Positions 1-64,000 of a DNA stretch of 64,000 bases are shown piece after piece. Within the stretch, counting starts at the first letter, position 1. The number at the start of each line of letters is the position of its first letter. The DNA comes from Entomospira culicis (GTDB lineage: Bacteria > Spirochaetota > Spirochaetia > WRBN01), in NCBI RefSeq assembly GCF_028748145.1, contig NZ_CP118181.1, positions 813,433 through 877,432 of the forward strand, given 5' to 3'. Below the pieces are notes generated by a model. It did no database searches. It had not been told where the DNA came from and saw only the letters and a program-made list of their open reading frames with translations. Made by a program: the position numbers and the translations under genes.

Positions 1-408
1 ACCGACTTGATTCCAATTGGTAATTTTTCCGCTAAAAATGTCATGGATTTGTTGATGAGAGAGAGAGTCGATTGGATTATCGTAATTTACGGCAACGGCA
101 AGCGCTTCAATCGCAATTTGATGGGCGATGACCCCCTTGGTGCGTTCCTCATCGGTGAGTGATCGGGAACTCATGCCGATGGGGGTATGACCATCTCGTA
201 CCGAGTTTACGCCCATGGTCGAGCCTAAGGATTGAATGTCAAAGCGATGCTCCTTGTCTTCTTCATAGACAGCAACAAGGCGCTCCATAAGCGGAGTAAC
301 CGTGGTGGATCCAATGATGTTTACCGAGCTTGAAGCAGGACGACGACAACTACTGAAGATCAGCAACATTGCTAGGAAAGTCAAGAAAAAAACCGCTTTT
401 TTATCCAC
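1..408 (-). CDS. pstS: Phosphate ABC transporter substrate-binding lipoprotein PstS (partial, 5' part only)
   Basis: This is the first 136 codons of a periplasmic phosphate-binding protein; the rest lies beyond the window edge. The start of the mature part (GSTTVTPLME) and later IGMSSRSLTDEE and the FSGKITNW stretch are typical of PstS, which captures phosphate for the PstCAB importer. I chose the GTG start at 408 because an AGAGG ribosome site sits 7 bases before it and it gives a clean lipoprotein signal peptide ending in FSSC. The in-frame ATG at 438 lies where a promoter (445-473) would start the transcript. The neighbours pstC/A/B would be expected to the left. Confidence 0.85.
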   Translation of the reverse strand, partial: MDKKAVFFLTFLAMLLIFSSCRRPASSSVNIIGSTTVTPLMERLVAVYEEDKEHRFDIQSLGSTMGVNSVRDGHTPIGMSSRSLTDEERTKGVIAHQIAIEALAVAVNYDNPIDSLSHQQIHDIFSGKITNWNQVG

Positions 409-444
409 AGAAATCCTCTGGTTGAGCGTATCGTTCATGCCTTT

Positions 445-473
445 ATCGTACTCACATTTTCTAACTTTGTCAA
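445..473 (-). promoter_or_regulatory. Promoter of pstS
   Basis: Consensus -35 TTGACA (468-473), 17-bp spacer, -10 TACGAT (445-450), reading leftwards. The predicted transcript start near 438 leaves about a 30-base leader that contains the AGAGG site for the GTG start at 408. No Pho-box repeat is evident by eye. Confidence 0.6.
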
Positions 474-559
474 GGGGCTACTGCCACTAGGCAAAAGCGA
501 TTTTTTCGGCTAGAATAGAGAATATTTTTGACTTTGTTCTTTGAGGAGATGGATGGATT

Positions 560-1168
560 ATGCATTATGTAGAGCTTCATTTAGGCCCGATGTTTAGTGG
601 TAAAACCTCGCATTTAAACCAATTAGCAAGCCGAACGCTTGCCGTAGGACACACGGTAGAGCTTTGGCTGCCGCCGATGAGCGAGGCTGGTAGGGTCAAT
701 GCGCAGAAGAGTCAAAAAGTTACGCATATTCCCGATAACGTGCCGATTCACTATTTGGAGGATGCGCAATTAACGGCGGATTTTCTCCAATCTTTGCATT
801 ATCCAGAAGAAAAAATTGATGTCGTGCTTATTGACGAGACGCACTTCTTCGCCAGAGAGCCCTTGCTCCAGCTCCTCTTGAGCAACCTGCCCGCCAATCA
901 CCCCTATGCACAGAGCGAGTTTCACTGTTTTGGCCTCAATGGCACCTATCAACTAACAGCATGGCCCACCATCAGCGCCCTCTTACCGATTGCCACAAAA
1001 ATTACCCACTATCAAGCCAATTGCAGTCGCTGTGGATATAAGGTAAAGGCGGGATTTAGCCATTTAAAAGAGCTTCACCCCAAGAACGATGCCATCAAGA
1101 TTGAAGGCGGCAGCGATCTCTATGAAGCTCTCTGTTATCAATGTATCTCTAAGCTACAAGACAAATAA
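560..1168 (+). CDS. tdk: Thymidine kinase (type II family)
   Basis: Cytoplasmic nucleoside kinase that phosphorylates thymidine with ATP in pyrimidine salvage. The 202-residue length is normal for the family. Visible motifs are the P-loop GPMFSGKT (residues 9-16), the Walker B/catalytic stretch LIDETHFF with Glu93 as expected base, the GLNGTYQ segment near 125-131, and a zinc site made of two CxxC pairs (Cys155/158 and Cys192/195). The DETHFF version differs from the usual DEAQFF. A GAGGAG ribosome site lies about 11 bases before the ATG. The stop codon is separated by one base from the convergent PTS gene stop. Standalone gene, no operon partner. Confidence 0.88.
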   Translation: MHYVELHLGPMFSGKTSHLNQLASRTLAVGHTVELWLPPMSEAGRVNAQKSQKVTHIPDNVPIHYLEDAQLTADFLQSLHYPEEKIDVVLIDETHFFAREPLLQLLLSNLPANHPYAQSEFHCFGLNGTYQLTAWPTISALLPIATKITHYQANCSRCGYKVKAGFSHLKELHPKNDAIKIEGGSDLYEALCYQCISKLQDK

Positions 1169-1169
1169 G

Positions 1170-2810
1170 CTATTGCATCAATTTATCAAATTCATCGCGA
1201 ACATTCTGCACGTCCATCCCAATAATCACTTGATAACTCTCGCCCTTGATAACCACACTGGTAGCACCCACCGCCTTGAAGGCATCAACACTCTGCTCTG
1301 CTTTAGAGGCGTCCCTAACCTTCACGCGTAGACGGGTCATACAGTTGGTTACCGTCTCGATATTCTCTTTACCACCAAGTACTTCCATATAACCACGTGC
1401 TTGTTGCGCGAAGCTTCCCTTTCCATCAGCAAGCTCATGCGCTACGGCTTGAGTTTGACCGCCTACGGCTTGCTTCTCTTTGTAGTCGGCCTTTTTGTAG
1501 AGCTTGGTCTCGCTCTCACCTCTGCCGGGTGTGGGTAAATCGAAGCGTAAAATCATGAATCTAAAGACAAAGTAGTAAATCACCGTAAAGACTAATCCCA
1601 CGCCGATATGCGTAAAGACGATGCCTTTATGATAATCACTCATTAGCATCGGCCACCAGAAGGTAGAGAGCATATCTAGCGCACCACCTCCCATGTCTCC
1701 CACCACACCTACCATATACATGGTCATCGCAGCCGTAGCGCTCAAGAAGGCATGCACCACAAAGAGCATTGGGGCGATAAACAAGAAGGTGAACTCAATT
1801 GGTTCGGTGATTCCGGTTAAAAAAGCGGTTAAGGCCGCGGGAATCAAGAGACCAGCCATCGCTTTACGATTCTCTGGTTTAGCCGTATGATACATCGCCA
1901 AGGCAGCGGCAGGCAAACCAAAGACCTTTCCATTACCATGCAAAGAGAATCCTACGGTAAATTGTTCTTTAAGCGGTAATGGATTATTAGCAAATTCTGT
2001 CATGTGCTGAATCCAGTAAGCCTTGATTCCACCATCGACGGCGGCAGGACCATAGATAAACGGACCATAGATAAAGTGATGCAATCCAAACGGAAGCAAA
2101 ATCTTCTCGAGGAAGGTGTAGAGCCATACCCCTAAGTTACCCGCACCCATCAAAAAGCCCTGTAGACCCGCAATACCAGACTGCACCACAGGCCACACCA
2201 AAACAACGGCAAACGCTAATGGAAGCATCACAAAGAAGCCAATCATTGCCACTAGCGCCACGCCTTGGAAGATGCCTAGATAGTCGGGCAGCTTTTTGTC
2301 GTAAAATTTATTGTGGATCGCCGTCATGATAAAACCAACCATCACGCCACCAATAATGCTCATATCCAACGTCTTAATGCCAGCAACCATCGTTAAACCA
2401 GAGGTGCCACCCACGTTTTGCGTAAAGTCGACAGCTGGGGCAATACCAGGCCAAGTGGTGAGAATCGCTCCAACAAAATAGTTAAATGTTAAATATGTGA
2501 TAAATGTTGCCAAAACCGCACGCGCCGGCGCTTTTTGCGCCATGGAGATGGGAATACCCATCGCAAAGAGGATGGACATGTGGATAAAGACCGCCCACGC
2601 GCCACTCTCCAAAATCCCCAAAAATTGTAACAACCAAGCCATGGATGACTCAAGCCCCAACTGCTTAATCGTAAAGCCGATAGACTGAATAACCGCCAGT
2701 AAAATACCCACAAATAAGAACAGCATAACCGAGACGAACATCGCTGCACCAAATTTCTGTACCTTTTCAAAGATAACGGTGCTTCGTTTTTGCTCATTAT
2801 CTCCACTCAT
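1170..2810 (-). CDS. PTS permease EIICB, glucose/alpha-glucoside family
   Basis: A 546-residue inner-membrane phosphotransferase permease fusing the transport domain EIIC (about residues 15-420, roughly ten hydrophobic segments) to a C-terminal EIIB domain. EIIB carries the phospho-acceptor Cys490 in TNCMTRLRV. The HHFIYGPFIYGP segment and GITEPIEF motif fit the glucose superfamily, and the arrangement resembles alpha-glucoside or maltose PTS permeases; the substrate is inference. No EIIA and no phospho-alpha-glucosidase is adjacent, so it must share an EIIA encoded elsewhere. A GGAGG site precedes the ATG and a recognisable promoter lies at 2841-2869. Monocistronic and convergent with tdk. 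Confidence 0.85.
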   Translation of the reverse strand: MSGDNEQKRSTVIFEKVQKFGAAMFVSVMLFLFVGILLAVIQSIGFTIKQLGLESSMAWLLQFLGILESGAWAVFIHMSILFAMGIPISMAQKAPARAVLATFITYLTFNYFVGAILTTWPGIAPAVDFTQNVGGTSGLTMVAGIKTLDMSIIGGVMVGFIMTAIHNKFYDKKLPDYLGIFQGVALVAMIGFFVMLPLAFAVVLVWPVVQSGIAGLQGFLMGAGNLGVWLYTFLEKILLPFGLHHFIYGPFIYGPAAVDGGIKAYWIQHMTEFANNPLPLKEQFTVGFSLHGNGKVFGLPAAALAMYHTAKPENRKAMAGLLIPAALTAFLTGITEPIEFTFLFIAPMLFVVHAFLSATAAMTMYMVGVVGDMGGGALDMLSTFWWPMLMSDYHKGIVFTHIGVGLVFTVIYYFVFRFMILRFDLPTPGRGESETKLYKKADYKEKQAVGGQTQAVAHELADGKGSFAQQARGYMEVLGGKENIETVTNCMTRLRVKVRDASKAEQSVDAFKAVGATSVVIKGESYQVIIGMDVQNVRDEFDKLMQ

Positions 2811-2840
2811 AAGTAATACCTCCTACTCTTTTCTATATTC

Positions 2841-2869
2841 ATTATAGATCGGCTTATGCGATAACGCAA
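2841..2869 (-). promoter_or_regulatory. Promoter of the PTS EIICB gene
   Basis: -10 TATAAT (2841-2846), 17-bp spacer, -35 TTGCGT (2864-2869), reading leftwards. The -35 overlaps a short inverted repeat TGCG-TTAT-CGCA, which could be an operator; that is speculative. Confidence 0.55.
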
Positions 2870-2957
2870 TCTTTTTTCTCAAAATTTTTCCACTACTGCA
2901 TAAAAAGTATCATTAAATCAAAAAATGCCTAATTATTGAAAAAAAATTGCCTTTTGC

Positions 2958-2986
2958 TTGACATCTTTCTTAACATAATGTATAAT
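2958..2986 (+). promoter_or_regulatory. Promoter of metNIQ
   Basis: Perfect sigma70 consensus: TTGACA (2958-2963), exactly 17-bp spacer, TATAAT (2981-2986). The predicted start near 2993 leaves a leader of only about 27 bases before metN, too short for a SAM riboswitch. It also shows that the longer in-frame ORF starting upstream at 2936 cannot be the real gene start. Confidence 0.8.
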
Positions 2987-3019
2987 CACTCATATTTACC
3001 TAAGTGCGTAGGACAAAAA

Positions 3020-4030
3020 ATGATCGAATTTCAGCAAATAACGAAACGTTACGACCAGCGTAAAGAGCCATTTTTCGCGCTCAACCAAGTCTCTCTCTCC
3101 ATCCCAGATGGTTCGATCACTGGCATTTTAGGGCAGAGCGGTGCGGGCAAAAGTACGCTTTTACGCCTAATTAATGGTCTAGTGCGTCCAACCTCAGGCA
3201 AAGTTCTCATCGATGGGCAAGAGATTCAACAACTAAAAGATGCACAACTGCGTCCCATTCGTCACCAAATGAGCATGATCTTTCAGCACTTTAACCTCTT
3301 TGCAACAAAGACCGTCTACCAAAATATCGCCATCGCACTCCAAGCCGTCGGCGTACCCAAAGATCAACATCAAAAGCGTATCACCAAGGTCTTAAACGAA
3401 GTAGGATTACCACACAAAATCGATAGCTATCCTAGCCAGCTCTCAGGAGGAGAAAAACAACGCGTTGGCATTGCGCGCGCACTTATTACCGAGCCCAAGT
3501 ATTTACTATGCGACGAAATAACCAGCGCACTCGACCCTAAAAGCGCCAAGGAAATTCTCGAATTATTACGTCGCATTCACCAAGAGCGCAAGCTTACTAT
3601 CGTTTTTATTACCCATCAAATTGAGGCGGTTATGGCGCTATGTCAAGAAGTTATCTTAATGGAAGAAGGCGCAGTCATCCACCGCTCCTCCACGCTCGAT
3701 CTCTTCCTTCACATCGATAATCCGACAACGGCAACCTATCTCAAAGCGGTTATTTACGACGTGCAAATTGAGCACGATAATGTCTATCAGCTTATCTATG
3801 TGGGGAAAATTTTGCAAGAAGATTCCATTCTAAGCCATATGATTCGTACCTTTCATGTTGATGTTAATATCATTCATGCTAAGGTTTTATTGATTGGCGA
3901 AGAGCACTTGGGCTATCTCTATCTACAAATCATCGGCGATAAGCAATCGCAAGCAATAACCTATCTGCGCGAGCAAGGCATTCTCGTGCATGCACTGGAA
4001 AACCAACGCTTTCTTGAAAAGAAATCTTAA
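3020..4030 (+). CDS. metN: Methionine ABC transporter ATP-binding protein MetN
   Basis: ATPase of the MetNIQ importer for methionine and related peptides, acting on the inner face of the membrane. The 336-residue protein has Walker A GQSGAGKS (38-45), Q-loop near 87, signature LSGGEKQR (141-148), Walker B LLCDE (D165/E166), and a C-terminal regulatory NIL domain (about 250-336) that in known MetN proteins binds methionine and inhibits transport. The start at 3020 is chosen because an in-frame upstream extension overlaps the promoter and the protein then begins with the normal MIEFQQITKRY. First gene of metNIQ; 18 bases separate it from metI. Confidence 0.93.
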   Translation: MIEFQQITKRYDQRKEPFFALNQVSLSIPDGSITGILGQSGAGKSTLLRLINGLVRPTSGKVLIDGQEIQQLKDAQLRPIRHQMSMIFQHFNLFATKTVYQNIAIALQAVGVPKDQHQKRITKVLNEVGLPHKIDSYPSQLSGGEKQRVGIARALITEPKYLLCDEITSALDPKSAKEILELLRRIHQERKLTIVFITHQIEAVMALCQEVILMEEGAVIHRSSTLDLFLHIDNPTTATYLKAVIYDVQIEHDNVYQLIYVGKILQEDSILSHMIRTFHVDVNIIHAKVLLIGEEHLGYLYLQIIGDKQSQAITYLREQGILVHALENQRFLEKKS

Positions 4031-4048
4031 CAGAAAAAGGAAATCTTC

Positions 4049-4702
4049 ATGAGTGCAAATCATTGGCGCATTTTATTTCAATCTCTTGGCGAAACGCTCC
4101 TACTCATCGGTATTGTGGGAGCATTTGCCTTAGTTTTAGGGACAATTTTGGGCATTATCCTCTTCGCCAGCCAAGAACGAAGCATCGCCTACCATCGCCC
4201 TGCCTTCATCTTCCTCAATGCGATCATCAACACTCTACGCGCCATTCCTTTCGTCATCCTTCTTATTATTATGTTACCGATAACTGCCCATATCATGGGG
4301 ACAATTTTAGGGTATAAAGCTGCACTTCCGGCGCTTATTGTGGCGGTAGTACCCTTTTTTGCGCGCATTGTCTATCTTGCTCTGGATGGCGTGCCAAAAG
4401 GTGTTATCGAGGCGATGCAGGCGATGGGATTAGCGCGCGCGCGCATGCTCTGGCTTCTCATCCAAGAGGCAAGATCCGCAATCATCGCAGGCTTCACCAT
4501 CACGCTGGTAACCTTGGTGGGATTCATCGCCGCCGCTACCGTTATCGGCACAGGTGGATTAGGTGCGACTGCCTATAATCATGGATTTTTACGAAATAAT
4601 CTCCCATTAATGTATACAGCAACGTTACTTATGATTTTACTGGTCTTTGCTTTACAATTTTTAGGGGATATGGTAGTAAAATTTCTTAAAAAGAAAGAGT
4701 AA
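4049..4702 (+). CDS. metI: Methionine ABC transporter permease MetI
   Basis: A 217-residue integral membrane permease with five hydrophobic segments, the usual MetI size. Its coupling loop is recognisable in EAMQAMGLARARMLW, the EAA-type motif contacting MetN, followed by GFIAAATVIGTGGLGA typical of the family. Read from the same transcript as metN with a GGAAAT-type ribosome site just before the ATG. With MetN it forms the transmembrane channel for methionine delivered by MetQ. Confidence 0.92.
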   Translation: MSANHWRILFQSLGETLLLIGIVGAFALVLGTILGIILFASQERSIAYHRPAFIFLNAIINTLRAIPFVILLIIMLPITAHIMGTILGYKAALPALIVAVVPFFARIVYLALDGVPKGVIEAMQAMGLARARMLWLLIQEARSAIIAGFTITLVTLVGFIAAATVIGTGGLGATAYNHGFLRNNLPLMYTATLLMILLVFALQFLGDMVVKFLKKKE

Positions 4703-4780
4703 TAACTAACTTTGTATAAAAACAGAGATAACACAAACATCTAATTATTTATCTATTTTTACATGAAAGGAGATATAAAC

Positions 4781-5599
4781 ATGAAACGTAATATTTTGTT
4801 TGCTATCCTCGCATCGCTAGCATTGATTAGCTGTCCGAAGAAAGAGAATGAAAAAGTTATCCGAGTGGTTGCAAGCTCTGTTCCGCATGCCGTGATCTTG
4901 GAGCAAGCCATTCCGATGCTCAAGAAGGAGGGTTATACCCTCAAAATCGAAGAGGTGAATGATTACAATATCCCAAATCGTGCATTATTGACCCGATCAG
5001 CGGATGCTAACTTCTTTCAGCATGAGCCCTTCTTAAATCAATTTAACCGAGAAAATCAAAGTGCGATTATTCCCGTGGCGCAAATTCATATCGAACCCAT
5101 CGGGCTCTACTCGCAGCGTATCGACAAGCGAAAGCCTCTGCTCGATCAACTTTCTGATGGTGATCTTATCATCATGAGTAACTCCCCAAGCGATCAAGGG
5201 CGTCTCTTGTTTCTATTACAAGAGGCTAATCTTATCACTCTTAACCCTAATGTTACCTCAGAAAATGCACGCTTAGAGGATATTACCTCCATGGCAAAGC
5301 AGTTTATTATCCGTAACGATGTTGCGCCAGAACTTTTGGTAAGCATGTACAAAAATAACGAGGCGAAGCTTATCCTTATTAATGGAAATTTTGCGCTTAC
5401 TGCACAACTTAATCCACTAGAGGATGCAATTTTACTCGAAAGTGGCCTCAATAATCCGTATAGCAACATTCTTGCCGCGCTCGCGGAAAATCAAAATACC
5501 CCTAAAATGCAAGCACTGATTCGTGCACTCACCTCAAAAGAGATGAGCACCTTTATTAATAACACGTATAAGGGAACCGTCATTCCTATTAACAACTAG
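4781..5599 (+). CDS. metQ: Methionine-binding lipoprotein MetQ (NlpA family)
   Basis: Periplasmic, membrane-anchored binding protein that hands methionine to MetNI. The 272-residue product starts at the ATG preceded by AAAGGAG, giving an 18-residue lipoprotein signal with lipobox LISC (Cys18). Family landmarks are VVASSVPHAVILE, the EVNDYNIPN stretch and SADANFFQHEPFL, the ligand-cleft region of NlpA/MetQ proteins. A 78-base gap separates it from metI, so it could also have some separate expression, though no strong promoter was seen there. Transcription probably ends at the hairpin at 5736-5771. Confidence 0.92.
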   Translation: MKRNILFAILASLALISCPKKENEKVIRVVASSVPHAVILEQAIPMLKKEGYTLKIEEVNDYNIPNRALLTRSADANFFQHEPFLNQFNRENQSAIIPVAQIHIEPIGLYSQRIDKRKPLLDQLSDGDLIIMSNSPSDQGRLLFLLQEANLITLNPNVTSENARLEDITSMAKQFIIRNDVAPELLVSMYKNNEAKLILINGNFALTAQLNPLEDAILLESGLNNPYSNILAALAENQNTPKMQALIRALTSKEMSTFINNTYKGTVIPINN

Positions 5600-5605
5600 G
5601 ATATT

Positions 5606-5652
5606 TTAAAAAATCGAGTTAAAGATAAAAAAATGCTCATCTTTGCTCGATT
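5606..5652 (-). terminator. Intrinsic terminator of the patatin operon
   Basis: Two-part stem AATCGAG/CTCGATT and AAAGAT/ATCTTT (5612-5652, small bulge) followed, on the minus strand, by a run of six T. It lies about 80 bases past the stop of the downstream patatin gene. Confidence 0.65.
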
Positions 5653-5666
5653 ACTTCCGATAGTTT

Positions 5667-5699
5667 GGTTAGAAGAGTGTGCATGCCACAATTCTAGCC
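5667..5699. repeat. Imperfect inverted repeat in the convergent intergenic gap
   Basis: GGTTAGAA/TTCTAGCC (one G-T pair) enclosing TGTG/CACA. No T-tract follows on either strand, so it is not a classical terminator. It lies between the minus-strand terminator at 5606-5652 and the plus-strand terminator at 5736-5771 and may stabilise RNA 3' ends. Confidence 0.4.
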
Positions 5700-5728
5700 A
5701 ATCAACATGATTGTCATTTGTATCGTGA

Positions 5729-6637
5729 TTACCTTAAAAGGGTTCCAGCATGATTGGAGTCCTTTTCTTTTGGAATTTCTCTAAAAAGTTTGCTTATCGC
5801 ATGAAGCAATTCAATATGTTGATCGTATCCCGCTTTCATAAAAGCACGCACACTTTTAGGAGAGAAATCTAATACACCATTAATTCCTCCTAATGATTGC
5901 TCGGGCATTAGTTCGATAATTTTAGCGCGAGGGTACTTCTTTTTATCTTTTACCTTATCGATAGCACGAAATAACGGCACCGTAATAATCAGATCACATC
6001 CTGCTTCGTAAAGAATGTCGATAGGTAAATTTTGATAGAGACCGCCATCATAATATTGACACCCGTCGATAAGCACTGGACTAAAAACCCCAGGAATAGC
6101 ACTAGATGCCAATAAAATATCCTCTACTTTTGCTACAGATAGGTTATTGAGAATAAAATTCTCCTGACACTTGGTCGATACATTTGTCGCTGTAGCATAA
6201 AGCTCGATACCACTCTCTATTAAAACCGACCAATCGATCTCTTGTCGCATAATATGTAAGAGCCCCTCACGATCAAACATACCCAAGGGTAAAGGCGATC
6301 GCTTCATAAAGTCGATAAAACTATTTAAGCTCTGCTCCTCATTTTGAAAGCGTTGCCACAATCCCTTCCAATATGCAAGATCTTTACTCCACTTATTACT
6401 ATTAAATTGAATAATCTCCTTTTCAATAACCGATAACCATAGGTAGTGTGCTAACGCTAAATCCTTATGAGCAAAGAGCACCGCGTTGAGCGAACCCACC
6501 GAAGTACCCGATATAGCTTGCACTTTAGAAAAGAGACCGCTCTCGATAAGTGCCCGAAAAACTCCCACCTGATAAGCACCCTTACCACCACCGCCTGCCA
6601 AGGCTAAGCCTAATTTTGTAAACGTTCGTTGTTGCAT
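5729..6637 (-). CDS. Patatin-like phospholipase, copy 2 of a tandem pair
   Basis: A 302-residue acyl hydrolase of the bacterial patatin/RssA type. The oxyanion glycine loop AGGGGKGAYQ is at about 14-23, the nucleophile Ser46 lies in GTSVG, and the dyad Asp197 lies in YYDGG. There is no signal peptide, so it is probably cytoplasmic or peripheral to the membrane. It is a close paralogue of the gene at 6646-7521, 8 bases upstream, and shares its C-terminal RAKIIELMPEQSLGGINGV-like segment. Likely last gene of an operon starting with the outer-membrane protein at 9049. Substrate unknown; lysophospholipid or acyl-ester hydrolysis would be typical. Confidence 0.85.
   Translation of the reverse strand: MQQRTFTKLGLALAGGGGKGAYQVGVFRALIESGLFSKVQAISGTSVGSLNAVLFAHKDLALAHYLWLSVIEKEIIQFNSNKWSKDLAYWKGLWQRFQNEEQSLNSFIDFMKRSPLPLGMFDREGLLHIMRQEIDWSVLIESGIELYATATNVSTKCQENFILNNLSVAKVEDILLASSAIPGVFSPVLIDGCQYYDGGLYQNLPIDILYEAGCDLIITVPLFRAIDKVKDKKKYPRAKIIELMPEQSLGGINGVLDFSPKSVRAFMKAGYDQHIELLHAISKLFREIPKEKDSNHAGTLLR
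5736..5771 (+). terminator. Terminator of metNIQ, embedded in the 3' end of the opposing patatin gene
   Basis: A 12-bp stem (5736-5747 with 5755-5766; two G-T wobbles), 7-base loop, then CTTTT on the plus strand. It lies inside the last codons of the minus-strand patatin gene, so the coding sequence there doubles as the terminator of the opposing operon. Confidence 0.6.
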
Positions 6638-6645
6638 GCTAACCT

Positions 6646-7521
6646 CTAGCTAAAAAATTTTGGGCGACTTTTAATCAAAAATCGATGACTTATAGACGAT
6701 AAAATATCAATATTGTCCGTATATCCTCGCCCAATTAAATCGTGCACATTTCGAGAGGAAAAGTCCAACACTCCCATCATTCCACCCAGCGAAGATTCCG
6801 GTGTTAGTTCAATAATCGTCGTATTCGGGTAGAGATGATGCGCCACTTTATCCCGTGTACGAAAGAGATGCACCACCAAAATCAAATCGCAACCCTCTTG
6901 ATAAAGGATATCGATAGGCACATTATGATGAATCCCCCCGTCGTAATACTCCTTACCATTAATATACTCACGCGAAAAAATACCTGGCAAGGCACTCGAT
7001 GCCAAAAGAATATTAATCAACTCATCGGGTTTAAGTGTATTCAATGAAAAGAATTCTACAACCTTATTACTCGCCCGTGTCGCTGTAGCGTAAACTTTTT
7101 GGCGACTTTTTTTTACAACCGATAGATCCATTTCGTTGCGTAAAATATTAACTAATCCTTCTCGACTAAAAATCCCTGCCTTAAAGCCACTCTCCTGAAA
7201 AAGCCCTTTAATTTGCTCAAAAAGTGATTTATCACTACCTTGATCGCCCCAAAAATTCTCCAATGGTTGACGAAAACGCCCCTTATCTAAATAGAGGATT
7301 GCCTGCTCAATTTTACAGCGCCAAATATAGTTTGCCAAATGAAAATCTCGATGCAGAAAGAGGACACTATTCAACGCACCCACCGACGTTCCTGCCAATA
7401 TTTGCGCCTTATCAAAAAGTTGACGCTCTAAGAGGGCACGAAATACGCCCACTTGATAAGCCCCTCGTCCACCACCACCAGCTAAGGCAATGCCAAGTTT
7501 ATTAAATTTTTGTCGCTTCAT
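6646..7521 (-). CDS. Patatin-like phospholipase, copy 1 of a tandem pair
   Basis: A 291-residue patatin-family serine acyl hydrolase with AGGGGRGAYQ glycine loop (14-23), nucleophile Ser46 in GTSVG and catalytic Asp194 in YYDGG. No export signal. It resembles its downstream neighbour along the whole length, so the pair came from a tandem duplication with later divergence. A GAGGA ribosome site lies about 10 bases before the ATG. It follows the outer-membrane protein gene by 16 bases, suggesting co-transcription and a possible shared role in envelope lipid turnover (inference). Confidence 0.85.
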   Translation of the reverse strand: MKRQKFNKLGIALAGGGGRGAYQVGVFRALLERQLFDKAQILAGTSVGALNSVLFLHRDFHLANYIWRCKIEQAILYLDKGRFRQPLENFWGDQGSDKSLFEQIKGLFQESGFKAGIFSREGLVNILRNEMDLSVVKKSRQKVYATATRASNKVVEFFSLNTLKPDELINILLASSALPGIFSREYINGKEYYDGGIHHNVPIDILYQEGCDLILVVHLFRTRDKVAHHLYPNTTIIELTPESSLGGMMGVLDFSSRNVHDLIGRGYTDNIDILSSISHRFLIKSRPKFFS

Positions 7522-7537
7522 GAATTTACATCCTCAC

Positions 7538-9049
7538 TTAAAAACGCATGGCAACTCCGCTCTCTAGTGTAGCACGCGATCGAGAAAAATTCAAGGTGTC
7601 TAACTCAGAATAAAATCCACCATATATCGAGAGCCACGACTTCATCGCATAAAATACGCGCACATTCGGAATCAACAGAAGCCGTTCCAAACCACTAAAG
7701 AGATTATTCCCTATATTTAGTGGATCAAAAAGTCCACCAATCTGCATAGGTCCCTGATAAGCAGGCAAAAAGCCACTGTTACTACTGCCGTGCTTGCCCC
7801 AAAAGAGCATACCAAAAGCGCCATCAATCTTCCAACGTTCGCTTAGATAGTTGGCTTGAAGTTCTAGTAGGATTGTATCTGGCCCGTAGGTAAAACCGAT
7901 ATAATTCTCCAAGACGCTCCAGTGCCCTACGCCCAATTGCAATTGGTTGTGAAAGGTCAGTTTGCCCAGTGGGTCATCATCTGCACGGCTATAGAGATAG
8001 GGCGTCGCCCATATTGCTTGAAAGCCTAAGCGCAACCCAGATTGAGTAAAAGTGGCGCGCCTCTCCCTTACCGTATTACGATCGTAATCAAAATTTGCCC
8101 CAAGATAGATTTCCTCATTATCAAACAAATGCCACTCAACACCTAAGCTCAAGCCAAAGGCATGCGGATTACCATCTTCTTCTACCGCGGTCTTGACATC
8201 ATCGAGCAAGAATTCGCCATAGACACGAACATTCTTCTTTGCGCCAACAAGGGCTTCCACATCAAAACCTAGGGTTACATTGAGCCCAACCTCATAGGTA
8301 TTATGCCAGAACATCGCCGGATTGACGTTAAAAAAAGTAAGAGGCGTACCGTAAATAACCGAACTCTCGGCAATACCAAAGCGAATATGCTCAAATTGAT
8401 AGCCAATGCGGTGTACTGCCAGAAACTTAGTACGCTGACGATAGCGATTGGGTTGATTGATATCACTATCATAAGGATCAAAACTTCCCCAAAGTCGTTT
8501 TAGCGCTGCCGTATCATCAGCAGCCAGAAAAAAGGTATAGATGAAGCGCTCGTTTTCTCGAGTTTCCGGATGAAACGACAACCATACGCCATCAAAATAA
8601 GGCGTTTGTGAGGAGAGCATCAGGCTGTGCGTGCCGGGTCCTAGGTGCGCGCGTCGTCGCCCAACACTTGTGGAGAGCAGGTTATTTTCATAGCCGATAA
8701 ATCCTTCACTGGGAAAATTGCTACTCCCCGCAGCTGGAAGATTCTTGGCAATAGGGATATTCGTCCAAGCCATATTACCAAACTCGGCTTCGAGATTCTT
8801 CATAAAATCAAGTGCTAGAAAAAAATGAATCCCGTAAATCTCATAGTCAATCCCAACAATCGCCGCCTTAGGATTGAGGTGATATTGCGTATAAAATAGG
8901 CGATCAATAGGCTCATCGGTAAAATTACGCGAAGTTGCGCGAACGGTAGGAAAAATGTCGATAAAACCAATCTTAAATAGTGCATAACTGGGCAATGCCT
9001 GTAGCCACAATAACCCGCTTAGTAAACCTATGTATATGCTTTTCACCAA
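7538..9049 (-). CDS. Outer-membrane beta-barrel protein, possibly Wzi-like
   Basis: A 503-residue exported protein. The N-terminus is hydrophobic and ends near ALPSYA, fitting signal peptidase I. The body alternates aromatic and polar residues as in transmembrane beta strands and ends in VAMRF, the terminal-Phe signature recognised by the BAM machinery. The stretch VGRRRAHLGPG followed by LMLSSQTPYFDGV resembles the conserved core of Wzi-family capsule-assembly porins; that assignment is tentative. The start is a TTG (or the next codon, GTG) placed 7 bases after AGAGG. It heads an operon with two patatin genes. Function unknown; a porin or surface-polymer anchor is the best guess. Confidence 0.6.
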   Translation of the reverse strand: MVKSIYIGLLSGLLWLQALPSYALFKIGFIDIFPTVRATSRNFTDEPIDRLFYTQYHLNPKAAIVGIDYEIYGIHFFLALDFMKNLEAEFGNMAWTNIPIAKNLPAAGSSNFPSEGFIGYENNLLSTSVGRRRAHLGPGTHSLMLSSQTPYFDGVWLSFHPETRENERFIYTFFLAADDTAALKRLWGSFDPYDSDINQPNRYRQRTKFLAVHRIGYQFEHIRFGIAESSVIYGTPLTFFNVNPAMFWHNTYEVGLNVTLGFDVEALVGAKKNVRVYGEFLLDDVKTAVEEDGNPHAFGLSLGVEWHLFDNEEIYLGANFDYDRNTVRERRATFTQSGLRLGFQAIWATPYLYSRADDDPLGKLTFHNQLQLGVGHWSVLENYIGFTYGPDTILLELQANYLSERWKIDGAFGMLFWGKHGSSNSGFLPAYQGPMQIGGLFDPLNIGNNLFSGLERLLLIPNVRVFYAMKSWLSIYGGFYSELDTLNFSRSRATLESGVAMRF

Positions 9050-9120
9050 GTCTACGCCTCTTATTTTTTTAGTTATTCTCCTCTCATTATCGGTTTCCTA
9101 CTTGGATATATTCATCGATA

Positions 9121-9149
9121 TTGATCATATGCATCAAATCGGCTAGACT
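9121..9149 (+). promoter_or_regulatory. Candidate promoter of the dcuC-like gene
   Basis: TTGATC (9121-9126), 17-bp spacer, TAGACT (9144-9149). The -10 ends 7 bases before the ATG at 9157, so the mRNA would be leaderless or nearly so. The boxes are weaker than in the msrA and Rieske cases. Confidence 0.4.
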
Positions 9150-9156
9150 AAAGAGC

Positions 9157-10479
9157 ATGAATCTATCCATGATACTCTTAGGTGTAGCGTTATCTCTTTT
9201 GGTGATAGGATTAATACGAGGTTTAGAGATAAGTGTTTGGTTAATCTTAATAGCCTCAAGCTTGCTTTATGCTGGGCATCTGTTGGGTCTTATCGACAAG
9301 GATCCGATGGCGATTATTTTAATATCGATAAAAAATAGCTTTCATAATATCGCCCTCATTATTATGATGCTCTTTGGCTACAGCCACTACATGCAACGTA
9401 TCGGGGCGAATCAAGCGCTTATCACCCTCGTGAGTAGGCCGTTGATGAAACTTAGACAACCCTACATCCTGCTCATCGCGCTTTTTCTCTTAGCCAGTCT
9501 GCTCTCCTTGGTGATTACCAGTGCAGCAGCCCTTGCAATATTGCTTCTCAGTACCTTCTATCCGATTCTGAAAAAAGTGGGCATCAGTAAGCCAGCAATT
9601 GCTGCGGTTATCGTTAGCGCTACGGGTATTCTACCCAGCCCCCTTGCGGTGGAGACGCACCTCTCGGCACAGGCACTTAATCTTAGTATCAACGACTATA
9701 TCGCACTTAGCTATACAATCACCCTACCGATGCTCTTTGCTATGGCTATCACGCATGGTATCTGGCAGTATCGACAAGATAAAGCATTACAAAAATTAGA
9801 TTTACAAGAAAAAAATTTCCAAACAGAAGAGTCAATTACGCCAATCCAATGGTTTCTTGCGCCGTTGCCCTTTCTCCCCTTGATTCTCTTCACTTTCTAC
9901 GCCCTCGTCGTCAAAGAGCAAGAAGTTGATATCATGGCAATGCTCTTTATGGCGTTGGGTATTGCCTGGATCGTAGACCTCTTTCTTAACCGATCCCTCA
10001 AAATCGCCACCCAACATCTGGCTCACATCTGGCAAGGCATGGCGACGGGATTAATACAAGTTGGCTCCATCGTGATCAGCGCGGGGCTCTTTGTCCAAGC
10101 CATTAAGGAGCTAGGCATCATCGAGCAAATGCTCCAGCTTATGCAAGCACAACAGCTCCCAGCTATTGCCCTAATCTTCCTTCTCATGATGAGCATTATC
10201 TTTGTAGCGCTCATCAGCGGGAGTGGCTTGGCGCTCTACTTTGGTCTAGCGCCTTTTGTTCCGCTCTTTGCCGACATTTCAGGCGTTGAGGGGTGGAAAT
10301 TAGCCACGCTCCTTGAAGTTACCGCGCACACCAGCCGTACCTTTTCGATCCTGGCGGCGGTCATGATTGTTACCAGCAAACAGTTAGATATCTCCTTGCG
10401 CGCCATCATGCACCGCACCTACCCAGCGGTACTTATGGCGTGGGGAATTTTGATCTTACACCTCTTTCTTCACTCCTAA
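9157..10479 (+). CDS. DcuC-family C4-dicarboxylate transporter
   Basis: A 440-residue inner-membrane carrier with about 11-12 hydrophobic segments. The central block GILPSPLAVETHLSAQAL followed by a soluble loop beginning at IWQYRQDKAL resembles DcuC proteins, which exchange or export C4-dicarboxylates such as succinate during anaerobic growth. The ATG at 9157 is preferred over an upstream in-frame ATG because AAAGAG precedes it and the first hydrophobic segment then starts at once. The stop codon overlaps the stop of the convergent gene. Export of fermentation-derived succinate would fit the citrate and oxaloacetate genes elsewhere in the window. Confidence 0.7.
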   Translation: MNLSMILLGVALSLLVIGLIRGLEISVWLILIASSLLYAGHLLGLIDKDPMAIILISIKNSFHNIALIIMMLFGYSHYMQRIGANQALITLVSRPLMKLRQPYILLIALFLLASLLSLVITSAAALAILLLSTFYPILKKVGISKPAIAAVIVSATGILPSPLAVETHLSAQALNLSINDYIALSYTITLPMLFAMAITHGIWQYRQDKALQKLDLQEKNFQTEESITPIQWFLAPLPFLPLILFTFYALVVKEQEVDIMAMLFMALGIAWIVDLFLNRSLKIATQHLAHIWQGMATGLIQVGSIVISAGLFVQAIKELGIIEQMLQLMQAQQLPAIALIFLLMMSIIFVALISGSGLALYFGLAPFVPLFADISGVEGWKLATLLEVTAHTSRTFSILAAVMIVTSKQLDISLRAIMHRTYPAVLMAWGILILHLFLHS

Positions 10480-11810
10480 TCTCTACGCTTTTGTTCAAAA
10501 TGATGACCAATTTCCTCCATCTCTCGATAAGTTATCGGGTAAAACTGCAAGGTAATCAATGTAAAAAGGCTGAAAATGGCAGGTAACATAAAGATGACTA
10601 AGGCTAAGCTCCAAAGTGTCTCTTGCGTCATTGCCACATTTGGCTCAAAGCCACTCCACTTTAAAACGCTCAAGGTAACCCAGCTAGCAACCGCCCACTG
10701 CGCCTTCTCGATAAACTGGGTAATCGAACTAATGATCGCCGCCGGACGTTCATGAAAAGAGAATTCATGGTAATCGATGATCTCCATCTGTAAAGTCGAA
10801 TTCACCACCAAAGCAATACCTAGTAATAAATTAATCGCACCATATAGCGGATAAATCAACGTTTGCATGCCTTGCATCGAGAAGAAAAAGAGAATAAATA
10901 TCGTTATAAGTAATGCATAAGTTAAACTTAATAAAATCTTACGCTCCACGTAACGCGCCAAAATCCCCGATAACGCCACGCCCGTAGCAAAGCCAATCAT
11001 CGCAAGACGAAAGAGACCGCCAATCGCCTCTTCGCCCAACTGATACTTCACATAGTAGATAAACCCGACATTCATAAAGGGCATAATCAAGCTGTTGAGC
11101 AATGCAAAGATCAAAAAAATGCGAAAAGGACGATTCTTTTTGAGCACACCAAAAAAATCTCGATAACGAAATTTCTCCAACGATGCGCTACTTTGTGGTT
11201 CACGAATCAACCAACTTCCCAAAAAAGAGAATAAAAACAATGGAAGCACATAAATCACAATCGCATAGCGAAATCCAACCTCCATACTCGCCTCACCAAA
11301 ATAACTGACGACAGGATAAAATTGCGCCACCAACAGCCCTACGCCTAAAATCAAAAGGCGCTGACCATTCGCCACCCAGATACGCAACCTAGGATTCGCC
11401 GTAATTCCCGCCGTCAAAGGCATTAAAGGAACAAAGCTGTAGGCTACGCGCCATAAAATATTCAAAACAAACGCGTACACCATCTTTTGCTGTAAGCTCC
11501 AACCAAAAGGCATCCAAAAGAGAGCAATGGTAAATATTGCCAAAAAAATATTGCCGAAAAAGCTAATTTTACGATACTTTCCCCAGCGCGTGTGCTTAAT
11601 ATTATCAATAATCAGCCCTTCAATCGGTTCGTTAAGTGCGTCCCACATAATCGCAATAACCAATACCCACTTCACAAAGGTTAAGTCGAAATGCATAACA
11701 TCGGTGTAAAAAAGCGACAAATACTGCCCAATAATCCCTCCTACTTGGGTCTGTAATAACCCCACCAAGAGCACTCCCGCAAAACTACGATAAAACAATT
11801 TATTTGGCAT
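10476..11810 (-). CDS. GPH-family (MelB-like) sugar:cation symporter
   Basis: A 444-residue major-facilitator protein of the glycoside-pentoside-hexuronide type, with about 12 hydrophobic segments. The diagnostic MWDALNEPIEGLIIDN plus TRWGKYRK in the first cytoplasmic loop matches the MelB D-x3-(D/N)-P-x2-G...R-x-G-(K/R)-x-R pattern. The usual first Asp-Pro is Asn-Glu-Pro here, so the cation site may differ. The start at 11810 has AAAGGA 6 bases upstream and lies 24 bases inside the transcript predicted from the promoter at 11841-11869. Substrate unknown; no glycosidase is adjacent. Confidence 0.75.
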   Translation of the reverse strand: MPNKLFYRSFAGVLLVGLLQTQVGGIIGQYLSLFYTDVMHFDLTFVKWVLVIAIMWDALNEPIEGLIIDNIKHTRWGKYRKISFFGNIFLAIFTIALFWMPFGWSLQQKMVYAFVLNILWRVAYSFVPLMPLTAGITANPRLRIWVANGQRLLILGVGLLVAQFYPVVSYFGEASMEVGFRYAIVIYVLPLFLFSFLGSWLIREPQSSASLEKFRYRDFFGVLKKNRPFRIFLIFALLNSLIMPFMNVGFIYYVKYQLGEEAIGGLFRLAMIGFATGVALSGILARYVERKILLSLTYALLITIFILFFFSMQGMQTLIYPLYGAINLLLGIALVVNSTLQMEIIDYHEFSFHERPAAIISSITQFIEKAQWAVASWVTLSVLKWSGFEPNVAMTQETLWSLALVIFMLPAIFSLFTLITLQFYPITYREMEEIGHHFEQKRRD

Positions 11811-11840
11811 AGACGATCCTTTCATTAAAACTATTTATGG

Positions 11841-11869
11841 ATAATAACATGTTTTTACAAAATATTCAA
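11841..11869 (-). promoter_or_regulatory. Promoter of the GPH symporter gene
   Basis: -10 TATTAT (11841-11846) with an extended TGT just upstream, 17-bp spacer, -35 TTGAAT (11864-11869), reading leftwards. Confidence 0.6.
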
Positions 11870-11988
11870 GGCTTTTGGTTGGATAAAAATAGCGAATATT
11901 ATTTAATGCATAAGCATTATTCTGTCTAATAAAAAAGCCTTTTTCTCAATCAAATCGTTCTTTATCATATGCTTCTTCATCTCTTGGT

Positions 11989-12474
11989 TTATTGTCGTAT
12001 TTTGATCTCTTGCTCTAAGCTATAGAGCGGTTCAAGCGCATCAATCTGGCTAGGAATAAGCTCTTCACGCTCATTACCAAAATCGTGGATATCAAAATAA
12101 ATCATATAGCCATTCTCAAAAATAATATCAACTGCCACAAAGAGTTCGCCCCGATAATTCAGACAAAAAGATTCATCCAAGCTCGTACGATAGATTCCCT
12201 TACTCGACACGCCTGGAAAAGGATAGTTACTCGCTATCACTTCCGCATCAACAAAGTGAAGATAGCAAAACGCGCCACTAAATTCCATGGTAATCGTACG
12301 GATGCTAGCCAGTTGCGCCTGCCAAGCTTCATACCAATGCGGATGAATTTTAGGCATAATCTCCTTATCCATTAAATTAAGCAGGTAATCAGTAAATTGG
12401 TGCAATAGCGCCTCTTTTTTTGGATCTAATACCGTATCACTCGAAATATTATCAATCCTCAAGCTATAAACCAA
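11989..12474 (-). CDS. Hypothetical protein (161 aa), last gene of the TelA-like operon
   Basis: No family recognised. A soluble, acidic protein without signal peptide or membrane segment; mixed alpha/beta appearance with several aromatic clusters (HPHWYEAWQ, FSGAFCYLHF, GYMIYFDIHDFG). The start is TTG: an AGGAGG site lies 5 bases before it and no ATG is available in that position. It follows the small membrane-protein gene by 68 bases on the same strand and is probably expressed with it. It could be a dedicated partner of the TelA-like operon or simply an adjacent gene. Confidence 0.65.
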   Translation of the reverse strand: MVYSLRIDNISSDTVLDPKKEALLHQFTDYLLNLMDKEIMPKIHPHWYEAWQAQLASIRTITMEFSGAFCYLHFVDAEVIASNYPFPGVSSKGIYRTSLDESFCLNYRGELFVAVDIIFENGYMIYFDIHDFGNEREELIPSQIDALEPLYSLEQEIKIRQ

Positions 12475-12542
12475 GGCTTCCTCCTAAATCGCAAAAAAAT
12501 CAAAAAATTATCATCGCAACAAGATAAAGAGAGATTTTTATC

Positions 12543-12875
12543 TTACTTGCGGTCGCTAGGAAATTTCTCTTTTAGATAGTTGGCTATCTTGTACCACAAT
12601 GGCTTGATATAAATAATAGGAAAAGCAAAGGCTACGCCTAAAACATAAATAATGCCCCTGCCTAGTCGAGAATTTACATCTAAAAAATAGATAGACAGAG
12701 CCAACACGAGAAAAAATAGCCCAAGATAAAGTACTATAATGAAAATCAATATAAAGTACCCTACAAATAAGCTAAAAGAGTCATCCAGTAGATCATCATT
12801 TACGTCTAACGGATCAAATTCTTCCTCCTCTTCCTTTTTCTTTTGAGACCCTAAATACCCGACTAACCCCCACAT
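12543..12875 (-). CDS. Small membrane protein with two TM segments; 5' end probably frameshifted
   Basis: The open frame encodes 110 residues: an acidic and lysine-rich N-terminal part (QKKKEEEEEFDPLDVNDD), then two long hydrophobic segments (about 36-62 and 72-90) and a basic tail. The ATG at 12875 has no ribosome site. Upstream, an ATG at 12942 with GGAGG starts a 14-codon frame that stops at 12898, but the frame used here stays open through IEPSETAQA back into the same A-rich tract. Losing one base in the run of eight A (12916-12923) or five A (12902-12906) joins the two into a single protein of about 132 residues. Function unknown. Confidence 0.6.
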   Translation of the reverse strand: MWGLVGYLGSQKKKEEEEEFDPLDVNDDLLDDSFSLFVGYFILIFIIVLYLGLFFLVLALSIYFLDVNSRLGRGIIYVLGVAFAFPIIYIKPLWYKIANYLKEKFPSDRK

Positions 12876-12897
12876 AGCTTGAGCAGTCTCACTAGGC

Positions 12898-12942
12898 TCA
12901 ATTTTTCTTGGCTTCTTTTTTTTCCTCTTTATCTTCGTTCAT
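12898..12942 (-). other. Short ORF: probable true start of the small membrane-protein gene
   Basis: ATG at 12942, preceded by GGAGG (12957-12961) and 9 bases past the upstream gene's stop, encodes MNEDKEEKKEAKKN then TGA. A one-base change in an A-run would fuse it to the downstream reading frame. It is either a sequencing or assembly error, a switchable homopolymer, or a decayed 5' end. Confidence 0.5.
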
Positions 12943-12951
12943 TTGCAAGTA

Positions 12952-13449
12952 TTACACCTCCTCCTCATCGAACGTTCCGGCCATGATATCACGTTTCATC
13001 ATCTCAGCATTACGGAGAAGATCTTTTAGGCGATTGGTTTGCTCTTCACGACGTTTTACTCGCGATAAATTAAAGCTCAAAGACTCAATTAACTCGTCCA
13101 TCTCATCAGAGTCGTCGTGCATAGGACCAGATGTTGCTAGGTTATCGATCATCGTTTCCAACGTGGAAAAAAAGCGAGAGGCCTTATCGTAATGGAGCGG
13201 TTGGTTGCTGATTTTGAGTAAAAATTTTTGGTAGAATTCCGAAATTTCCCCCGCCCCCAACGGATAACGCGCCTTTGCCTCCAGTACCCGCTGATTCAGG
13301 GCAAGCCCACGTAAAAGGAACTCTTTATACTGCTCATCATAAGGCATATTTTCCGTACTTAAAAGGAGTTGCACCTTAGTACTATAGGAACTTAAGTCAA
13401 AAATGGAGCGACCATAAGAGAACGTCGCACCAAGGGTATCGCTAGACAT
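12952..13449 (-). CDS. Hypothetical protein (165 aa) of the TelA-like operon
   Basis: No family recognised. A soluble, strongly helical, charged protein without export signal. The C-terminal half (about 90-160) is rich in Glu, Arg and Leu with heptad-like spacing (FSTLETMIDNL, LSRVKRREEQTNRLKDLLRN) and probably forms a coiled coil; it ends in the acidic FDEEEV. It lies 25 bases downstream of the TelA-like gene and 9 bases upstream of the membrane-protein start, so it is surely co-transcribed. Co-location with a TelA-like coiled-coil protein suggests a shared assembly, but this is inference. Confidence 0.7.
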   Translation of the reverse strand: MSSDTLGATFSYGRSIFDLSSYSTKVQLLLSTENMPYDEQYKEFLLRGLALNQRVLEAKARYPLGAGEISEFYQKFLLKISNQPLHYDKASRFFSTLETMIDNLATSGPMHDDSDEMDELIESLSFNLSRVKRREEQTNRLKDLLRNAEMMKRDIMAGTFDEEEV

Positions 13450-13474
13450 CGGCTACTCCTTATTAGAGACAATT

Positions 13475-14476
13475 TTACAACAGAGGATTCTGCTCTTCTA
13501 CTTCAACATCGATGGTTTTGGCATTTAAAAAGTCCAATTTGTCTTGCAACATCTTGGTGTTTTCCATACGATCTTTTTCGGATTGAATATAGATATCCTC
13601 AATCTCATTCTGAATCTCATTGAGCACATCTAAATAAGAGGCAATTTTACGTGGCATCTCCAATTTCGACTGCTCCAACTCTCGCACTGTACTAGCAAGC
13701 TCTTGTTGTTGATTAATCGACTTCTCCAAAAACATATCAAGTGCTTCATTAGTCTGTTTCGCAGACTCGGCAACCTCATTTAAACTACTACTACTCAAAC
13801 TATTAGCAACAACCGATCGCCAAATAGGAAGAATTTGATTAATCGATTTTTTGGTGGAACGCTGGAGGTTGCGGTTAATCTTAAGTTGATTCTCAATCGA
13901 GAGGGTAATCGTCTTAAAGACTCCCACCTGTGTCGTTAAATCTGCATTTTTCTCTAGTAATGAAGACCAAGTCTCCTCATTGGCGTTCATAGTGTTACCG
14001 CCCTCAATGACACTGCGTACTTCCATGTTGATTTTATCAAGATCACTGATAGCTTTCTCAATTGCAGCATTGAATTTCATCAAATCTTTTTCATCAACTT
14101 TCAAATTATCCGCAACCTTATAAAGCATGTTCTCTAAGTTATTGGTAATGTCAATTGCTTTAAGTTCGGCTTTAGCAACAGTAGGAGCCTCGCCAGTAAA
14201 GAGCGTGCGCCCGAGTTTACTTAAAAACTTGGGAATTAATCCCTGCGAAGGCTCGCTAGAGGGTGCCGGTGCTTCCAACGAGGCCAAAGCCTCACGCGCT
14301 TGATCGTTCACACTGGTGAGCTGCTGCTTCTCCACATCATAAGTACGCTTGGAAATGGTACTCAAAATATCGTTAGAGATAGGCTTCACGTTATTAATCA
14401 CACTCGTGCCAATTTCGTCAATCTTCCCCACGTTGTTCATGGATAAGAAGCTCTCAATCATTGTTTTTGCTGACAT
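13475..14476 (-). CDS. TelA-like toxic-anion-resistance family protein
   Basis: A 333-residue cytoplasmic, almost wholly helical protein. The central region, with NADLTTQVGVFKTITLSIE followed by LKINRNLQRSTKKS and ILPIWRSVV, matches the layout of TelA/YceH proteins, where long helices contain a conserved Pro-x-Trp before a variable segment. TelA proteins were named from tellurite resistance but their biochemical role is not settled; they recur with stress-response gene sets. The N-terminal 80 residues are less typical and include a Pro/Ser-rich linker (EAPAPSSEPSQG). Eight bases follow the 228-aa gene upstream; the family call is moderate. Confidence 0.6.
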   Translation of the reverse strand: MSAKTMIESFLSMNNVGKIDEIGTSVINNVKPISNDILSTISKRTYDVEKQQLTSVNDQAREALASLEAPAPSSEPSQGLIPKFLSKLGRTLFTGEAPTVAKAELKAIDITNNLENMLYKVADNLKVDEKDLMKFNAAIEKAISDLDKINMEVRSVIEGGNTMNANEETWSSLLEKNADLTTQVGVFKTITLSIENQLKINRNLQRSTKKSINQILPIWRSVVANSLSSSSLNEVAESAKQTNEALDMFLEKSINQQQELASTVRELEQSKLEMPRKIASYLDVLNEIQNEIEDIYIQSEKDRMENTKMLQDKLDFLNAKTIDVEVEEQNPLL

Positions 14477-14484
14477 AATCTCTC

Positions 14485-15171
14485 CTAATTAACCTTAATC
14501 ATCGCTAATGCTTTACGTAAATTGTTCACCACCGATTGATGCGCCAATATATAGTTGGGAAGCTCGTAATTTTGTAATACGGTGGCGATATACTCAAAAT
14601 CTTGCCGCTTCAAACATTGAGACTTAGTAACTCCAAGATTCTCAAAATAGGCGTTAAGAAAGAGATTCTGCCTATCTACATAATATGTAAAGAGAATTTC
14701 GAAGAAAAAGCCATCCAAATAGTTTTGATGTGGGTGTGATATGTTAAAAGGAATTAACTCCTCCAACATATTAACAGAACTGGGCGTTACGCGTAAGTCG
14801 ATATTGAGTAAATCATTATGATCGCGGTGTAAATTTCCAAAAGAGATAAGATGATGCGAAAAGAAACGTTCGGGAGCACTGATAGCCTCTTTGCGTTGCT
14901 CTACACTCACGGTGATGGGCTCAAGCGAGTACTTGGGTTCTCTCCACTGGTACATGCTATAGGCAAAGAGCAAGGAATTACGCACGAAGATGGGATTATA
15001 AATCCGCTGATCTATCTCGAGTAGCATATTAGTATCAACCTGCTTTTCCAGCAAGAGCTTATTAGATAAGAGCGATATCTCTCTAAGTAAGGGATACCAC
15101 TGCTTATAACAATTAAAATATTGCATCGCAAAAAGATCGGCATCAATATCATAAGAACTTTTTTTAGCCAT
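14485..15171 (-). CDS. Hypothetical protein (228 aa), first gene of the TelA-like operon
   Basis: No family recognised. A soluble protein with many Tyr, Phe and His residues (AMQYFNCYKQWYPLL, FFSHHLISFGNLHRDHND) and probable alpha/beta fold; no signal peptide or membrane segment. It is the promoter-proximal gene of the operon 15171 to 11989. The start ATG at 15171 lies 11 bases from a good extended -10 box, so the 5' leader would be only about 5 bases. Eight bases separate it from the TelA-like gene, suggesting tight co-expression. Confidence 0.7.
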   Translation of the reverse strand: MAKKSSYDIDADLFAMQYFNCYKQWYPLLREISLLSNKLLLEKQVDTNMLLEIDQRIYNPIFVRNSLLFAYSMYQWREPKYSLEPITVSVEQRKEAISAPERFFSHHLISFGNLHRDHNDLLNIDLRVTPSSVNMLEELIPFNISHPHQNYLDGFFFEILFTYYVDRQNLFLNAYFENLGVTKSQCLKRQDFEYIATVLQNYELPNYILAHQSVVNNLRKALAMIKVN

Positions 15172-15182
15172 AACTACCTATA

Positions 15183-15211
15183 ATCATAACACAATTTAGG
15201 TAATTATGCAA
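15183..15211 (-). promoter_or_regulatory. Promoter of the TelA-like operon
   Basis: -10 TATGAT (15183-15188) with extended TGT, 17-bp spacer, -35 TTGCAT (15206-15211), reading leftwards. The ATG at 15171 begins 11 bases past the -10, so the leader is very short. Confidence 0.55.
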
Positions 15212-15231
15212 TAAAAAGTCTCTACTATTTT

Positions 15232-16887
15232 TTAGATTAATGCAAAGCAGAGGCTCTCGTAGGGGCGCAGATGGAGGGTAGAATTTTGTACGACACTATA
15301 TGTATAATTATGCAAAAGCATATCACCAAATAAAAATTCCTCTAATGCCACGGTGGATAAATCTAGAGCAACGTTATTCTTACTAAAATTAGTAATCACT
15401 AAAAGTCGTTGGGGAAAAAGCCTGCGCTCGTACACCATTAATTGAGAATGCTCCATTAAATGCGGAATGATCTCGCCTTCGCTGATGATCGAATATGCTT
15501 TACGCATAGCAATTAACTCTTTATAATGATAGAAAATAGAATTATTATCTTGCAATGCATCTTCCACATTAATGTCTCGATAGGCCTCGATGAGACCTAG
15601 CCACGGTTCTGTGGTGGAAAAGCCGGCGTGGGCATCGCCTCCCGACCAAGGCATTGGGGTGCGACCGTGATCCCGAGACTTCACCGCTAAAATCTTCATT
15701 ACCGCATCATGTACGAGACCTTTCTCACGCAAAATTTGATAATAATTATGCGTTTCAACATCTCTATATTGATGAATATCCATAAAACTCGCGTTAGGTA
15801 AACCAATCTCCTCCCCTTGATAGATAAAGGGGGTACCACGTAGTAAGTACATCGCGTTGGCGAGCATTTTTGCCGAAATAACTCGATAGGCAGGATCACT
15901 GGCGCCAAAACGAGAAACCACCCGCGGTTGATCATGGTTCGACCAAAAGAGCGCCTGCCAACCATCACCTGCCTGTACGCCCAACTGCCAATCAAAGAGG
16001 ATTTTTTTCAGCTCGACCAAAGAAAATTGCTTAACACTCCACTTCTCTCCAGCCTCATAATCGACCTTTAAATGATGAAAATTGAAGATCATACGTAAAC
16101 GATTCTCTAACCTCGCACTATAGCCAACGGCAGCCTCAATCGTGGTAGAAGACATCTCACCCACCGTAACCATCGTGGGGTTTTTCCCGAAACTCAATTT
16201 GTTTAATTCAGTTAAGTAATCATTTACTCGCACACCATCGGTGTAATACTTGCGACCATCTCCATGATTATCGTCAATAAAATCACCCTTGTCGATTAGG
16301 TTAATCACATCAAAGCGAAAACCCATCACTCCCTTATCGATCCAATAATTAATCACCTTAATTAACTCTTGACGAACGGCTTCATTTTTCCAGTTGAGAT
16401 CGGCTTGAGTAACATCGAAAAGGTGGAGATAATGTTTATCTAAATGCGAAACATATTGCCAAGCTGACCCACCAAATTTAGAGAGCCAATTGGTTGGAAT
16501 TTCAGCTCCATCACGAAAGATATAGTATGCTTGCTTCGCTTCATCGCCAGCCAGCGCCGACTGAAACCAAGCATGTTCCGTTGAGGTGTGATTAAAGACC
16601 ATATCCAACATAAATTCGATGCCAAGTGCCTTGCCCTTTGCCAAGAGTTCCTCAAAATCTGCCATCGTTCCAAAGAGCGGATCGATCTGATAATAATCTG
16701 CCACATCATAGCCATTATCTCGTTGTGGAGAAAGAAAAAATGGGGTAATCCAAATCATATCAATTCCCAGCTCTTTTAGATAGTCAAGCTTGGCGGTAAT
16801 TCCCGCCAAGTCACCCACCCCATCGCCATTACTGTCGTAAAAAGAGCGAGGGTAAATTTGATAAATGCTCATTTTGTTAAAATGCAT
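15232..16887 (-). CDS. treC: Alpha,alpha-phosphotrehalase (GH13)
   Basis: Cytoplasmic enzyme that hydrolyses trehalose 6-phosphate to glucose and glucose 6-phosphate. The 551-residue protein shows the phosphotrehalase version of the GH13 core: IYQIYPRSFYDSNGDGVGD at the start, MVFNHTSTEHAWF, FGGSAWQY, nucleophile Asp193 in FRFDVINLI, acid/base Glu244 in TVGEMS, and SNHDQPR near the third carboxylate. The ATG at 16887 is chosen because AAGGA lies 7 bases upstream, leaving 17 bases from the treB stop. It is the second gene of treB-treC; the product enters glycolysis. Oligo-1,6-glucosidase is a less likely alternative given treB. Confidence 0.9.
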   Translation of the reverse strand: MHFNKMSIYQIYPRSFYDSNGDGVGDLAGITAKLDYLKELGIDMIWITPFFLSPQRDNGYDVADYYQIDPLFGTMADFEELLAKGKALGIEFMLDMVFNHTSTEHAWFQSALAGDEAKQAYYIFRDGAEIPTNWLSKFGGSAWQYVSHLDKHYLHLFDVTQADLNWKNEAVRQELIKVINYWIDKGVMGFRFDVINLIDKGDFIDDNHGDGRKYYTDGVRVNDYLTELNKLSFGKNPTMVTVGEMSSTTIEAAVGYSARLENRLRMIFNFHHLKVDYEAGEKWSVKQFSLVELKKILFDWQLGVQAGDGWQALFWSNHDQPRVVSRFGASDPAYRVISAKMLANAMYLLRGTPFIYQGEEIGLPNASFMDIHQYRDVETHNYYQILREKGLVHDAVMKILAVKSRDHGRTPMPWSGGDAHAGFSTTEPWLGLIEAYRDINVEDALQDNNSIFYHYKELIAMRKAYSIISEGEIIPHLMEHSQLMVYERRLFPQRLLVITNFSKNNVALDLSTVALEEFLFGDMLLHNYTYSVVQNSTLHLRPYESLCFALI

Positions 16888-16904
16888 AACATTATCCTTC
16901 TTTA

Positions 16905-18311
16905 TCAATTTTTTACGCGTTTTGACCAGCCTAATGTCAAGATGAGTGGGACAATCACCGCAATGCTCATTGCGATAAGGAAGAGTAACATGAACTTAGG
17001 TTGAATAGAGAGAATTCCCGGAAGCCCGCCGACCCCAATCGAATTTGCCATGACTCCCGTAGCTACCGAGAATAAGCCAGCCAATCCTGAGCCAATCATG
17101 CCCATCAAAAAGGGATAGCCGTACTTGAGGTTGATTCCAAACATTGCTGGTTCAGTTACTCCTAGGTAGGCCGATATGGTGGCAGGGATGGCAACTTGTT
17201 GCTCTTTTTTATCCTGACGGTGTAGCATAATCATCGCTAAAACCGCCGAGCCTTGTGCAATATTAGAGAGCGCGATCATCGGCCAGAGCATCGTTCCCCC
17301 GAATTCAGCCATCAATTGTAAGTCGATCGCGTTGGTCATGTGATGCAAACCAGTAATGACCAGTGGAGCATAGAAGAAGCCAAAAATCAACGCAAAAAGC
17401 CAGCCAAATGCAGATGTCAAGCCACTATACACCACCTGAGAAATCGCCGATCCGATGATCCAACCCATAGGACCAAGCAACGCATGTGCTAAGATAACCG
17501 TTGGTACAAGCGCAAAAAAGGGCACAATGATCATCGAAATTGCCTCGGGCGTAATCTTACGCCAAAAGCGCTCTAAATAGACCAACGCAAACCCCGCCAA
17601 CATCGCCGGAATCACCTGTGCTTGATAGCCAATCATATTCATCTTGGCAAAGCCAAAATCCCAAAAAGGAATCTCCGCCCCACCGGCAACCGCGTAGGCA
17701 TTGAGAAGCTGTGGCGAAGTGAGCGTTAATCCTAAGACGATACCCAAAATTTGCGTACTACCCATCTTCCGGGTAATAGACCACGTGATGCCTACGGGGA
17801 GAAAGTGAAAAATTGCCTCACCAATGAGCCAAAGAAAGGCGTGTACGCCCGACCAAAATTGCGATTTATCCACCAACGTCTGGGTGCCTTCGTCAAAAAA
17901 AGCGATATCGCCAATTACATTCCGAAATCCTAAAATCAATCCACCCGTAATAATTGCAGGGATTAACGGCGAAAAGATCTCGGCAAGGTTCGCCATCAAC
18001 CGTTGAAGCATCGTCATGTTATCCTTGGCTGCCTCTTTCACGCTCTCTTTAGAGCTCTCTTCGATGCCCGCAAGCGCAATGAATGTCTGATAAAAATCGG
18101 CAACCTCATTACCGATAATCACTTGAAACTGTCCCGCCTGCGCAAAGAGTCCCTTAACCATCGTGATCTTTTGAATCTTATCTTTATCTGCCAATGCCAA
18201 ATCTCGCAAAACAAATCGCATCCGTGTTACACAGTGCGTAACCCTCATGATATTTTCTCTACCACCCACCGCATCCAATAATAACTGTGCCTCATCTTGA
18301 TATTGCATCAT
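16905..18311 (-). CDS. treB: Trehalose-specific PTS permease EIIBC
   Basis: Inner-membrane permease that imports trehalose as trehalose 6-phosphate. The N-terminal EIIB domain carries the phospho-acceptor Cys27 in VTHCVTRMRF; the EIIC domain (about 105-465) has around ten hydrophobic segments with TGLHHMTNAIDLQL and GVTEPAMFGINL, both typical of the TreB/sucrose group. The 468-residue size is normal. No EIIA domain is fused, so phosphate must come from a separate EIIA. GGGAGGG precedes the ATG. Promoter at 18353-18381. No trehalose regulator gene is adjacent. Confidence 0.92.
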   Translation of the reverse strand: MMQYQDEAQLLLDAVGGRENIMRVTHCVTRMRFVLRDLALADKDKIQKITMVKGLFAQAGQFQVIIGNEVADFYQTFIALAGIEESSKESVKEAAKDNMTMLQRLMANLAEIFSPLIPAIITGGLILGFRNVIGDIAFFDEGTQTLVDKSQFWSGVHAFLWLIGEAIFHFLPVGITWSITRKMGSTQILGIVLGLTLTSPQLLNAYAVAGGAEIPFWDFGFAKMNMIGYQAQVIPAMLAGFALVYLERFWRKITPEAISMIIVPFFALVPTVILAHALLGPMGWIIGSAISQVVYSGLTSAFGWLFALIFGFFYAPLVITGLHHMTNAIDLQLMAEFGGTMLWPMIALSNIAQGSAVLAMIMLHRQDKKEQQVAIPATISAYLGVTEPAMFGINLKYGYPFLMGMIGSGLAGLFSVATGVMANSIGVGGLPGILSIQPKFMLLFLIAMSIAVIVPLILTLGWSKRVKN

Positions 18312-18352
18312 TGCCCTCCCTTTGTTATTATTTTTCCTTTTTTCATAATATC

Positions 18353-18381
18353 ATTATAAATCGACTCGCGCCATTTGTAAA
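18353..18381 (-). promoter_or_regulatory. Promoter of treB-treC
   Basis: -10 TATAAT (18353-18358), 17-bp spacer, -35 TTTACA (18376-18381), reading leftwards. It diverges from the Rieske gene promoter 25 bases away. Confidence 0.7.
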
Positions 18382-18406
18382 GCAAAAGTATGAAAAAAAA
18401 TCATCC

Positions 18407-18435
18407 TTGACGTGAAAAGAAATTTTATATATTAT
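18407..18435 (+). promoter_or_regulatory. Promoter of the Rieske oxygenase gene
   Basis: TTGACG (18407-18412), 17-bp spacer, TATTAT (18430-18435). An ATG at 18434 overlaps the -10 and cannot be used; the next in-frame ATG (18443) sits 7 bases past the -10, where transcription should begin. Confidence 0.65.
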
Positions 18436-18442
18436 GTATGGT

Positions 18443-19402
18443 ATGAACATAAATCGATGGTACGCTGTCTTATCAGCAGAAGAAATTAAATATAAAAAAC
18501 CACTCCTTAAACGACGCTTTGGCGAAGAGATTCTATTTTTTAGACAAAAAGATAAAACGATCGTCGCCCTAGACAATAAATGTCCTCACCGTGGAGCAAG
18601 CCTTGCTCATGGAGAACTCACCGAACAGAATGAAATCGCCTGTCCTTTTCACGCCATTCGCTTTAATCAAGAGGGCAAGGCAACTGCCATTCCCGCCAAT
18701 GGATTGTCCGCCGAAGTTCCCAAAAACATGTGCGTTAAATCGTGGCCGGTGCAAGAAGCCCACGGTTTTATCTGGCTATGGTACGGCGAAGCGTTAGAAC
18801 ATTATCCACCCGTACCGTGGTTCGAAAACCTCCCCGATACCATGCCCTACCGTGAGTCTACACATTTGTGGAATTGCCACTATACACGTTGTATAGAGAA
18901 TCAACTAGATTTTGCCCATGTGCCTATTGTCCATAAAAAGACGATTGGACGCGGAAATAAAACCGTCATCGACATGCCTATGCTCGAAAAAAATGAAAGA
19001 GGCTTTCTCACCAAGACCGATTTTCATCAAGATACCGGACAAGTTGTCGATCACAAAAAGCATCCTGCGCACGACTTCTCGCGCTTTCATCTTGAGTTTG
19101 TCTGGCCCAACATCTGGCAAAATTATCTCTACAACAAAGCGCGCGCCGTTCTCGCCTTTAGCCCCATCGACGAACATCACACCCTCATTTACATGCGCTA
19201 CTACCACGAAATTCCCTTATTTGGCTCCATCGTAAGGCACTTTGGACTACAATTCAGCCAAAAGATCCTCCAAGAAGATCACGACGTCGTGATGACCCAA
19301 CGCCCCGACAAAAGCGATTATCATATGGGTGAAATTCTCCTACCGCAAGAGAGCCCCATTATTCTCTATCGTAAAGGCAGGGAAGAGCAACAATTATATT
19401 AA
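18443..19402 (+). CDS. Rieske [2Fe-2S] non-haem iron oxygenase, alpha-subunit type
   Basis: A 319-residue protein with both metal centres of Rieske oxygenases. The 2Fe-2S ligands are Cys47/His49 (CPHRG) and Cys67/His70 (CPFH). The mononuclear iron site is N153-x2-D156-x2-H159-x4-H164 in IENQLDFAHVPIVH, with a probable third carboxylate in LQEDHDVV near 275. Such enzymes use O2 and electrons from a separate reductase to hydroxylate or demethylate aromatic or amine substrates. No reductase or ferredoxin gene is adjacent. The start at 18443 is set by the promoter and the mRNA appears leaderless. Substrate unknown. It stands alone between two sugar loci. Confidence 0.85.
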   Translation: MNINRWYAVLSAEEIKYKKPLLKRRFGEEILFFRQKDKTIVALDNKCPHRGASLAHGELTEQNEIACPFHAIRFNQEGKATAIPANGLSAEVPKNMCVKSWPVQEAHGFIWLWYGEALEHYPPVPWFENLPDTMPYRESTHLWNCHYTRCIENQLDFAHVPIVHKKTIGRGNKTVIDMPMLEKNERGFLTKTDFHQDTGQVVDHKKHPAHDFSRFHLEFVWPNIWQNYLYNKARAVLAFSPIDEHHTLIYMRYYHEIPLFGSIVRHFGLQFSQKILQEDHDVVMTQRPDKSDYHMGEILLPQESPIILYRKGREEQQLY

Positions 19403-19441
19403 CGAGTATGATTAAATTTTTCCAAAATTTTTAAAAAAAGA

Positions 19442-19513
19442 AAAAACTCCTCACTTTATAACCATAGGCGATACCCCCTGTATACTATCCTTATAGAGAA
19501 TGGAGGAGTTTTT
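19442..19513 (+). repeat. Inverted repeat whose 3' arm covers the mngA ribosome-binding site
   Basis: AAAAACTCCTC (19442-19452) and its exact complement GAGGAGTTTTT (19503-19513), separated by 50 bases; the 3' arm contains the GAGGAG used by mngA. A TATACT -10-like box at 19481-19486 lies between the arms, with no clear -35, as often seen at activated promoters. Transcripts starting there would lack the 5' arm, while read-through RNA from the oxygenase gene would hide the ribosome site. Confidence 0.5.
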
Positions 19514-19516
19514 CCT

Positions 19517-21484
19517 ATGCACATACGCAATATGACCCAAGAGAGCTTAATTCTATTAGAACATGAAGCTTCTACGCGGGCGCAAGTATTAGATCACTTA
19601 GCCGATCAACTAGAAAAAGCAGGCTATATTAGCAATAAGCAACAATATCTTCAGGATGTTTTCACGCGAGAAGAAGAGTCCCCCACCGGCTTTGAGCAAG
19701 GTATTGCCATTCCGCATGGGAGATCTTCTGCTGTAATAAAGAGCGGATTCGCCTTTATGCGCACGAAAAAAGTCATTAAAGATTGGCCTAGCTTAGACGA
19801 AGAGAACCAAGTACAACTCATCTTCTTATTAGCAATTCCTCAAGAAGGAAAAAGCAATGAGCAAATGAAACTCTTGGCAACACTCTCTACGGCATTACTC
19901 AACCAAAATTTCATCGATGATCTTATCCACGGAACGACACCCAAAGAGATTCTTCACGCACTCGATAAAATAGACATCCAAGACAAACACCGAACGCAAT
20001 CATCTGCCACCATATCCCAAAAAAAACGTGTTCTAGCTATTACCGCCTGCGCTACGGGTATCGCACATACATACATGGCTGCCGAGGCGCTCGTTAAAGC
20101 AGGAAAAGCGCTCGATATAGATATACTCGTAGAAAAACAGGGCGCTAATGGCTTAGAAGATAAGCACACCCAAACTCTCATTGCACAGGCAGATGCACTC
20201 ATTATTGCCTGCGACATCGCCCCCAAAGAGATCGAGCGCTTTGTGGGACTTCCCTATATATCCGTAAAGGTGGCGCAACCTCTCAAACATGCTGAAGAGT
20301 TAATCACGCGCGTACTCACCAACCCTGATGGTAGAGTAGAAACTACGGCGATGGAGAATGATACGGATCAAAACAAGAAGCACTCTTTATTAAGCGAGAT
20401 GATGCAAGCCATTATGACCGGTATCTCTTACATGATTCCCGTCATTGTTGCCGCGGGGTTAATGATGGGGTTGGCAAAGCTTACGGCAATGGCTATGGGG
20501 CAAATCGATAATATGGGGCAATTTCTCCAAAGCGAGAACGCCTTTTATCTTTTACTGGGTAATCTTGATCGATTTGGTGGCTTGATTTTTCGCTTTATCT
20601 ATCCTATTTTTGGTGCCTATGCCGCCTATTCTCTTGCCGATCGCCAAGGTATTGTACCGGGATTTATCGGAGGAAGCTTTGCTGCAGGACTCCACTTTAG
20701 CCTATGGGGTATTAGTGGCGTCGCCTCAGGCTTCCTCGGAGCAATGTTCTTAGGTTTACTTGCTGGATATGTTGCACGCTTTTTGAATCAACATATTAAA
20801 TTAAGCAAAAATTTAGTCGCCATGAAGCCGATGTTTCTCATTCCTGGCATCTCGGTGTTGATCATCTTTATTGCGAACTTCTACTTTGTCGACCCGGTAT
20901 TTGGTGCCCTCAACAGCTGGATGGAGAAATCCATTCGTGCTTTTGATACAGGCAGTGAATTAATGCTGGTAGCAATCATTGCCGCAGCCACCGCATTTGA
21001 TTTAGGTGGACCTATCAATAAAGCCGCCGGAGCTATTGCCATTGGTTTAGCCGCCGATGCGATCTTTCCACTTACTGGGCGGGTATTAGCTATCGTAATT
21101 CCCCCCATCGGACTTGGACTCTCCACTGTTATCGATAAATATCTCGTAGGAAGACATGTCTACAGCGAAGAGCTACGCATCGTGGGTTCCTCATCCATTA
21201 TCCTAGGATTTATCGCCATAAGTGAAGGAGCAATTCCCTTTATGTTGAAAAATCCCCTCATTACCATACCACTCAATATTCTTGGCGCCATAATCGGGGC
21301 TACTACCGCCGTAGCTTTGGGCGCAGTACAATGGAACCCCTTACCGGCAATCTGGGGATGGCCTTTGGTAGAAAACTTGTGGGCCTATCTGGTTGGCTTA
21401 CTAGCAGGCGTCTTATTTATCGCCATTAGTAATGTGTTTGTTCGATTTTATCTTCTCAAAAAATTCAAAAAGAATCAACTCTAA
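19517..21484 (+). CDS. mngA: PTS permease EIIABC, MngA-like (2-O-alpha-mannosyl-D-glycerate type)
   Basis: A 655-residue fructose-family permease with EIIA (1-150, phospho-His67 in IPHGR), EIIB (170-265, phospho-Cys178 in ITACATGIAHTYMAAE) and EIIC (295-650, about nine hydrophobic segments). The A-B-C order and length match E. coli MngA, which imports and 6-phosphorylates mannosylglycerate. Fructose permeases look similar, so the assignment rests mainly on the mngB-like gene 27 bases downstream. GGAGGAG lies 8 bases before the ATG and is part of an inverted repeat. First gene of a four-gene operon with a glycerate-glucoside phosphorylase and an RpiR regulator. Confidence 0.8.
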   Translation: MHIRNMTQESLILLEHEASTRAQVLDHLADQLEKAGYISNKQQYLQDVFTREEESPTGFEQGIAIPHGRSSAVIKSGFAFMRTKKVIKDWPSLDEENQVQLIFLLAIPQEGKSNEQMKLLATLSTALLNQNFIDDLIHGTTPKEILHALDKIDIQDKHRTQSSATISQKKRVLAITACATGIAHTYMAAEALVKAGKALDIDILVEKQGANGLEDKHTQTLIAQADALIIACDIAPKEIERFVGLPYISVKVAQPLKHAEELITRVLTNPDGRVETTAMENDTDQNKKHSLLSEMMQAIMTGISYMIPVIVAAGLMMGLAKLTAMAMGQIDNMGQFLQSENAFYLLLGNLDRFGGLIFRFIYPIFGAYAAYSLADRQGIVPGFIGGSFAAGLHFSLWGISGVASGFLGAMFLGLLAGYVARFLNQHIKLSKNLVAMKPMFLIPGISVLIIFIANFYFVDPVFGALNSWMEKSIRAFDTGSELMLVAIIAAATAFDLGGPINKAAGAIAIGLAADAIFPLTGRVLAIVIPPIGLGLSTVIDKYLVGRHVYSEELRIVGSSSIILGFIAISEGAIPFMLKNPLITIPLNILGAIIGATTAVALGAVQWNPLPAIWGWPLVENLWAYLVGLLAGVLFIAISNVFVRFYLLKKFKKNQL

Positions 21485-21511
21485 AATTTATTACAAGGAG
21501 GATCTATTTAC

Positions 21512-24133
21512 ATGAAAAGACCTGTCCACGTTGTTGCACACTCGCATTGGGATAGAGAGTGGTACTTTACGCTAGAGGACTCGAACCTTATTTTGTATCG
21601 AAATTTACCTTATCTGTTAGATCTGCTAGAAAGCGATCCAAAATTTAGTTCTTATACATTTGATGGACAAAGTTCGGTTATAGAAGAATTTTTATACCTC
21701 TACCCCCAAGAGCGATCCCGTATAGAAGCTCTCGTGAAAGCCAAGCGCCTTTTTATCGGCCCTTGGTACACCCAGTGCGACACGCTCCTTGTTCACACCG
21801 AGTCGCTCATTCGAAACCTGCTACACGGCAAAAGAATCGCGAACCATCTAGGGCACAGCATGAATATTGGTTATCTCCCTGATGTCTTTGGTCAACATGC
21901 TTACTTACCTGCCATATTCCTAGAAATGGAAATAGATTGGGCAATTTTGCAACGCGGAATTCGTACGGCAGATTTAGCAAAAAATCTCCATTTCTATTGG
22001 CAATCTCCCGATGCGCAACGCATCCCCACGAACAATCTCTTTTTAGGCTATGGGGCTGGTAAATTCTTACAAAGTACCCCCTCCTACTATCAAGAAACGC
22101 TTCGCCCTATGCTTCAAAAACTCCAAGAGATGAACCAAGATACGCCAGCACTCCTGCTTCCTGCCGGTGGCGATCAAGTTTTGGCAAGAGCTCACTTTCC
22201 CCAAACCATTGAAAAACTCAACAGCATGCAAGAAGAGTATACCTTCATCTTGAGCGATTACGAAACATTCATGCAGGAGAGTTGGCGTAATAATCCGATC
22301 ACGAATATTATTCATGGCGAACTTACAGCATCCCAACGCTCGCGCATTCATACAACCATTAAGTCGCAACGCTATGACATTAAATATAAGAGCTATCAAG
22401 TGGAACAACTTCTTCTACACCAACTAGAACCACTAGGGGTCATCGCCAGCACCATTCAGATCGACTATCCCAAAACACTCATCGATCAAATTTGGCGAAA
22501 ACTCTTTGACGCACAATCTCACGATAGCTTAGGTGGCTGTAATAGCGATGAGACAAATGATCAAATCATACATCGACTCGATCAGGCCAAGCGTCTCTGC
22601 GACGGCGCGATTAATCTCCTGAAAAAAGAGATAAGCCATGCAATATCGCCACCAAATCAACAGATGTTTCTTCTCTTCTTTACACACGCTAGTGCAAGTG
22701 CACAACATCACAAACTCACCCTCTTTAGCGAACATCGTCATATTCATATCAAAGATCTTCAGCAACACCCACTATCCTTTGAAACCATCCAGGTAAAAGA
22801 GATCAGTGGCGGTAGCAAAATCGTTAGCACCGCACAAGGCGATCAACAAGTACATCTTCCGCCCTACTACCGCCATACATTACTACTCAAACTCGATTAC
22901 CCATCCCAGATTGGCTATACGAGCTATCTCATCGAACAGAATACTCAACCAAGAGCCACTCCACTAGCTAACAATTCCAAACCAATCATAGAAAATACTT
23001 ACTATCGTATTGAACTACAAAATCATTCGCTCTCTCTATTTGATAAGAAAAATCATCAACACCTAAGCAATTTTATCCACTTTCAAGATGAAGAGGATAC
23101 TGGGGACTCTTACGACTTCGCCCCAGCTAACTCACCAAAGAGCACCCTTTCTCAGGATTATCATTATCAACAGTCAATCCACTTAAAAGAGATGCAATCA
23201 CTCACTCTCTGCCATACCATTCAAACATTCGACAATCAATCCATTCAAGCTAGCACCACGCTCACCCTCTATGCAGATAATCCCCTCCTAGAAATTACCC
23301 ACACCATCGACAATACAGCATCTAACCATCGTCTACGTGCCATTATTCATAGTAATCTCACCGCCACTGCCAGCTACAGCGATCAAGGCTTTAGCTTTTT
23401 AGAACGTCCTCTCACCCAAATCGATCAAGAAAATTGGCAAGCTCTAGGCTACGTAGAAGCACCACAAGCCATCTATGGCTTAGAAAATATGCTCTATGTT
23501 CAACAAGAAAAGAACATGTGTAGTATCTTTACACAAGGCATCAAAGAGTACTCCCTCTTAGAGGATAAGCAAAGCATCGCTCTTACGCTATTTCGCAGTG
23601 TAGGATTACTCGGCAAAGACGATTTATCCATCCGCCCTGGACGGGCCAGTGGCATCAATAATACTGTCGTATACACCCCCCATGCGCAACTGCACCAACG
23701 TATGGAATTCCACTATGCCGTGAGTTGGCAACACCATAGTATTCGCGATCTGTATACTAACCTCCATCGCTACCGACAGCCTCTTACGAGTTATCAAATA
23801 CAAACGCTCAATTCACTGAAAGAACGTATCGATCGCTTTGAAATTCCGCTAAAAGAGAGCAATCAGCCCAACAAGAGAACGCTATTAACTTTACACAATA
23901 ACGCTATCATCATGAATCTCTGTAAACCTAGCGAAGAGAATCCGCAAGACATCGTCATCCGACTCTTTAACCCAACAGCACAAACGCAAATCACCTCAAT
24001 AGATCATTCGCTAGGTAAAATCTATCTATGCAATCTCTTAGAAAAAGAGTTAAGAGAGATCGAACAGATAGAAATTTCACCCTTTAGCTTTTGTACAATC
24101 AAAATCATTCCTAAGGAGAGTCATCATGACTAA
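21512..24133 (+). CDS. mngB: Alpha-mannosidase GH38, MngB-like
   Basis: An 873-residue cytoplasmic zinc glycosidase, nearly the same size as E. coli MngB (about 877), which cleaves 6-phosphomannosylglycerate to mannose 6-phosphate and glycerate. The N-terminal catalytic domain shows VVAHSHWDREWY (8-18, zinc and substrate region), GPWYTQCDTLLV near 92-103 with the expected nucleophile Asp, and GYLPDVFGQ; FDAQSHDSLGGCNSDETND marks the second zinc-binding region near 335. AAGGAGG precedes the ATG. It overlaps the next gene by 8 bases, indicating translational coupling. Confidence 0.85.
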   Translation: MKRPVHVVAHSHWDREWYFTLEDSNLILYRNLPYLLDLLESDPKFSSYTFDGQSSVIEEFLYLYPQERSRIEALVKAKRLFIGPWYTQCDTLLVHTESLIRNLLHGKRIANHLGHSMNIGYLPDVFGQHAYLPAIFLEMEIDWAILQRGIRTADLAKNLHFYWQSPDAQRIPTNNLFLGYGAGKFLQSTPSYYQETLRPMLQKLQEMNQDTPALLLPAGGDQVLARAHFPQTIEKLNSMQEEYTFILSDYETFMQESWRNNPITNIIHGELTASQRSRIHTTIKSQRYDIKYKSYQVEQLLLHQLEPLGVIASTIQIDYPKTLIDQIWRKLFDAQSHDSLGGCNSDETNDQIIHRLDQAKRLCDGAINLLKKEISHAISPPNQQMFLLFFTHASASAQHHKLTLFSEHRHIHIKDLQQHPLSFETIQVKEISGGSKIVSTAQGDQQVHLPPYYRHTLLLKLDYPSQIGYTSYLIEQNTQPRATPLANNSKPIIENTYYRIELQNHSLSLFDKKNHQHLSNFIHFQDEEDTGDSYDFAPANSPKSTLSQDYHYQQSIHLKEMQSLTLCHTIQTFDNQSIQASTTLTLYADNPLLEITHTIDNTASNHRLRAIIHSNLTATASYSDQGFSFLERPLTQIDQENWQALGYVEAPQAIYGLENMLYVQQEKNMCSIFTQGIKEYSLLEDKQSIALTLFRSVGLLGKDDLSIRPGRASGINNTVVYTPHAQLHQRMEFHYAVSWQHHSIRDLYTNLHRYRQPLTSYQIQTLNSLKERIDRFEIPLKESNQPNKRTLLTLHNNAIIMNLCKPSEENPQDIVIRLFNPTAQTQITSIDHSLGKIYLCNLLEKELREIEQIEISPFSFCTIKIIPKESHHD

Positions 24134-25808
24134 ATCGACCCTGATACATGCATTAATGGAGAAACTATGCTTCATTTATCCACAAAAAACCGCCAGTAAT
24201 CTGCAATCAATGTTAGAAGAACATCTTGCCCAATGGGACAACCTAACCATACATAAAAGTGAAGCCATCAGCGAAAAAAATATTTATCTTATTGCTTATG
24301 CTGATAGTATCTATACAAAGGATGAATCCCCGTTTCTTACCTTAAATCGGTTTTTAGAAGACCAGACAGCTAACACGATATCAGACATTCACTTACTACC
24401 CTTCTTCCCCTTTACCAGTGATGACGGGTTCTCTGTCGTAGACTATCTAGCTATTAATCCTGCGTATGGTAACTGGCACGATCTGCAAACCTTAGGGAAG
24501 CGTTATCGACTCATGTTTGATTTTGTCGTTAACCACATCTCTCAATCAAGCGATTGGCTCAAAGGTTATCTTGCCGAAGAGCATCCTTATCGCCACTATT
24601 TCATCGAGAAAGAGGCAGGTTTCGATTATAGTTGCGTTGTACGACCACGTACCTCGCCCCTCTTTCATGCCTTTAACACCAACAATGGATCGAAAGATTT
24701 ATGGACAACCTTCAGTCAAGATCAAGTAGATCTCAACTATCACTATCCGCCCCTCCTCATGCATATGAGCGATATTCTCCTTACCTATGTCGAACGTGGG
24801 GCAAGCTCCATTCGCTTAGATGCGATTGGCTTTTTATGGCGAGAAAGTGGAACCTCTTCTCTTCATCTCCCACAAACCCATGCCATTGTACAATTTTGGC
24901 GTTTATTACTAACGCATTATGCACCTAATGTTCAAATTATTACCGAGACAAATGTCCCTCATCAAGAGAATATCTCTTACTTTGGAGAAAACAATGAAGC
25001 ACATATGGTCTATCAATTTGCGCTACCACCCTTGGTCTTACACACGTTTACCACTCACAATGCCACCAAATTCAATACTTGGGCAAAAGACATTCAAGCG
25101 ATTTCTTCTGAGGCAACCTACTTCAACTTTTTATCTAGCCATGACGGCATTGGAATGCGCCCCGTAGAAGGAATTCTCTCTACGCAGGAGATCGAAAAGC
25201 TCGTTAAAAAAACCCTAAACAATGGGGGAAAAGTCTCCTATAAAACCAATAGCGATGGTTCGCAATCAGTTTATGAGTTGAACATAAACTATCATGATGC
25301 GCTGATTAATGATCAAGACGAGGACTCTTTACATGTAGCAAAAATTCTCAATGCAAATGCCTTACTCCTTTCGATAGTGGGCGTTCCGGCGATTTACTAC
25401 CATAGTCTCCTTGGTTCGCGCAATGACTATCAGGGCTTTCTGGATACACAAATTAACCGTCGCATCAATCGCCAAAAACTCGAGTATAACCAACTGATCG
25501 CCTCGCTCCAAGATGATACACGAAAAAAAGCTATTTTTGAGGGAATCCTTAAACTTATCACCATAAGAAAAAAACATAGCGCCTTTTCGCCCTACGCACA
25601 ACAAGAGATTCTTCAGGAGGAAAATCCCGCCATCATCCACCTCATTCGCATCAACACAACCAGCGGTGAACGCATCCATTTCCTAAGCAACGTCTCCAAT
25701 ATATCCCAGTTTATAAACGAAATACCACAAGGAATCAATCTCCTCGATCCCAAAGTAAAGATCACCAATCAACTACCTGCCTATGCCTTTCTCTGGATAA
25801 AAGAGTAA
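24126..25808 (+). CDS. GH13_18 phosphorylase, probably glucosylglycerate phosphorylase
   Basis: A 560-residue enzyme of the sucrose-phosphorylase subfamily. The catalytic nucleophile is Asp232 (SIRLDAIGFLW) and acid/base Glu274 (IITETNVPHQ). Sections such as HLPQTHAIV, ENISYFGENNEAHMVYQF, LSSHDGIGMRPVEGIL and NGGKVSYK are of the YcjM/glucosylglycerate phosphorylase kind rather than true sucrose phosphorylase, by my recollection of those families. It would convert 2-O-alpha-glucosylglycerate and phosphate to glucose 1-phosphate and glycerate. AAGGAG precedes the ATG, inside the mngB end. Sucrose or glucosylglycerol phosphorylase are alternatives. Confidence 0.75.
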   Translation: MTKSTLIHALMEKLCFIYPQKTASNLQSMLEEHLAQWDNLTIHKSEAISEKNIYLIAYADSIYTKDESPFLTLNRFLEDQTANTISDIHLLPFFPFTSDDGFSVVDYLAINPAYGNWHDLQTLGKRYRLMFDFVVNHISQSSDWLKGYLAEEHPYRHYFIEKEAGFDYSCVVRPRTSPLFHAFNTNNGSKDLWTTFSQDQVDLNYHYPPLLMHMSDILLTYVERGASSIRLDAIGFLWRESGTSSLHLPQTHAIVQFWRLLLTHYAPNVQIITETNVPHQENISYFGENNEAHMVYQFALPPLVLHTFTTHNATKFNTWAKDIQAISSEATYFNFLSSHDGIGMRPVEGILSTQEIEKLVKKTLNNGGKVSYKTNSDGSQSVYELNINYHDALINDQDEDSLHVAKILNANALLLSIVGVPAIYYHSLLGSRNDYQGFLDTQINRRINRQKLEYNQLIASLQDDTRKKAIFEGILKLITIRKKHSAFSPYAQQEILQEENPAIIHLIRINTTSGERIHFLSNVSNISQFINEIPQGINLLDPKVKITNQLPAYAFLWIKE

Positions 25809-25822
25809 AGGATAAGCGAAAA

Positions 25823-26632
25823 GTGTCGATAGGTAAGATAATGTCTGAGGATCTTCTACATCTACTTTTAGAGCGCCTAGAGCAAGAAAAACGCCTGCAA
25901 TTAAGTTTCAGCGAAGAGGAAATTTTGCGGGCGTTTTTCACCCATCTTCCCACCTCCGTCCACTGGACAATGAAAGAACTCACCAACCACGCAACGGTCT
26001 CCATCGCCTCCATCTCAAGACTCATCACCAAACTCAATCTCCATAGCTACAAAGAGATGCAACTTGCATTAGAGCTCTTTTATCAAGAGGTTAAAGAGAG
26101 TGTGCTACCTAAATCTACGCACCGAAATCCCATAACAGAAGAGATTACACGTATTCAAAGTATTACCAAAACCAACCTCGATCACTTCGTTAAAGATCTC
26201 AAAAATGCTCCCTTAACAACCTTTCTAACCATGCTTAAAGAGAGCCAGTTTACCATCATTTTATCGGTGGGCTTCTCACAATTTGCCTCCGACTATCTAG
26301 CCTATTCTCTACAAATTCAAGGGGTCAACATTCAATCGGTTAGCATGAACCTTCCTAGCGAAATTTATTGGACACTCCTCAAAAAGTGCGATCTCATCAT
26401 CGTTATTTCGCGCTCAGCGACCACCCCTAGCATCAAAAAAAAGCTAGAAGAGGCGCAGTCCTTTAAGATTCCCTTAGTCGTTATCACAGGCAACCCCAAA
26501 GGAACCTACGCACAAGAAGCGACACTCGTACTGCCTATCTACGACCGTAATCCTTATCGCGACCAAAATTCCTATAGCGCTTTTCAGCTAAAACTCTTCT
26601 ATCTTGCCGATATTATCCAAAATTTATGCTAA
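25823..26632 (+). CDS. RpiR-family transcription regulator (HTH + SIS)
   Basis: A 269-residue DNA-binding regulator: N-terminal HTH_6 domain (about 20-90, with MKELTNHATVSIASISRLITKL) and a C-terminal SIS sugar-phosphate domain (about 130-260, with IILSVGFSQFASDYLAY and IVISRSATTPSIKKKL). RpiR proteins sense phosphosugars, so it probably controls the mngA-mngB-phosphorylase operon of which it is the last gene; E. coli uses a GntR regulator (MngR) instead. The start is either GTG at 25823 after AAAGGA or ATG at 25841 after AGG. Its stop abuts the convergent lipoprotein stop with no spacer. Confidence 0.85.
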   Translation: MSIGKIMSEDLLHLLLERLEQEKRLQLSFSEEEILRAFFTHLPTSVHWTMKELTNHATVSIASISRLITKLNLHSYKEMQLALELFYQEVKESVLPKSTHRNPITEEITRIQSITKTNLDHFVKDLKNAPLTTFLTMLKESQFTIILSVGFSQFASDYLAYSLQIQGVNIQSVSMNLPSEIYWTLLKKCDLIIVISRSATTPSIKKKLEEAQSFKIPLVVITGNPKGTYAQEATLVLPIYDRNPYRDQNSYSAFQLKLFYLADIIQNLC

Positions 26633-29600
26633 TCAACGTGCTTTACGGAGAATAAAGGAATCAAACATTGAGGCTTCGCTAATCGGTACATCGCTATAAT
26701 AAGCGCGCAAGGTGATCGCATCTGGCGTTACCTCCACCAGTGTTACCGATGGCCGATTATTCTGCTCGGTGTAGGCGTGATAGGGGTAGTCGGTGGGGTA
26801 GAGCGGATTAAAGCCCAACGAGGCAGCATTCCCTGTGTGATGGAAAAATTGTCCGCGTCGCTTGGTAAATTCGGCAAAGAGATTCTTTCCATTGGCAATA
26901 TATCCCTCCCAAATCGGTTTTGCGCCAACCGTACCGTCCTCCAGCGTACCCCCGTTGGCGTTGTAGCCTCCTTCCAACATCAAGGTGCGACCATAGGCAT
27001 GATCGTGTCCGTTAAAGACCACATCAATATCTAGCACCGAGAGGGCAGGTGATAAATCCGCACGTAGCGCTCGTAACACAGGGTGAATGGCATAACGGGT
27101 GGTAGCATAAGGCAGATAGTGAAAGTTAAGAATCTTCCATAGTGGTTCTTCGCCATTATTTTCGCGCTTGTATTTCTCGATGCTATCTTGCATAAACTGA
27201 ATATGCTTAGACGTATCGGCAGGCGTACGATCAGTGGTGTCTAACGACATGAAGAGCACCTTGCCATAGGTAAAGGCGTAATTTCCCCCCGTGGGCGAAC
27301 CGCCAATCGGGGTGAGAGTTCCAGGTAGATTAAAATGTTCTAAATAGATCGCGTGCTTATCGTGGCTACCCGAGGTAACACTTATCGGTATCTTAGTCAT
27401 CAGCGGATGGGTAAAAAAGAGGTTATACTGATTTTGATGATCAGGGTGCTCAATTTGATCACCAGAACTCAACAGAAAACTTGCCTCAGGCCATTTAGTT
27501 AAGATATGATCCAGCGTGCGATGCCAAGCAATCGCTACAGGTTCGACCATACCATTCTTGCCCAGCTGCGCGTCTGTAACCGAGACAAACGCAAAGCTAT
27601 CTAACATCGCGTCGGTTTTAAAGGAGTAAATATCACTAACCAACGCTTCAGACTTACCGTTATCATGCGCTATCTGATAGTAGTAGGTCGCCCCCGTTTC
27701 GAGATTGGTCAATGTAACATGGTTCGTAAAAAATCCATGTAAACGCTCCATCGGTTTACGCGTTGCAGGCACGCTCATCGGCGCTTGCCCCTCCTGCCAA
27801 TAGGTGAGAACGCCTGCGCTAGGGCTACTGCTAGACCAAGCGAACCCACGCTGGGAAGCATCAACACCCAGATGGATATTTAGGTTGAGCATCACCGTTG
27901 GCTCCAGCGCGTAAGGAACATTAAAGAGCGTAAAATTCTTCACATCGAGATAAAGAATATCATCATTGGGGAGCGCCTGTAGCTCAAGGGTTAAACTATT
28001 CTCGCCATTTTTAAGCAAATCACTGGGCAAGTTGATAAAACGCGTCGTCTGGCTCATCTCATTGAATGGGCGGCTAACCCCATGCTGTACCGTATTTTGA
28101 TATTCCGTAAGATCTACACCATTAAGATAGATACGGATAGCGCCACGGTGGTGTAAATCAACGTAGGCGGACTGGTAACGTTCAGCATCGTTGAGGGAAA
28201 AATCATAACGCAAGAGATGCCGTGTGTACTCACCATTAAACGTGGTCTGCACACTCTGCCATAGGCGCGCGTTGCCTTGCTTTGCCGACCCAAATGCACC
28301 ATGCCCAACTTGCCCTTCATGCTCACGGATAGCAGGGGTATAGTGCCACAAGGTCGAACGATCCACCATCGCCTTGCCATATGGAGGCATATAAAAGCTC
28401 GCATGCTTGAGCGCAACAGTTATATCATCATGCGCCTCGATACCAAAGAGTGTAGTTGGGTCGCTATCTCTCTCGTTAATTTCTGTGCGTGCTTTAAAAT
28501 AGATATCGCTAGCAGGGGCGATAATCGCATGCGTAGTGATCGATACGAGGTGCTTGCCCTTCGCCGATGCGCCCTTCGGGAGCAATGCAGAAGCCTGCAT
28601 AAGCCCCATCTCGCTGGCTATGCCGTTATCTTCCGTAATAGCAAAATCGACTTGCGTGCTGGGGCTAGTGTAGAAGAGCGTTATGGGTAGAGGATTATCT
28701 TTTATCGCCGAAAGTTTCACCCGCCCATCATCGGTTGCCGACATATAATAAGTGATACGTGGATTGATAGGATTAATCGTGGAGCTGATAAAGTCGTTGG
28801 CGATAGCACCCACAAAGTAGACATGTGCGTAATCGGGCGTAAGGACAAAGCTGCCATCGCCAAACGCACCCACCTGCGCTGGACTCTTGCCTTCGTACAT
28901 CACGAGGGATAGTGCAGGATTGTCGCTACGCAACTGCATGCGATAATTCCCGTTGGTGCGGTTAATCGATCGCTGAACAACCAAAGGTGCACGCTTTTTC
29001 TTGGAAGCATCATACAACATGGGCAAATTATCTTCATTGTAATTAAAGAGATCGACCGTATAAAGATACGCGCCATCGCCCAAATCGACAGGTGCAGGCA
29101 TGGCAGGCATCGAGTAACGCGCAAGTTTTGGCGAACGTACCGCTGTATCCCCCGCAAGATCGCTATCTTCCATAAACATCGTTGCCCAGGTATGCGATCG
29201 TCCTTCGTTATAAAAACCATCGCCCATGTCATGACGCGCGGCAAAGCTAACCTCGCCCCAAGCTGGATCGTTAGAACGCAAATGAATTTCATACATGCCT
29301 TCGCCACTCACGCCATCAGGGGTAAGAAGCGCGCCTAAGGGCACATCGGCAATCGCGTTGCCAAAGGGAATTTCGACATCGTCTATTTCATTAGAATAGA
29401 AAAAATTAATCCCCGTTCCTGTCGCCTTAACCGCGACAAAAGCAAGCGTTCCCGTCTCCGCGTTAGGGTAGAGATAATGCGTGGCAGGCATCGCCTTTTG
29501 TAAATAGACATGATGGTACTGGGGAGTGATAACAAAGGTTTTCGCCTCTTTAAATGCGCCAATCGAGGTAATTTGCTCATCCACCACACGAAGCGTCTGC

Positions 29601-29815
29601 TTATCGCCCGATGCCGTTACTAAAAAGCGATAAAAGTGTGGATCACTCCGATCGACATCATAGATTAGCGCTTCACCGTCAAGCCGTTCTAATTTAGTGG
29701 CATCACTCGCGCCAAAAATATCAACCGTTGCCAGATAACTTTTACTCGTAGATTTACTACAAGAAACAACACTCAACACCAATAAAAGACTCCCCAACAT
29801 ACGCATCCATCGCAT
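26633..29815 (-). CDS. Large lipoprotein with C-terminal calcineurin-like (purple-acid-phosphatase-type) phosphoesterase domain
   Basis: A 1060-residue exported lipoprotein; the signal ends in lipobox SVVSC (Cys19). About 600 residues of beta-rich sequence follow, in repeats such as DKQTLRVV...GAFKEAKTFVITPQYHHVYL and SLVMYEGK...GAFGDGSFVLTPDYAHVYFV. After a fibronectin-like stretch (about 640-730) comes a metallophosphoesterase domain with SVTDAQLG, SSGDQIEH, SGSHDKH, NFHYLPY and NGHDHAYGR. The metal-ligand motif GNH is GSH here and D-x-H is D-x-Q, so activity may be changed. Strong promoter at 29842-29870; monocistronic. Probably a surface or periplasmic phosphatase; substrate unknown. Confidence 0.75.
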   Translation of the reverse strand: MRWMRMLGSLLLVLSVVSCSKSTSKSYLATVDIFGASDATKLERLDGEALIYDVDRSDPHFYRFLVTASGDKQTLRVVDEQITSIGAFKEAKTFVITPQYHHVYLQKAMPATHYLYPNAETGTLAFVAVKATGTGINFFYSNEIDDVEIPFGNAIADVPLGALLTPDGVSGEGMYEIHLRSNDPAWGEVSFAARHDMGDGFYNEGRSHTWATMFMEDSDLAGDTAVRSPKLARYSMPAMPAPVDLGDGAYLYTVDLFNYNEDNLPMLYDASKKKRAPLVVQRSINRTNGNYRMQLRSDNPALSLVMYEGKSPAQVGAFGDGSFVLTPDYAHVYFVGAIANDFISSTINPINPRITYYMSATDDGRVKLSAIKDNPLPITLFYTSPSTQVDFAITEDNGIASEMGLMQASALLPKGASAKGKHLVSITTHAIIAPASDIYFKARTEINERDSDPTTLFGIEAHDDITVALKHASFYMPPYGKAMVDRSTLWHYTPAIREHEGQVGHGAFGSAKQGNARLWQSVQTTFNGEYTRHLLRYDFSLNDAERYQSAYVDLHHRGAIRIYLNGVDLTEYQNTVQHGVSRPFNEMSQTTRFINLPSDLLKNGENSLTLELQALPNDDILYLDVKNFTLFNVPYALEPTVMLNLNIHLGVDASQRGFAWSSSSPSAGVLTYWQEGQAPMSVPATRKPMERLHGFFTNHVTLTNLETGATYYYQIAHDNGKSEALVSDIYSFKTDAMLDSFAFVSVTDAQLGKNGMVEPVAIAWHRTLDHILTKWPEASFLLSSGDQIEHPDHQNQYNLFFTHPLMTKIPISVTSGSHDKHAIYLEHFNLPGTLTPIGGSPTGGNYAFTYGKVLFMSLDTTDRTPADTSKHIQFMQDSIEKYKRENNGEEPLWKILNFHYLPYATTRYAIHPVLRALRADLSPALSVLDIDVVFNGHDHAYGRTLMLEGGYNANGGTLEDGTVGAKPIWEGYIANGKNLFAEFTKRRGQFFHHTGNAASLGFNPLYPTDYPYHAYTEQNNRPSVTLVEVTPDAITLRAYYSDVPISEASMFDSFILRKAR

Positions 29816-29841
29816 TGCATTACTCCCCTTTACTCTATTTT

Positions 29842-29870
29842 ATTTTATCATGATACTTTCTATCTGTCAA
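29842..29870 (-). promoter_or_regulatory. Promoter of the phosphoesterase lipoprotein gene
   Basis: -35 TTGACA (29865-29870), 17-bp spacer, extended -10 TGA-TAAAAT (29842-29847), reading leftwards. Confidence 0.7.
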
Positions 29871-29919
29871 TCATTTTTATTAAATTTAATTATTCTTCTA
29901 AATATTAACTAAATTTCTC

Positions 29920-29948
29920 TTTACATTTTCTTTGGGATATTTTATAAT
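29920..29948 (+). promoter_or_regulatory. Promoter of msrA, giving a leaderless mRNA
   Basis: TTTACA (29920-29925), 17-bp spacer, TATAAT (29943-29948). The ATG at 29956 begins 7 bases after the -10, where transcription should start, so there is no room for a Shine-Dalgarno site. Confidence 0.7.
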
Positions 29949-29955
29949 GTGAAGT

Positions 29956-30450
29956 ATGGAACAACAAGCATATCTAGCTTGCGGATGCTTTTGGGGCTCG
30001 CAGGCGCTCTTCGATCAACTAGCAGGAGTCATGCAAACCGAAGTCGGCTACATGGGCGACAACGAAGAACAAGCTCACTATGATATTGTAAAATATGGCA
30101 CCACCGCCCACAAAGAGACCCTCAAGGTTACTTATAATGCAGACCAAATTTCGTATGAAGCTATCCTCAAGTATTTCTTTGAAATTCATGACTTTAGCCA
30201 AGAAGATGGACAAGGTCCTGACATCGGCGAGCAGTATAAAAGTGTCATCTTCTACCAAAATGAGACCGAACACGCTACCGCCCAAGCTATCATCAATCTC
30301 CTAAAAAAGCATAAATACCACGTCGCCACCCAGCTCTCACCCGCTATGCCTTTTTATCGCGCCGAGGAATACCATCAAAAGTACTACGCCAAACACCACG
30401 CCTCTCCTTATTGCCACATTCATCGAAATATTTTTGATAAATTATCCTAA
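29956..30450 (+). CDS. msrA: Peptide methionine-S-sulfoxide reductase MsrA
   Basis: A 164-residue cytoplasmic repair enzyme that reduces methionine-S-sulfoxide in proteins. The catalytic Cys11 lies in GCFWG, Glu near 56 and the TTAHKE stretch follow, then FFEIHDFSQEDGQGPDIGEQY and the C-terminal AEEYHQKYY typical of MsrA. A second cysteine, Cys9, two residues before the catalytic one is unusual, and the recycling cysteine may be Cys138 in SPYCHIH. Its mRNA appears leaderless. 27 bases separate it from the citrate carrier, so read-through is possible; a functional link to citrate is not evident. Confidence 0.92.
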   Translation: MEQQAYLACGCFWGSQALFDQLAGVMQTEVGYMGDNEEQAHYDIVKYGTTAHKETLKVTYNADQISYEAILKYFFEIHDFSQEDGQGPDIGEQYKSVIFYQNETEHATAQAIINLLKKHKYHVATQLSPAMPFYRAEEYHQKYYAKHHASPYCHIHRNIFDKLS

Positions 30451-30477
30451 ATAAAATTTTAGCAAAAAGAGGAAGCT

Positions 30478-31842
30478 ATGGAAAAAAAACCATTCTCAAT
30501 TTATGGCATGCCCGCGCCATACTTTTTAGTCATCGCAGCCATCGTCTTAGGTAGTGCGTATAGTGGAATCCTACCCATGGGATTAATTGGCGGTACGGCA
30601 TTCTTGTTAGTTGTTGGTATTATTTTGGGCGAAATTGGCGAGCGTATCCCCATCTGGAACACCTGGATTGGTGGCGGAGCAGTTTTAGCTTTTCTAGGAT
30701 CAGCGATTCTTCTTTATTACAACCTCATGCCAGCAGGGAGTAAAGAAATTGCCGAACACTATCTCGATGAAGTTGATTTTCTCAATTTTTTTATTGCGGT
30801 TTTGATTACTGGTAGTATTTTAGCCGTTAATCGCTCCATCCTCCTCAAAGCTATTGCTGGCTATATCCCCACAATTCTCTTAGGTCTTGTTGGCGCGGTT
30901 ATCTTGGGTTCGCTCATAGGTATGCTCTTTGGATTTAGCCCCAGCGAGATCGTCGCACAATATGTCTTACCAATTATGGGCGGTGGCAATGGTGCGGGCG
31001 CGATTCCCTTGAGTCAAATTTACGCCGAAATTCAAGGCGACAAAGCCATTAAAGCCGGTACAATCTTAGCCAACTCACCAGAGTTACTTTCATTTACCCA
31101 AGCCAAACAGTCTGAGTATTATAGTCAAGCGATCGCAATCCTTACTATCGCCAATATTTTTGCGATTATTTTTGGGGCGCTGCTGCATCAAGTTGGTAAT
31201 AAATTCCCCAGCCTAACGGGTAACGGCGAACTGCTCAAATCCAATCAAACCGAAACCGCTAGCACAAAAAAAGACGAAAAGAGTATTCCCACGCTTGCGC
31301 AACTGGGAGCAGGCTTACTGCTTGCACTCTCCTTTTATATTTTAGGATTACTCTTTAGCCGAAAAATTCTACCCGATATCATGGGTTTCAAAATCCATAA
31401 CCTAGCCTACACCGTCCTCTTTGTTGCCCTTGCCAACGGCTTTGGTCTCATTAATGTCGAATTACGCAATGCCACCAAACGTCTACAAGACTTTGTTTCT
31501 GGTCGTTTCCTTTTACTCTTGATGGTTGCCGTAGGATTGGCAGACACCGATATTGGGCACCTGCTCTCCGTACTTAATGTAGGAACACTCGTTATTTCAC
31601 TCTTCGTGGTAACTGGCGCGGTATTAGGCGCAGGACTAGGCGGAATGATCTTTAAATTCTACTTTGTGGAGAGTGCAATTTCGGCAGGATTATGTATGGC
31701 AAACCGTGGCGGTTCTGGCGACCTAGCAGTATTAGGGGCGGCAAAACGCATGTCATTAATGAGTTTTGCGCAAATTTCTAGCCGTTTAGGGGGTGGCATC
31801 GTACTGATTCTCGCCTCTATCTTTATGAATTTACAATCCTAG
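30478..31842 (+). CDS. citS: 2-hydroxycarboxylate transporter, CitS-type citrate:Na+ symporter
   Basis: A 454-residue inner-membrane carrier of the 2HCT family with about 11 hydrophobic segments. It has both signature re-entrant loops: GGGNGAGAIPLS near 165-176 and NRGGSGDLAVLGAA near 407-420. Family members import citrate with Na+ or exchange citrate/malate for lactate. The adjacent citrate lyase genes make citrate the likely substrate. GAGG precedes the ATG. It heads a citS-citD-citE-citF unit that ends at the terminator at 34605-34631. Confidence 0.9.
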   Translation: MEKKPFSIYGMPAPYFLVIAAIVLGSAYSGILPMGLIGGTAFLLVVGIILGEIGERIPIWNTWIGGGAVLAFLGSAILLYYNLMPAGSKEIAEHYLDEVDFLNFFIAVLITGSILAVNRSILLKAIAGYIPTILLGLVGAVILGSLIGMLFGFSPSEIVAQYVLPIMGGGNGAGAIPLSQIYAEIQGDKAIKAGTILANSPELLSFTQAKQSEYYSQAIAILTIANIFAIIFGALLHQVGNKFPSLTGNGELLKSNQTETASTKKDEKSIPTLAQLGAGLLLALSFYILGLLFSRKILPDIMGFKIHNLAYTVLFVALANGFGLINVELRNATKRLQDFVSGRFLLLLMVAVGLADTDIGHLLSVLNVGTLVISLFVVTGAVLGAGLGGMIFKFYFVESAISAGLCMANRGGSGDLAVLGAAKRMSLMSFAQISSRLGGGIVLILASIFMNLQS

Positions 31843-31852
31843 GAGCGCAAAC

Positions 31853-32140
31853 ATGCAACAACTTGGACAAGCTGGTTTTTCCGATATCAACGAAAATAAA
31901 AAGGCTAGTGATATTTATATCGAAGTGGAACTCACCAACATTGGAGGCATTCAGCTCACGCTAGAAGCCCAATTTGCTACGCTCTTTGGTAGACACATTA
32001 GGCAGGCGATTTTGGAGCAACTAAGCGCTATGCAAGTAGAACATGCGATGGTCAAAGCGCAGGATTTTGGCGCCTTAGACTTTATGATTCGGGCACGAGT
32101 CAAGAGTGCCGTAGACCAAGCAAGAGGAGTTATCTCATGA
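31853..32140 (+). CDS. citD: Citrate lyase acyl carrier protein (gamma subunit)
   Basis: A 95-residue acyl carrier protein that holds the phosphoribosyl-dephospho-CoA prosthetic group of citrate lyase. IEVELTNIGGIQLTLEAQ and the C-terminal GALDFMIRARVKSAV fit CitD. The prosthetic-group site is unusual: other CitD proteins have ESSD, with the first Ser modified, while here the matching place reads KASD after an extra Asn/Lys-rich stretch; an alternative candidate is Ser10 in AGFSDI. GGAG lies 6 bases before the ATG. Four bases overlap with citE. Confidence 0.85.
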   Translation: MQQLGQAGFSDINENKKASDIYIEVELTNIGGIQLTLEAQFATLFGRHIRQAILEQLSAMQVEHAMVKAQDFGALDFMIRARVKSAVDQARGVIS

Positions 32141-33039
32141 GTAAATACCTAAGTAAAAAGAAGCCTCTGCGTCGAAGTTTTCTCTTTTGTCCAGCTAATA
32201 AAGCCAAAATGTTCTACACCGCGCCTCAGCTGGGTGCAGATGCTCTTATTTTTGATCTCGAAGATAGCGTGCCCCTTCACCAAAAAGCACAAGCGCGCGA
32301 TCTCCTTTACTTTGCGCTCAGCGAGTTAGATTTTTCTCATCTCTCGATTTTTATCCGCACCAATGCCATCCACACGCCATTTTTTCTCGATGATCTTGAA
32401 GTCGTCGTCAAAAGTGGAGTACAATATTTACGGCCACCCATGATCGAATGCGCCCAAGATATCCTCTACATCGATCAACAATTGTCCCGTTTAGAAGAGA
32501 AATATCAACGCCCCATCGGCTCTGTAGAAATTCTCGCTACCTTCGAGACCCCAAAGGCCATCGTGATGGCAACCGAGATCATTCAGGCATCGCCACGCAT
32601 CATGGGCATAACTTTAGGCGCCGAAGATTTTGTGCGAACACTTGGCGTCTCTCGTAGCGACATCGCCTTGGCTCACGCTCGCGCCCAGATGGTTTTGCTT
32701 GCCAGTACCTTCAATATAGAGTGCATCGACACCAGCTACACCAAGCTCGACGATGACGCGGGCTTTCTTGCCGAAGCTAACGATGCCTTTGCTCTAGGTT
32801 TCACAGGGAAGAGTTGCCTTCATCCTAATCAAATTTACCTCCTCCATCAGGTCTGGACACCCAGCACGAAAGACATTGAAGAGGCCAAACGCATCATGCA
32901 TATTGCCAACCAACATGATGTCATCTCTGGAGGTGTATTGAGTTTAGATGGGCAAATGATTGATATTCCCGTCATTGCTAAAGCAATGCGTATCCTCACC
33001 TTAGCAGGCATCGAAATGAAGGAGACTAGCCATGAATAA
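32137..33039 (+). CDS. citE: Citrate lyase beta subunit (citryl-ACP lyase)
   Basis: A 300-residue TIM-barrel lyase that cleaves citryl-ACP to oxaloacetate and acetyl-ACP. Visible features are RRSFLFCPANKAKMF, the Mg-binding FDLEDSVP (about 46-53), SVEILATFETPKA with the conserved Glu, and GITLGAEDF. Size is normal. It overlaps citD by 4 bases and citF by 8 bases, typical of coupled citrate lyase genes. Confidence 0.93.
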   Translation: MSKYLSKKKPLRRSFLFCPANKAKMFYTAPQLGADALIFDLEDSVPLHQKAQARDLLYFALSELDFSHLSIFIRTNAIHTPFFLDDLEVVVKSGVQYLRPPMIECAQDILYIDQQLSRLEEKYQRPIGSVEILATFETPKAIVMATEIIQASPRIMGITLGAEDFVRTLGVSRSDIALAHARAQMVLLASTFNIECIDTSYTKLDDDAGFLAEANDAFALGFTGKSCLHPNQIYLLHQVWTPSTKDIEEAKRIMHIANQHDVISGGVLSLDGQMIDIPVIAKAMRILTLAGIEMKETSHE

Positions 33040-34594
33040 ATTGACAAACGCCTGTGGGCGCATCTTACCCACTGAAATTTCTGGTTATGGTCGTGTAACT
33101 CCCTACACTACGCTCTTTAGCGACGCACCAGCGCTCACCAGAACGATGCCTGCAAAGTCGATCTTTCGTCCGGGCATAAGTAAGCTTCGCGCAAGCATTC
33201 AAGAGGCGATTCAAAGTAGTAACCTGCAAGATGGCATGACCATTAGCTTTCATCATCATCTACGTGGTGGCGACTTCGTGCCTGCCCTTGTCATGCAAGA
33301 AATCGCCAAGCTGGGCATTAAAAACTTACGTCTTGCTGTCTCTAGTTTCTTTACCGACAAAAATGAAACGCTCCTTACCTACTTTAAAGATGGTACGATT
33401 AGCGCGCTAGAGACCTCTGGTATCCGAGGGATGATAGGCAAAGAGGTCAGTAAACATGGCTTTTTGTCAAACCCGATCATCTTTCGTACCCACGGGGGGC
33501 GTGCCAGAGCCATTGAATATGGGCAAAGCAATATCGATGTCGCCTTTATTAGCGCCCCCATTTGTGACGAAATGGGCAACATGAGCGGGCGATTTGGCAA
33601 AAATGCCTTCGGTGCGATGGGTTATCCCGTAGCAGATGCGCACTATGCGAAAACAGTTATCGCTATCACAGATAATTTAGTTCCCTATCCCCTCTCAGGA
33701 TTTATCTCGATTAACCAAACCTTAGTCGACTATGTCGTCGTTGTTGATGCCATTGGCGATCCAAACCTCATCGCAACAGGCGCAACAGCTATGACTAAAA
33801 ATCCCAACGATCTTGTTTTAGCAAGAAGAGTTACAGAGGTATTGATTGCCAGTGGCTTAGTCAAAGAGGGTTTCTCGTTTCAGGCGGGCGCTGGTGGGGC
33901 GTCCTTAGCCGTGCTCTCCTATCTTGGAGAGTATATGAAAGAACATGGCATTACTGGAAGTTTTGCTAGTGGCGGAATTACCAGTCAGCTAGTAGATGCG
34001 CTGGAAGCGGGACTCTTTAAAACCCTGTTAGACACGCAAAGTTTCGATGCAGTGGCAGCGCGATCCCTAGCAAAAAACCCAGCAAATCACTTGGAAATGA
34101 GTGCCAGTATGTACGCCAATCCCCATAATAAAGGATGTGTTGCGCACCAATTAGATATGATGATGTTGGGGGCAACGGAGATTGACGTTAATTTTAACAT
34201 TAACTCACTCACCGATAGCCTAGGCTATATTATGGGCGCACTTGGTGGGGCTCCCGATACCGCTGCTGGTGCAAAAATGACCGTCGCCATTGCTCCGAGC
34301 ATTCGTAAGCGTATCCCGATTATCGTCGAGTCGGTTACCACAATCTGTACTCCGGGGGAGAGCGTTGACGTGGTCGTTACCGATCGTGGGGTGGCAGTAA
34401 ATCCGCGCCGCCAAGATCTCAAAGAGAAATTTTTGGAAGCAGGCATTGCCCTTAAAGAGATCCATCAACTTAAAGCCGAAATTGAACAGCTAACCGGTAA
34501 GCCCGATCGTCCGCAATTCTCTGATCGCATCGTGGGCATCGTGGAATATCGCGACGGTTCTGTGCTCGATCTCATCTATCAACTTAAATCCTAA
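33032..34594 (+). CDS. citF: Citrate lyase alpha subunit (citrate:acetyl-ACP transferase)
   Basis: A 520-residue CoA-transferase-type subunit that exchanges acetyl for citrate on the acyl carrier protein. Conserved blocks include SFHHHLRGGDFVP, FRTHGGRARAIEYGQ, FGKNAFGAMGYP, the GAGGASLAVLSYL segment and CTPGESVDVVVTDRG near the end. Translation overlaps citE; AAGGAG lies before the ATG. Together CitDEF convert citrate to acetate plus oxaloacetate; the oxaloacetate decarboxylase genes at 62414-64000 would take the product on. The maturation genes citC, citX and citG are not in this window. Confidence 0.94.
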   Translation: MNKLTNACGRILPTEISGYGRVTPYTTLFSDAPALTRTMPAKSIFRPGISKLRASIQEAIQSSNLQDGMTISFHHHLRGGDFVPALVMQEIAKLGIKNLRLAVSSFFTDKNETLLTYFKDGTISALETSGIRGMIGKEVSKHGFLSNPIIFRTHGGRARAIEYGQSNIDVAFISAPICDEMGNMSGRFGKNAFGAMGYPVADAHYAKTVIAITDNLVPYPLSGFISINQTLVDYVVVVDAIGDPNLIATGATAMTKNPNDLVLARRVTEVLIASGLVKEGFSFQAGAGGASLAVLSYLGEYMKEHGITGSFASGGITSQLVDALEAGLFKTLLDTQSFDAVAARSLAKNPANHLEMSASMYANPHNKGCVAHQLDMMMLGATEIDVNFNINSLTDSLGYIMGALGGAPDTAAGAKMTVAIAPSIRKRIPIIVESVTTICTPGESVDVVVTDRGVAVNPRRQDLKEKFLEAGIALKEIHQLKAEIEQLTGKPDRPQFSDRIVGIVEYRDGSVLDLIYQLKS

Positions 34595-34604
34595 TCCAAA
34601 TAAA

Positions 34605-34631
34605 GAGGCTCGCCTTTGAGCCTCCTTTTTT
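34605..34631 (+). terminator. Terminator of the citrate operon
   Basis: Perfect 7-bp stem GAGGCTC/GAGCCTC (34605-34611, 34618-34624), 6-base loop, then CTTTTTT. The opposite strand has a T-rich tail too, so it may also stop the minus-strand operon ending at 34637. Confidence 0.85.
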
Positions 34632-34636
34632 CCTCT

Positions 34637-35941
34637 TTACTTAATAGATAACTTGCGTAATCCCTCTTGAAAAGCCGGAATGCGATTGGTTAAGTCCCAA
34701 ATCAGGTTATTCTCATAATTGGCAATCATCATCAGATTAAACCCCAAATCCAAGCCCAAGCTATAAGGCGATACCCAACCCGTCGTGGCATTAAAGCTCG
34801 ATCGTAATCCATAGGGACTATTCAACCTCGCTATCGTCGCATAATAGCTCATCGCCTTGAATGTTGCCTCATCATCAAAGACAATCGATGCCACCACCGC
34901 GCCTGTTGGTAAGGTGCCATCATTCTGATGAGCAGTATCGTCAAAGCCCGTGGGAGGAAACCCCATCAAACCGCTATAGCCACCCTCAATGTCGCCAGCG
35001 CTCTGCCCAAAGCCGATATCCCAGCCCTTGTACAAATGCGCATTATCGCGACTATACGCAATGGTAGTTTTTGTCGCCAAGACCGAATTCTCAAACCAAT
35101 CCACCCCATCGGCGTCGCGCTTATTTCTAAAATCGACATACGCATGGCTAAACTGATGCGTAAAGTGGGAACCAAACCAAGAGTGAATAAACGGTTCATT
35201 CTCCCCATAAGCGCGCTCGTTGCGGATAAAGGTCGTGTACACAATCGGGTCGATAGGATGCGTAGGACTGGCCACGCCCAAAACATAGAGAATCAACTGT
35301 TCAGCATAAAAATCCCACGCACCCATAAAACCACTCTCGGGACTATAGGCCATGTAGAACATATCGCGCTCTTTGTTAATAAACCAATCCCAATTGACTT
35401 GCCCATAAAGCTCTTGCGCCAAGTCGGCCACCGCTCCACCAAAATACTCCCCAGCAATCAACGCGCCCGCCACCAAAAAGGAGGTATCAATATTAGAAAT
35501 CTCCGAATTCCACTCGCGCTCACCCGTATCAATATGGACAAAGTGAAAGTACCACCCCTCCACGCGAGGCATCACCATGACACTACGGATGATCTTCTCT
35601 GCCTTATCCTTGGCCTCATCAAAAGCGATATACCCTGCATCGGCACCCACCACCAGCGCCGTCAAACCCAGCCCTGTCGTGGCAATACTGGCGATAATTT
35701 CATCACCACCCTTCGCCTTCGCCCGATCTAACACCAATCCATAGCCTGCACTACTCTCGTCCCAATTGGTAAAATCCTCAAAATAGCGAAAATTTCCTCG
35801 CTTCTCCTCGCGTAATAAAGGATGAAGCGTACTCACCCGATCACTTATTAAGAGATCCTCACTGCTAGAATGAGAATCATCCTTCGCACCACAGCTTACA
35901 AACAGGGCAACGCCTAGCCCGAATATCCACAATTTTTTCAT
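34637..35941 (-). CDS. Glycoamylase-like lipoprotein (PF10091 type), candidate GH144 endo-beta-1,2-glucanase
   Basis: A 434-residue exported lipoprotein; the start at 35941 follows AAGGAG and yields lipobox LFVSC (Cys17). The body is an (alpha/alpha) barrel-like protein with IASIATTGLGLTAL, RVEGWYFHFVH, SEISNIDTSFLVAGAL, FTHQFSHAYVDFRNK and the C-terminal SPYSLGLDLGFNLMMIANY, matching the glycoamylase-like family. That family includes GH144 endo-beta-1,2-glucanases. With two GH3 enzymes in the same operon, cleavage of an extracellular or periplasmic beta-glucan is the likely role. The exact linkage is inference. Confidence 0.75.
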   Translation of the reverse strand: MKKLWIFGLGVALFVSCGAKDDSHSSSEDLLISDRVSTLHPLLREEKRGNFRYFEDFTNWDESSAGYGLVLDRAKAKGGDEIIASIATTGLGLTALVVGADAGYIAFDEAKDKAEKIIRSVMVMPRVEGWYFHFVHIDTGEREWNSEISNIDTSFLVAGALIAGEYFGGAVADLAQELYGQVNWDWFINKERDMFYMAYSPESGFMGAWDFYAEQLILYVLGVASPTHPIDPIVYTTFIRNERAYGENEPFIHSWFGSHFTHQFSHAYVDFRNKRDADGVDWFENSVLATKTTIAYSRDNAHLYKGWDIGFGQSAGDIEGGYSGLMGFPPTGFDDTAHQNDGTLPTGAVVASIVFDDEATFKAMSYYATIARLNSPYGLRSSFNATTGWVSPYSLGLDLGFNLMMIANYENNLIWDLTNRIPAFQEGLRKLSIK

Positions 35942-35987
35942 CACCTTCTCCTTGATAAATATCAAAATAAAATAACCATTTAAATAT

Positions 35988-36548
35988 TTAGTTATTATTA
36001 TCAATCTCTCGCACAACACGTGCAGGATTACCCACCACCAGCATGTTCGCCGGTACCGACTTTGTAACCACACTGCCTGCACCCACCACGCAATTCTTCC
36101 CTAAGGTAACCCCCGGTAAAATCACACTCCCGGCACCAATCCAGACATTATCTTCGATGGTGATAGGAAAAGCATACTCTAGCCCACTCATACGCGTCTT
36201 GGCATCGAGGGGATGCGTCGCGGTGTGAAGCCCCACATTAGGTGCGATCATCACATTGTCGCCAATCGTAATCGGCGCACCATCCAGCATGACACAGCCA
36301 CTATTGGCAAAAAAGTTGCTCCCCACCCGAATATTATGCCCATAATCACAATAAAAGGGCGCAACCAGATAGGTCTTCGCATCTGCCTTGGCAAGAAGCG
36401 TTTCTAAAATCGGTAACTGCGGTAACTCTGGCGATTGATGGTTTAATTGATGCAACTTCGCCTTACATTGCGCCCGCCCCTCGATCAATGCAGGATCGTT
36501 AGGGTCGTACAGCTCGCCATCGGCAATCTTCTGCCATTGACTCTTCAT
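35988..36548 (-). CDS. maa: Maltose O-acetyltransferase-like hexapeptide acetyltransferase
   Basis: A 186-residue left-handed beta-helix acetyltransferase. The N-terminal KIADGELYDPNDPALIE cap is typical of maltose/galactoside acetyltransferases; hexapeptide repeats run from about 68 to 175, and the catalytic His112 lies in HTATHPLD. It would transfer acetyl from acetyl-CoA to a sugar 6-hydroxyl, often to detoxify non-metabolised sugars. It is the fifth gene of the glucan operon, between a GH3 gene (12 bases upstream) and the GH144-like lipoprotein. Substrate specificity cannot be read from sequence. Confidence 0.85.
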   Translation of the reverse strand: MKSQWQKIADGELYDPNDPALIEGRAQCKAKLHQLNHQSPELPQLPILETLLAKADAKTYLVAPFYCDYGHNIRVGSNFFANSGCVMLDGAPITIGDNVMIAPNVGLHTATHPLDAKTRMSGLEYAFPITIEDNVWIGAGSVILPGVTLGKNCVVGAGSVVTKSVPANMLVVGNPARVVREIDNNN

Positions 36549-36560
36549 TTTGTCCTCCTT

Positions 36561-38702
36561 TTACTCCTCAACCAAAGAAAAATTAACCTTACGCGCATCA
36601 TCGGCGCTAGAAGCACCAATAAAGAGCGTAAAGTCGCCCGACTCGCTGGCATAATGACCGCGATTATCATAAAAACGCAACATCGCTTCGCTAATCTCAA
36701 AATTCAGCTCTTGACTCATCCCAGCCTCTAGCTCAATCTTGACAAATCCCTTCAACTCCTTCATCGGACGTACGACGCGACCAAAGAGATCGGTAAGATA
36801 GAGCTGAACCACCTCCTTACCACGATGCTCTCCTTGATTCGTAACCGTTACACGTGCTGTAATCGATCTATTCTTATCTAAAGTATTACTGCTTAAGGTG
36901 ATATCGCTGTAGTGGAACGGACTGTAACCAATGCCGTAACCAAAGGGATAGAGCGCCGAGATGCGTTCGTCGATGTAGTTGGAGCGATAAATTTCAAATT
37001 GATCCTCCGAAGGTCGCCCCGTTTTGAACGCATTATAGTAGAGCGGAAGTTGCCCGACACTGCGCGGAAAGCTCATGGGTAGTTTTCCCGATGGATTATT
37101 CTGCCCAATAAGCGTACGCGCGATAGCGTTACCTGCCTCACTACCCAAGAACCACGTAATCAGGATCGCATCAACATCCTCCACAATCGCACTTAAATCG
37201 AGCGGGCGCCCCGTACTTATCAATGCGACAATCGGCGTACCCGTCGCCTTTACCGCAGTAATCAGCTTCAGTTGCGTATCGGAGAGACCAATTACCGTGC
37301 GACTCTTCGCCTCACCGCTCATGCTAGCCTCTTCGCCCAGTGCCAACACCACCACATCGGCACGTGAAGCCATCGCCACCGCGCCAGCAAGGTCTAGCTC
37401 ATCCGCCCAACTTACCGCATCCATCACCTCTATCTGAGGAAAGAGCGCTCGCATGCCCGCCTCAATCGTAACTGCCTCCTCGGGCAAGACACCACAATTC
37501 CATGCACCAACCAGATCGTGCGTGGTTGCCTTAGGGCCAATTAGCGCGATCTTTTGCGTTGCCTGAAGGGGCAAAATGTCCGCATCATTCTTTAACATCA
37601 CGATCGACTCTTGCGCTTGTTCTAAAGAGACTTTACGGTGTTCCGCAGAGAGCAAGACCGTCGACTCTAACGCCTCATCTGCATCGCGATAAGGATTTTC
37701 AAAGAGTCCCAACTCATTCTTTAACGTTAAAATACGAAGCACCGCATGATCGATCTGCTCTTCTTTAATTTTTCCTTCCGATACTAAGGTTGAAAGATGC
37801 TGGGGATAGCAACTTGAACACATCTCGATATCTAATGTTGCCTCTATCGCGCGATGAGCAGCCTCTTTCTTATCCTGACACTGGCCATGTACCACCGCCT
37901 CCCAAAGCGCCCCCCAATCAGAAATCAACAAGCCATCAAAACCCCATTCCTCGCGCAGTAAATCCTTCATTAACCAATCGTTCACCGTGGCAGGCACGCC
38001 GTCAATCGTGTTAAAAGCGCTCATCACCATCTTTGCACCCGCATCGATTGCCACCTTATACGCCGGTAGATAATACTCGCGCAACATCCACCTCGACATA
38101 TCGACCGTATTATAATCGCGCCCCGCCTCCGCTGCCCCATAAGCGGCAAAGTGCTTAACACAGGCAGCAATACGATATTTTTCTAACGCCTTGCCCTGGT
38201 AACCCTCCACAAATGCCTTGGCAAATGCACTATTAAGATAGCCATCCTCCCCGGTGCTCTCCATCACGCGTCCCCAACGTGCATCGCGCACCAAATCAAC
38301 CATCGGGGAGAAGGTTAAGTGAATGCCCGAGACCGCCGATTCATAGGCAGCGATCCGCGCCGACTCGCGCGCTAAATCTACGTTCCATGAAGCACCCATC
38401 GCCAAGGGAATGGGAAACCCCGTCCGTAAACCGTGGATCACATCATGCATAAAGAGCAAAGGAATTTTTAAGCGACTCTTCGCCAAGTACTCCTGCTGAA
38501 TACGTTTAAGGCGTTTCGCCCCCATAATTCCTAATGTCGATCCCGCGCTCTCCACCGTAGCTTGATCAATACCAAGCTCGTTCATTGGGCCAGTAATCTC
38601 GCCACTCTCATCGAAAAAACTTGGCGGTAACTGCAACATCTGCGCCACTTTCTCTGCTAGCGTCATCTGCTTCAACAAATCAATTAATGCCTCTTGCGTC
38701 AT
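36561..38702 (-). CDS. GH3 beta-glucosidase, copy B
   Basis: A 713-residue exo-acting glycosidase. The (beta/alpha)8 domain carries KHFAAYGAAEAGRDYN and the nucleophile Asp in LLISDWGAL (about residue 268); a beta-sandwich second domain and a C-terminal fibronectin-type domain (about 610-713) complete the GH3 layout. There is no signal peptide, so it acts on imported oligosaccharides. The start at 38702 follows AAAGGAG by 7 bases; the longer ORF start is unsupported. It is a full-length paralogue of the gene at 38761-40914, with long matching stretches even at DNA level. Beta-1,2- or beta-1,3-oligoglucoside hydrolysis is plausible. Confidence 0.9.
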   Translation of the reverse strand: MTQEALIDLLKQMTLAEKVAQMLQLPPSFFDESGEITGPMNELGIDQATVESAGSTLGIMGAKRLKRIQQEYLAKSRLKIPLLFMHDVIHGLRTGFPIPLAMGASWNVDLARESARIAAYESAVSGIHLTFSPMVDLVRDARWGRVMESTGEDGYLNSAFAKAFVEGYQGKALEKYRIAACVKHFAAYGAAEAGRDYNTVDMSRWMLREYYLPAYKVAIDAGAKMVMSAFNTIDGVPATVNDWLMKDLLREEWGFDGLLISDWGALWEAVVHGQCQDKKEAAHRAIEATLDIEMCSSCYPQHLSTLVSEGKIKEEQIDHAVLRILTLKNELGLFENPYRDADEALESTVLLSAEHRKVSLEQAQESIVMLKNDADILPLQATQKIALIGPKATTHDLVGAWNCGVLPEEAVTIEAGMRALFPQIEVMDAVSWADELDLAGAVAMASRADVVVLALGEEASMSGEAKSRTVIGLSDTQLKLITAVKATGTPIVALISTGRPLDLSAIVEDVDAILITWFLGSEAGNAIARTLIGQNNPSGKLPMSFPRSVGQLPLYYNAFKTGRPSEDQFEIYRSNYIDERISALYPFGYGIGYSPFHYSDITLSSNTLDKNRSITARVTVTNQGEHRGKEVVQLYLTDLFGRVVRPMKELKGFVKIELEAGMSQELNFEISEAMLRFYDNRGHYASESGDFTLFIGASSADDARKVNFSLVEE

Positions 38703-38760
38703 CACTATACTCCTTTGTGATAAGTAAAAATTTCTCCCCACCCTTTCTTATTCACGCGAT

Positions 38761-40914
38761 TTATACCAAAGAAAAATCAATCTTACGCGCATCGTCATCG
38801 CTGGAGGTACCAATAAAGAGCGTAAAATCGCCTGCGTCGCTGGAAAAACTCTCGTCGGCATGGTAGTAGCGAAGCATCTCTTCGTTAATCGTAAAGTGAA
38901 GCTCCTTGCTCTCGCCCACGGCTAAGAAGATCTTCTGAAAGCCTTTAAGCTCCTTGACTGGTCGCGATACGCTCGCCACACAGTCGCGGATGTAGAGTTG
39001 TACCACCTCTTTACCTGCAAAATTCCCCGTATTGGTAACGGTTAGGCTCGCGGTAATTGACTCTCCCTTGCTAAATGCTGCCTTACTCAACGTGATATCG
39101 CTATAAGCAAAAGTCGTATAACTCAAACCAAAGCCAAAGGGATAGCGTGGAGCATTGGGAATATCGAGATATTTCGAGAGGTAATCCTCCGAGTAGCCCA
39201 CCACCGGCGCGAAATTCTTAAGCGGTCTACCCGTATTCAGTGCATTATAGTAGACGGGAATCTGCCCTACGCTGTGAGGAAAAGTCATGCTCAATTTACC
39301 CGATGGAACACTCATCCCCATCAGCGTCTTGGCGATCGCCTTAGCCGCCTGTGTGCCAGCATGCCAACAGACCATCAGCGCATCGACATGCTCTATCACT
39401 CCATGCAGATCGAGTGGGCGCCCATTCATCACCAGCGCAATCATAGGTTTGTTTAATTGCTTGAGTGCCGTAATCAATCTTAACTGCATATCTGTCAATG
39501 TGATATCTGCTTTCGATCGCGCCTCACCACTAAACGATCGCTTCTCGCCAATCGCAAGGATAATCACATCCACATCCTTCGCTTGTGCCACCGCATCGGC
39601 AATACCGATATCCTCATCCATCGTTGTAGCCTCTACCGTCTTCATATTAGGGAAGTAAGGTAAGAGCGCCTCCTCGATAGTAGGTGTCTCGCGCTTATCG
39701 CCCTTCCAACACCACGCGCCAATATGATCGCGCGCCGTTGCTTTAGGACCAATCAAAATGACTTTTTTCTCTTTAGATAGTGGCAAAATGTTCGACTCAT
39801 TCTTTAGCAACACCAACGATTCCTCCGCCTGTGCCAACGCCACCGCTTGATGTTCGGCGCTAAAATGAAGCTTGCTCTCCAGCTCAACATTTGCTCCACG
39901 ATAAGGATTCTCAAAGAGCCCTAACTCATTCTTTAAGGTAAGCACGCGCATCACTGCCTCGTCGATATCCGCCAAGCGCACCTTGCCAGCATCCACCAAC
40001 TGCGCCAAGTATTTTACATAACTGGGCGAACTCATCTCGATATCCAATCCCGCGTTCAACCCAAGTTCTGCGACATCTTTCAGATCGCTCGCCAGACCAT
40101 GGTTAACCACCTCCGCCAACGAAGTGTAATCTGAAATGACCGTGCCCTCAAAGTGCCACTCTTTGCGCAAAAGATCGCGCAGTAACCAACGATTCACCGT
40201 GGCAGGCACGCCCTCCACCGTGTTAAACGAGGTCATAATCAACTTAACTCCCGCGTCGATCGCTGCCTTGTACGCAGGAAGATATTGGTTGCGCAACATC
40301 AAACGCGACATATCAACCGTATTATAATCGCGCCCCGCCTCGGCTGCGCCATAAGCAGCAAAGTGCTTGACACACGCTGCCACCCGACCACTCTCCAGAT
40401 GCTCCCCTTGAAACCCACGCACCATCGCTTGGGCAAACATTTCATTAAGATAAGAATCCTCCCCCGTACTCTCCATCACGCGTCCCCACCGGGGATCGCG
40501 CACCAAGTCGACCATCGGAGCAAAGGTAACATGCACGCCCGCAACATCCGCCTCCGCAGCAGCCACGCGCGCACTCTCCTGTGCCAACTCCAGATTCCAC
40601 GATGCACCCATCGCCAATGGAATCGGAAAAATTGTGCGATAACCGTGCACCACATCTGCCATAAAGAGTAACGGAATTTTTAGGCGACTCTTCGCCAAGT
40701 ACTCTTTCTGTACGCGCATCACCTCGGCTGCCCCAGAAATGCCCAACGTCGAACCACACTGATGGACAATCTCCTCGCTAATGCCTAACTCGGCGATCGG
40801 CCCAGTAATCTCGCCATCATTTGAGTAAAAGTGTCCGGGTAATTGCGTCAACTGCCCAATTTTCTCCGCCAAGGTCATCTGCGTAAAAAGCGCTTTAATT
40901 TCAGCTTGTGTCAT
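38761..40914 (-). CDS. GH3 beta-glucosidase, copy A
   Basis: A 717-residue cytoplasmic GH3 enzyme with KHFAAYGAAEAGRDYN, nucleophile Asp in TVISDYTSL, and a C-terminal fibronectin-type domain. It closely resembles copy B but differs around the nucleophile (SDYTS versus SDWGA) and in the second domain, so the two may split substrates of different length. AGGAG lies 9 bases before the ATG. Immediately upstream, at 40928-40943, is a perfect palindrome likely bound by the LacI-family regulator encoded next door. Gap to copy B is 58 bases. Confidence 0.9.
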   Translation of the reverse strand: MTQAEIKALFTQMTLAEKIGQLTQLPGHFYSNDGEITGPIAELGISEEIVHQCGSTLGISGAAEVMRVQKEYLAKSRLKIPLLFMADVVHGYRTIFPIPLAMGASWNLELAQESARVAAAEADVAGVHVTFAPMVDLVRDPRWGRVMESTGEDSYLNEMFAQAMVRGFQGEHLESGRVAACVKHFAAYGAAEAGRDYNTVDMSRLMLRNQYLPAYKAAIDAGVKLIMTSFNTVEGVPATVNRWLLRDLLRKEWHFEGTVISDYTSLAEVVNHGLASDLKDVAELGLNAGLDIEMSSPSYVKYLAQLVDAGKVRLADIDEAVMRVLTLKNELGLFENPYRGANVELESKLHFSAEHQAVALAQAEESLVLLKNESNILPLSKEKKVILIGPKATARDHIGAWCWKGDKRETPTIEEALLPYFPNMKTVEATTMDEDIGIADAVAQAKDVDVIILAIGEKRSFSGEARSKADITLTDMQLRLITALKQLNKPMIALVMNGRPLDLHGVIEHVDALMVCWHAGTQAAKAIAKTLMGMSVPSGKLSMTFPHSVGQIPVYYNALNTGRPLKNFAPVVGYSEDYLSKYLDIPNAPRYPFGFGLSYTTFAYSDITLSKAAFSKGESITASLTVTNTGNFAGKEVVQLYIRDCVASVSRPVKELKGFQKIFLAVGESKELHFTINEEMLRYYHADESFSSDAGDFTLFIGTSSDDDARKIDFSLV

Positions 40915-40927
40915 CTCTTTATCTCCT

Positions 40928-40943
40928 AGAAAAACGTTTTTCT
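40928..40943. promoter_or_regulatory. LacI-type operator before GH3 copy A
   Basis: Perfect 16-bp palindrome AGAAAAACGTTTTTCT centred on CG, 13 bases before the GH3 start codon and just upstream of its AGGAG site. A TATCAT -10-like box lies at 40959-40964. A 14/16 match occurs at 43110-43125. Confidence 0.7.
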
Positions 40944-40983
40944 TTTAGCAATTTTTTCATGATATATATCTATATTTTACACA

Positions 40984-41964
40984 CTAAATCCATGATGCTC
41001 CCGAAACCAAATAGGTATCGATTTCTAAAGAGATGGACTCTTTACCCGCAAGCAGGTCGAGAAGACTCTTGCCTGCCTGATATCCCCAAAAGCGTCGATC
41101 GTACCCAATGCTCGCCAAGGAGGGCTGGAGGTATTGATTAATTTGTAGACCATCAAACCCAATCAATACGGCATCTTCCCCAAAAAAGAGGCTCTGTTCG
41201 CGCATGTATTCATAAACGCCCAACGCCATATTGTCGTTAAAGGCAAAGATCACTTTGAGACCAGAAGAAACTTTGCCGAAGATCTCTTTTGCGACAAGGT
41301 ATCCACTCTCTTTAGAGAAATTCCCCTCATACCAATCTACAGCTAACGCGTGCTCTCTGCTCAAATTTTCTATAGCAAGCCGTCGCTGATCACCATCGTA
41401 ATTGCCCAAAGGTCCTGTAATGCAAATGAAACGTTCCGTTTCGAGTTTCATTAAATCTTGCCAGACAAACCCACAGCCCTGCGCATTATTTAAGCATATT
41501 TGCGAAACACTAGCGTGAGGAAAAGGGCGATCCAACACCACAATCTTCTTGCCACGCTCGACTAAACGCAAAATCATTTCATTGGAAAATTGCCCATCTA
41601 AAATAATAAGACCATCAAAAAGCCCCTCACTAAGCACCCGTTGCGCCCCCGATCCATGGCAGATCATTAGCTCCAAACCCGCCTCACGCAGACTACTCTC
41701 TACACCCATAATTAAATCGCTGTAAAATTCGCCATCAAAGCTTGCAAGTAAGAGCGCAATCACTCCCGTCTGCTGACGCTTGAGGCTCTTCGCCACAAAA
41801 CTAGGCTGATAGTGGTGCCGACGCGCAATCGCCAAGACACGCTCGCGCGTAGCCGTGGAGAGGTTGCCCGTATTATTCAGCGCACAAGAGACGGTCGAGA
41901 TAGCAACCCCCGCCTCTTGCGCAATTGCCTTGATGCCCACTAACGCCTTCTCTTTCATCTGCAT
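40984..41964 (-). CDS. LacI-family transcription regulator
   Basis: A 326-residue repressor-type protein. The N-terminal helix-turn-helix is GIKAIAQEAGVAISTVSCALN (about 10-30) with the hinge helix near PSFVAKSLKRQQTG, followed by a periplasmic-binding-protein-like sugar-sensing domain (about 65-320). In the HTH, Cys replaces the more usual Arg/Lys after VS. The start codon overlaps the ATPase stop (TAATG), or the ATG two codons later is used. It lies between the ATPase and GH3 genes and probably binds both palindromic sites (40928-40943 and 43110-43125). Confidence 0.9.
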   Translation of the reverse strand: MQMKEKALVGIKAIAQEAGVAISTVSCALNNTGNLSTATRERVLAIARRHHYQPSFVAKSLKRQQTGVIALLLASFDGEFYSDLIMGVESSLREAGLELMICHGSGAQRVLSEGLFDGLIILDGQFSNEMILRLVERGKKIVVLDRPFPHASVSQICLNNAQGCGFVWQDLMKLETERFICITGPLGNYDGDQRRLAIENLSREHALAVDWYEGNFSKESGYLVAKEIFGKVSSGLKVIFAFNDNMALGVYEYMREQSLFFGEDAVLIGFDGLQINQYLQPSLASIGYDRRFWGYQAGKSLLDLLAGKESISLEIDTYLVSGASWI

Positions 41965-43088
41965 TAATCTCGCATCGTGATGTGATGGATAATAGAACTG
42001 CCGTCGCTGGCCATAAAGAGGTGCAAGTAGTGCTTATCTACATAGAATTTAGTGAGAGATCCAGCGGTCACGGGCCAGGCACTCTCCACTTTTACGAGGA
42101 TTTCTTGCCCAGCTAGTTGTAAGTGAACAATCTGCTCGGCACCTAAGAGTTCAACAAAATCGATCTTTCCCTCAAAGGTAACGATATCATCGAGATTAGC
42201 ATCAGCATTGAGTGTCAGTTTGATATCTTCTGGACGAATACCCAACTGCATGGAAGTCTCGCTAGGCATGGCATCTTTGATGATCTTCATCACCTCGCTC
42301 TCCAAAGAGATGGAGAGATCGCCCACCTGCATGCCATCGGCTTGGAGAGTTGCTGGGAGAATGTTCATCGCCGGAGAGCCGATAAATCCTGCGACAAAGG
42401 TGTTGGCCGGACGGTGATAAATCTCCCAAGGCGTGCCGATCTGCTGAATCACGCCGTCCTTCATGAGGACAATACGATTGGCCATGGTCATCGCTTCGAC
42501 CTGATCGTGCGTGACATAAATAGTGGTCGTCTTGAGACGATCATGCAATTTGATCAACTCCGATCGCATCGCGACACGCAGCTTGGCATCCAAATTACTC
42601 AACGGCTCGTCCATTAAGAAGATCTTGGCATCGCGCACCATCGCCCGCCCCAACGCCACACGTTGTCGCTGACCGCCCGAGAGATCCTTAGGCTTGCGCT
42701 TGAGATATTCCGTGAGCGCGAGGATTTCGGCAGCATTTTGTACGCGTTTTTCGATCTCATCCTTAGGAACTTTGCGTAACTTGAGCGCGAAGGCCATATT
42801 TTCATAGACATTCATGTGAGGATAGAGCGCGTAACTTTGAAAGACCATTGCGATATCACGATCCTTGGGTTCTTTATCGTTAATGCGGACATCGTCGATG
42901 TAGAGATCGCCCGAAGTGATCTCTTCTAGCCCCGCCAGCATGCGCAGAGTGGTCGACTTTCCACAACCCGAAGGCCCGACAAAGACGATAAATTCACCAT
43001 CTTTGACCGCTAAATTGAAATCCTTTACCGCCGGCAACTCGCCATTGGGATACTTTTTATAAATATGCTCAAATCTAATACTACCCAT
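41964..43088 (-). CDS. Sugar ABC transporter ATP-binding protein, UgpC/MsmK type
   Basis: A 374-residue ATPase of carbohydrate importers. Walker [10 protein letters not shown] (38-46), Q-loop [10 protein letters not shown], signature LSGGQRQR (136-143), Walker B LMDEP (D160/E161), then a C-terminal OB-fold regulatory domain (about 240-374). No permease or binding-protein gene is nearby, so it probably serves several sugar transporters, as MsmX/MsmK proteins do. I prefer the ATG at 43088, though a GTG at 43097 is possible. First gene of the glucan operon under the promoter at 43133-43161. Confidence 0.88.
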
Positions 43089-43109
43089 TTTTTTCACCCT
43101 CTCCCTCTA

Positions 43110-43125
43110 AGAAAAACGATTCTCT
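43110..43125. promoter_or_regulatory. LacI-type operator at the start of the glucan operon
   Basis: AGAAAAACGATTCTCT, matching 14 of 16 bases of the palindrome at 40928-40943. It begins at the predicted transcription start of the promoter at 43133-43161, a position where a bound repressor would block initiation. Confidence 0.65.
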
Positions 43126-43132
43126 TACTATT

Positions 43133-43161
43133 ATTATTTCATGGAAGAGAGCCGTTGTCAA
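43133..43161 (-). promoter_or_regulatory. Promoter of the glucan operon (ATPase-lacI-GH3-GH3-maa-GH144)
   Basis: -35 TTGACA (43156-43161, inside the last codons of the upstream gene), 17-bp spacer, extended -10 TGA-AATAAT (43133-43138), reading leftwards. Predicted start near 43126, next to the operator. Confidence 0.65.
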
Positions 43162-44386
43162 GCATTTTTTTAATCTTTGCCATCTTTTTATCGTATAGGT
43201 AGTTATTCCAAAAGAGGAGCGTAATCAGTAATAGAATAAAAGCAAAGCCAAGGAAAGGGAAAAGGGATCGATCATCTTCTATAAATAATTGATAAGAGCG
43301 ATTTTTAGGATTTTTATAAATTTTGGAGTGATGAATTTCTATGAGTACATCGCTCGCTAACGCTGTGGGGTGATAGACAACTGGTACATAGTGAGAGTAT
43401 TTATTATTAGGAGCAGCGCGCCCTAATGTCATGGCACGGCGCATAAAGATCTTCTCGCCAGTAAAGGTATAGAGTTCCATGCGAAAGATTCGATGCCAAT
43501 CGGCTAGTAACGTATCTGTCAAAAGATCTAATTTTTTCTTATCTTCATAAATAAGAATAAAATAATCCTCATTAATCCACACCGCTTGCACCAAATCTTT
43601 CTGCTCAATATCAAACGAAACATTGCGGATGTTCCGTGTATCTAAGTGTAAGAATGCCAACCCATTATCCTGCGTGTATACCCCAAGATAACCCTGACTC
43701 AAGCTAAATTGATGCTCTTTCATCAGGTGCTTAGCAACAAGGTGATAGGGAAAATCTTGCCATGTTTGCGTGGTTCTATCGTATAAATAAAGTTGATTTT
43801 TATGCAGAATGAAGATCCGTTGGAGATCCTCCTGATAAAAAAATGCCAGCGAAGCCACCGTTGGTGGAGTCTCCTCAAACCAAGGCAACGTAAAGGTCTC
43901 AAGCACCACCTCTTCGCGTGCATCATAAATAAAGAGATGCAACTCCCCCTCACGCATCGTTGCCAAGAGCCAGCGCTCCATCGAGAGCAACTGTACCATC
44001 GGCGTATCGGGTACCGCAAAGATCGCCTGCTCGCCACCTTCTAAGTCGACAACTACCCGCTCTTCGCCACGCTGATACATAAGATAACGCTGGTACGCCG
44101 TATCCCAAAGATAACGCTCCTCAAATTTATGTCTAATTAGATTAAGCCTCTCCCTACCCTTAATCTCGAAGTCCTGTTGCGTGGCTTCGGCTAGGTTGAA
44201 CATCCGCAAATCAAAGGGAAAGGACATACTCTCTCTGCCTATCGAGAGGAGATAGCCTTCTATCGGCGCACCCCGATGCGTCAAACGACCCACGCCATAA
44301 CGTAATGCTGGCAAAATAACCCACCAGCAGAAGAGTACCGTAAAAACCCAGCGCCAACGAAAAAAATTCCTTACCTTTAATCTCAT
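43139..44386 (-). CDS. Hypothetical membrane-anchored protein with beta-propeller-like middle
   Basis: No family recognised. 415 residues with one N-terminal hydrophobic segment (about 12-32) and one near the C-terminus (about 378-398), leaving a 340-residue domain probably outside the membrane. That domain has repeated short beta strands with Tyr/Leu/Asp pattern (LHLFIYDAREEVVLETF, QRIFILHKNQLYLYDRTTQ, FLHLDTRNIRNV) like propeller blades. The last helix is followed by a short Lys-rich cytoplasmic tail. Its last codons hold the -35 box of the next operon. Function unknown. Confidence 0.75.
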   Translation of the reverse strand: MRLKVRNFFRWRWVFTVLFCWWVILPALRYGVGRLTHRGAPIEGYLLSIGRESMSFPFDLRMFNLAEATQQDFEIKGRERLNLIRHKFEERYLWDTAYQRYLMYQRGEERVVVDLEGGEQAIFAVPDTPMVQLLSMERWLLATMREGELHLFIYDAREEVVLETFTLPWFEETPPTVASLAFFYQEDLQRIFILHKNQLYLYDRTTQTWQDFPYHLVAKHLMKEHQFSLSQGYLGVYTQDNGLAFLHLDTRNIRNVSFDIEQKDLVQAVWINEDYFILIYEDKKKLDLLTDTLLADWHRIFRMELYTFTGEKIFMRRAMTLGRAAPNNKYSHYVPVVYHPTALASDVLIEIHHSKIYKNPKNRSYQLFIEDDRSLFPFLGFAFILLLITLLFWNNYLYDKKMAKIKKMLDNGSLP

Positions 44387-44660
44387 TCTCTCGCTCCCAA
44401 AAAAATTATAGCTTAAAATCTATAATAAGACAAGTCCTTCAAAAAAGAGAAGAGAGAGAAGAACACTCAAAGCCATAACAATTTTCCCTGAAAATAACTA
44501 CATTATAAGTGTTATTACTGAATCTTTTAGAAAATTAATTATTGATATAAATATTTAATTATTTTGTCTTTTATGGATAATTTTTCATAAAAAATAAGAA
44601 ATAAAATAAAATAATCACAAAATTTGTAAAATTCTTAATTTTATTATACGTCAAATAGTA
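44387..44660. other. AT-rich intergenic stretch between divergent genes
   Basis: About 275 bases without coding potential, very AT-rich from 44520 onwards. It holds one perfect 7-bp inverted repeat TTTTATG/CATAAAA (44569-44592) and several A/T runs. Nothing suggests a tRNA, repeat array or replication origin. It probably contains upstream promoter elements for the sulfur-transport operon and for the minus-strand membrane gene. Confidence 0.5.
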
Positions 44661-44689
44661 TTGATTATTTTCCTAAAAAATGCTAAAGT
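44661..44689 (+). promoter_or_regulatory. Promoter of the sulfur-transport operon
   Basis: TTGATT (44661-44666), 17-bp spacer, extended -10 TGC-TAAAGT (44684-44689). Leader of about 28 bases with AAGGAG before the start at 44724. Confidence 0.5.
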
Positions 44690-44723
44690 TTGAATAACTT
44701 TAATGACAAGGAGAAGTTTATTT

Positions 44724-45416
44724 ATGTCTACTAGCCAAGAAGCTACAAGCGCTCCCCCAACCTCTCGCATTTCGCGTTCGCGCGCGCCAAAAAAACCAAA
44801 AAAGAGTCAGATTCCTTTTGGTATTTTGCTCGTGGGTGTACTCATTGCTTTGGGGATCTTTTTTCAAGGAAAATCTTCTGAATTAGCCACGTACTGGGTC
44901 TTTGGCTTGGCTTTCGGTTACATTTTACAACGATCCCGATTCTGCTTTACCGCCTCTTTTCGCGATCCATGTATTAGTGGGGGTACCTCTATTACCCGTG
45001 CGGTTCTCGTTGCTATCGCTATTACATCGATTGGATTTGCAGGCATCAAGATTGGTGCAGGTGGTGCGTTAGACATGGCAGGAGTCAACCCGATTGGTCT
45101 TCCCATGATGGTCGGTGGCGTTGTCTTTGGCATTGGGATGGTTATCGCCGGTGGCTGTGCTTCGGGTACCGTCATGCGTGTGGGCGAAGGCTTTGTTATG
45201 CAGATGCTTTCGCTCTTCTTCTTCGTGGTTGGTTCGCTCTGGGGCGCACACGATATGGGCGCATTCTGGGACAAATTCAACGTCAATGCCCCGCGTATCT
45301 ATCTACCTCATGCGGTAGGCTGGTTCTGGGCGGTGGTGATTCAATTTGGTATCATTTTGATGATATATATGGCTGCTGTAAAGTGGCAAGAAAAAAAGTT
45401 AGGCAGTAGAGAGTAA
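44724..45416 (+). CDS. YeeE/YedE (TsuA-like) sulfur transporter, first half
   Basis: A 230-residue membrane protein with a basic, Ser/Pro-rich N-terminus (1-30) and about five hydrophobic segments. Conserved cysteines sit in SRFCFTASFRDP and GGCASGTVMRVGEG, the repeat motif that in TsuA (YeeE) proteins passes thiosulfate. Typical TsuA is one chain of about 330-350 residues; here the family is split into two genes (second half at 45746-46294). The start follows AAGGAG; an upstream in-frame ATG overlaps that site. It is the first gene of an operon with a TusA-like carrier and a flavoprotein. Selenium-linked YedE is an alternative. Confidence 0.8.
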   Translation: MSTSQEATSAPPTSRISRSRAPKKPKKSQIPFGILLVGVLIALGIFFQGKSSELATYWVFGLAFGYILQRSRFCFTASFRDPCISGGTSITRAVLVAIAITSIGFAGIKIGAGGALDMAGVNPIGLPMMVGGVVFGIGMVIAGGCASGTVMRVGEGFVMQMLSLFFFVVGSLWGAHDMGAFWDKFNVNAPRIYLPHAVGWFWAVVIQFGIILMIYMAAVKWQEKKLGSRE

Positions 45417-45431
45417 CGAAAGGAGAGAATC

Positions 45432-45659
45432 ATGCAAGAACATGAACTAGACTGTATGGGCGAGGCTTGTCCTGTGCCGCTTATCAAGACGCAAAAAAAG
45501 ATGGAAGGTATGGCTGTAGGCGATGTGCTTATTGTTCATATTGACCACAGCTGTGCGGTAAAAAATGTGCCAGAATGGGCACGTACCCAAGGCTACAACG
45601 TCGAGATTGACGATGTGGACGATGGCGAATGGGACATCGTCATTGAGAAGACGAAATAG
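45432..45659 (+). CDS. TusA/SirA-like sulfur carrier
   Basis: A 75-residue protein with LDCMGEACPVPLIKTQK: the CPxP motif (Cys13-Pro-Val-Pro) that carries persulfide in TusA, plus a second Cys8. The C-terminal half (HIDHSCAVKNVPEWARTQG) fits the two-layer TusA fold. Cytoplasmic. It lies between the two halves of the YeeE-like transporter, 15 bases after the first, as in gene pairs where imported sulfur is handed to a TusA-like protein. The related YedF partner of selenium metabolism is an alternative. Confidence 0.88.
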   Translation: MQEHELDCMGEACPVPLIKTQKKMEGMAVGDVLIVHIDHSCAVKNVPEWARTQGYNVEIDDVDDGEWDIVIEKTK

Positions 45660-45681
45660 TTCTTCTTAACGCAAATAAAGA

Positions 45682-45711
45682 GGGAGGGTATCTTAAGGAT
45701 TATCCTCCTTC
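45682..45711 (+). repeat. Hairpin between tusA-like gene and second transporter half
   Basis: AGGGAGG/CCTCCTT (one G-T pair) around ATC/GAT; no T-tract follows. It may slow polymerase or stabilise RNA and so set the ratio of upstream to downstream genes. Confidence 0.35.
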
Positions 45712-45745
45712 CTCCAAAAACCTAACGATAGGAGTACGTTACACG

Positions 45746-46294
45746 ATGAATAATTTTTTTAAGAACCTTGCCAAGAATGAATTTTACAAGAAGCTACTCT
45801 CTGAGCCTCTTACTTATGTTGCTGGAGCCGTCTTATTGAGTCTCTTTCAGATTGCGCACTTTGCCATTTTTAAAAGTGGCTGGGGTGTTACCGGTGCATT
45901 TGCCAACTGGGGTGCATGGTTGTTTCAACTGGTGGGTGGGGATGTTTCGGATTGGGGATATTTTGCCTCTGCCTCACGTCAAAAGACGCTAGAAGGTGGC
46001 TTTCTCAACGACGGCGGTAGTATCCGTAACTTAGGCATCATGTTTGGAGCACTCCTCTCTACCCTACTTGCTTCTCAATTTAAACTCAAGCAAATTAAGG
46101 CACTTCGTCAAGTGGTGGCTGCCATTCTTGGTGGTCTCATGATGGGTTATGGCGCGCGTCTTGCCAACGGGTGTAATATTGGGGCGCTCTTTACCGCACT
46201 GGGATCTTGGTCGCTCTCTGGCTGGGTTTTCGCCGCTTTTATGTTGGTTGGCGCCTATATTGGTAGCAAATTGCTCACCAAATTCTTCATGTAA
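45746..46294 (+). CDS. YeeE/YedE (TsuA-like) sulfur transporter, second half
   Basis: A 182-residue inner-membrane protein with about four to five hydrophobic segments. The family cysteine motif appears once as GYGARLANGCNIGALFTALG. It complements the first half at 44724-45416, and together the pair equals one full TsuA-type transporter. A GGAG site lies about 12 bases before the ATG. The 86-base gap from the TusA-like gene holds a hairpin. It would form a heterodimer with the first half if the split is functional (inference). Confidence 0.8.
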   Translation: MNNFFKNLAKNEFYKKLLSEPLTYVAGAVLLSLFQIAHFAIFKSGWGVTGAFANWGAWLFQLVGGDVSDWGYFASASRQKTLEGGFLNDGGSIRNLGIMFGALLSTLLASQFKLKQIKALRQVVAAILGGLMMGYGARLANGCNIGALFTALGSWSLSGWVFAAFMLVGAYIGSKLLTKFFM

Positions 46295-46322
46295 TAGACG
46301 TTTAAAAGAGGATTGATAAAAA

Positions 46323-47540
46323 ATGGATAAAAAAGTTGAACATTATGATGTGATCATCATTGGTGGTGGCGCGGCGGGTCTTACCGCCGGCATTTACTGT
46401 GGACGAGCAAGGCTAAATACGCTCTTAATTGAGAAATCGCTGATGGGTGGCTTGGCTACTTACACCAGCGAGATCGAAAATTACCCAGGGTTTCCCGATG
46501 GCACCGATGGGCATGAGTTGATGGATCTCTTCCATCGGCAAGCCAAAAAATTCGGGGTTAAATTCAAAGGAACAGCCGTCCAATCGGTTGACTTCTCTGG
46601 CGAAGAAAAAATTGTAGAGACCTTCCGTAATCGCTTTGTCGCTAAAGCCGTCATCCTAACCACGGGTGGAAAACCGCGCCTAACGGGCGCGCTCAATGAA
46701 GATATCTTTTTATATGATAAGGGAATATCTTTTTGTGCTACCTGCGATGCGGCTGCCAATACCGACAAGACGGTCATGGTGGTGGGCAGTGGGGATTCAG
46801 CCATTGAAGAGGGCATTTTCCTCACCAAGTTTGCTACCAAAGTTATCGTTAGCGTGATGCACGATGAGGGCATTATGGATTGCAACGAGATCGCCAAGGC
46901 TGCCGCGATGAGTAATCCCAAAATGGAATTTATCTGGAATAGCACCGTCCATGCCTATGAGGGCAAGGAGCGCCTTGAGACTGTCGTGCTGAAAAACACC
47001 AAGACACAAGAGCTCATTCCCACGCCTGTCGATAGTTGCTTTCTCTTTATCGGCTATCTGCCTAACACTGAACTATTTAAGGATAAAATTGCGCTCACTC
47101 CCCGTGGAAATATCTTGGTAAATGACCGCATGGAGACCAATGTTGCGGGGGTCTTTGCAGCAGGTGATGTCTGTGAAAAATTCCTCAAACAAGTGGCTAC
47201 GGCTGTAGGGGATGGCGCAATCGCTGGCTACTCTTGCGAAAAATATCTCGCAGAAGGGGAGGTTTATGAAGAGCAGATCCTCAACCATGGTAAACCATCA
47301 TTGGTCTATCTCTACAACGGTGCTGATGCCACCAGCCGATCGTATTTACAACTGATGGAAGCATTTGGCGCCAAGCAACCTAACATCCGTGTAACCTGCG
47401 TAGACACCTACAAATCGGATGGCTTAGCCCGACGCTTAGGCGCAAAGGATCTCCCAGCAATCTACTATTTAGAAGAGAATAAAATCAAGCATTTCAGTCA
47501 AGATATCTCCAGCTCTACACTAGAGAATATCATTCAATAA
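46323..47540 (+). CDS. Thioredoxin-reductase-like flavoprotein with C-terminal extension
   Basis: A 405-residue FAD/NAD(P) oxidoreductase. FAD-binding GGGAAG (14-19), redox-active CATC (Cys138/141), NAD(P)-binding GSGDSA near 155-160 and the second FAD motif VFAAGDV near 278-284 match thioredoxin reductase. Residues beyond about 315 form an extra 90-residue domain with thioredoxin-like order (KPSLVYLYNGADATSRSYL, GAKDLPAIYYLEENK) but no CxxC. Encoded last in the sulfur-transport operon, it probably reduces a persulfide or disulfide formed from the imported sulfur (inference). Ends at the terminator at 47546-47576. Confidence 0.85.
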   Translation: MDKKVEHYDVIIIGGGAAGLTAGIYCGRARLNTLLIEKSLMGGLATYTSEIENYPGFPDGTDGHELMDLFHRQAKKFGVKFKGTAVQSVDFSGEEKIVETFRNRFVAKAVILTTGGKPRLTGALNEDIFLYDKGISFCATCDAAANTDKTVMVVGSGDSAIEEGIFLTKFATKVIVSVMHDEGIMDCNEIAKAAAMSNPKMEFIWNSTVHAYEGKERLETVVLKNTKTQELIPTPVDSCFLFIGYLPNTELFKDKIALTPRGNILVNDRMETNVAGVFAAGDVCEKFLKQVATAVGDGAIAGYSCEKYLAEGEVYEEQILNHGKPSLVYLYNGADATSRSYLQLMEAFGAKQPNIRVTCVDTYKSDGLARRLGAKDLPAIYYLEENKIKHFSQDISSSTLENIIQ

Positions 47541-47545
47541 GATGC

Positions 47546-47576
47546 AAAAGGAGTCGAGTTATGGCTCCTTTTTTTT
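47546..47576 (+). terminator. Terminator of the sulfur-transport operon
   Basis: Stem AAAAGGAGTC/GGCTCCTTTT (47546-47555, 47563-47572; one wobble), 7-base loop, followed by four more T. Confidence 0.85.
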
Positions 47577-47659
47577 CACTTTTATCCAAAACCCTCTAGC
47601 TTTTTTTTATTAATTGGCTTATACTATAGAGGAATCTTACATTGAAAAAGAGGTATGCT

Positions 47660-48424
47660 ATGCACGTGGTCTCCTTTAATTTACGCTACGACACGCCCAA
47701 TGATGGGCAGCATCAATTTAAATACAGAAAAGAGCTAATCCTGCGTACCATCTTACAAAAAGCACCCGATATCATCGCCTTTCAAGAGGTCTTACCCCAT
47801 GTGGTTCTCTGGCTTAAAGAGCACCTTGTTGATTATTATATCCTCGGATCTGGTCGCGAGGTTGATCTTAGTGGCGAACAAACTTGTGTTGCCTATCGTA
47901 AAGATCGATTCAACCTTATTAAAATGGAGATCTTTTGGCTCTCTCCTACGCCAGAAATTCCTGCAAGTCGCTTTCCTGGGCAGAGCGAGTGTTGCCCACG
48001 TACCTGTACGCTCCTCTATCTTCAAGAGCTCGAAAGTAAGAAAATCTTCCGTCTTTACAATGTTCACTTGGAGCACAACGTAGAGAACGTACGCCTAGAA
48101 TCGATTGCTTTAATTAAATCTCGCATTAAACTAGACAACTATCTCGGCAACCATCCTGCGATCCTGCTAGGCGACTTTAACACCACGCCCGATAGCATCG
48201 AGGTAGAACTTCTCACCAGCGATAATTTTCTTGTTGATGCTACAGCGAATCTGGGTATCACCTACCACGAGTTTCACACCCTTGGTAATCCTATCAAAAT
48301 TGACTATATCTTCATTGATCCGAACCTCATCTTCACAAAACCCGAGCGTTGGATCGAACAAGGCGATGGCACCTCCCTCTCCGATCACTACCCGGTAAGT
48401 GTCCACATTGATCTGAACTATTAA
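47660..48424 (+). CDS. Endonuclease/exonuclease/phosphatase-family hydrolase
   Basis: A 254-residue metal-dependent hydrolase of the EEP fold. Motifs in order: VVSFNLRYDTPND (start, with metal-region Asn), IIAFQEV (catalytic Glu), RLYNVHLEH, LLGDFNTTPDS, IDYIFID, and SDHYPVSV at the end. No signal peptide. The ATG at 47660 follows AGAGG; an upstream TTG is unlikely. Family members act on DNA, phosphoinositides or nucleotides; this small stand-alone version (often annotated as a metal-dependent hydrolase) cannot be assigned a substrate. Confidence 0.85.
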   Translation: MHVVSFNLRYDTPNDGQHQFKYRKELILRTILQKAPDIIAFQEVLPHVVLWLKEHLVDYYILGSGREVDLSGEQTCVAYRKDRFNLIKMEIFWLSPTPEIPASRFPGQSECCPRTCTLLYLQELESKKIFRLYNVHLEHNVENVRLESIALIKSRIKLDNYLGNHPAILLGDFNTTPDSIEVELLTSDNFLVDATANLGITYHEFHTLGNPIKIDYIFIDPNLIFTKPERWIEQGDGTSLSDHYPVSVHIDLNY

Positions 48425-48432
48425 CCCCAATA

Positions 48433-48455
48433 GAGAGAGCCCATGTAACTCTCTC
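48433..48455. repeat. Inverted repeat between convergent genes, possible terminator
   Basis: Perfect 7-bp repeat GAGAGAG/CTCTCTC with a 9-base loop, just past the EEP gene stop. No T-tract, so termination strength is uncertain. The rest of the gap to 48546 shows nothing else. Confidence 0.4.
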
Positions 48456-48545
48456 AAAAATATTTGAATAAAAAAAACCCCCACTGCAAGAAGATTATTC
48501 CGAACTTGCAGAGCGCGCTCGTTTTTAGCTAAGGGCGTGAGTCTA

Positions 48546-48737
48546 TTACCTCGATAGGTATAACCTAAGTGGGCTAAGCGTGCCATCAATAAAAAAATCG
48601 GGATTAAACTCAATATGAGATGTTTTTTTGTCTTTATCATACAATTTCTGATAAAGAGTATAAATTAAAAAGAAAATAAAGAATAGCCCCGCAACGCCCA
48701 TCACCTGCAGAACAATTTCCGATGCGTTATCGTGCAT
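48546..48737 (-). CDS. Small membrane protein (63 aa)
   Basis: No family recognised. A short N-terminus, one long hydrophobic segment (about 8-30) and a charged cytoplasmic tail (YQKLYDKDKKTSHIEFNPD). The ATG at 48737 follows GAGG and overlaps the end of the upstream 94-aa gene by 11 bases, indicating coupling. The longer in-frame ORF starting at 48788 would overlap the neighbour deeply and is rejected. Possibly a partner of the 94-aa membrane protein. Confidence 0.6.
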   Translation of the reverse strand: MHDNASEIVLQVMGVAGLFFIFFLIYTLYQKLYDKDKKTSHIEFNPDFFIDGTLSPLRLYLSR

Positions 48738-49011
48738 AAAATACCTCACGGAAGAGAGTAACGGTGGTGCTATACAGCTCAAAGCCAATCACAATATGGA
48801 AAATCCAAAAGAGAAAGCCGACAACCATCAACACCACACCCACCAGATAGCGCGTAATAGCAGAAGGCATCGCCTCTAAGGTTGCCTTGGCGTACCTACC
48901 CTTAGACCAAAAGAGGGCATATAAATTTTGCGGAACAAGATAAAAATTGATCACGCCAAGTAAACTAAAGAGATAAAATCCCCCGCTAACATATGTAAGT
49001 TCTTCTAACAT
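48727..49011 (-). CDS. Small membrane protein (94 aa), two to three TM segments
   Basis: No family recognised. Hydrophobic stretches at about 8-28 and 55-78, with a short basic loop between (WSKGRYAKATLEAMPS). No signal for export beyond membrane insertion. Translationally coupled to the 63-aa gene downstream. It is followed upstream by the lipoprotein gene on the same strand (40-base gap), so these could form one transcript with 49052-49939. Confidence 0.65.
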   Translation of the reverse strand: MLEELTYVSGGFYLFSLLGVINFYLVPQNLYALFWSKGRYAKATLEAMPSAITRYLVGVVLMVVGFLFWIFHIVIGFELYSTTVTLFREVFYAR

Positions 49012-49051
49012 CTGATTATCCTCTATACATAAAAGATATTACTTAATTTAT

Positions 49052-49939
49052 TTATTGCATATTAGAAGCATATGGTAAGTTATGTTCTTCATTTTCCCTA
49101 ATCATCTGGGGATTCATTAAAAAATTACCCTCCTTATCATAGACATTATAGTTTTCATCATGCGCAAATCCATCTACTTTATCAAAAATAAAACTGGTTA
49201 TCGACAAATCCTTTGACCAACGATTAAATATACTAAATTTAAAATTTTCTAGTCTCAGACGCGCTTTAATCTCATTAGGACTTTCAGCGCGTACATCATT
49301 ATCATCTACTAAGTCATAAAATACCCAAGAAATATACGGAAGAACAGAACCATATACAAGAATATCTTCTGGACTTTCTGCATTAGGTACATAAATTGTT
49401 GGACCTTCGTAAACTACAAGTGTTGATAAACTAGGAAGCGTACCATGTTCACTCACCTCCACGCGTTCTTTACTTAAAAAATGAAAAATCAAGCGATACT
49501 CATCATCATAATAAGAGCCAATAACAAGGGTATTATTAGCTAAATCTATCTCTAATTTACTCATGTCTAAATCCATTACTTTACCAAAATACTTTGTTAT
49601 AAACATGGAAGTTGGGGTTAATAAATAGCGTACCACAAAACCGTAACTATACTCCTCAAAGTACGCAGAGGTATTCCATAACCAAGCATAATCATTAATC
49701 TCTTTACTAGGTGCATCCACCCAAAGCCAACTGCCCTGCAGGGCGAGCAACATCTCATCCTCATTGAGGAAAATTTGTCCCTCTGTCATGGAGGTATCTA
49801 CAACAATAGTCTCTGCTTTATCAACTACCATCTCTATAGGTTTGATCTCCTCTTTAACTTGTTCATTTACAACTCTTTTTTGACAACCGATCAATAAAAC
49901 CATCAACCCAAAAACCCAATAAATACGACTTCTTTTCAT
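49052..49939 (-). CDS. Hypothetical lipoprotein (295 aa)
   Basis: No family recognised. Signal peptide with lipobox VLLIGC (Cys19), then a short charged linker and a beta-rich domain with several Trp/Tyr pairs (LQGSWLWVDAP, NDYAWLWN, YEGPTIYVP), suggesting a lipocalin-like or other small barrel fold; this is only a visual impression. Near the end is NYNVYDKEGNFLMNPQM. GGAGGAG before the ATG. Part of a minus-strand run of small envelope genes between 48546 and 50920. Confidence 0.7.
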   Translation of the reverse strand: MKRSRIYWVFGLMVLLIGCQKRVVNEQVKEEIKPIEMVVDKAETIVVDTSMTEGQIFLNEDEMLLALQGSWLWVDAPSKEINDYAWLWNTSAYFEEYSYGFVVRYLLTPTSMFITKYFGKVMDLDMSKLEIDLANNTLVIGSYYDDEYRLIFHFLSKERVEVSEHGTLPSLSTLVVYEGPTIYVPNAESPEDILVYGSVLPYISWVFYDLVDDNDVRAESPNEIKARLRLENFKFSIFNRWSKDLSITSFIFDKVDGFAHDENYNVYDKEGNFLMNPQMIRENEEHNLPYASNMQ

Positions 49940-49997
49940 CTTCTCCTCCTCACATGATAATATATCGGCATGAATAAAACTTATTATTATTTATTTA

Positions 49998-50357
49998 CTA
50001 ACCAATATTCCTTTTGCATGTTTTATCTCCAAATTTTGTGCCAAGCCGGCGCCGAAAAGCAATAACCAGTATCATACCATTGAGCGCAATGAGATGCAAC
50101 GCGATTCTTCTATAGTGCCTGCCTTTTTCGTTACTATAGATGGAACTTAGCTGGGTGAGACGCTCCTGCCAAGCATGGGTAATATCGCTGGGTAGTTCTG
50201 ACCCACGCAAGAGGAAAAGTTCGAGACTCTCTTGTCGTTTTGCCTCTTCTCGCGATATCACCTTGAGTGCGCGTGTATCTTCTCTTTCCTTAAATAGAAT
50301 GTAAGCTAGGATTAAACAGAGACCGCCCAGTAAAATCAGTATTCTACTCTTTTTCAT
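49998..50357 (-). CDS. Small membrane protein (119 aa), two TM segments
   Basis: No family recognised. An N-terminal hydrophobic segment (about 5-22), a charged helical middle (30-80, with Ser-Arg-Glu-Glu-Ala-Lys-Arg-Gln pattern) and a second hydrophobic segment (about 85-101), ending in a basic tail. It lies 23 bases downstream of the secreted NTF2-fold-like gene, on the same strand, and is probably co-transcribed with it. Confidence 0.6.
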   Translation of the reverse strand: MKKSRILILLGGLCLILAYILFKEREDTRALKVISREEAKRQESLELFLLRGSELPSDITHAWQERLTQLSSIYSNEKGRHYRRIALHLIALNGMILVIAFRRRLGTKFGDKTCKRNIG

Positions 50358-50380
50358 GATATACCCCTTCTCTCAACATA

Positions 50381-50920
50381 CTATTGATCGTGCCTATGGC
50401 CAAGAATCATACCATCACTCTGGCGAAGACGAAGGTAAGGCACGCCACCGTCCATGCCTGTGGGTAAACTACCACGAATCAGCCAGATTTTTGCTTGCTG
50501 GCTAGCACGAAACGGTTCTTGGTTGAGTACGCGTTGACCATAAACATCCACCCAAATTAATCTAGCAACGGCTAACGCCAACGGTTGATCATAGAGGTAG
50601 CCATCGCGTTTTACCTGCGCCTCGTACTCGCTCCCCTCTAACACCGCCATCCGCAAGATACGCGCGTCATGGCTATGCAGTTGTAGCATCTCGAAGCCTT
50701 CGTAGTAAAAAAACCAGATCTCCTCGTCCATATCGAGAATCACTTCAAAGGTATCTGGGTCATCCTCATTCTCAATAGCCATACCAAAATGACGCAAGTA
50801 CAACAGCGCTAGCTCCTTAGCCACCACATCTTTTTCTAAGCGATAGGGATGGTAGGTATCTTGCGCAAATATACCCATACTAACCATTACCACTAAAAAT
50901 AAACATAAAATCTTTTTCAT
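50381..50920 (-). CDS. Secreted protein with NTF2-fold-immunity-like domain
   Basis: A 179-residue exported protein: signal peptide (1-19, cleavage likely after IFA) and a mature part whose C-terminal 75 residues (LALAVARLIWVDVYGQRVLN, then PFRASQQAKIWLIRGSLP, GGVPYLRLRQSDGMILG) match the pattern of the NTF2-fold immunity family PF15631 as I remember it. Those proteins usually protect against polymorphic toxins, but no toxin gene is visible here, so a general role is also possible. GAGAGGA precedes the ATG. A TATAAT box lies at 50950-50955 (minus), within the asnS terminator region. Confidence 0.55.
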   Translation of the reverse strand: MKKILCLFLVVMVSMGIFAQDTYHPYRLEKDVVAKELALLYLRHFGMAIENEDDPDTFEVILDMDEEIWFFYYEGFEMLQLHSHDARILRMAVLEGSEYEAQVKRDGYLYDQPLALAVARLIWVDVYGQRVLNQEPFRASQQAKIWLIRGSLPTGMDGGVPYLRLRQSDGMILGHRHDQ

Positions 50921-50965
50921 TCCTCTCCCCTTACACCCTCTCCCTTTACATTATAATATAGCGTG

Positions 50966-51001
50966 AATAGAAAATGATGCTCACCATCTAGGCAAGCATC
51001 A
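50966..51001 (-). terminator. Terminator of asnS
   Basis: Stem TGATGCTTGCC/GGTGAGCATCA (50975-51001; two wobbles), 5-base loop, then TTTT on the minus strand, about 30 bases past the asnS stop. Confidence 0.7.
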
Positions 51002-51031
51002 ATATCATCGATCTTTTTTATGAATGTGACG

Positions 51032-52426
51032 TTAGAACTGGCAATGTTTTACGGTGCGTGGAAACGGAATCACGTCGCGGATATTGCTCATGCCCGTTAC
51101 CCACATCACAAAGCGCTCTAGTCCCAAGCCAAAGCCCGAGTGTGGCACGCTTCCGTACTTACGCAAATCAAGATACCAGCCATACTCCTCTACATCAAGC
51201 CCCACGGCGATCATGCGCTCTTTGAGAAGATCGTAATTGTCCTCACGCTCACTACCACCGATAATCTCCCCAATACCCGGTACTAAGATATCCATGCCAC
51301 GCACCGTTTTCCCATCGTCGTTGAGCTTCATGTAAAAACTTTTAATCTCTTTGGGGTAATCGGTAACCATGACGGGTCCGCGAATATGCTCTTCGGTGAG
51401 ATAGCGTTCGTGTTCGCTCTTGAGGTCTATCCCCCATTCAACAGGATGCTCAAAGACCTTACCGTGATTGGCAATCGCATTTTTTAAGACATCAATCGCT
51501 TGGGTGTAGGTCATGTGGCTAAAGTTTGAGGTAGCCACTGTGCGTAAATTCTCGATGAGTCCGGGTTTAATCCGCTCGTTGAAAAACTCAAGCTCTTGCG
51601 GACACTTTTCTAAGACAGCATTAATCAGATAGCGCAAGAAATCTTGGGAAATCGCCATCAATTCATCTAATTGATAGAAGGCCATTTCAGGTTCAATCAT
51701 CCAAAATTCGGCAGCATGGCGTACGGTGTTACTATTTTCGGCGCGAAAGGTGGGGCCAAAAGTATAAACCTGCCCCAAGCCAATGCAGTAGCTCTCTACC
51801 GCCAGTTGACCACTCACCGTAAGATGCGTTTTACAGCCAAAAAAGTCGCGACTATAATCAACCTCACCAGCGCCTTTTTTATCCATATCGATAGTCGTTA
51901 CTTGGAACATATCCCCCGCCCCTTCGGCATCACTACTGGTGATAATGGGGGTGTGAATATAGACAAAGTCTCGCTCCTGAAAGAATTGATGGATAGCAAA
52001 GCTCACCACATTGCGCACCCGCATTACTGCGCCAATAGTATTGGTACGCGATCGCAAGTGAGAAATTTCTCGCAAAAATTCTAGGGAGTGGCGCTTTTTT
52101 TGCAATGGATAGTCATTTGGCGCACTACCCAACACCGAAATAAAGCTTGCTAAAATCTCTATCTCCTGCCCACTACCCACACTCGCAGTGACCTTGCCCT
52201 TCACCTTAATGGACGCACCCGTACTCACCTCACGTAAGGTATCATTATAAGAGAAGTTATTTTTATCCACGACTATCTGTAAATTCCCCATCATCGATCC
52301 ATCATTAAGCTCAATAAACGAAAGCTCTTTTGCATCGCGCATACTGCGCACCCAGCCAGCAACAATCACCTCACTGCCGATAGCTTTGGCGGCAACAACC
52401 TCTTTTACACGTAATAGGCGTATCAT
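51032..52426 (-). CDS. asnS: Asparaginyl-tRNA synthetase
   Basis: A 464-residue class IIb aminoacyl-tRNA synthetase that charges tRNA-Asn. N-terminal OB-fold anticodon-binding domain (about 15-105, VIVAGWVRSMRDAKELSFIEL), class II motif 1 near 130, motif 2 FGPTFRAENSNTVRHAAEFWMIEPE (positions 227-251 approximately), and motif 3 GFGLGLERFVMW near the end. GGSEREDNYD fits AsnS rather than AspS. GGAG before the ATG. Monocistronic with its own promoter (52469-52497) and terminator. Confidence 0.95.
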   Translation of the reverse strand: MIRLLRVKEVVAAKAIGSEVIVAGWVRSMRDAKELSFIELNDGSMMGNLQIVVDKNNFSYNDTLREVSTGASIKVKGKVTASVGSGQEIEILASFISVLGSAPNDYPLQKKRHSLEFLREISHLRSRTNTIGAVMRVRNVVSFAIHQFFQERDFVYIHTPIITSSDAEGAGDMFQVTTIDMDKKGAGEVDYSRDFFGCKTHLTVSGQLAVESYCIGLGQVYTFGPTFRAENSNTVRHAAEFWMIEPEMAFYQLDELMAISQDFLRYLINAVLEKCPQELEFFNERIKPGLIENLRTVATSNFSHMTYTQAIDVLKNAIANHGKVFEHPVEWGIDLKSEHERYLTEEHIRGPVMVTDYPKEIKSFYMKLNDDGKTVRGMDILVPGIGEIIGGSEREDNYDLLKERMIAVGLDVEEYGWYLDLRKYGSVPHSGFGLGLERFVMWVTGMSNIRDVIPFPRTVKHCQF

Positions 52427-52468
52427 TTTTCTTCTCCTATACCATTAATTTTCAACGCTAACGCTCTC

Positions 52469-52497
52469 ATTTTACCTAATTCAAATCAATTAATCAA
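52469..52497 (-). promoter_or_regulatory. Promoter of asnS
   Basis: -10 TAAAAT (52469-52474), 17-bp spacer, -35 TTGATT (52492-52497), reading leftwards; back to back with the promoter at 52503-52531. Confidence 0.65.
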
Positions 52498-52502
52498 GCC
52501 CC

Positions 52503-52531
52503 TTGACATATCCTTCTCTATACATTATTAT
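52503..52531 (+). promoter_or_regulatory. Promoter of the anchored-protein/acyl-CoA synthetase operon
   Basis: TTGACA (52503-52508), 17-bp spacer, TATTAT (52526-52531). It occupies what would otherwise be the first codons of a longer ORF, fixing the gene start downstream. Confidence 0.75.
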
Positions 52532-52553
52532 GATCTTAGTGAGGATGGTATGC

Positions 52554-53129
52554 ATGTTCAAACCACAGAAAAGTAATCGCCAAAAAGTTCTTCTACTAGG
52601 AGTGCTCTTTTTGATTATTATTACGAGCCTTAGCCTTTACTCCAATAAAATGCATAAAGAAAAAATCGTGCGCTTGCCCTTAGAAGATTCGCGATTAGGA
52701 CTCTTTAGCTACAGCTATGCACCCACCACCCATCAGCATCATCTTGTGGCCGCCAAAGTAGCCTATAAAGAGCTATTTGAACTCACAACACACCAAGAGC
52801 GCCGTGATTTTATCGCCTCTTATTTAAAACTTCCACAAGAAAACCTTAGAAAACCCATCGTAGGCGACTTTATTACCGCCCAACGTCTGCTAGAAATTCA
52901 ACAAGATCTCCAACTCAATGGATTAGATCCAAAAACTTCGGCCTTAGGGCAACTTGCCTTCGCTACGGGGCTGGATCCTCTTAAAATTGAAGACCTTCTG
53001 CTCATCACCAAGCATGCGCAAAGCATCGATAATTTAGTAAAACATTACCCAAATCTTGCCTCCGTAGAGTGGGAACTCATTATTCAAAGCCAAGAACTTA
53101 GCCAGATATTGCAAGATTTCTCTCGCTAA
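52554..53129 (+). CDS. Hypothetical protein with N-terminal membrane anchor
   Basis: No family recognised. 191 residues: a short basic N-terminus (MFKPQKSNRQK), one hydrophobic segment (about 12-30) and a soluble, mostly helical domain (about 50-190) with EDLLLITKHAQSIDNLV. The domain is probably on the outer face of the inner membrane. The ATG at 52554 follows GAGGA by 8 bases; upstream in-frame starts lie within the promoter. It is followed 32 bases later by the acyl-CoA synthetase gene. Confidence 0.7.
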   Translation: MFKPQKSNRQKVLLLGVLFLIIITSLSLYSNKMHKEKIVRLPLEDSRLGLFSYSYAPTTHQHHLVAAKVAYKELFELTTHQERRDFIASYLKLPQENLRKPIVGDFITAQRLLEIQQDLQLNGLDPKTSALGQLAFATGLDPLKIEDLLLITKHAQSIDNLVKHYPNLASVEWELIIQSQELSQILQDFSR

Positions 53130-53161
53130 AATTTATTTCTTGTCTATATAAGGATGTTTTT

Positions 53162-55243
53162 ATGAAAAAAACACTTCTTTCTTTGCTCCAGTCGGCGGTA
53201 GACTACTCCGCTGATGCGCTCTTTCTCTATAGAAAAACCGCGCAAGGCTGGAAAGGCGAAACCTTTAAGCAAGTGCAAGAAAAAGCGCTCGCATTCGCCG
53301 CATTTTTACGAGGAGAGCTTCACCTAGCCGATAAAGCGAAGGTTGCTATCTTAGCCGAAGGGAGTCCTGAGTGGGCAATCAGCGAGTTAGGAATTTTCCA
53401 CAATCGCGGTATCGCAGTACCCCTCTCCCTTAAACTCCTCGTTGAGGAGATTCAGTTTCGTATCGATCACTCCGAGAGTCAAGTGATTGCCTGCTCCAAA
53501 ATGACGATCAATAAGGTTAAAGAGTTAGCGAAAGAAACGCTTAAAAATCTTAAGATCATCTATATAGATGAAGATCGCGGTGTCGTCGACCAAATTGTTG
53601 CCGATAAGCAGCTAGCTAAGGAGAATATCTTCTTCTTTGACGATGCCTTGGTCCGAGGTGCGCAATTACTTAGCGATAAGACCTTCGCTCAAGAGCAACA
53701 AGCCATTATGGCTCGCGTGGAAGAAGACGATCTTGCGACCATTAGCTACTCCTCTGGTACCACAGGAAACCCCAAAGGTGTCATGCTTAGCCATAAAAAC
53801 TACTACGTTAACAGTGGGTATCCGGCTGATTATCACTACTTTCCTGCACCAGAGAAATTTACGCTTTTGGTTATCCTGCCCGTCGATCATGCGTTCGCCC
53901 ATACGGTAGGTATCTATATCGGGATGCTCGAACACGCCCAACTCTACTTTTTGGATGCACGCGGTGGCGCTCCAGGCATGATTCGTGCCATTCCAGAGAA
54001 CATTCAAGAAGTAAAGCCACATATGCTCATGGTTGTGCCTGCTCTGGCGCAAAATTTCATGAAAAAAATTCTCCAAACCATTGAGTCTCAAGGTAAAGTT
54101 CCTAATACCCTCTTTCACTGGGCACTCAACGCTAGCATCGCCTACAACGGGGATCTCTACCATCGCCCCTCGATGCTTACCCGTATGACAACCTTTGTCC
54201 CGCGTCTTTTAGGCAACAAAGTGATCTTTCCTAAAATTCGCAAAGCACTACCCATCGATATGCTTCTTGGTGGCGGTGCACTCATCGATCGAAAACTCCA
54301 AGAATTCTTCTGGGCAGTTGGCATTCCCTTTTATGTCGGTTATGGGATGACGGAAGCTTCACCTGTCATCTCGGTTACAGGCAGTAAGCCAAAGTCAATG
54401 AAGATCGGCTCGGTAGGTAAATTTTTCAAAGCACTCGATGGAAAAATCGTTCGTGAAGATGGCACAACCTGTAATCCCAACGAGGTCGGTGAAATCGTTG
54501 TTAAAGGGGAATCCGTCATGCTTGGCTACTACAAAAATCCCACAGCAACCGCCGAAACAGTACGAGATGGCTGGTTACACACCGGCGATCGTGGTTATGT
54601 TGATCAGGATGGATTTCTCTTTATCGCGGGACGTGAAAAGGCTCTGCTTATTAGTAAAGAGGGCGAAAAGTATAGTCCAGAAGAGATTGAAGAGGCCATT
54701 CAATCCACCGCTACGCTGGTACAACAAGCGATTCTTTATGCCGATCATAGCCCCTATACCTCAGCATTATTAGTCATCAATGAGGAAGCTATTGCTTTAC
54801 GTATCAAAGAGATGACAGAGAAATCTCTCCTCAAAAAACTCAAGTCTATCGACATTGGTAGCGAACTCAAAGAGCGTATTTCCAAAGTTCGGCATGCACA
54901 CATTAAGGAGGCCTTCAGCCTCTCTTCCAGTGAAAAGGAAAATTCTATTAATATAGAAGATCTTCTTAAGGAGATTCAGGAAGATGCCTTTGCCTTCCGC
55001 ACCGATGCAACCTACAAAGATGCCTTCCCGAAGGTTTGGGTACCCAATACATTTGTGCTTGTGGACGAGCCTTTTGAAGTGAATAGTACCATGAAAGTGG
55101 TGCGTTTTAAAGTGCTTGAAAAGTACAAAAATGAGATCGATTACATGTACAGCGATGCAGGGAAACAACCCATCAACCAGAAAAATATAGAGCTTTTAAC
55201 GCAAGTGGTTGCCCGATTAAACGCGAAAGAAGAGGAGAAATAA
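53162..55243 (+). CDS. Long-chain acyl-CoA synthetase (AMP-binding family)
   Basis: A 693-residue adenylate-forming enzyme that activates fatty acids with ATP and CoA. The P-loop-like signature ISYSSGTTGNPKGVMLSHKN lies near 200-219, GYGMTEASPVIS near 395-406, and LHTGDRGYVDQDGFLFI near 475-491 with the hinge after it. It is longer than typical FadD (about 560), with an extended C-terminal part like spirochaetal or eukaryotic long-chain ligases. AAGGAT before the ATG. Could feed fatty acids from host lipids, possibly released by the patatins, into phospholipid synthesis (inference). Confidence 0.88.
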   Translation: MKKTLLSLLQSAVDYSADALFLYRKTAQGWKGETFKQVQEKALAFAAFLRGELHLADKAKVAILAEGSPEWAISELGIFHNRGIAVPLSLKLLVEEIQFRIDHSESQVIACSKMTINKVKELAKETLKNLKIIYIDEDRGVVDQIVADKQLAKENIFFFDDALVRGAQLLSDKTFAQEQQAIMARVEEDDLATISYSSGTTGNPKGVMLSHKNYYVNSGYPADYHYFPAPEKFTLLVILPVDHAFAHTVGIYIGMLEHAQLYFLDARGGAPGMIRAIPENIQEVKPHMLMVVPALAQNFMKKILQTIESQGKVPNTLFHWALNASIAYNGDLYHRPSMLTRMTTFVPRLLGNKVIFPKIRKALPIDMLLGGGALIDRKLQEFFWAVGIPFYVGYGMTEASPVISVTGSKPKSMKIGSVGKFFKALDGKIVREDGTTCNPNEVGEIVVKGESVMLGYYKNPTATAETVRDGWLHTGDRGYVDQDGFLFIAGREKALLISKEGEKYSPEEIEEAIQSTATLVQQAILYADHSPYTSALLVINEEAIALRIKEMTEKSLLKKLKSIDIGSELKERISKVRHAHIKEAFSLSSSEKENSINIEDLLKEIQEDAFAFRTDATYKDAFPKVWVPNTFVLVDEPFEVNSTMKVVRFKVLEKYKNEIDYMYSDAGKQPINQKNIELLTQVVARLNAKEEEK

Positions 55244-55247
55244 TCTC

Positions 55248-55276
55248 AAAGGGGGAGGAGAAATTCTCCCCTTTTT
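55248..55276 (+). terminator. Terminator of the acyl-CoA synthetase operon
   Basis: GC-rich hairpin GGGGAG/CTCCCC with 8-base loop, flanked by AAAG and a run of five T, directly after the stop codon and 5 bases before the convergent sbcC stop. Confidence 0.8.
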
Positions 55277-55280
55277 GATG

Positions 55281-58200
55281 CTAAAAAAGTTCTTTTTGAC
55301 CAACCGACTCTTTTCGGAGTTCTACCCCCAAGCCACGCAACTCACTGCGCCCATTGCCTAAACTTCGCACCTCAATTTTATAATCGATACGTTCTTTTAG
55401 CGTCTCGACATGCGAAATTAGCCCGACAATTTTTCCCATATCCTTCAAAGAGACCAACGCATTAAGCACTAAATCCAACGACTCCTGATCTAAAGAACCA
55501 AATCCCTCATCCAAAAAGAATGACTCAATCTTCACTTTTTCACTTGCCAAATTCGCCAAGCCAAGCGCCAGTGCCAGACTCAAAATAAATCTCTCCCCAC
55601 CCGAAAGCGTCTGGGTCTCGCGCCTACGATCACCATCAAAGAGATCGATAACCACCAAGTGCAAGGACTCATCCTCATTACGGGCAAGCTTATAACGATC
55701 TTGCATAAAAGAGAGATAGTGGTTTGCCATTAGAATGACCTGCTCAAGCGTTAATGCTTGGGCGAAACTCTTCAGCTTCTTCCCATCAGCCGACCCTATT
55801 AAACGATTCATCTCTTGCACTACGGCAAAATCTGCTAAAAATGCGTCATATTCTACCATTAATTGGCGATTTTTCTCTTCACGCGCCATAAAAGCACGCA
55901 ACTGCTCATCTAATACGCCCTCTTGCCGTATACACTTATGGTATTCAGTAACTATTTGCTCATGGTCTAGCTTATTTTTTTCAAGTAAACGATTTAGCTC
56001 TAATAGTATTGTAGCAATCTCACTCGAACAAAAAGAATAATTACTCAAATATTCATATCTATTTTTATAGTTATTTATCTGTTCTTTACATTGCTTAATC
56101 CATAAATTCTGTTGCTCACACTTCTCTTGAGCAATGATTCTATCGTGATTCAAAAAATCATGCTGTTGCACAAAGCGTTCTTTTTCTTCTCTTAACTGCG
56201 ATAAAGATAAGACAATATCCGCCTCTCCATAAAGCATATCAAACGATTGTCGTTGTGCGGATAAGGAGGTGCTATCCTTGGCGATCGCACCACGAAGCTC
56301 TTCACATTCACGCATGGTTCTATCGATATTTTCTTGTAGATAGATCGTTTCTTGTTCATTTTGTTCGATTTTTTTTCTACAATGCTCCGCATCTTGTAAG
56401 TATTTAAGATAGTGATCATACGCAAGAAAGGTTTCCGTGAGATACTCTTGATAACGCGAATAATCATCTATAAGATTATTGGTTAGAGAAAACTCAACCG
56501 AGGAGGCGACCGTATTATGGAATAATTCAGTAAATTCATTGCAAATATCTAAATAATTTTGATATTCATACTCCAAAGAGAGTCCCTTGCTAACCTTATT
56601 ACGTAGTAACTCACCTCTTTTTTCATGCATAATAATCTCTTGATGCATAGCCTGCATTGTTTCAAAAGAGATCTCTTTAAGTGGCGATGGAAGCTCTTTC
56701 CGAAGATCCTCAAGGAGCAAATTTACTGACTGTAGATGTCGATGTAGACTTTCTATGCGCTCTTCTAGTCGAGAAAATTGAGCCTCTAGCGTTTTTTTAT
56801 GCAATTGCATGTTCGAGATAAATTCTTCTGTCTCATGAAGTTGCCGCTCCATCTCCTGCTTCTTCATTTCATTAAACTCCGGAAGATGCAAGAGCGGTTG
56901 CTCACATAAAGGACAAGAATCTTTGTCGAATAAATTTTTCTTATAATCAAAAAATTTAAGACTCATTGAATAACTAAATTGCTCTATCTCTCGCTTTTCT
57001 AATAGATGAGATAACTCCCCCAACTCTACAGAAATTTTCTCTTTTTCACACTGATACGCGCTAATTTCTTCTTCAAAAAGAGTGATTTTTTCGCATTCTT
57101 GATGATATAAATACGCTTTTTCATGCACTTCAAGCGAATACTCTGGCGCAATCCATCGTGCTAATTGTTCCTTCGCCTCTCGATAATCAGCCCATGCCTC
57201 TACTTTTTCTGGCGACAACCACCTCATTTCTGCACTCTGCCATTGCGTAAACATCTTCGTCAAGATCTCTTTACTCACTTGCAGGGCAGATATCTTTTCA
57301 TGGGTAAAGATGCTCTCTTTGCTAGGCATTTGAGCAGACAAATGGGATAACTCTTGCTCAAGCATCTTTTTTTCCTCTAGTATCCTATCAAACTTAGAAT
57401 GATACTCGCCTAATAGCTCTTCTCTTTTTTGTTGATTCACTAATTTTTCGGATAATCGTATTTCCTCCTGTGCTATCTGTGATTGCAATGCAATACCAGC
57501 GGTTAAATGGTTCTCTTGGAGAGGATAATTATGCTGAAAAATATCGAATTCTTTTAGAAAATGTTGATAATTATGCGTTTTTATCTCCTCTTCTTTCTTC
57601 AGAATTGCTAACGCTTGCTGATAATTTTTTAGTTTTTCCTCTTCCTCTGACCAACGTATCAACGTATCTATTTGTGCCGTAAGCTTCTTGCTTTCTTGCT
57701 GAAGACTCGCTAAATGTTGCTCTTTCTCTTTACGTATATGCTTGATCCCATTCAGCTCTTCCGTAGGATTCACGATCTCATTATTTGTAGATAATAACTG
57801 AAGTTGCTCCTGATAACTCTTGGCTTTCTGCTCTTGCTCTTTAAAGTAGTTATAGGCGTAAATCGAAATCTTCCCGTAAATATAACTGTCGGTAAGATAT
57901 TCAAGAATATTCGCACGTTCATGCGCATCTGCGGTTAAGAAGGCCGCAAATTCACCCTGCGCAAGAAGAATACTCTGACGAAATTGCGCAAATGTCATGC
58001 CGACAATCGACTCAATAAGCTCATGATATTGTTTTACGGCAGAAGACGGCTTATCGATATAAGAAATATTTTTCGTAAGATTCTCTAAATAGAGTTCGGA
58101 TGTGGAGCTCTTCCCCTTTCCGCTCTTACCCGCTTTATGAAAGAGATGGCTAGCACGATAACGTTGATTCTCCACAATGAAGACAACTTGTGCCGAACCT

Positions 58201-58424
58201 GAATTTTTCGATCGAGAGATAAGTTTTTGGATGTCTGTGCCTAAACGCGGAGTGGCACGGTAGAGGGTGAAACAGATCGCGTCTAAAATGGTTGACTTCC
58301 CACTGCCCGTCTTCCCCGTAATCGCAAAAATGCCACTCTCTTGGTAAGCCAGCTCATTTAGGGGAATATACCAAGTGCCCTCTAGCGAGGCTAAATTCGT
58401 TAAAGTTACTGACTCTATTCGCAT
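55281..58424 (-). CDS. sbcC: Exonuclease subunit SbcC (Rad50-like ATPase)
   Basis: A 1047-residue SMC-like protein that with SbcD opens DNA hairpins and trims double-strand ends. Walker A ITGKTGSGKSTILDAI lies at about 35-50, long coiled coils run from about 170 to 500 and 515 to 850, the zinc-hook CPLC sits near 503, and the C-terminal signature LSGGERFILSLALALGLA with Walker B FFLDEGFGSLD is near 935-980. Translated 40 bases after sbcD on the same strand. The gene length is normal for the family. Confidence 0.95.
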   Translation of the reverse strand: MRIESVTLTNLASLEGTWYIPLNELAYQESGIFAITGKTGSGKSTILDAICFTLYRATPRLGTDIQKLISRSKNSGSAQVVFIVENQRYRASHLFHKAGKSGKGKSSTSELYLENLTKNISYIDKPSSAVKQYHELIESIVGMTFAQFRQSILLAQGEFAAFLTADAHERANILEYLTDSYIYGKISIYAYNYFKEQEQKAKSYQEQLQLLSTNNEIVNPTEELNGIKHIRKEKEQHLASLQQESKKLTAQIDTLIRWSEEEEKLKNYQQALAILKKEEEIKTHNYQHFLKEFDIFQHNYPLQENHLTAGIALQSQIAQEEIRLSEKLVNQQKREELLGEYHSKFDRILEEKKMLEQELSHLSAQMPSKESIFTHEKISALQVSKEILTKMFTQWQSAEMRWLSPEKVEAWADYREAKEQLARWIAPEYSLEVHEKAYLYHQECEKITLFEEEISAYQCEKEKISVELGELSHLLEKREIEQFSYSMSLKFFDYKKNLFDKDSCPLCEQPLLHLPEFNEMKKQEMERQLHETEEFISNMQLHKKTLEAQFSRLEERIESLHRHLQSVNLLLEDLRKELPSPLKEISFETMQAMHQEIIMHEKRGELLRNKVSKGLSLEYEYQNYLDICNEFTELFHNTVASSVEFSLTNNLIDDYSRYQEYLTETFLAYDHYLKYLQDAEHCRKKIEQNEQETIYLQENIDRTMRECEELRGAIAKDSTSLSAQRQSFDMLYGEADIVLSLSQLREEKERFVQQHDFLNHDRIIAQEKCEQQNLWIKQCKEQINNYKNRYEYLSNYSFCSSEIATILLELNRLLEKNKLDHEQIVTEYHKCIRQEGVLDEQLRAFMAREEKNRQLMVEYDAFLADFAVVQEMNRLIGSADGKKLKSFAQALTLEQVILMANHYLSFMQDRYKLARNEDESLHLVVIDLFDGDRRRETQTLSGGERFILSLALALGLANLASEKVKIESFFLDEGFGSLDQESLDLVLNALVSLKDMGKIVGLISHVETLKERIDYKIEVRSLGNGRSELRGLGVELRKESVGQKELF

Positions 58425-58464
58425 TATTCTACTCCAAATAAGATATCTTTTTTAAACAGAAAAA

Positions 58465-59706
58465 TCACTCGCGCTCTTGCTCCAAGAGTTCTTTTTCTAA
58501 TTGAAGAAAGAGCTTCTCGAGCTTATGCTCCAAGGCGGAATCTTCTAACTGAGCCACAAGCAAGCGTTCTTTAAAGAGCTCGATAGGAGTAATTTGCGCT
58601 AAAGAGATCCCTTTTTGTGGTAAATGATTCATTATGTCAAGCGCGGCCATTTTTTGCAGACGCGTCAACTGAAGAATCATGACAGGGCTACTCTTCTCTT
58701 TTAAATGCGACTGAAACATACTCGCTGGCGTTAAGAATCGCTCACTCACCTGCATCTCTACATAAACGTTAGTGCTCTCTTTTTCTAAACGAGCAATAGC
58801 TAATTCTTGCTCCTCAAATGTACCAGTTAGTCGTATTAAGGGGATGGGAGATTGTAAGGGTAATAGCTCAATTGTCTCTATCTTTTTCCCTTCAAAAGAG
58901 ATAAGCGTCAATGATTTTTCATGCCCCGTCTCACTAAAGGCAGACTTTAACAGCGATCCAGAATAGCGCCAATGCTCTCGCCCACCCACCATCTGTGGCT
59001 GATGAAGATGCCCTAACGCCAGATAATCAATCGCATCAAAGGTGGTATCGGCAGCAAAAGCACCTAGCGTACCTACCGGTGGACGCGTGCCATCGTGCTC
59101 ATTGATTACACCTCCCTGCATAAAGAGATGCCCCATCGCGATCAGCGGAATATTGGCATCGCCTCGTAGCGCGAGACCTTGGGCAATCACCTCTTGATAA
59201 TGCAGACGCATAGCATCATGCAATTGCTCAGACCAACTCTCTACCTCACTGGCACGTCTCGCGCGTTTGAGTTGACTATCGCGAAGATAGGGCACGGCTA
59301 AGACAATGGCAATACGCTCACCTTCTTGATTGTCAACAGGAATAACTTCCTTATTAATATCGAGATAGCTACCACCTATCACATAAATATTAAAAGAGGA
59401 GAGCAGTTGTTGTGGTGCATCTAAGAGTAAGGCAGAGTCATGATTACCTCCCGTAATCACCACCGCAGGCGTAAATGCTAATCGACTCACTCGGCTACAA
59501 AAATCATAATAGAGACGTTGCGCCCAAATGCTTGGCAAACTGCTATCAAAAATGTCGCCAGCTAGCAAGATCAGATCAGGTTGCTCGCGCTCCAAGTATT
59601 GGTAGAGCTGGTTGAGCACATCGATAAATTCACTCTCACGCTGAATATCTTTAAGATTACGACCCAAGTGCCAATCGGCAGTGTGCAATACTTTTAGCTT
59701 ACGCAT
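58465..59706 (-). CDS. sbcD: Exonuclease subunit SbcD (Mre11-like nuclease)
   Basis: A 413-residue metallophosphoesterase nuclease. Metal-binding motifs in order: LHTADWHLGR (7-16), LLAGDIFDS (about 46-54), ITGGNHDSAL (about 84-93), the MGHLF motif, and LALGHLHQPQ. The C-terminal part (about 285-400) contains the cap and SbcC-binding region. GGAGG lies before the ATG. Forms the nuclease half of SbcCD with the downstream gene. Confidence 0.94.
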   Translation of the reverse strand: MRKLKVLHTADWHLGRNLKDIQRESEFIDVLNQLYQYLEREQPDLILLAGDIFDSSLPSIWAQRLYYDFCSRVSRLAFTPAVVITGGNHDSALLLDAPQQLLSSFNIYVIGGSYLDINKEVIPVDNQEGERIAIVLAVPYLRDSQLKRARRASEVESWSEQLHDAMRLHYQEVIAQGLALRGDANIPLIAMGHLFMQGGVINEHDGTRPPVGTLGAFAADTTFDAIDYLALGHLHQPQMVGGREHWRYSGSLLKSAFSETGHEKSLTLISFEGKKIETIELLPLQSPIPLIRLTGTFEEQELAIARLEKESTNVYVEMQVSERFLTPASMFQSHLKEKSSPVMILQLTRLQKMAALDIMNHLPQKGISLAQITPIELFKERLLVAQLEDSALEHKLEKLFLQLEKELLEQERE

Positions 59707-59744
59707 GCATGCCTCCTACCCCCTATTGTAGCCGATTTTATGAC

Positions 59745-59776
59745 AAAAAAAAAGCCCCTTTTCGATAAAAGAGGCT
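59745..59776 (-). terminator. Terminator of the thiolase gene
   Basis: Stem AGCCTCTTTT/AAAAGGGGCT with ATCG loop (59753-59776; one wobble), followed by nine T on the minus strand. It lies between the thiolase stop and the sbcD start. Confidence 0.85.
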
Positions 59777-59799
59777 CTTTTCTTCTTTAAAAATAAAAA

Positions 59800-61005
59800 C
59801 TAAACCTTCTTCACAATCAGCGCCACACCCATGCCACCACCAATACAGAGCGACGCTAGGCCATGTTGCTTGTTGCCAGCGATCATCTCGTGGATCAAAG
59901 TGGTTAATACACGTGCACCCGAAGCACCAACGGGATGCCCAATCGCAATCGCGCCACCATTAACGTTGGTACGCTCATTAAGCCAAGCTTGATCGACACC
60001 GTGTTCCTGAATCAACTCGCGCATTACGCCCAAGGATTGTGCAGCAAAGGCTTCATTAAGTTCGATAAGATCAATCTCTTTAAGGGATAATTTACTATGA
60101 TTCAATGCCTTAGCGATGGCAGGCGTAGGGCCTAATCCCATATATTGCGGATCGACACCAGCGGTACCCATGCCAACAATCTCTACCAACGGCGTGAGGT
60201 TATGCTTCTTCACTGCCGACTCACTGGCCACCAACATAAAGGCCGCGCCGTCGTTGATACCCGAGGCATTGCCTGCAGTTACCGAACCATCCTTCTTAAA
60301 GGCAGGGCGTAATTGACCAAGCTTATCGAGGGTGGTTTTGCGGTTGATGTACTCATCCTTAGCAAAGAGAATAGTCTCTTTTTTGCTGACAATCTCGATA
60401 GGCGTAATTTGAGAAGTAAATTTACCAGCATCGCAAGCCTTGATGGCACGCTGTTGACTCTCAAAGGCAAAGGCATCCTGCTCCTGTCGCGAGATGTTGT
60501 ATTTAGCGGCGATATTCTCGGCGGTAATGCCCATGTGGATATCGTGAAACGCATCGGTTAGGGCATCGTTGATCATGGTGTCAACCATAGTAAGATTACC
60601 CATTTTTGCACCCGTGCGGGTATTGGCAGGCACAGTGTATGGGGCTTGCGACATACTCTCGGTACCACCGGCAAGAATGAGGTGGTGCGTACCACTTTGA
60701 ATCATCTGGGCGGCGGTCATGACACTTTTAAGACCACTACCACAGAGAATATTCATCGACCAAGCGGGCACTTCTTGTGGGATCCCCGCAAGGATCGAAA
60801 CCTGACGACCCACACCCTGTTTTTGACCGGCACTCAAGATGTTACCCACAATCACTTCGTCAATGGCATCGCCACTAATCTTAGCCTCTTTGAGGAGATC
60901 TTTCGCCACCATCGCGCCCAATTTCCCCGGACTAAGCGTGCTCAAGCCGCCCAAAAATGCGCCAACTGCCGAACGCTTTGCTCCAACAATGTAAACCTTC
61001 TCCAT
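59800..61005 (-). CDS. Acetyl-CoA acetyltransferase (thiolase)
   Basis: A 401-residue thiolase that condenses or cleaves acetoacetyl-CoA. Catalytic Cys88 (NILCGSG), His357 (IGHPVGASGAR) and Cys387 (CIGGGMG) are all present, and NGGAIAIGHP is canonical. AAGGAG before the ATG. It has its own promoter (61038-61066) and terminator, and no beta-oxidation partners nearby. The role could be the first step of isoprenoid precursor or butyrate-type metabolism; the sequence does not decide. Confidence 0.94.
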   Translation of the reverse strand: MEKVYIVGAKRSAVGAFLGGLSTLSPGKLGAMVAKDLLKEAKISGDAIDEVIVGNILSAGQKQGVGRQVSILAGIPQEVPAWSMNILCGSGLKSVMTAAQMIQSGTHHLILAGGTESMSQAPYTVPANTRTGAKMGNLTMVDTMINDALTDAFHDIHMGITAENIAAKYNISRQEQDAFAFESQQRAIKACDAGKFTSQITPIEIVSKKETILFAKDEYINRKTTLDKLGQLRPAFKKDGSVTAGNASGINDGAAFMLVASESAVKKHNLTPLVEIVGMGTAGVDPQYMGLGPTPAIAKALNHSKLSLKEIDLIELNEAFAAQSLGVMRELIQEHGVDQAWLNERTNVNGGAIAIGHPVGASGARVLTTLIHEMIAGNKQHGLASLCIGGGMGVALIVKKV

Positions 61006-61037
61006 AAAGACATTCTCCTTATTTCCTAATTGTCTCT

Positions 61038-61066
61038 ATGATACGCGAAAATCAATTTTTTATCAA
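61038..61066 (-). promoter_or_regulatory. Promoter of the thiolase gene
   Basis: -10 TATCAT (61038-61043), 17-bp spacer, -35 TTGATA (61061-61066), reading leftwards. Confidence 0.6.
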
Positions 61067-61135
61067 GATAAAATCGATAATTTAATTGATTTTTGCAAAA
61101 ATAATGAAAAGTTATCTAAATATAACAAAAATATC

Positions 61136-61164
61136 TTGCTTTTATCCGACAACTGTGTTATCAT
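61136..61164 (+). promoter_or_regulatory. Promoter of the small secreted protein gene
   Basis: TTGCTT (61136-61141), 17-bp spacer, extended -10 TGT-TATCAT (61159-61164); leader of about 12 bases with AAAGGG before the ATG. Confidence 0.55.
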
Positions 61165-61182
61165 AAAAAGAAAAGGGTAATT

Positions 61183-61524
61183 ATGATCAAAAAATTACTG
61201 CTCCTTCTCTGCTTACTTGTACCTGCCTCAGCACTCTTTAGTCAAGATATCTCGCTAGAATATGAGCAGATTATCGAGCTATTAGATAGCATCGGCACAC
61301 CGCACCAAGTGATCGAGGAGGTGATGGTTGCCTACCTGCTCAACGACGAAGCGTTAGTTAGCCAAGAATTCCTCGTCATCCTCCTCTACTTTGAGCTTCA
61401 CGGCTGGCTTATCCACCACATTAGCCTCGCGCAAGAGAGGCAAACGCTCTTTATTGTTATGCACCCCCAAATTGCCACCATACGTGCAATGAATCAAAGT
61501 CTTCTTGCAAATCTTCTGCGGTAA
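61183..61524 (+). CDS. Small secreted protein (113 aa), unknown function
   Basis: No family recognised. A strongly hydrophobic signal peptide (1-20, likely cleaved after ALFS) is followed by about 90 residues, helical and then beta-like, with EQIIELLDSIGTPHQVIEE and HGWLIHHISLAQERQTLFIVMH. No cysteine in the mature part. Probably periplasmic. It has its own promoter and is followed by an independent promoter for the next gene, so it is monocistronic. Confidence 0.7.
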   Translation: MIKKLLLLLCLLVPASALFSQDISLEYEQIIELLDSIGTPHQVIEEVMVAYLLNDEALVSQEFLVILLYFELHGWLIHHISLAQERQTLFIVMHPQIATIRAMNQSLLANLLR

Positions 61525-61537
61525 ATGGCTAAACGCT

Positions 61538-61566
61538 TTGACAAATGTGGCGAGTTATTGTATACT
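61538..61566 (+). promoter_or_regulatory. Promoter of the Bax-inhibitor-1 gene
   Basis: TTGACA (61538-61543), 17-bp spacer, TATACT (61561-61566). The leader is long for this window, about 63 bases, and contains a purine/pyrimidine repeat (AAGAG...CTCTCT) that could fold weakly. Confidence 0.75.
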
Positions 61567-61635
61567 TATTTTGTCTAATACTATTAATATGTAGAAAGAG
61601 TCTCCTCTCTCTGCAATAAACAAGGAGTTAACTTT

Positions 61636-62352
61636 ATGGACAGAAACCGTCAGTCTAATCGTTTTCGCGAGATGGAGGGCTATCAAACAGCAACCAGCTC
61701 GCTCCTAAGCGTCGCCTACTTATGGATGGCCATTGGGCTTGCTATTACCGGAGGCGTTGCCTTCTTTGTCGCTAGTAATGATGCGCTTATTCGTGGCTAT
61801 CTAAGCAAGGGATCTCTCTTCCCCATCCTCTTAATGGTTGCCCAAATTGGCGTAGTGATGTATCTTAGCGCACGTATTTTTCAGATGAGCGCCTCCACGG
61901 CCAAGGGACTCTTCATTCTCTATGCAACGCTTACGGGCATCACCTTCTCGATTCTCTTTTTAGCATACACCGCGAATCAGCTCTACACCGCATTTTTTAC
62001 CTCGGCAGCAATGTTTGGTGGCGCTGGTCTCTTTGGAAAAATGACACGTAGCGATCTTACCAGTATTGGGCACTTTGCTCGTATGGCGGTTTGGGGATTA
62101 GTGATTGCGATACTCATCAATATGTTCTTGGGTAATAGTACGCTCGACTATATCATCTCCTTTGTGGGAGTGGTTATCTTTACCGCACTTACCGCCTATG
62201 ACACCCAAAAAATCGCTAGCTGGCAAGAACAAGTTCCCCTAGACGATCACGAGACTCGCAGTCGTCTTGGCATTATGGGCGCGCTTACCCTCTACCTAGA
62301 CTTTATCAACATCTTCCTCTTCATGCTACGCCTCTTATCACGTCGAGATTAA
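61636..62352 (+). CDS. Bax inhibitor-1/YccA-family membrane protein
   Basis: A 238-residue inner-membrane protein with seven hydrophobic segments. Family landmarks are YLWMAIGLAITGGVAF near the start, GITFSILFLAYT, the AMFGGAGLFGKMTRSDL segment and VIFTALTAYDTQKI with the conserved acidic residues that form the Ca2+/pH sensor in homologues, then LYLDFINIFLFMLRLL. AAGGAG before the ATG. Bacterial members leak Ca2+ or regulate membrane proteolysis (YccA), so the precise role here is open. Terminator-like hairpin follows. Confidence 0.9.
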   Translation: MDRNRQSNRFREMEGYQTATSSLLSVAYLWMAIGLAITGGVAFFVASNDALIRGYLSKGSLFPILLMVAQIGVVMYLSARIFQMSASTAKGLFILYATLTGITFSILFLAYTANQLYTAFFTSAAMFGGAGLFGKMTRSDLTSIGHFARMAVWGLVIAILINMFLGNSTLDYIISFVGVVIFTALTAYDTQKIASWQEQVPLDDHETRSRLGIMGALTLYLDFINIFLFMLRLLSRRD

Positions 62353-62371
62353 TAGAAACCATAACAAAAGC

Positions 62372-62394
62372 GGAGAGCGAGTCTCTCCCTTTTT
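62372..62394 (+). terminator. Terminator or attenuator between the BI-1 and oadG genes
   Basis: Stem GGAGAG/CTCTCC (62372-62377, 62383-62388), 5-base loop, then CTTTTTC. As there is no room for a promoter between it and oadG (62414), it may terminate only partly. Confidence 0.65.
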
Positions 62395-62413
62395 CATTTA
62401 AGGAGTTTATCTT

Positions 62414-62644
62414 ATGAGTGGATACTTTCAACAATTAACAAACGGCGCGATTGTTACCATTATTGGTTTTTCTACAGTCTTTCTCTTTCTCTTTCTGTTG
62501 ATTTTGGTGATGCATATCATGAGAAATATTCTTTCATCGCAAGAAGTTATTTCGGGAACGCAAGAGAGCCCACCTAACCAATCAGAAAAAGAGAAGCACG
62601 CTTTGGCGATTCATATCGCCCTTCATCATCGACAATCAAAATAA
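62414..62644 (+). CDS. oadG: Oxaloacetate decarboxylase gamma-type subunit (OadG)
   Basis: A 76-residue protein with a single membrane span (about 12-36, AIVTIIGFSTVFLFLFLLILVM) and a short, polar, His-containing cytoplasmic tail. This is the layout of the small gamma subunit that anchors and assembles Na+-pumping decarboxylases. AAGGAG before the ATG. It lies 15 bases upstream of the alpha-subunit gene. The membrane beta subunit is not in the window and may follow. Low sequence complexity makes the call depend on context. Confidence 0.78.
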   Translation: MSGYFQQLTNGAIVTIIGFSTVFLFLFLLILVMHIMRNILSSQEVISGTQESPPNQSEKEKHALAIHIALHHRQSK

Positions 62645-62659
62645 AAAAGGATATATCGT

Positions 62660-64000
62660 ATGAAAAAAGTTGATTTTATGTGTACTGCCTTTCGTGATGG
62701 ATTGCAGTCGGTGTATGGTGCGCGCGTCTTGAGTAAAGATGTCTTACCCATCATTAAGATGGCGCATGAGGCAGGCATTGAGCATTTGGAGGTCGGGGGG
62801 GGCGCGCTCTTTCAAAGTCCCTTTTTTTACACCAAAGAGAATGCCTTCGAGATTATGGACAATATTCGCAGCACTGTTGGATCTTCAGCAAATCTCCAAA
62901 CCCTCGCGCGTGGGGTAAGTGTGGTTGCACTCACCAGCCAGAGTAGCGATATTATCGATCTTCATGCGAAGCTCTTCAAAAAACATGGTATGACGACGAT
63001 CCGTAATTTTGATGCACTCAATGACGTAGAGAATCTCATTTTTTCAGGACAAAGCATCCATAACGCTGGGCTCAAACACGAGGTCTGTATCACCATGATG
63101 TCGTTACCCGTGGGCACTAGTGGAGCGCACGATGCCGACTTCTACGAAAAGACGCTAAAGGAGATTATTAAAAGCCAAATTCCCTTTGATAGTCTCTGCT
63201 TTAAAGATGCCTCAGGAACATCCACGCCTGCCGTCATCTATGAAACGATCAAGCGCGCACGAAAAATTCTAGGAGACAGCGTAAAAATCGCCTTCCACTC
63301 CCACGATACAGCTGGGACGTGCATCGCCCAATATTTGGCCGCGGTGGAGGCAGGAGCAAATCAAGTTGATCTCTCCTTGGCTCCCGTCTCTGGCGGAACT
63401 TGCCAGAGTGATCTGCTAAGTATGTGGCATGCCTTGCGTTATAGCGACTATACCTTGGATATCGACCCCGAAAAAATCCTCGCCCTAGAGAGCGCCTTTA
63501 CCGAGGCAATGCAAGATTACTTTCTTCCCCCAGAGGCAAAAGAGGTCAATCCGATTATCCCCTTTAGTCCGCTCCCTGGTGGCGCACTCACTGCAAACAC
63601 CCAAATGCTTCGCGACAATGACTTAATGGATAAATTTCCGCAAATCACCAGAGCCATGGCCGATACCGTAAAACGCGGTGGCTTTGGTACATCGGTAACT
63701 CCCGTCTCTCAATTCTATTTTCAGCAAGCATTTAACAACGTCATGCATGGCGATTGGCAAAAGATTGTCGATGGGTACGGCAAGATGATTTTGGGCTACT
63801 TTGGCAAAACTCCCGTTGCCCCCGATCCTGAAATCGTAAAGCTAGCCAGTGAGCAACTCAACTTACCTGTGAACACTAAAAAGGTGCTAGAAATCAACGA
63901 TGCCAATCCGCAGTTGCGCCTCCCTCATTATCGGGATATCCTTACCAAAGAAAATCTACCCACCACCGACGAGAACATCTTTATTATTGCAAGTTGTGGA
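62660..64000 (+). CDS. oadA: Oxaloacetate decarboxylase alpha / carboxyltransferase subunit (partial, 3' end missing)
   Basis: The first 447 codons of the biotin-dependent carboxyltransferase; the gene runs off the window before any biotin domain. The TIM barrel shows TAFRDGLQSVYGARV (substrate Arg and Gln, metal Asp), HLEVGGGALFQSP, TTIRNFDALNDV, CFKDASGT (the carboxybiotin Lys), FHSHDTAG (metal His pair) and LSLAPVSGGT. The expected Asp before the first Thr is Cys (MCTAFRD). AAGG before the ATG. It would remove CO2 from oxaloacetate produced by citrate lyase and drive Na+ export with OadB/OadG. A pyruvate or methylmalonyl carboxyltransferase is an alternative. Confidence 0.82.
   Translation, partial: MKKVDFMCTAFRDGLQSVYGARVLSKDVLPIIKMAHEAGIEHLEVGGGALFQSPFFYTKENAFEIMDNIRSTVGSSANLQTLARGVSVVALTSQSSDIIDLHAKLFKKHGMTTIRNFDALNDVENLIFSGQSIHNAGLKHEVCITMMSLPVGTSGAHDADFYEKTLKEIIKSQIPFDSLCFKDASGTSTPAVIYETIKRARKILGDSVKIAFHSHDTAGTCIAQYLAAVEAGANQVDLSLAPVSGGTCQSDLLSMWHALRYSDYTLDIDPEKILALESAFTEAMQDYFLPPEAKEVNPIIPFSPLPGGALTANTQMLRDNDLMDKFPQITRAMADTVKRGGFGTSVTPVSQFYFQQAFNNVMHGDWQKIVDGYGKMILGYFGKTPVAPDPEIVKLASEQLNLPVNTKKVLEINDANPQLRLPHYRDILTKENLPTTDENIFIIASCG

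Follow-up and report, generated by a model that had tools for sequence, protein, structure and literature searches.

A conserved operon predicted to catabolise mannosylglucosylglycerate in the spirochaete Entomospira culicis and in other bacteria

We describe in Entomospira culicis, a spirochaete of the mosquito larval midgut, an operon that probably serves to break down mannosylglucosylglycerate (MGG) or a mannosyl-glucosylglycerate very similar to it. With somewhat more reserve, we also favour a broader view, according to which the operon represents an undescribed, horizontally spread pathway of MGG catabolism (PTS, GH38, glucosylglycerate phosphorylase (GGaP), usually glycerate kinase, and RpiR) in Bacillota, Gammaproteobacteria and Spirochaetota. 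This pathway would apparently have been assembled at least twice, MGG would be a commoner nutrient than thought, and the lmo2733-2736 genes of Listeria monocytogenes would gain a function.

Results

Gene content and surroundings of the operon

The window, meaning the whole stretch of 64,000 nucleotides that was analysed, covers positions 813433-877432 of a 1,639,587-base contig. The genome comprises 1,769,585 bases in four contigs and has a completeness score of 96%. Reading of the open reading frames places four genes on the + strand at 19517-26632 (Table 1), with a gap of 27 bp between the PTS and GH38 genes, an overlap of 8 bp between GH38 and GH13_18, and a gap of 14 bp between GH13_18 and RpiR. 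Genes, strands and spacings are exactly those of the preliminary description, which had seen an MngA-like PTS, an MngB-like GH38, a GH13_18 enzyme and an RpiR regulator in one packed operon. An Rfam scan of the window found nothing.

Table 1. Features of the operon, in window coordinates
Feature	Position	Strand	Details
PTS enzyme IIABC, MngA-like	19517-21484	+	655 aa; IIA 7-151, IIB 174-264, IIC 301-589
GH38 alpha-mannosidase, MngB-like	21512-24133	+	873 aa
GH13_18, putative glucosylglycerate phosphorylase (GGaP)	24126-25808	+	560 aa; TETN 273-276, loop A Glu384
RpiR-family regulator, HTH + SIS	25823-26632	+	269 aa, GTG start; last in operon
Operon leader, 11-bp inverted repeat	19442..19514	+	AAAAACTCCTC 19442-19452 / GAGGAGTTTTT 19503-19513; from sequence only

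Several neighbours deserve mention in their own right. Just upstream, on the same strand, lies a gene for a Rieske [2Fe-2S] oxygenase with a vanillate demethylase-type C-terminal domain (18434-19402, +), an unexpected enzyme in a small spirochaete genome. Divergent from it is a trehalose PTS IIBC and phosphotrehalase operon of the TreB-TreC type (15232-18311, -), which fits life in an insect gut. On the other side, the stop codon of the RpiR gene abuts that of a gene for a 1060-aa likely lipoprotein (26633-29815, -) with a purple acid phosphatase N-domain, a metallophosphoesterase domain and no NCBIfam match. Further on are a citrate fermentation operon, in which a 2-hydroxycarboxylate transporter is followed by citrate lyase gamma-, beta- and alpha-type genes (30478-34594, +), and a tandem pair of GH3 glycosidases adjoining a LacI regulator (36561-40914, -). 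On the second contig, weak glycosyltransferase-type matches line up in the region 30000-39000. An in-frame stop interrupts several of them, and they are perhaps what is left of a surface-sugar cluster on the large plasmid.

The GH13_18 phosphorylase

The best NCBIfam model for the GH13 protein is sucrose phosphorylase, with 204 bits and under its cut-off of 334. The protein is 42% identical to E. coli YcjM, a characterised glucosylglycerate phosphorylase. Two signatures mark GGaPs, those of E. coli and Spirochaeta thermophila among them: (T/S)ETN at beta-strand 5 and, in loop A, a Glu (PMC7178133). Both signatures are present in the window protein (Table 1) and intact in nearly all proteins of the related gene sets, or cassettes, found in other genomes; loop A of Listeria goaensis reads Gln. 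A tree of 50 rows sets YcjM and the other GGaP-type sequences apart, at 100/99, from 7znp (named sucrose phosphorylase) and 7qqi, two partial, long-branched PDB sequences. Tree and comparison side the protein with YcjM, apart from sucrose phosphorylase, in favour of the preliminary description, and homology supports its assignment as a putative GGaP well. Within the tree it lies inside the clade of Bacillota cassette GGaPs (100/100) and apart from most of its spirochaete counterparts, a position that speaks for horizontal acquisition.

The PTS and GH38 proteins

MngA phosphorylates mannosylglycerate on entry, and MngB releases mannose 6-phosphate. In favour of the preliminary description, the window PTS is not a fructose permease by its best NCBIfam model: the mannosylglycerate PTS model gives 458 bits, under the MngA equivalog cut-off of 763, and fructose IIBC gives 232. 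Identity is 35% to E. coli MngA and 47-57% to the IIABC proteins of 14 other cassettes, and in the PTS tree the cassette permeases form their own clade, split from the MngA clade.

The GH38 protein matches a single NCBIfam model, mannosylglycerate hydrolase, with 627 bits and under the cut-off of 1138. It is 29% identical to E. coli MngB over nearly its whole length and 41-44% identical to the GH38s of Bacillota cassettes. All four Pfam domains are present, including the N-terminal, middle and C-terminal ones. Residues H12, D14, D124 and H337, which from general knowledge of GH38 we take to be the Zn/nucleophile positions, are kept in the window enzyme and invariant in the 49 aligned sequences, while Q147 (Trp in MngB), Y131, F185 and G220 are specific to cassettes and are first candidates for residues of the aglycone subsites. 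In the GH38 tree the cassette enzymes fall outside the MngB clade. As both proteins score well under the equivalog cut-offs, they are relatives of MngA and MngB rather than proven equivalents, and homology does not fix their exact substrates.

A fructose PTS accompanied by an unrelated sucrose phosphorylase is ruled out by the family scores, the GGaP signatures and the tree. Separately, Enterococcus raffinosus (L134) has a PTS near the cassette type (44%) beside a different GH38 (29%) and without a GGaP; this PTS may import a related mannoside.

Distribution of the gene set

The GH38 alignment was scanned against 84,980 species genomes, and the best 80 loci were considered. At 11 of them the GH38 is 37-43% identical to that of the window, and all 11 have a GGaP-type GH13_18 (44-53% identity) and a PTS (38-57%) nearby. 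The GGaP and PTS pair occurs at none of the other 69, whose GH38s are 33% identical or less. The 11 hosts are Rossellomorea, Fictibacillus, Pontibacillus, Alkalibacterium, Listeria farberi, Listeria goaensis, Enterococcus thailandicus, Paenibacillus, Citrobacter amalonaticus, Vibrio maerlii and a Streptococcaceae MAG. Plasmid records, searched in addition, yielded further copies in L. monocytogenes, Photobacterium and Vibrio.

In 399 Bacilli genomes, scanned separately, four GH38s reached at least 1229 bits, with a clear gap to the next at 751. One of the four belongs to the Listeria farberi genome used as centre; out of sample, the whole set was found with 3/3 new high scorers, and GGaP with 0/17 lower-group controls. 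We regard both tests as strong, although some of the compared genomes are close kin (for example G789 and Fictibacillus L068). Recurrence in 17 other records, together with the two co-segregation tests, rules out a chance neighbourhood. The three-gene set noticed in the window is conserved in other genomes, usually with a glycerate kinase.

Among 369 Gammaproteobacteria scanned, the Citrobacter centre genome alone scored, so the cassette is patchy. It was not seen in E. coli: no genome matched the Citrobacter DNA along the greater part of its length, and the matches listed were to ycjM alone. We also reject the set as a trait of spirochaetes in general. Of 395 genomes of the host's class many have GGaP-like genes, yet no full-length GH38 among them exceeds 29% identity, and six other spirochaete GGaP neighbourhoods have no such PTS or GH38. 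A GH13 match in L127 was also rejected as a GGaP, being an amylase-like fragment (29%, residues 85-234).

The Vibrio cassettes contain other GH38 and PTS lineages, the PTS consisting of IIBC and a separate IIA on its own branch. Their GH38 groups with other GH38s, and a topology that unites every cassette GH38 in one clade is rejected (p-AU 0.002, from a quick tree with long branches). We hold with moderate confidence that they are a second assembly of the same functions.

Glycerate kinase, regulator and other accessory genes

A type I glycerate kinase lies in or adjoins the cassette in 12/17 other copies; in the Streptococcaceae MAG it is the last gene of an adjoining mannosylglycerate operon. 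Alkalibacterium, Citrobacter and Paenibacillus have none locally and one elsewhere in the genome. Neither common glycerate kinase family was found in the E. culicis genome by searches that found both in control genomes, and glycerate would thus be excreted or handled by an unrecognised enzyme. The same genome has two EI-family and two ManA-type genes. In none of five carrier genomes, that of E. culicis being one, did a GpgS exceed the cut-off, which makes imported glucosylglycerate more likely in E. culicis than home-made.

The RpiR protein scores 28.2 bits for the RpiR-type HTH (cut-off 28.3) and has a SIS domain; no resemblance to E. coli MngR was found. RpiR genes are present with all 17 other copies. 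The gene is usually divergent from the PTS in the Bacillota and is the last of the operon in E. culicis. In 11/13 Bacillota copies a palindrome that resembles GTACAATTGTAC, with at most two mismatches, separates RpiR from PTS; it is a candidate operator, absent upstream of the E. culicis operon. The AAAAACTCCTC/GAGGAGTTTTT inverted repeat found in the E. culicis leader is a candidate operator or leader structure, or may be due to chance; its second arm holds a purine-rich stretch right before the PTS start codon.

Two cassettes have nearby a member of a 570-580 aa family (L072:10672-12390, L073:13947-15692) with no Pfam match in either. It is faintly mannose-6-phosphate isomerase-like (37 bits, L072 only), has a look-alike by eye near a spirochaete GGaP (L204:7015-8751), and may be a sugar-phosphate isomerase that is still uncharacterised. 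In Alkalibacterium, a gene for a GH65-type phosphorylase or hydrolase comes after the cassette (L070:12604-14901).

Discussion

The three-part structure of the osmolyte MGG, alpha-Man-(1,2)-alpha-Glc-(1,2)-glycerate, is cited in PMC3694870, which calls the compound rare and knew it from few organisms only. By analogy with MngA, the PTS would import MGG and phosphorylate its terminal mannose at C6. By analogy with MngB, GH38 would then hydrolyse the mannosidic bond to yield mannose 6-phosphate and glucosylglycerate. GGaP needs a free terminal glucosyl group, and hence the mannose capping the glucose must go first; the predicted phosphorylase would then convert glucosylglycerate to glucose 1-phosphate and D-glycerate. 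In most copies the co-encoded glycerate kinase would channel glycerate into glycolysis; in E. culicis glycerate might leave the cell or be processed by an enzyme that was not recognised. The RpiR regulator would control the operon. The three predicted activities would match the structure of MGG bond by bond. The placement of GGaP and the conservation of the set support this reading, which the preliminary description had put forward; we infer the substrate, the phosphorylation site, the linkage and the regulation. Its weak points are the lack of a common glycerate kinase in E. culicis, the rarity of MGG, and the scores of PTS and GH38 under the equivalog cut-offs.

The tandem of PTS IIABC and GH38 is shared with E. 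coli mngR-mngA-mngB and with the RpiR-MngA-MngB-glycerate kinase operons of Bacilli, and phosphorylation on entry, release of mannose 6-phosphate and glycerate as end product are expected in both kinds of operon. The form found in Bacilli also has RpiR and glycerate kinase in common with the cassettes: its operons follow an RpiR-PTS-GH38 frame, and among the operons read four include a glycerate kinase and none a GGaP. Unlike the mannosylglycerate operons, the cassette adds GGaP, has its PTS and GH38 in separate clades, lacks a GntR-type MngR, and is predicted to use a substrate one glucosyl unit longer. The cassette is a mannosylglycerate (MngA-MngB) frame plus one enzyme for the extra glucosyl unit on glycerate.

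Like the GGaPs of E. coli (YcjM), Meiothermus silvanus and Spirochaeta thermophila (EC 2.4.1.352), the window enzyme is a GH13_18 protein of about 560 aa with TETN and the loop-A Glu. Known GGaPs have an ABC transporter (YcjNOP) or glucosylglycerate synthesis genes as partners, whereas the cassette GGaP has a PTS and GH38. Indeed, E. coli ycjM and the spirochaete GGaPs at L204 and L207 adjoin ABC transporters, while cassette GGaPs adjoin a PTS and thus need no ABC transporter. Phosphorylation by a PTS on entry, with a GH13_18 phosphorylase completing the cut, is known from the sucrose 6F-phosphate phosphorylase pathway (PMC7178133). There, however, the phosphorylase cuts the phosphorylated sugar directly; here GH38 should first remove the phosphorylated mannose.

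The kinship of PTS and GH38 with MngA and MngB, and the existence in Bacilli of mannosylglycerate operons with glycerate kinase, could also suggest that the operon serves two uses. PTS and GH38 would consume mannosylglycerate, GGaP would separately consume glucosylglycerate that is home-made or otherwise imported, and the shared glycerate would be the reason for their linkage. We consider this unlikely. Four genomes hold canonical MngA-MngB besides the cassette, namely C. amalonaticus (88% and 82% identity to E. coli MngA and MngB), V. maerlii (L089), the Streptococcaceae MAG (L121) and a Bacilli genome (G638, L185), which indicates that the cassette is not simply for mannosylglycerate. Moreover, in the loci read GGaP never partners canonical MngA-MngB, no second transporter was recognised inside the cassettes, and the five carrier genomes, that of E. 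culicis among them, gave no GpgS over the cut-off.

It is quite improbable, in our view, that the substrate is an alpha-mannoside of another glucoside, with a shifted GGaP acceptor and an aglycone other than glycerate. The E. culicis genome without a recognised glycerate kinase would agree with this, as would the mere 29-35% identity of GH38 and PTS to characterised enzymes; against it stand the acceptor signatures, intact in the window GGaP and, apart from the Gln of L. goaensis, in nearly all cassette proteins, and the glycerate kinase co-encoded in 12 of the 17 other copies. A module for making an osmolyte, in which PTS and GH38 supply glycerate from mannosylglycerate and GGaP runs in reverse to make glucosylglycerate as a compatible solute, seems to us very improbable indeed. 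Phosphorylases are reversible, E. culicis has no recognised glycerate kinase, and the Listeria genes are tied to the sigma-B stress regulon (PMC5641562). Nevertheless, the glycerate kinase of most copies would drain the acceptor. Besides, phosphate is high and glucose 1-phosphate low in cells, which favours phosphorolytic breakdown.

Catabolism of MGG therefore remains our preferred reading, and it bears on genes that are already in the literature. In L. monocytogenes, lmo2733-2736 are annotated as fructose PTS, sugar hydrolase, sucrose phosphorylase and hypothetical (PMC2996996), and have been linked to sigma-B (PMC5641562). Deletion of lmo2734 had a small, non-significant effect in mice (PMC3091722). 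Their identity with the L. monocytogenes cassette genes of L147 rests on matching annotation and neighbours, and in the literature on these genes we found no assigned substrate. Among 5.39 million open papers, subscription papers being mostly outside the search, three name MGG, none of them together with a phosphorylase. We found there no route of MGG breakdown, no assay of an enzyme of the set, and no paper joining mannosylglycerate, PTS and glycerate kinase as a pathway.

If our reading is true, these genes offer a way to degrade MGG, and an orphan PTS operon present in several genera, with Listeria monocytogenes among its hosts, gains a substrate. It would also help to explain the puzzling presence of GGaP genes in organisms not thought to accumulate glucosylglycerate (PMC7178133). 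The recurrence of the set would suggest that producers of MGG feed more neighbours than expected.
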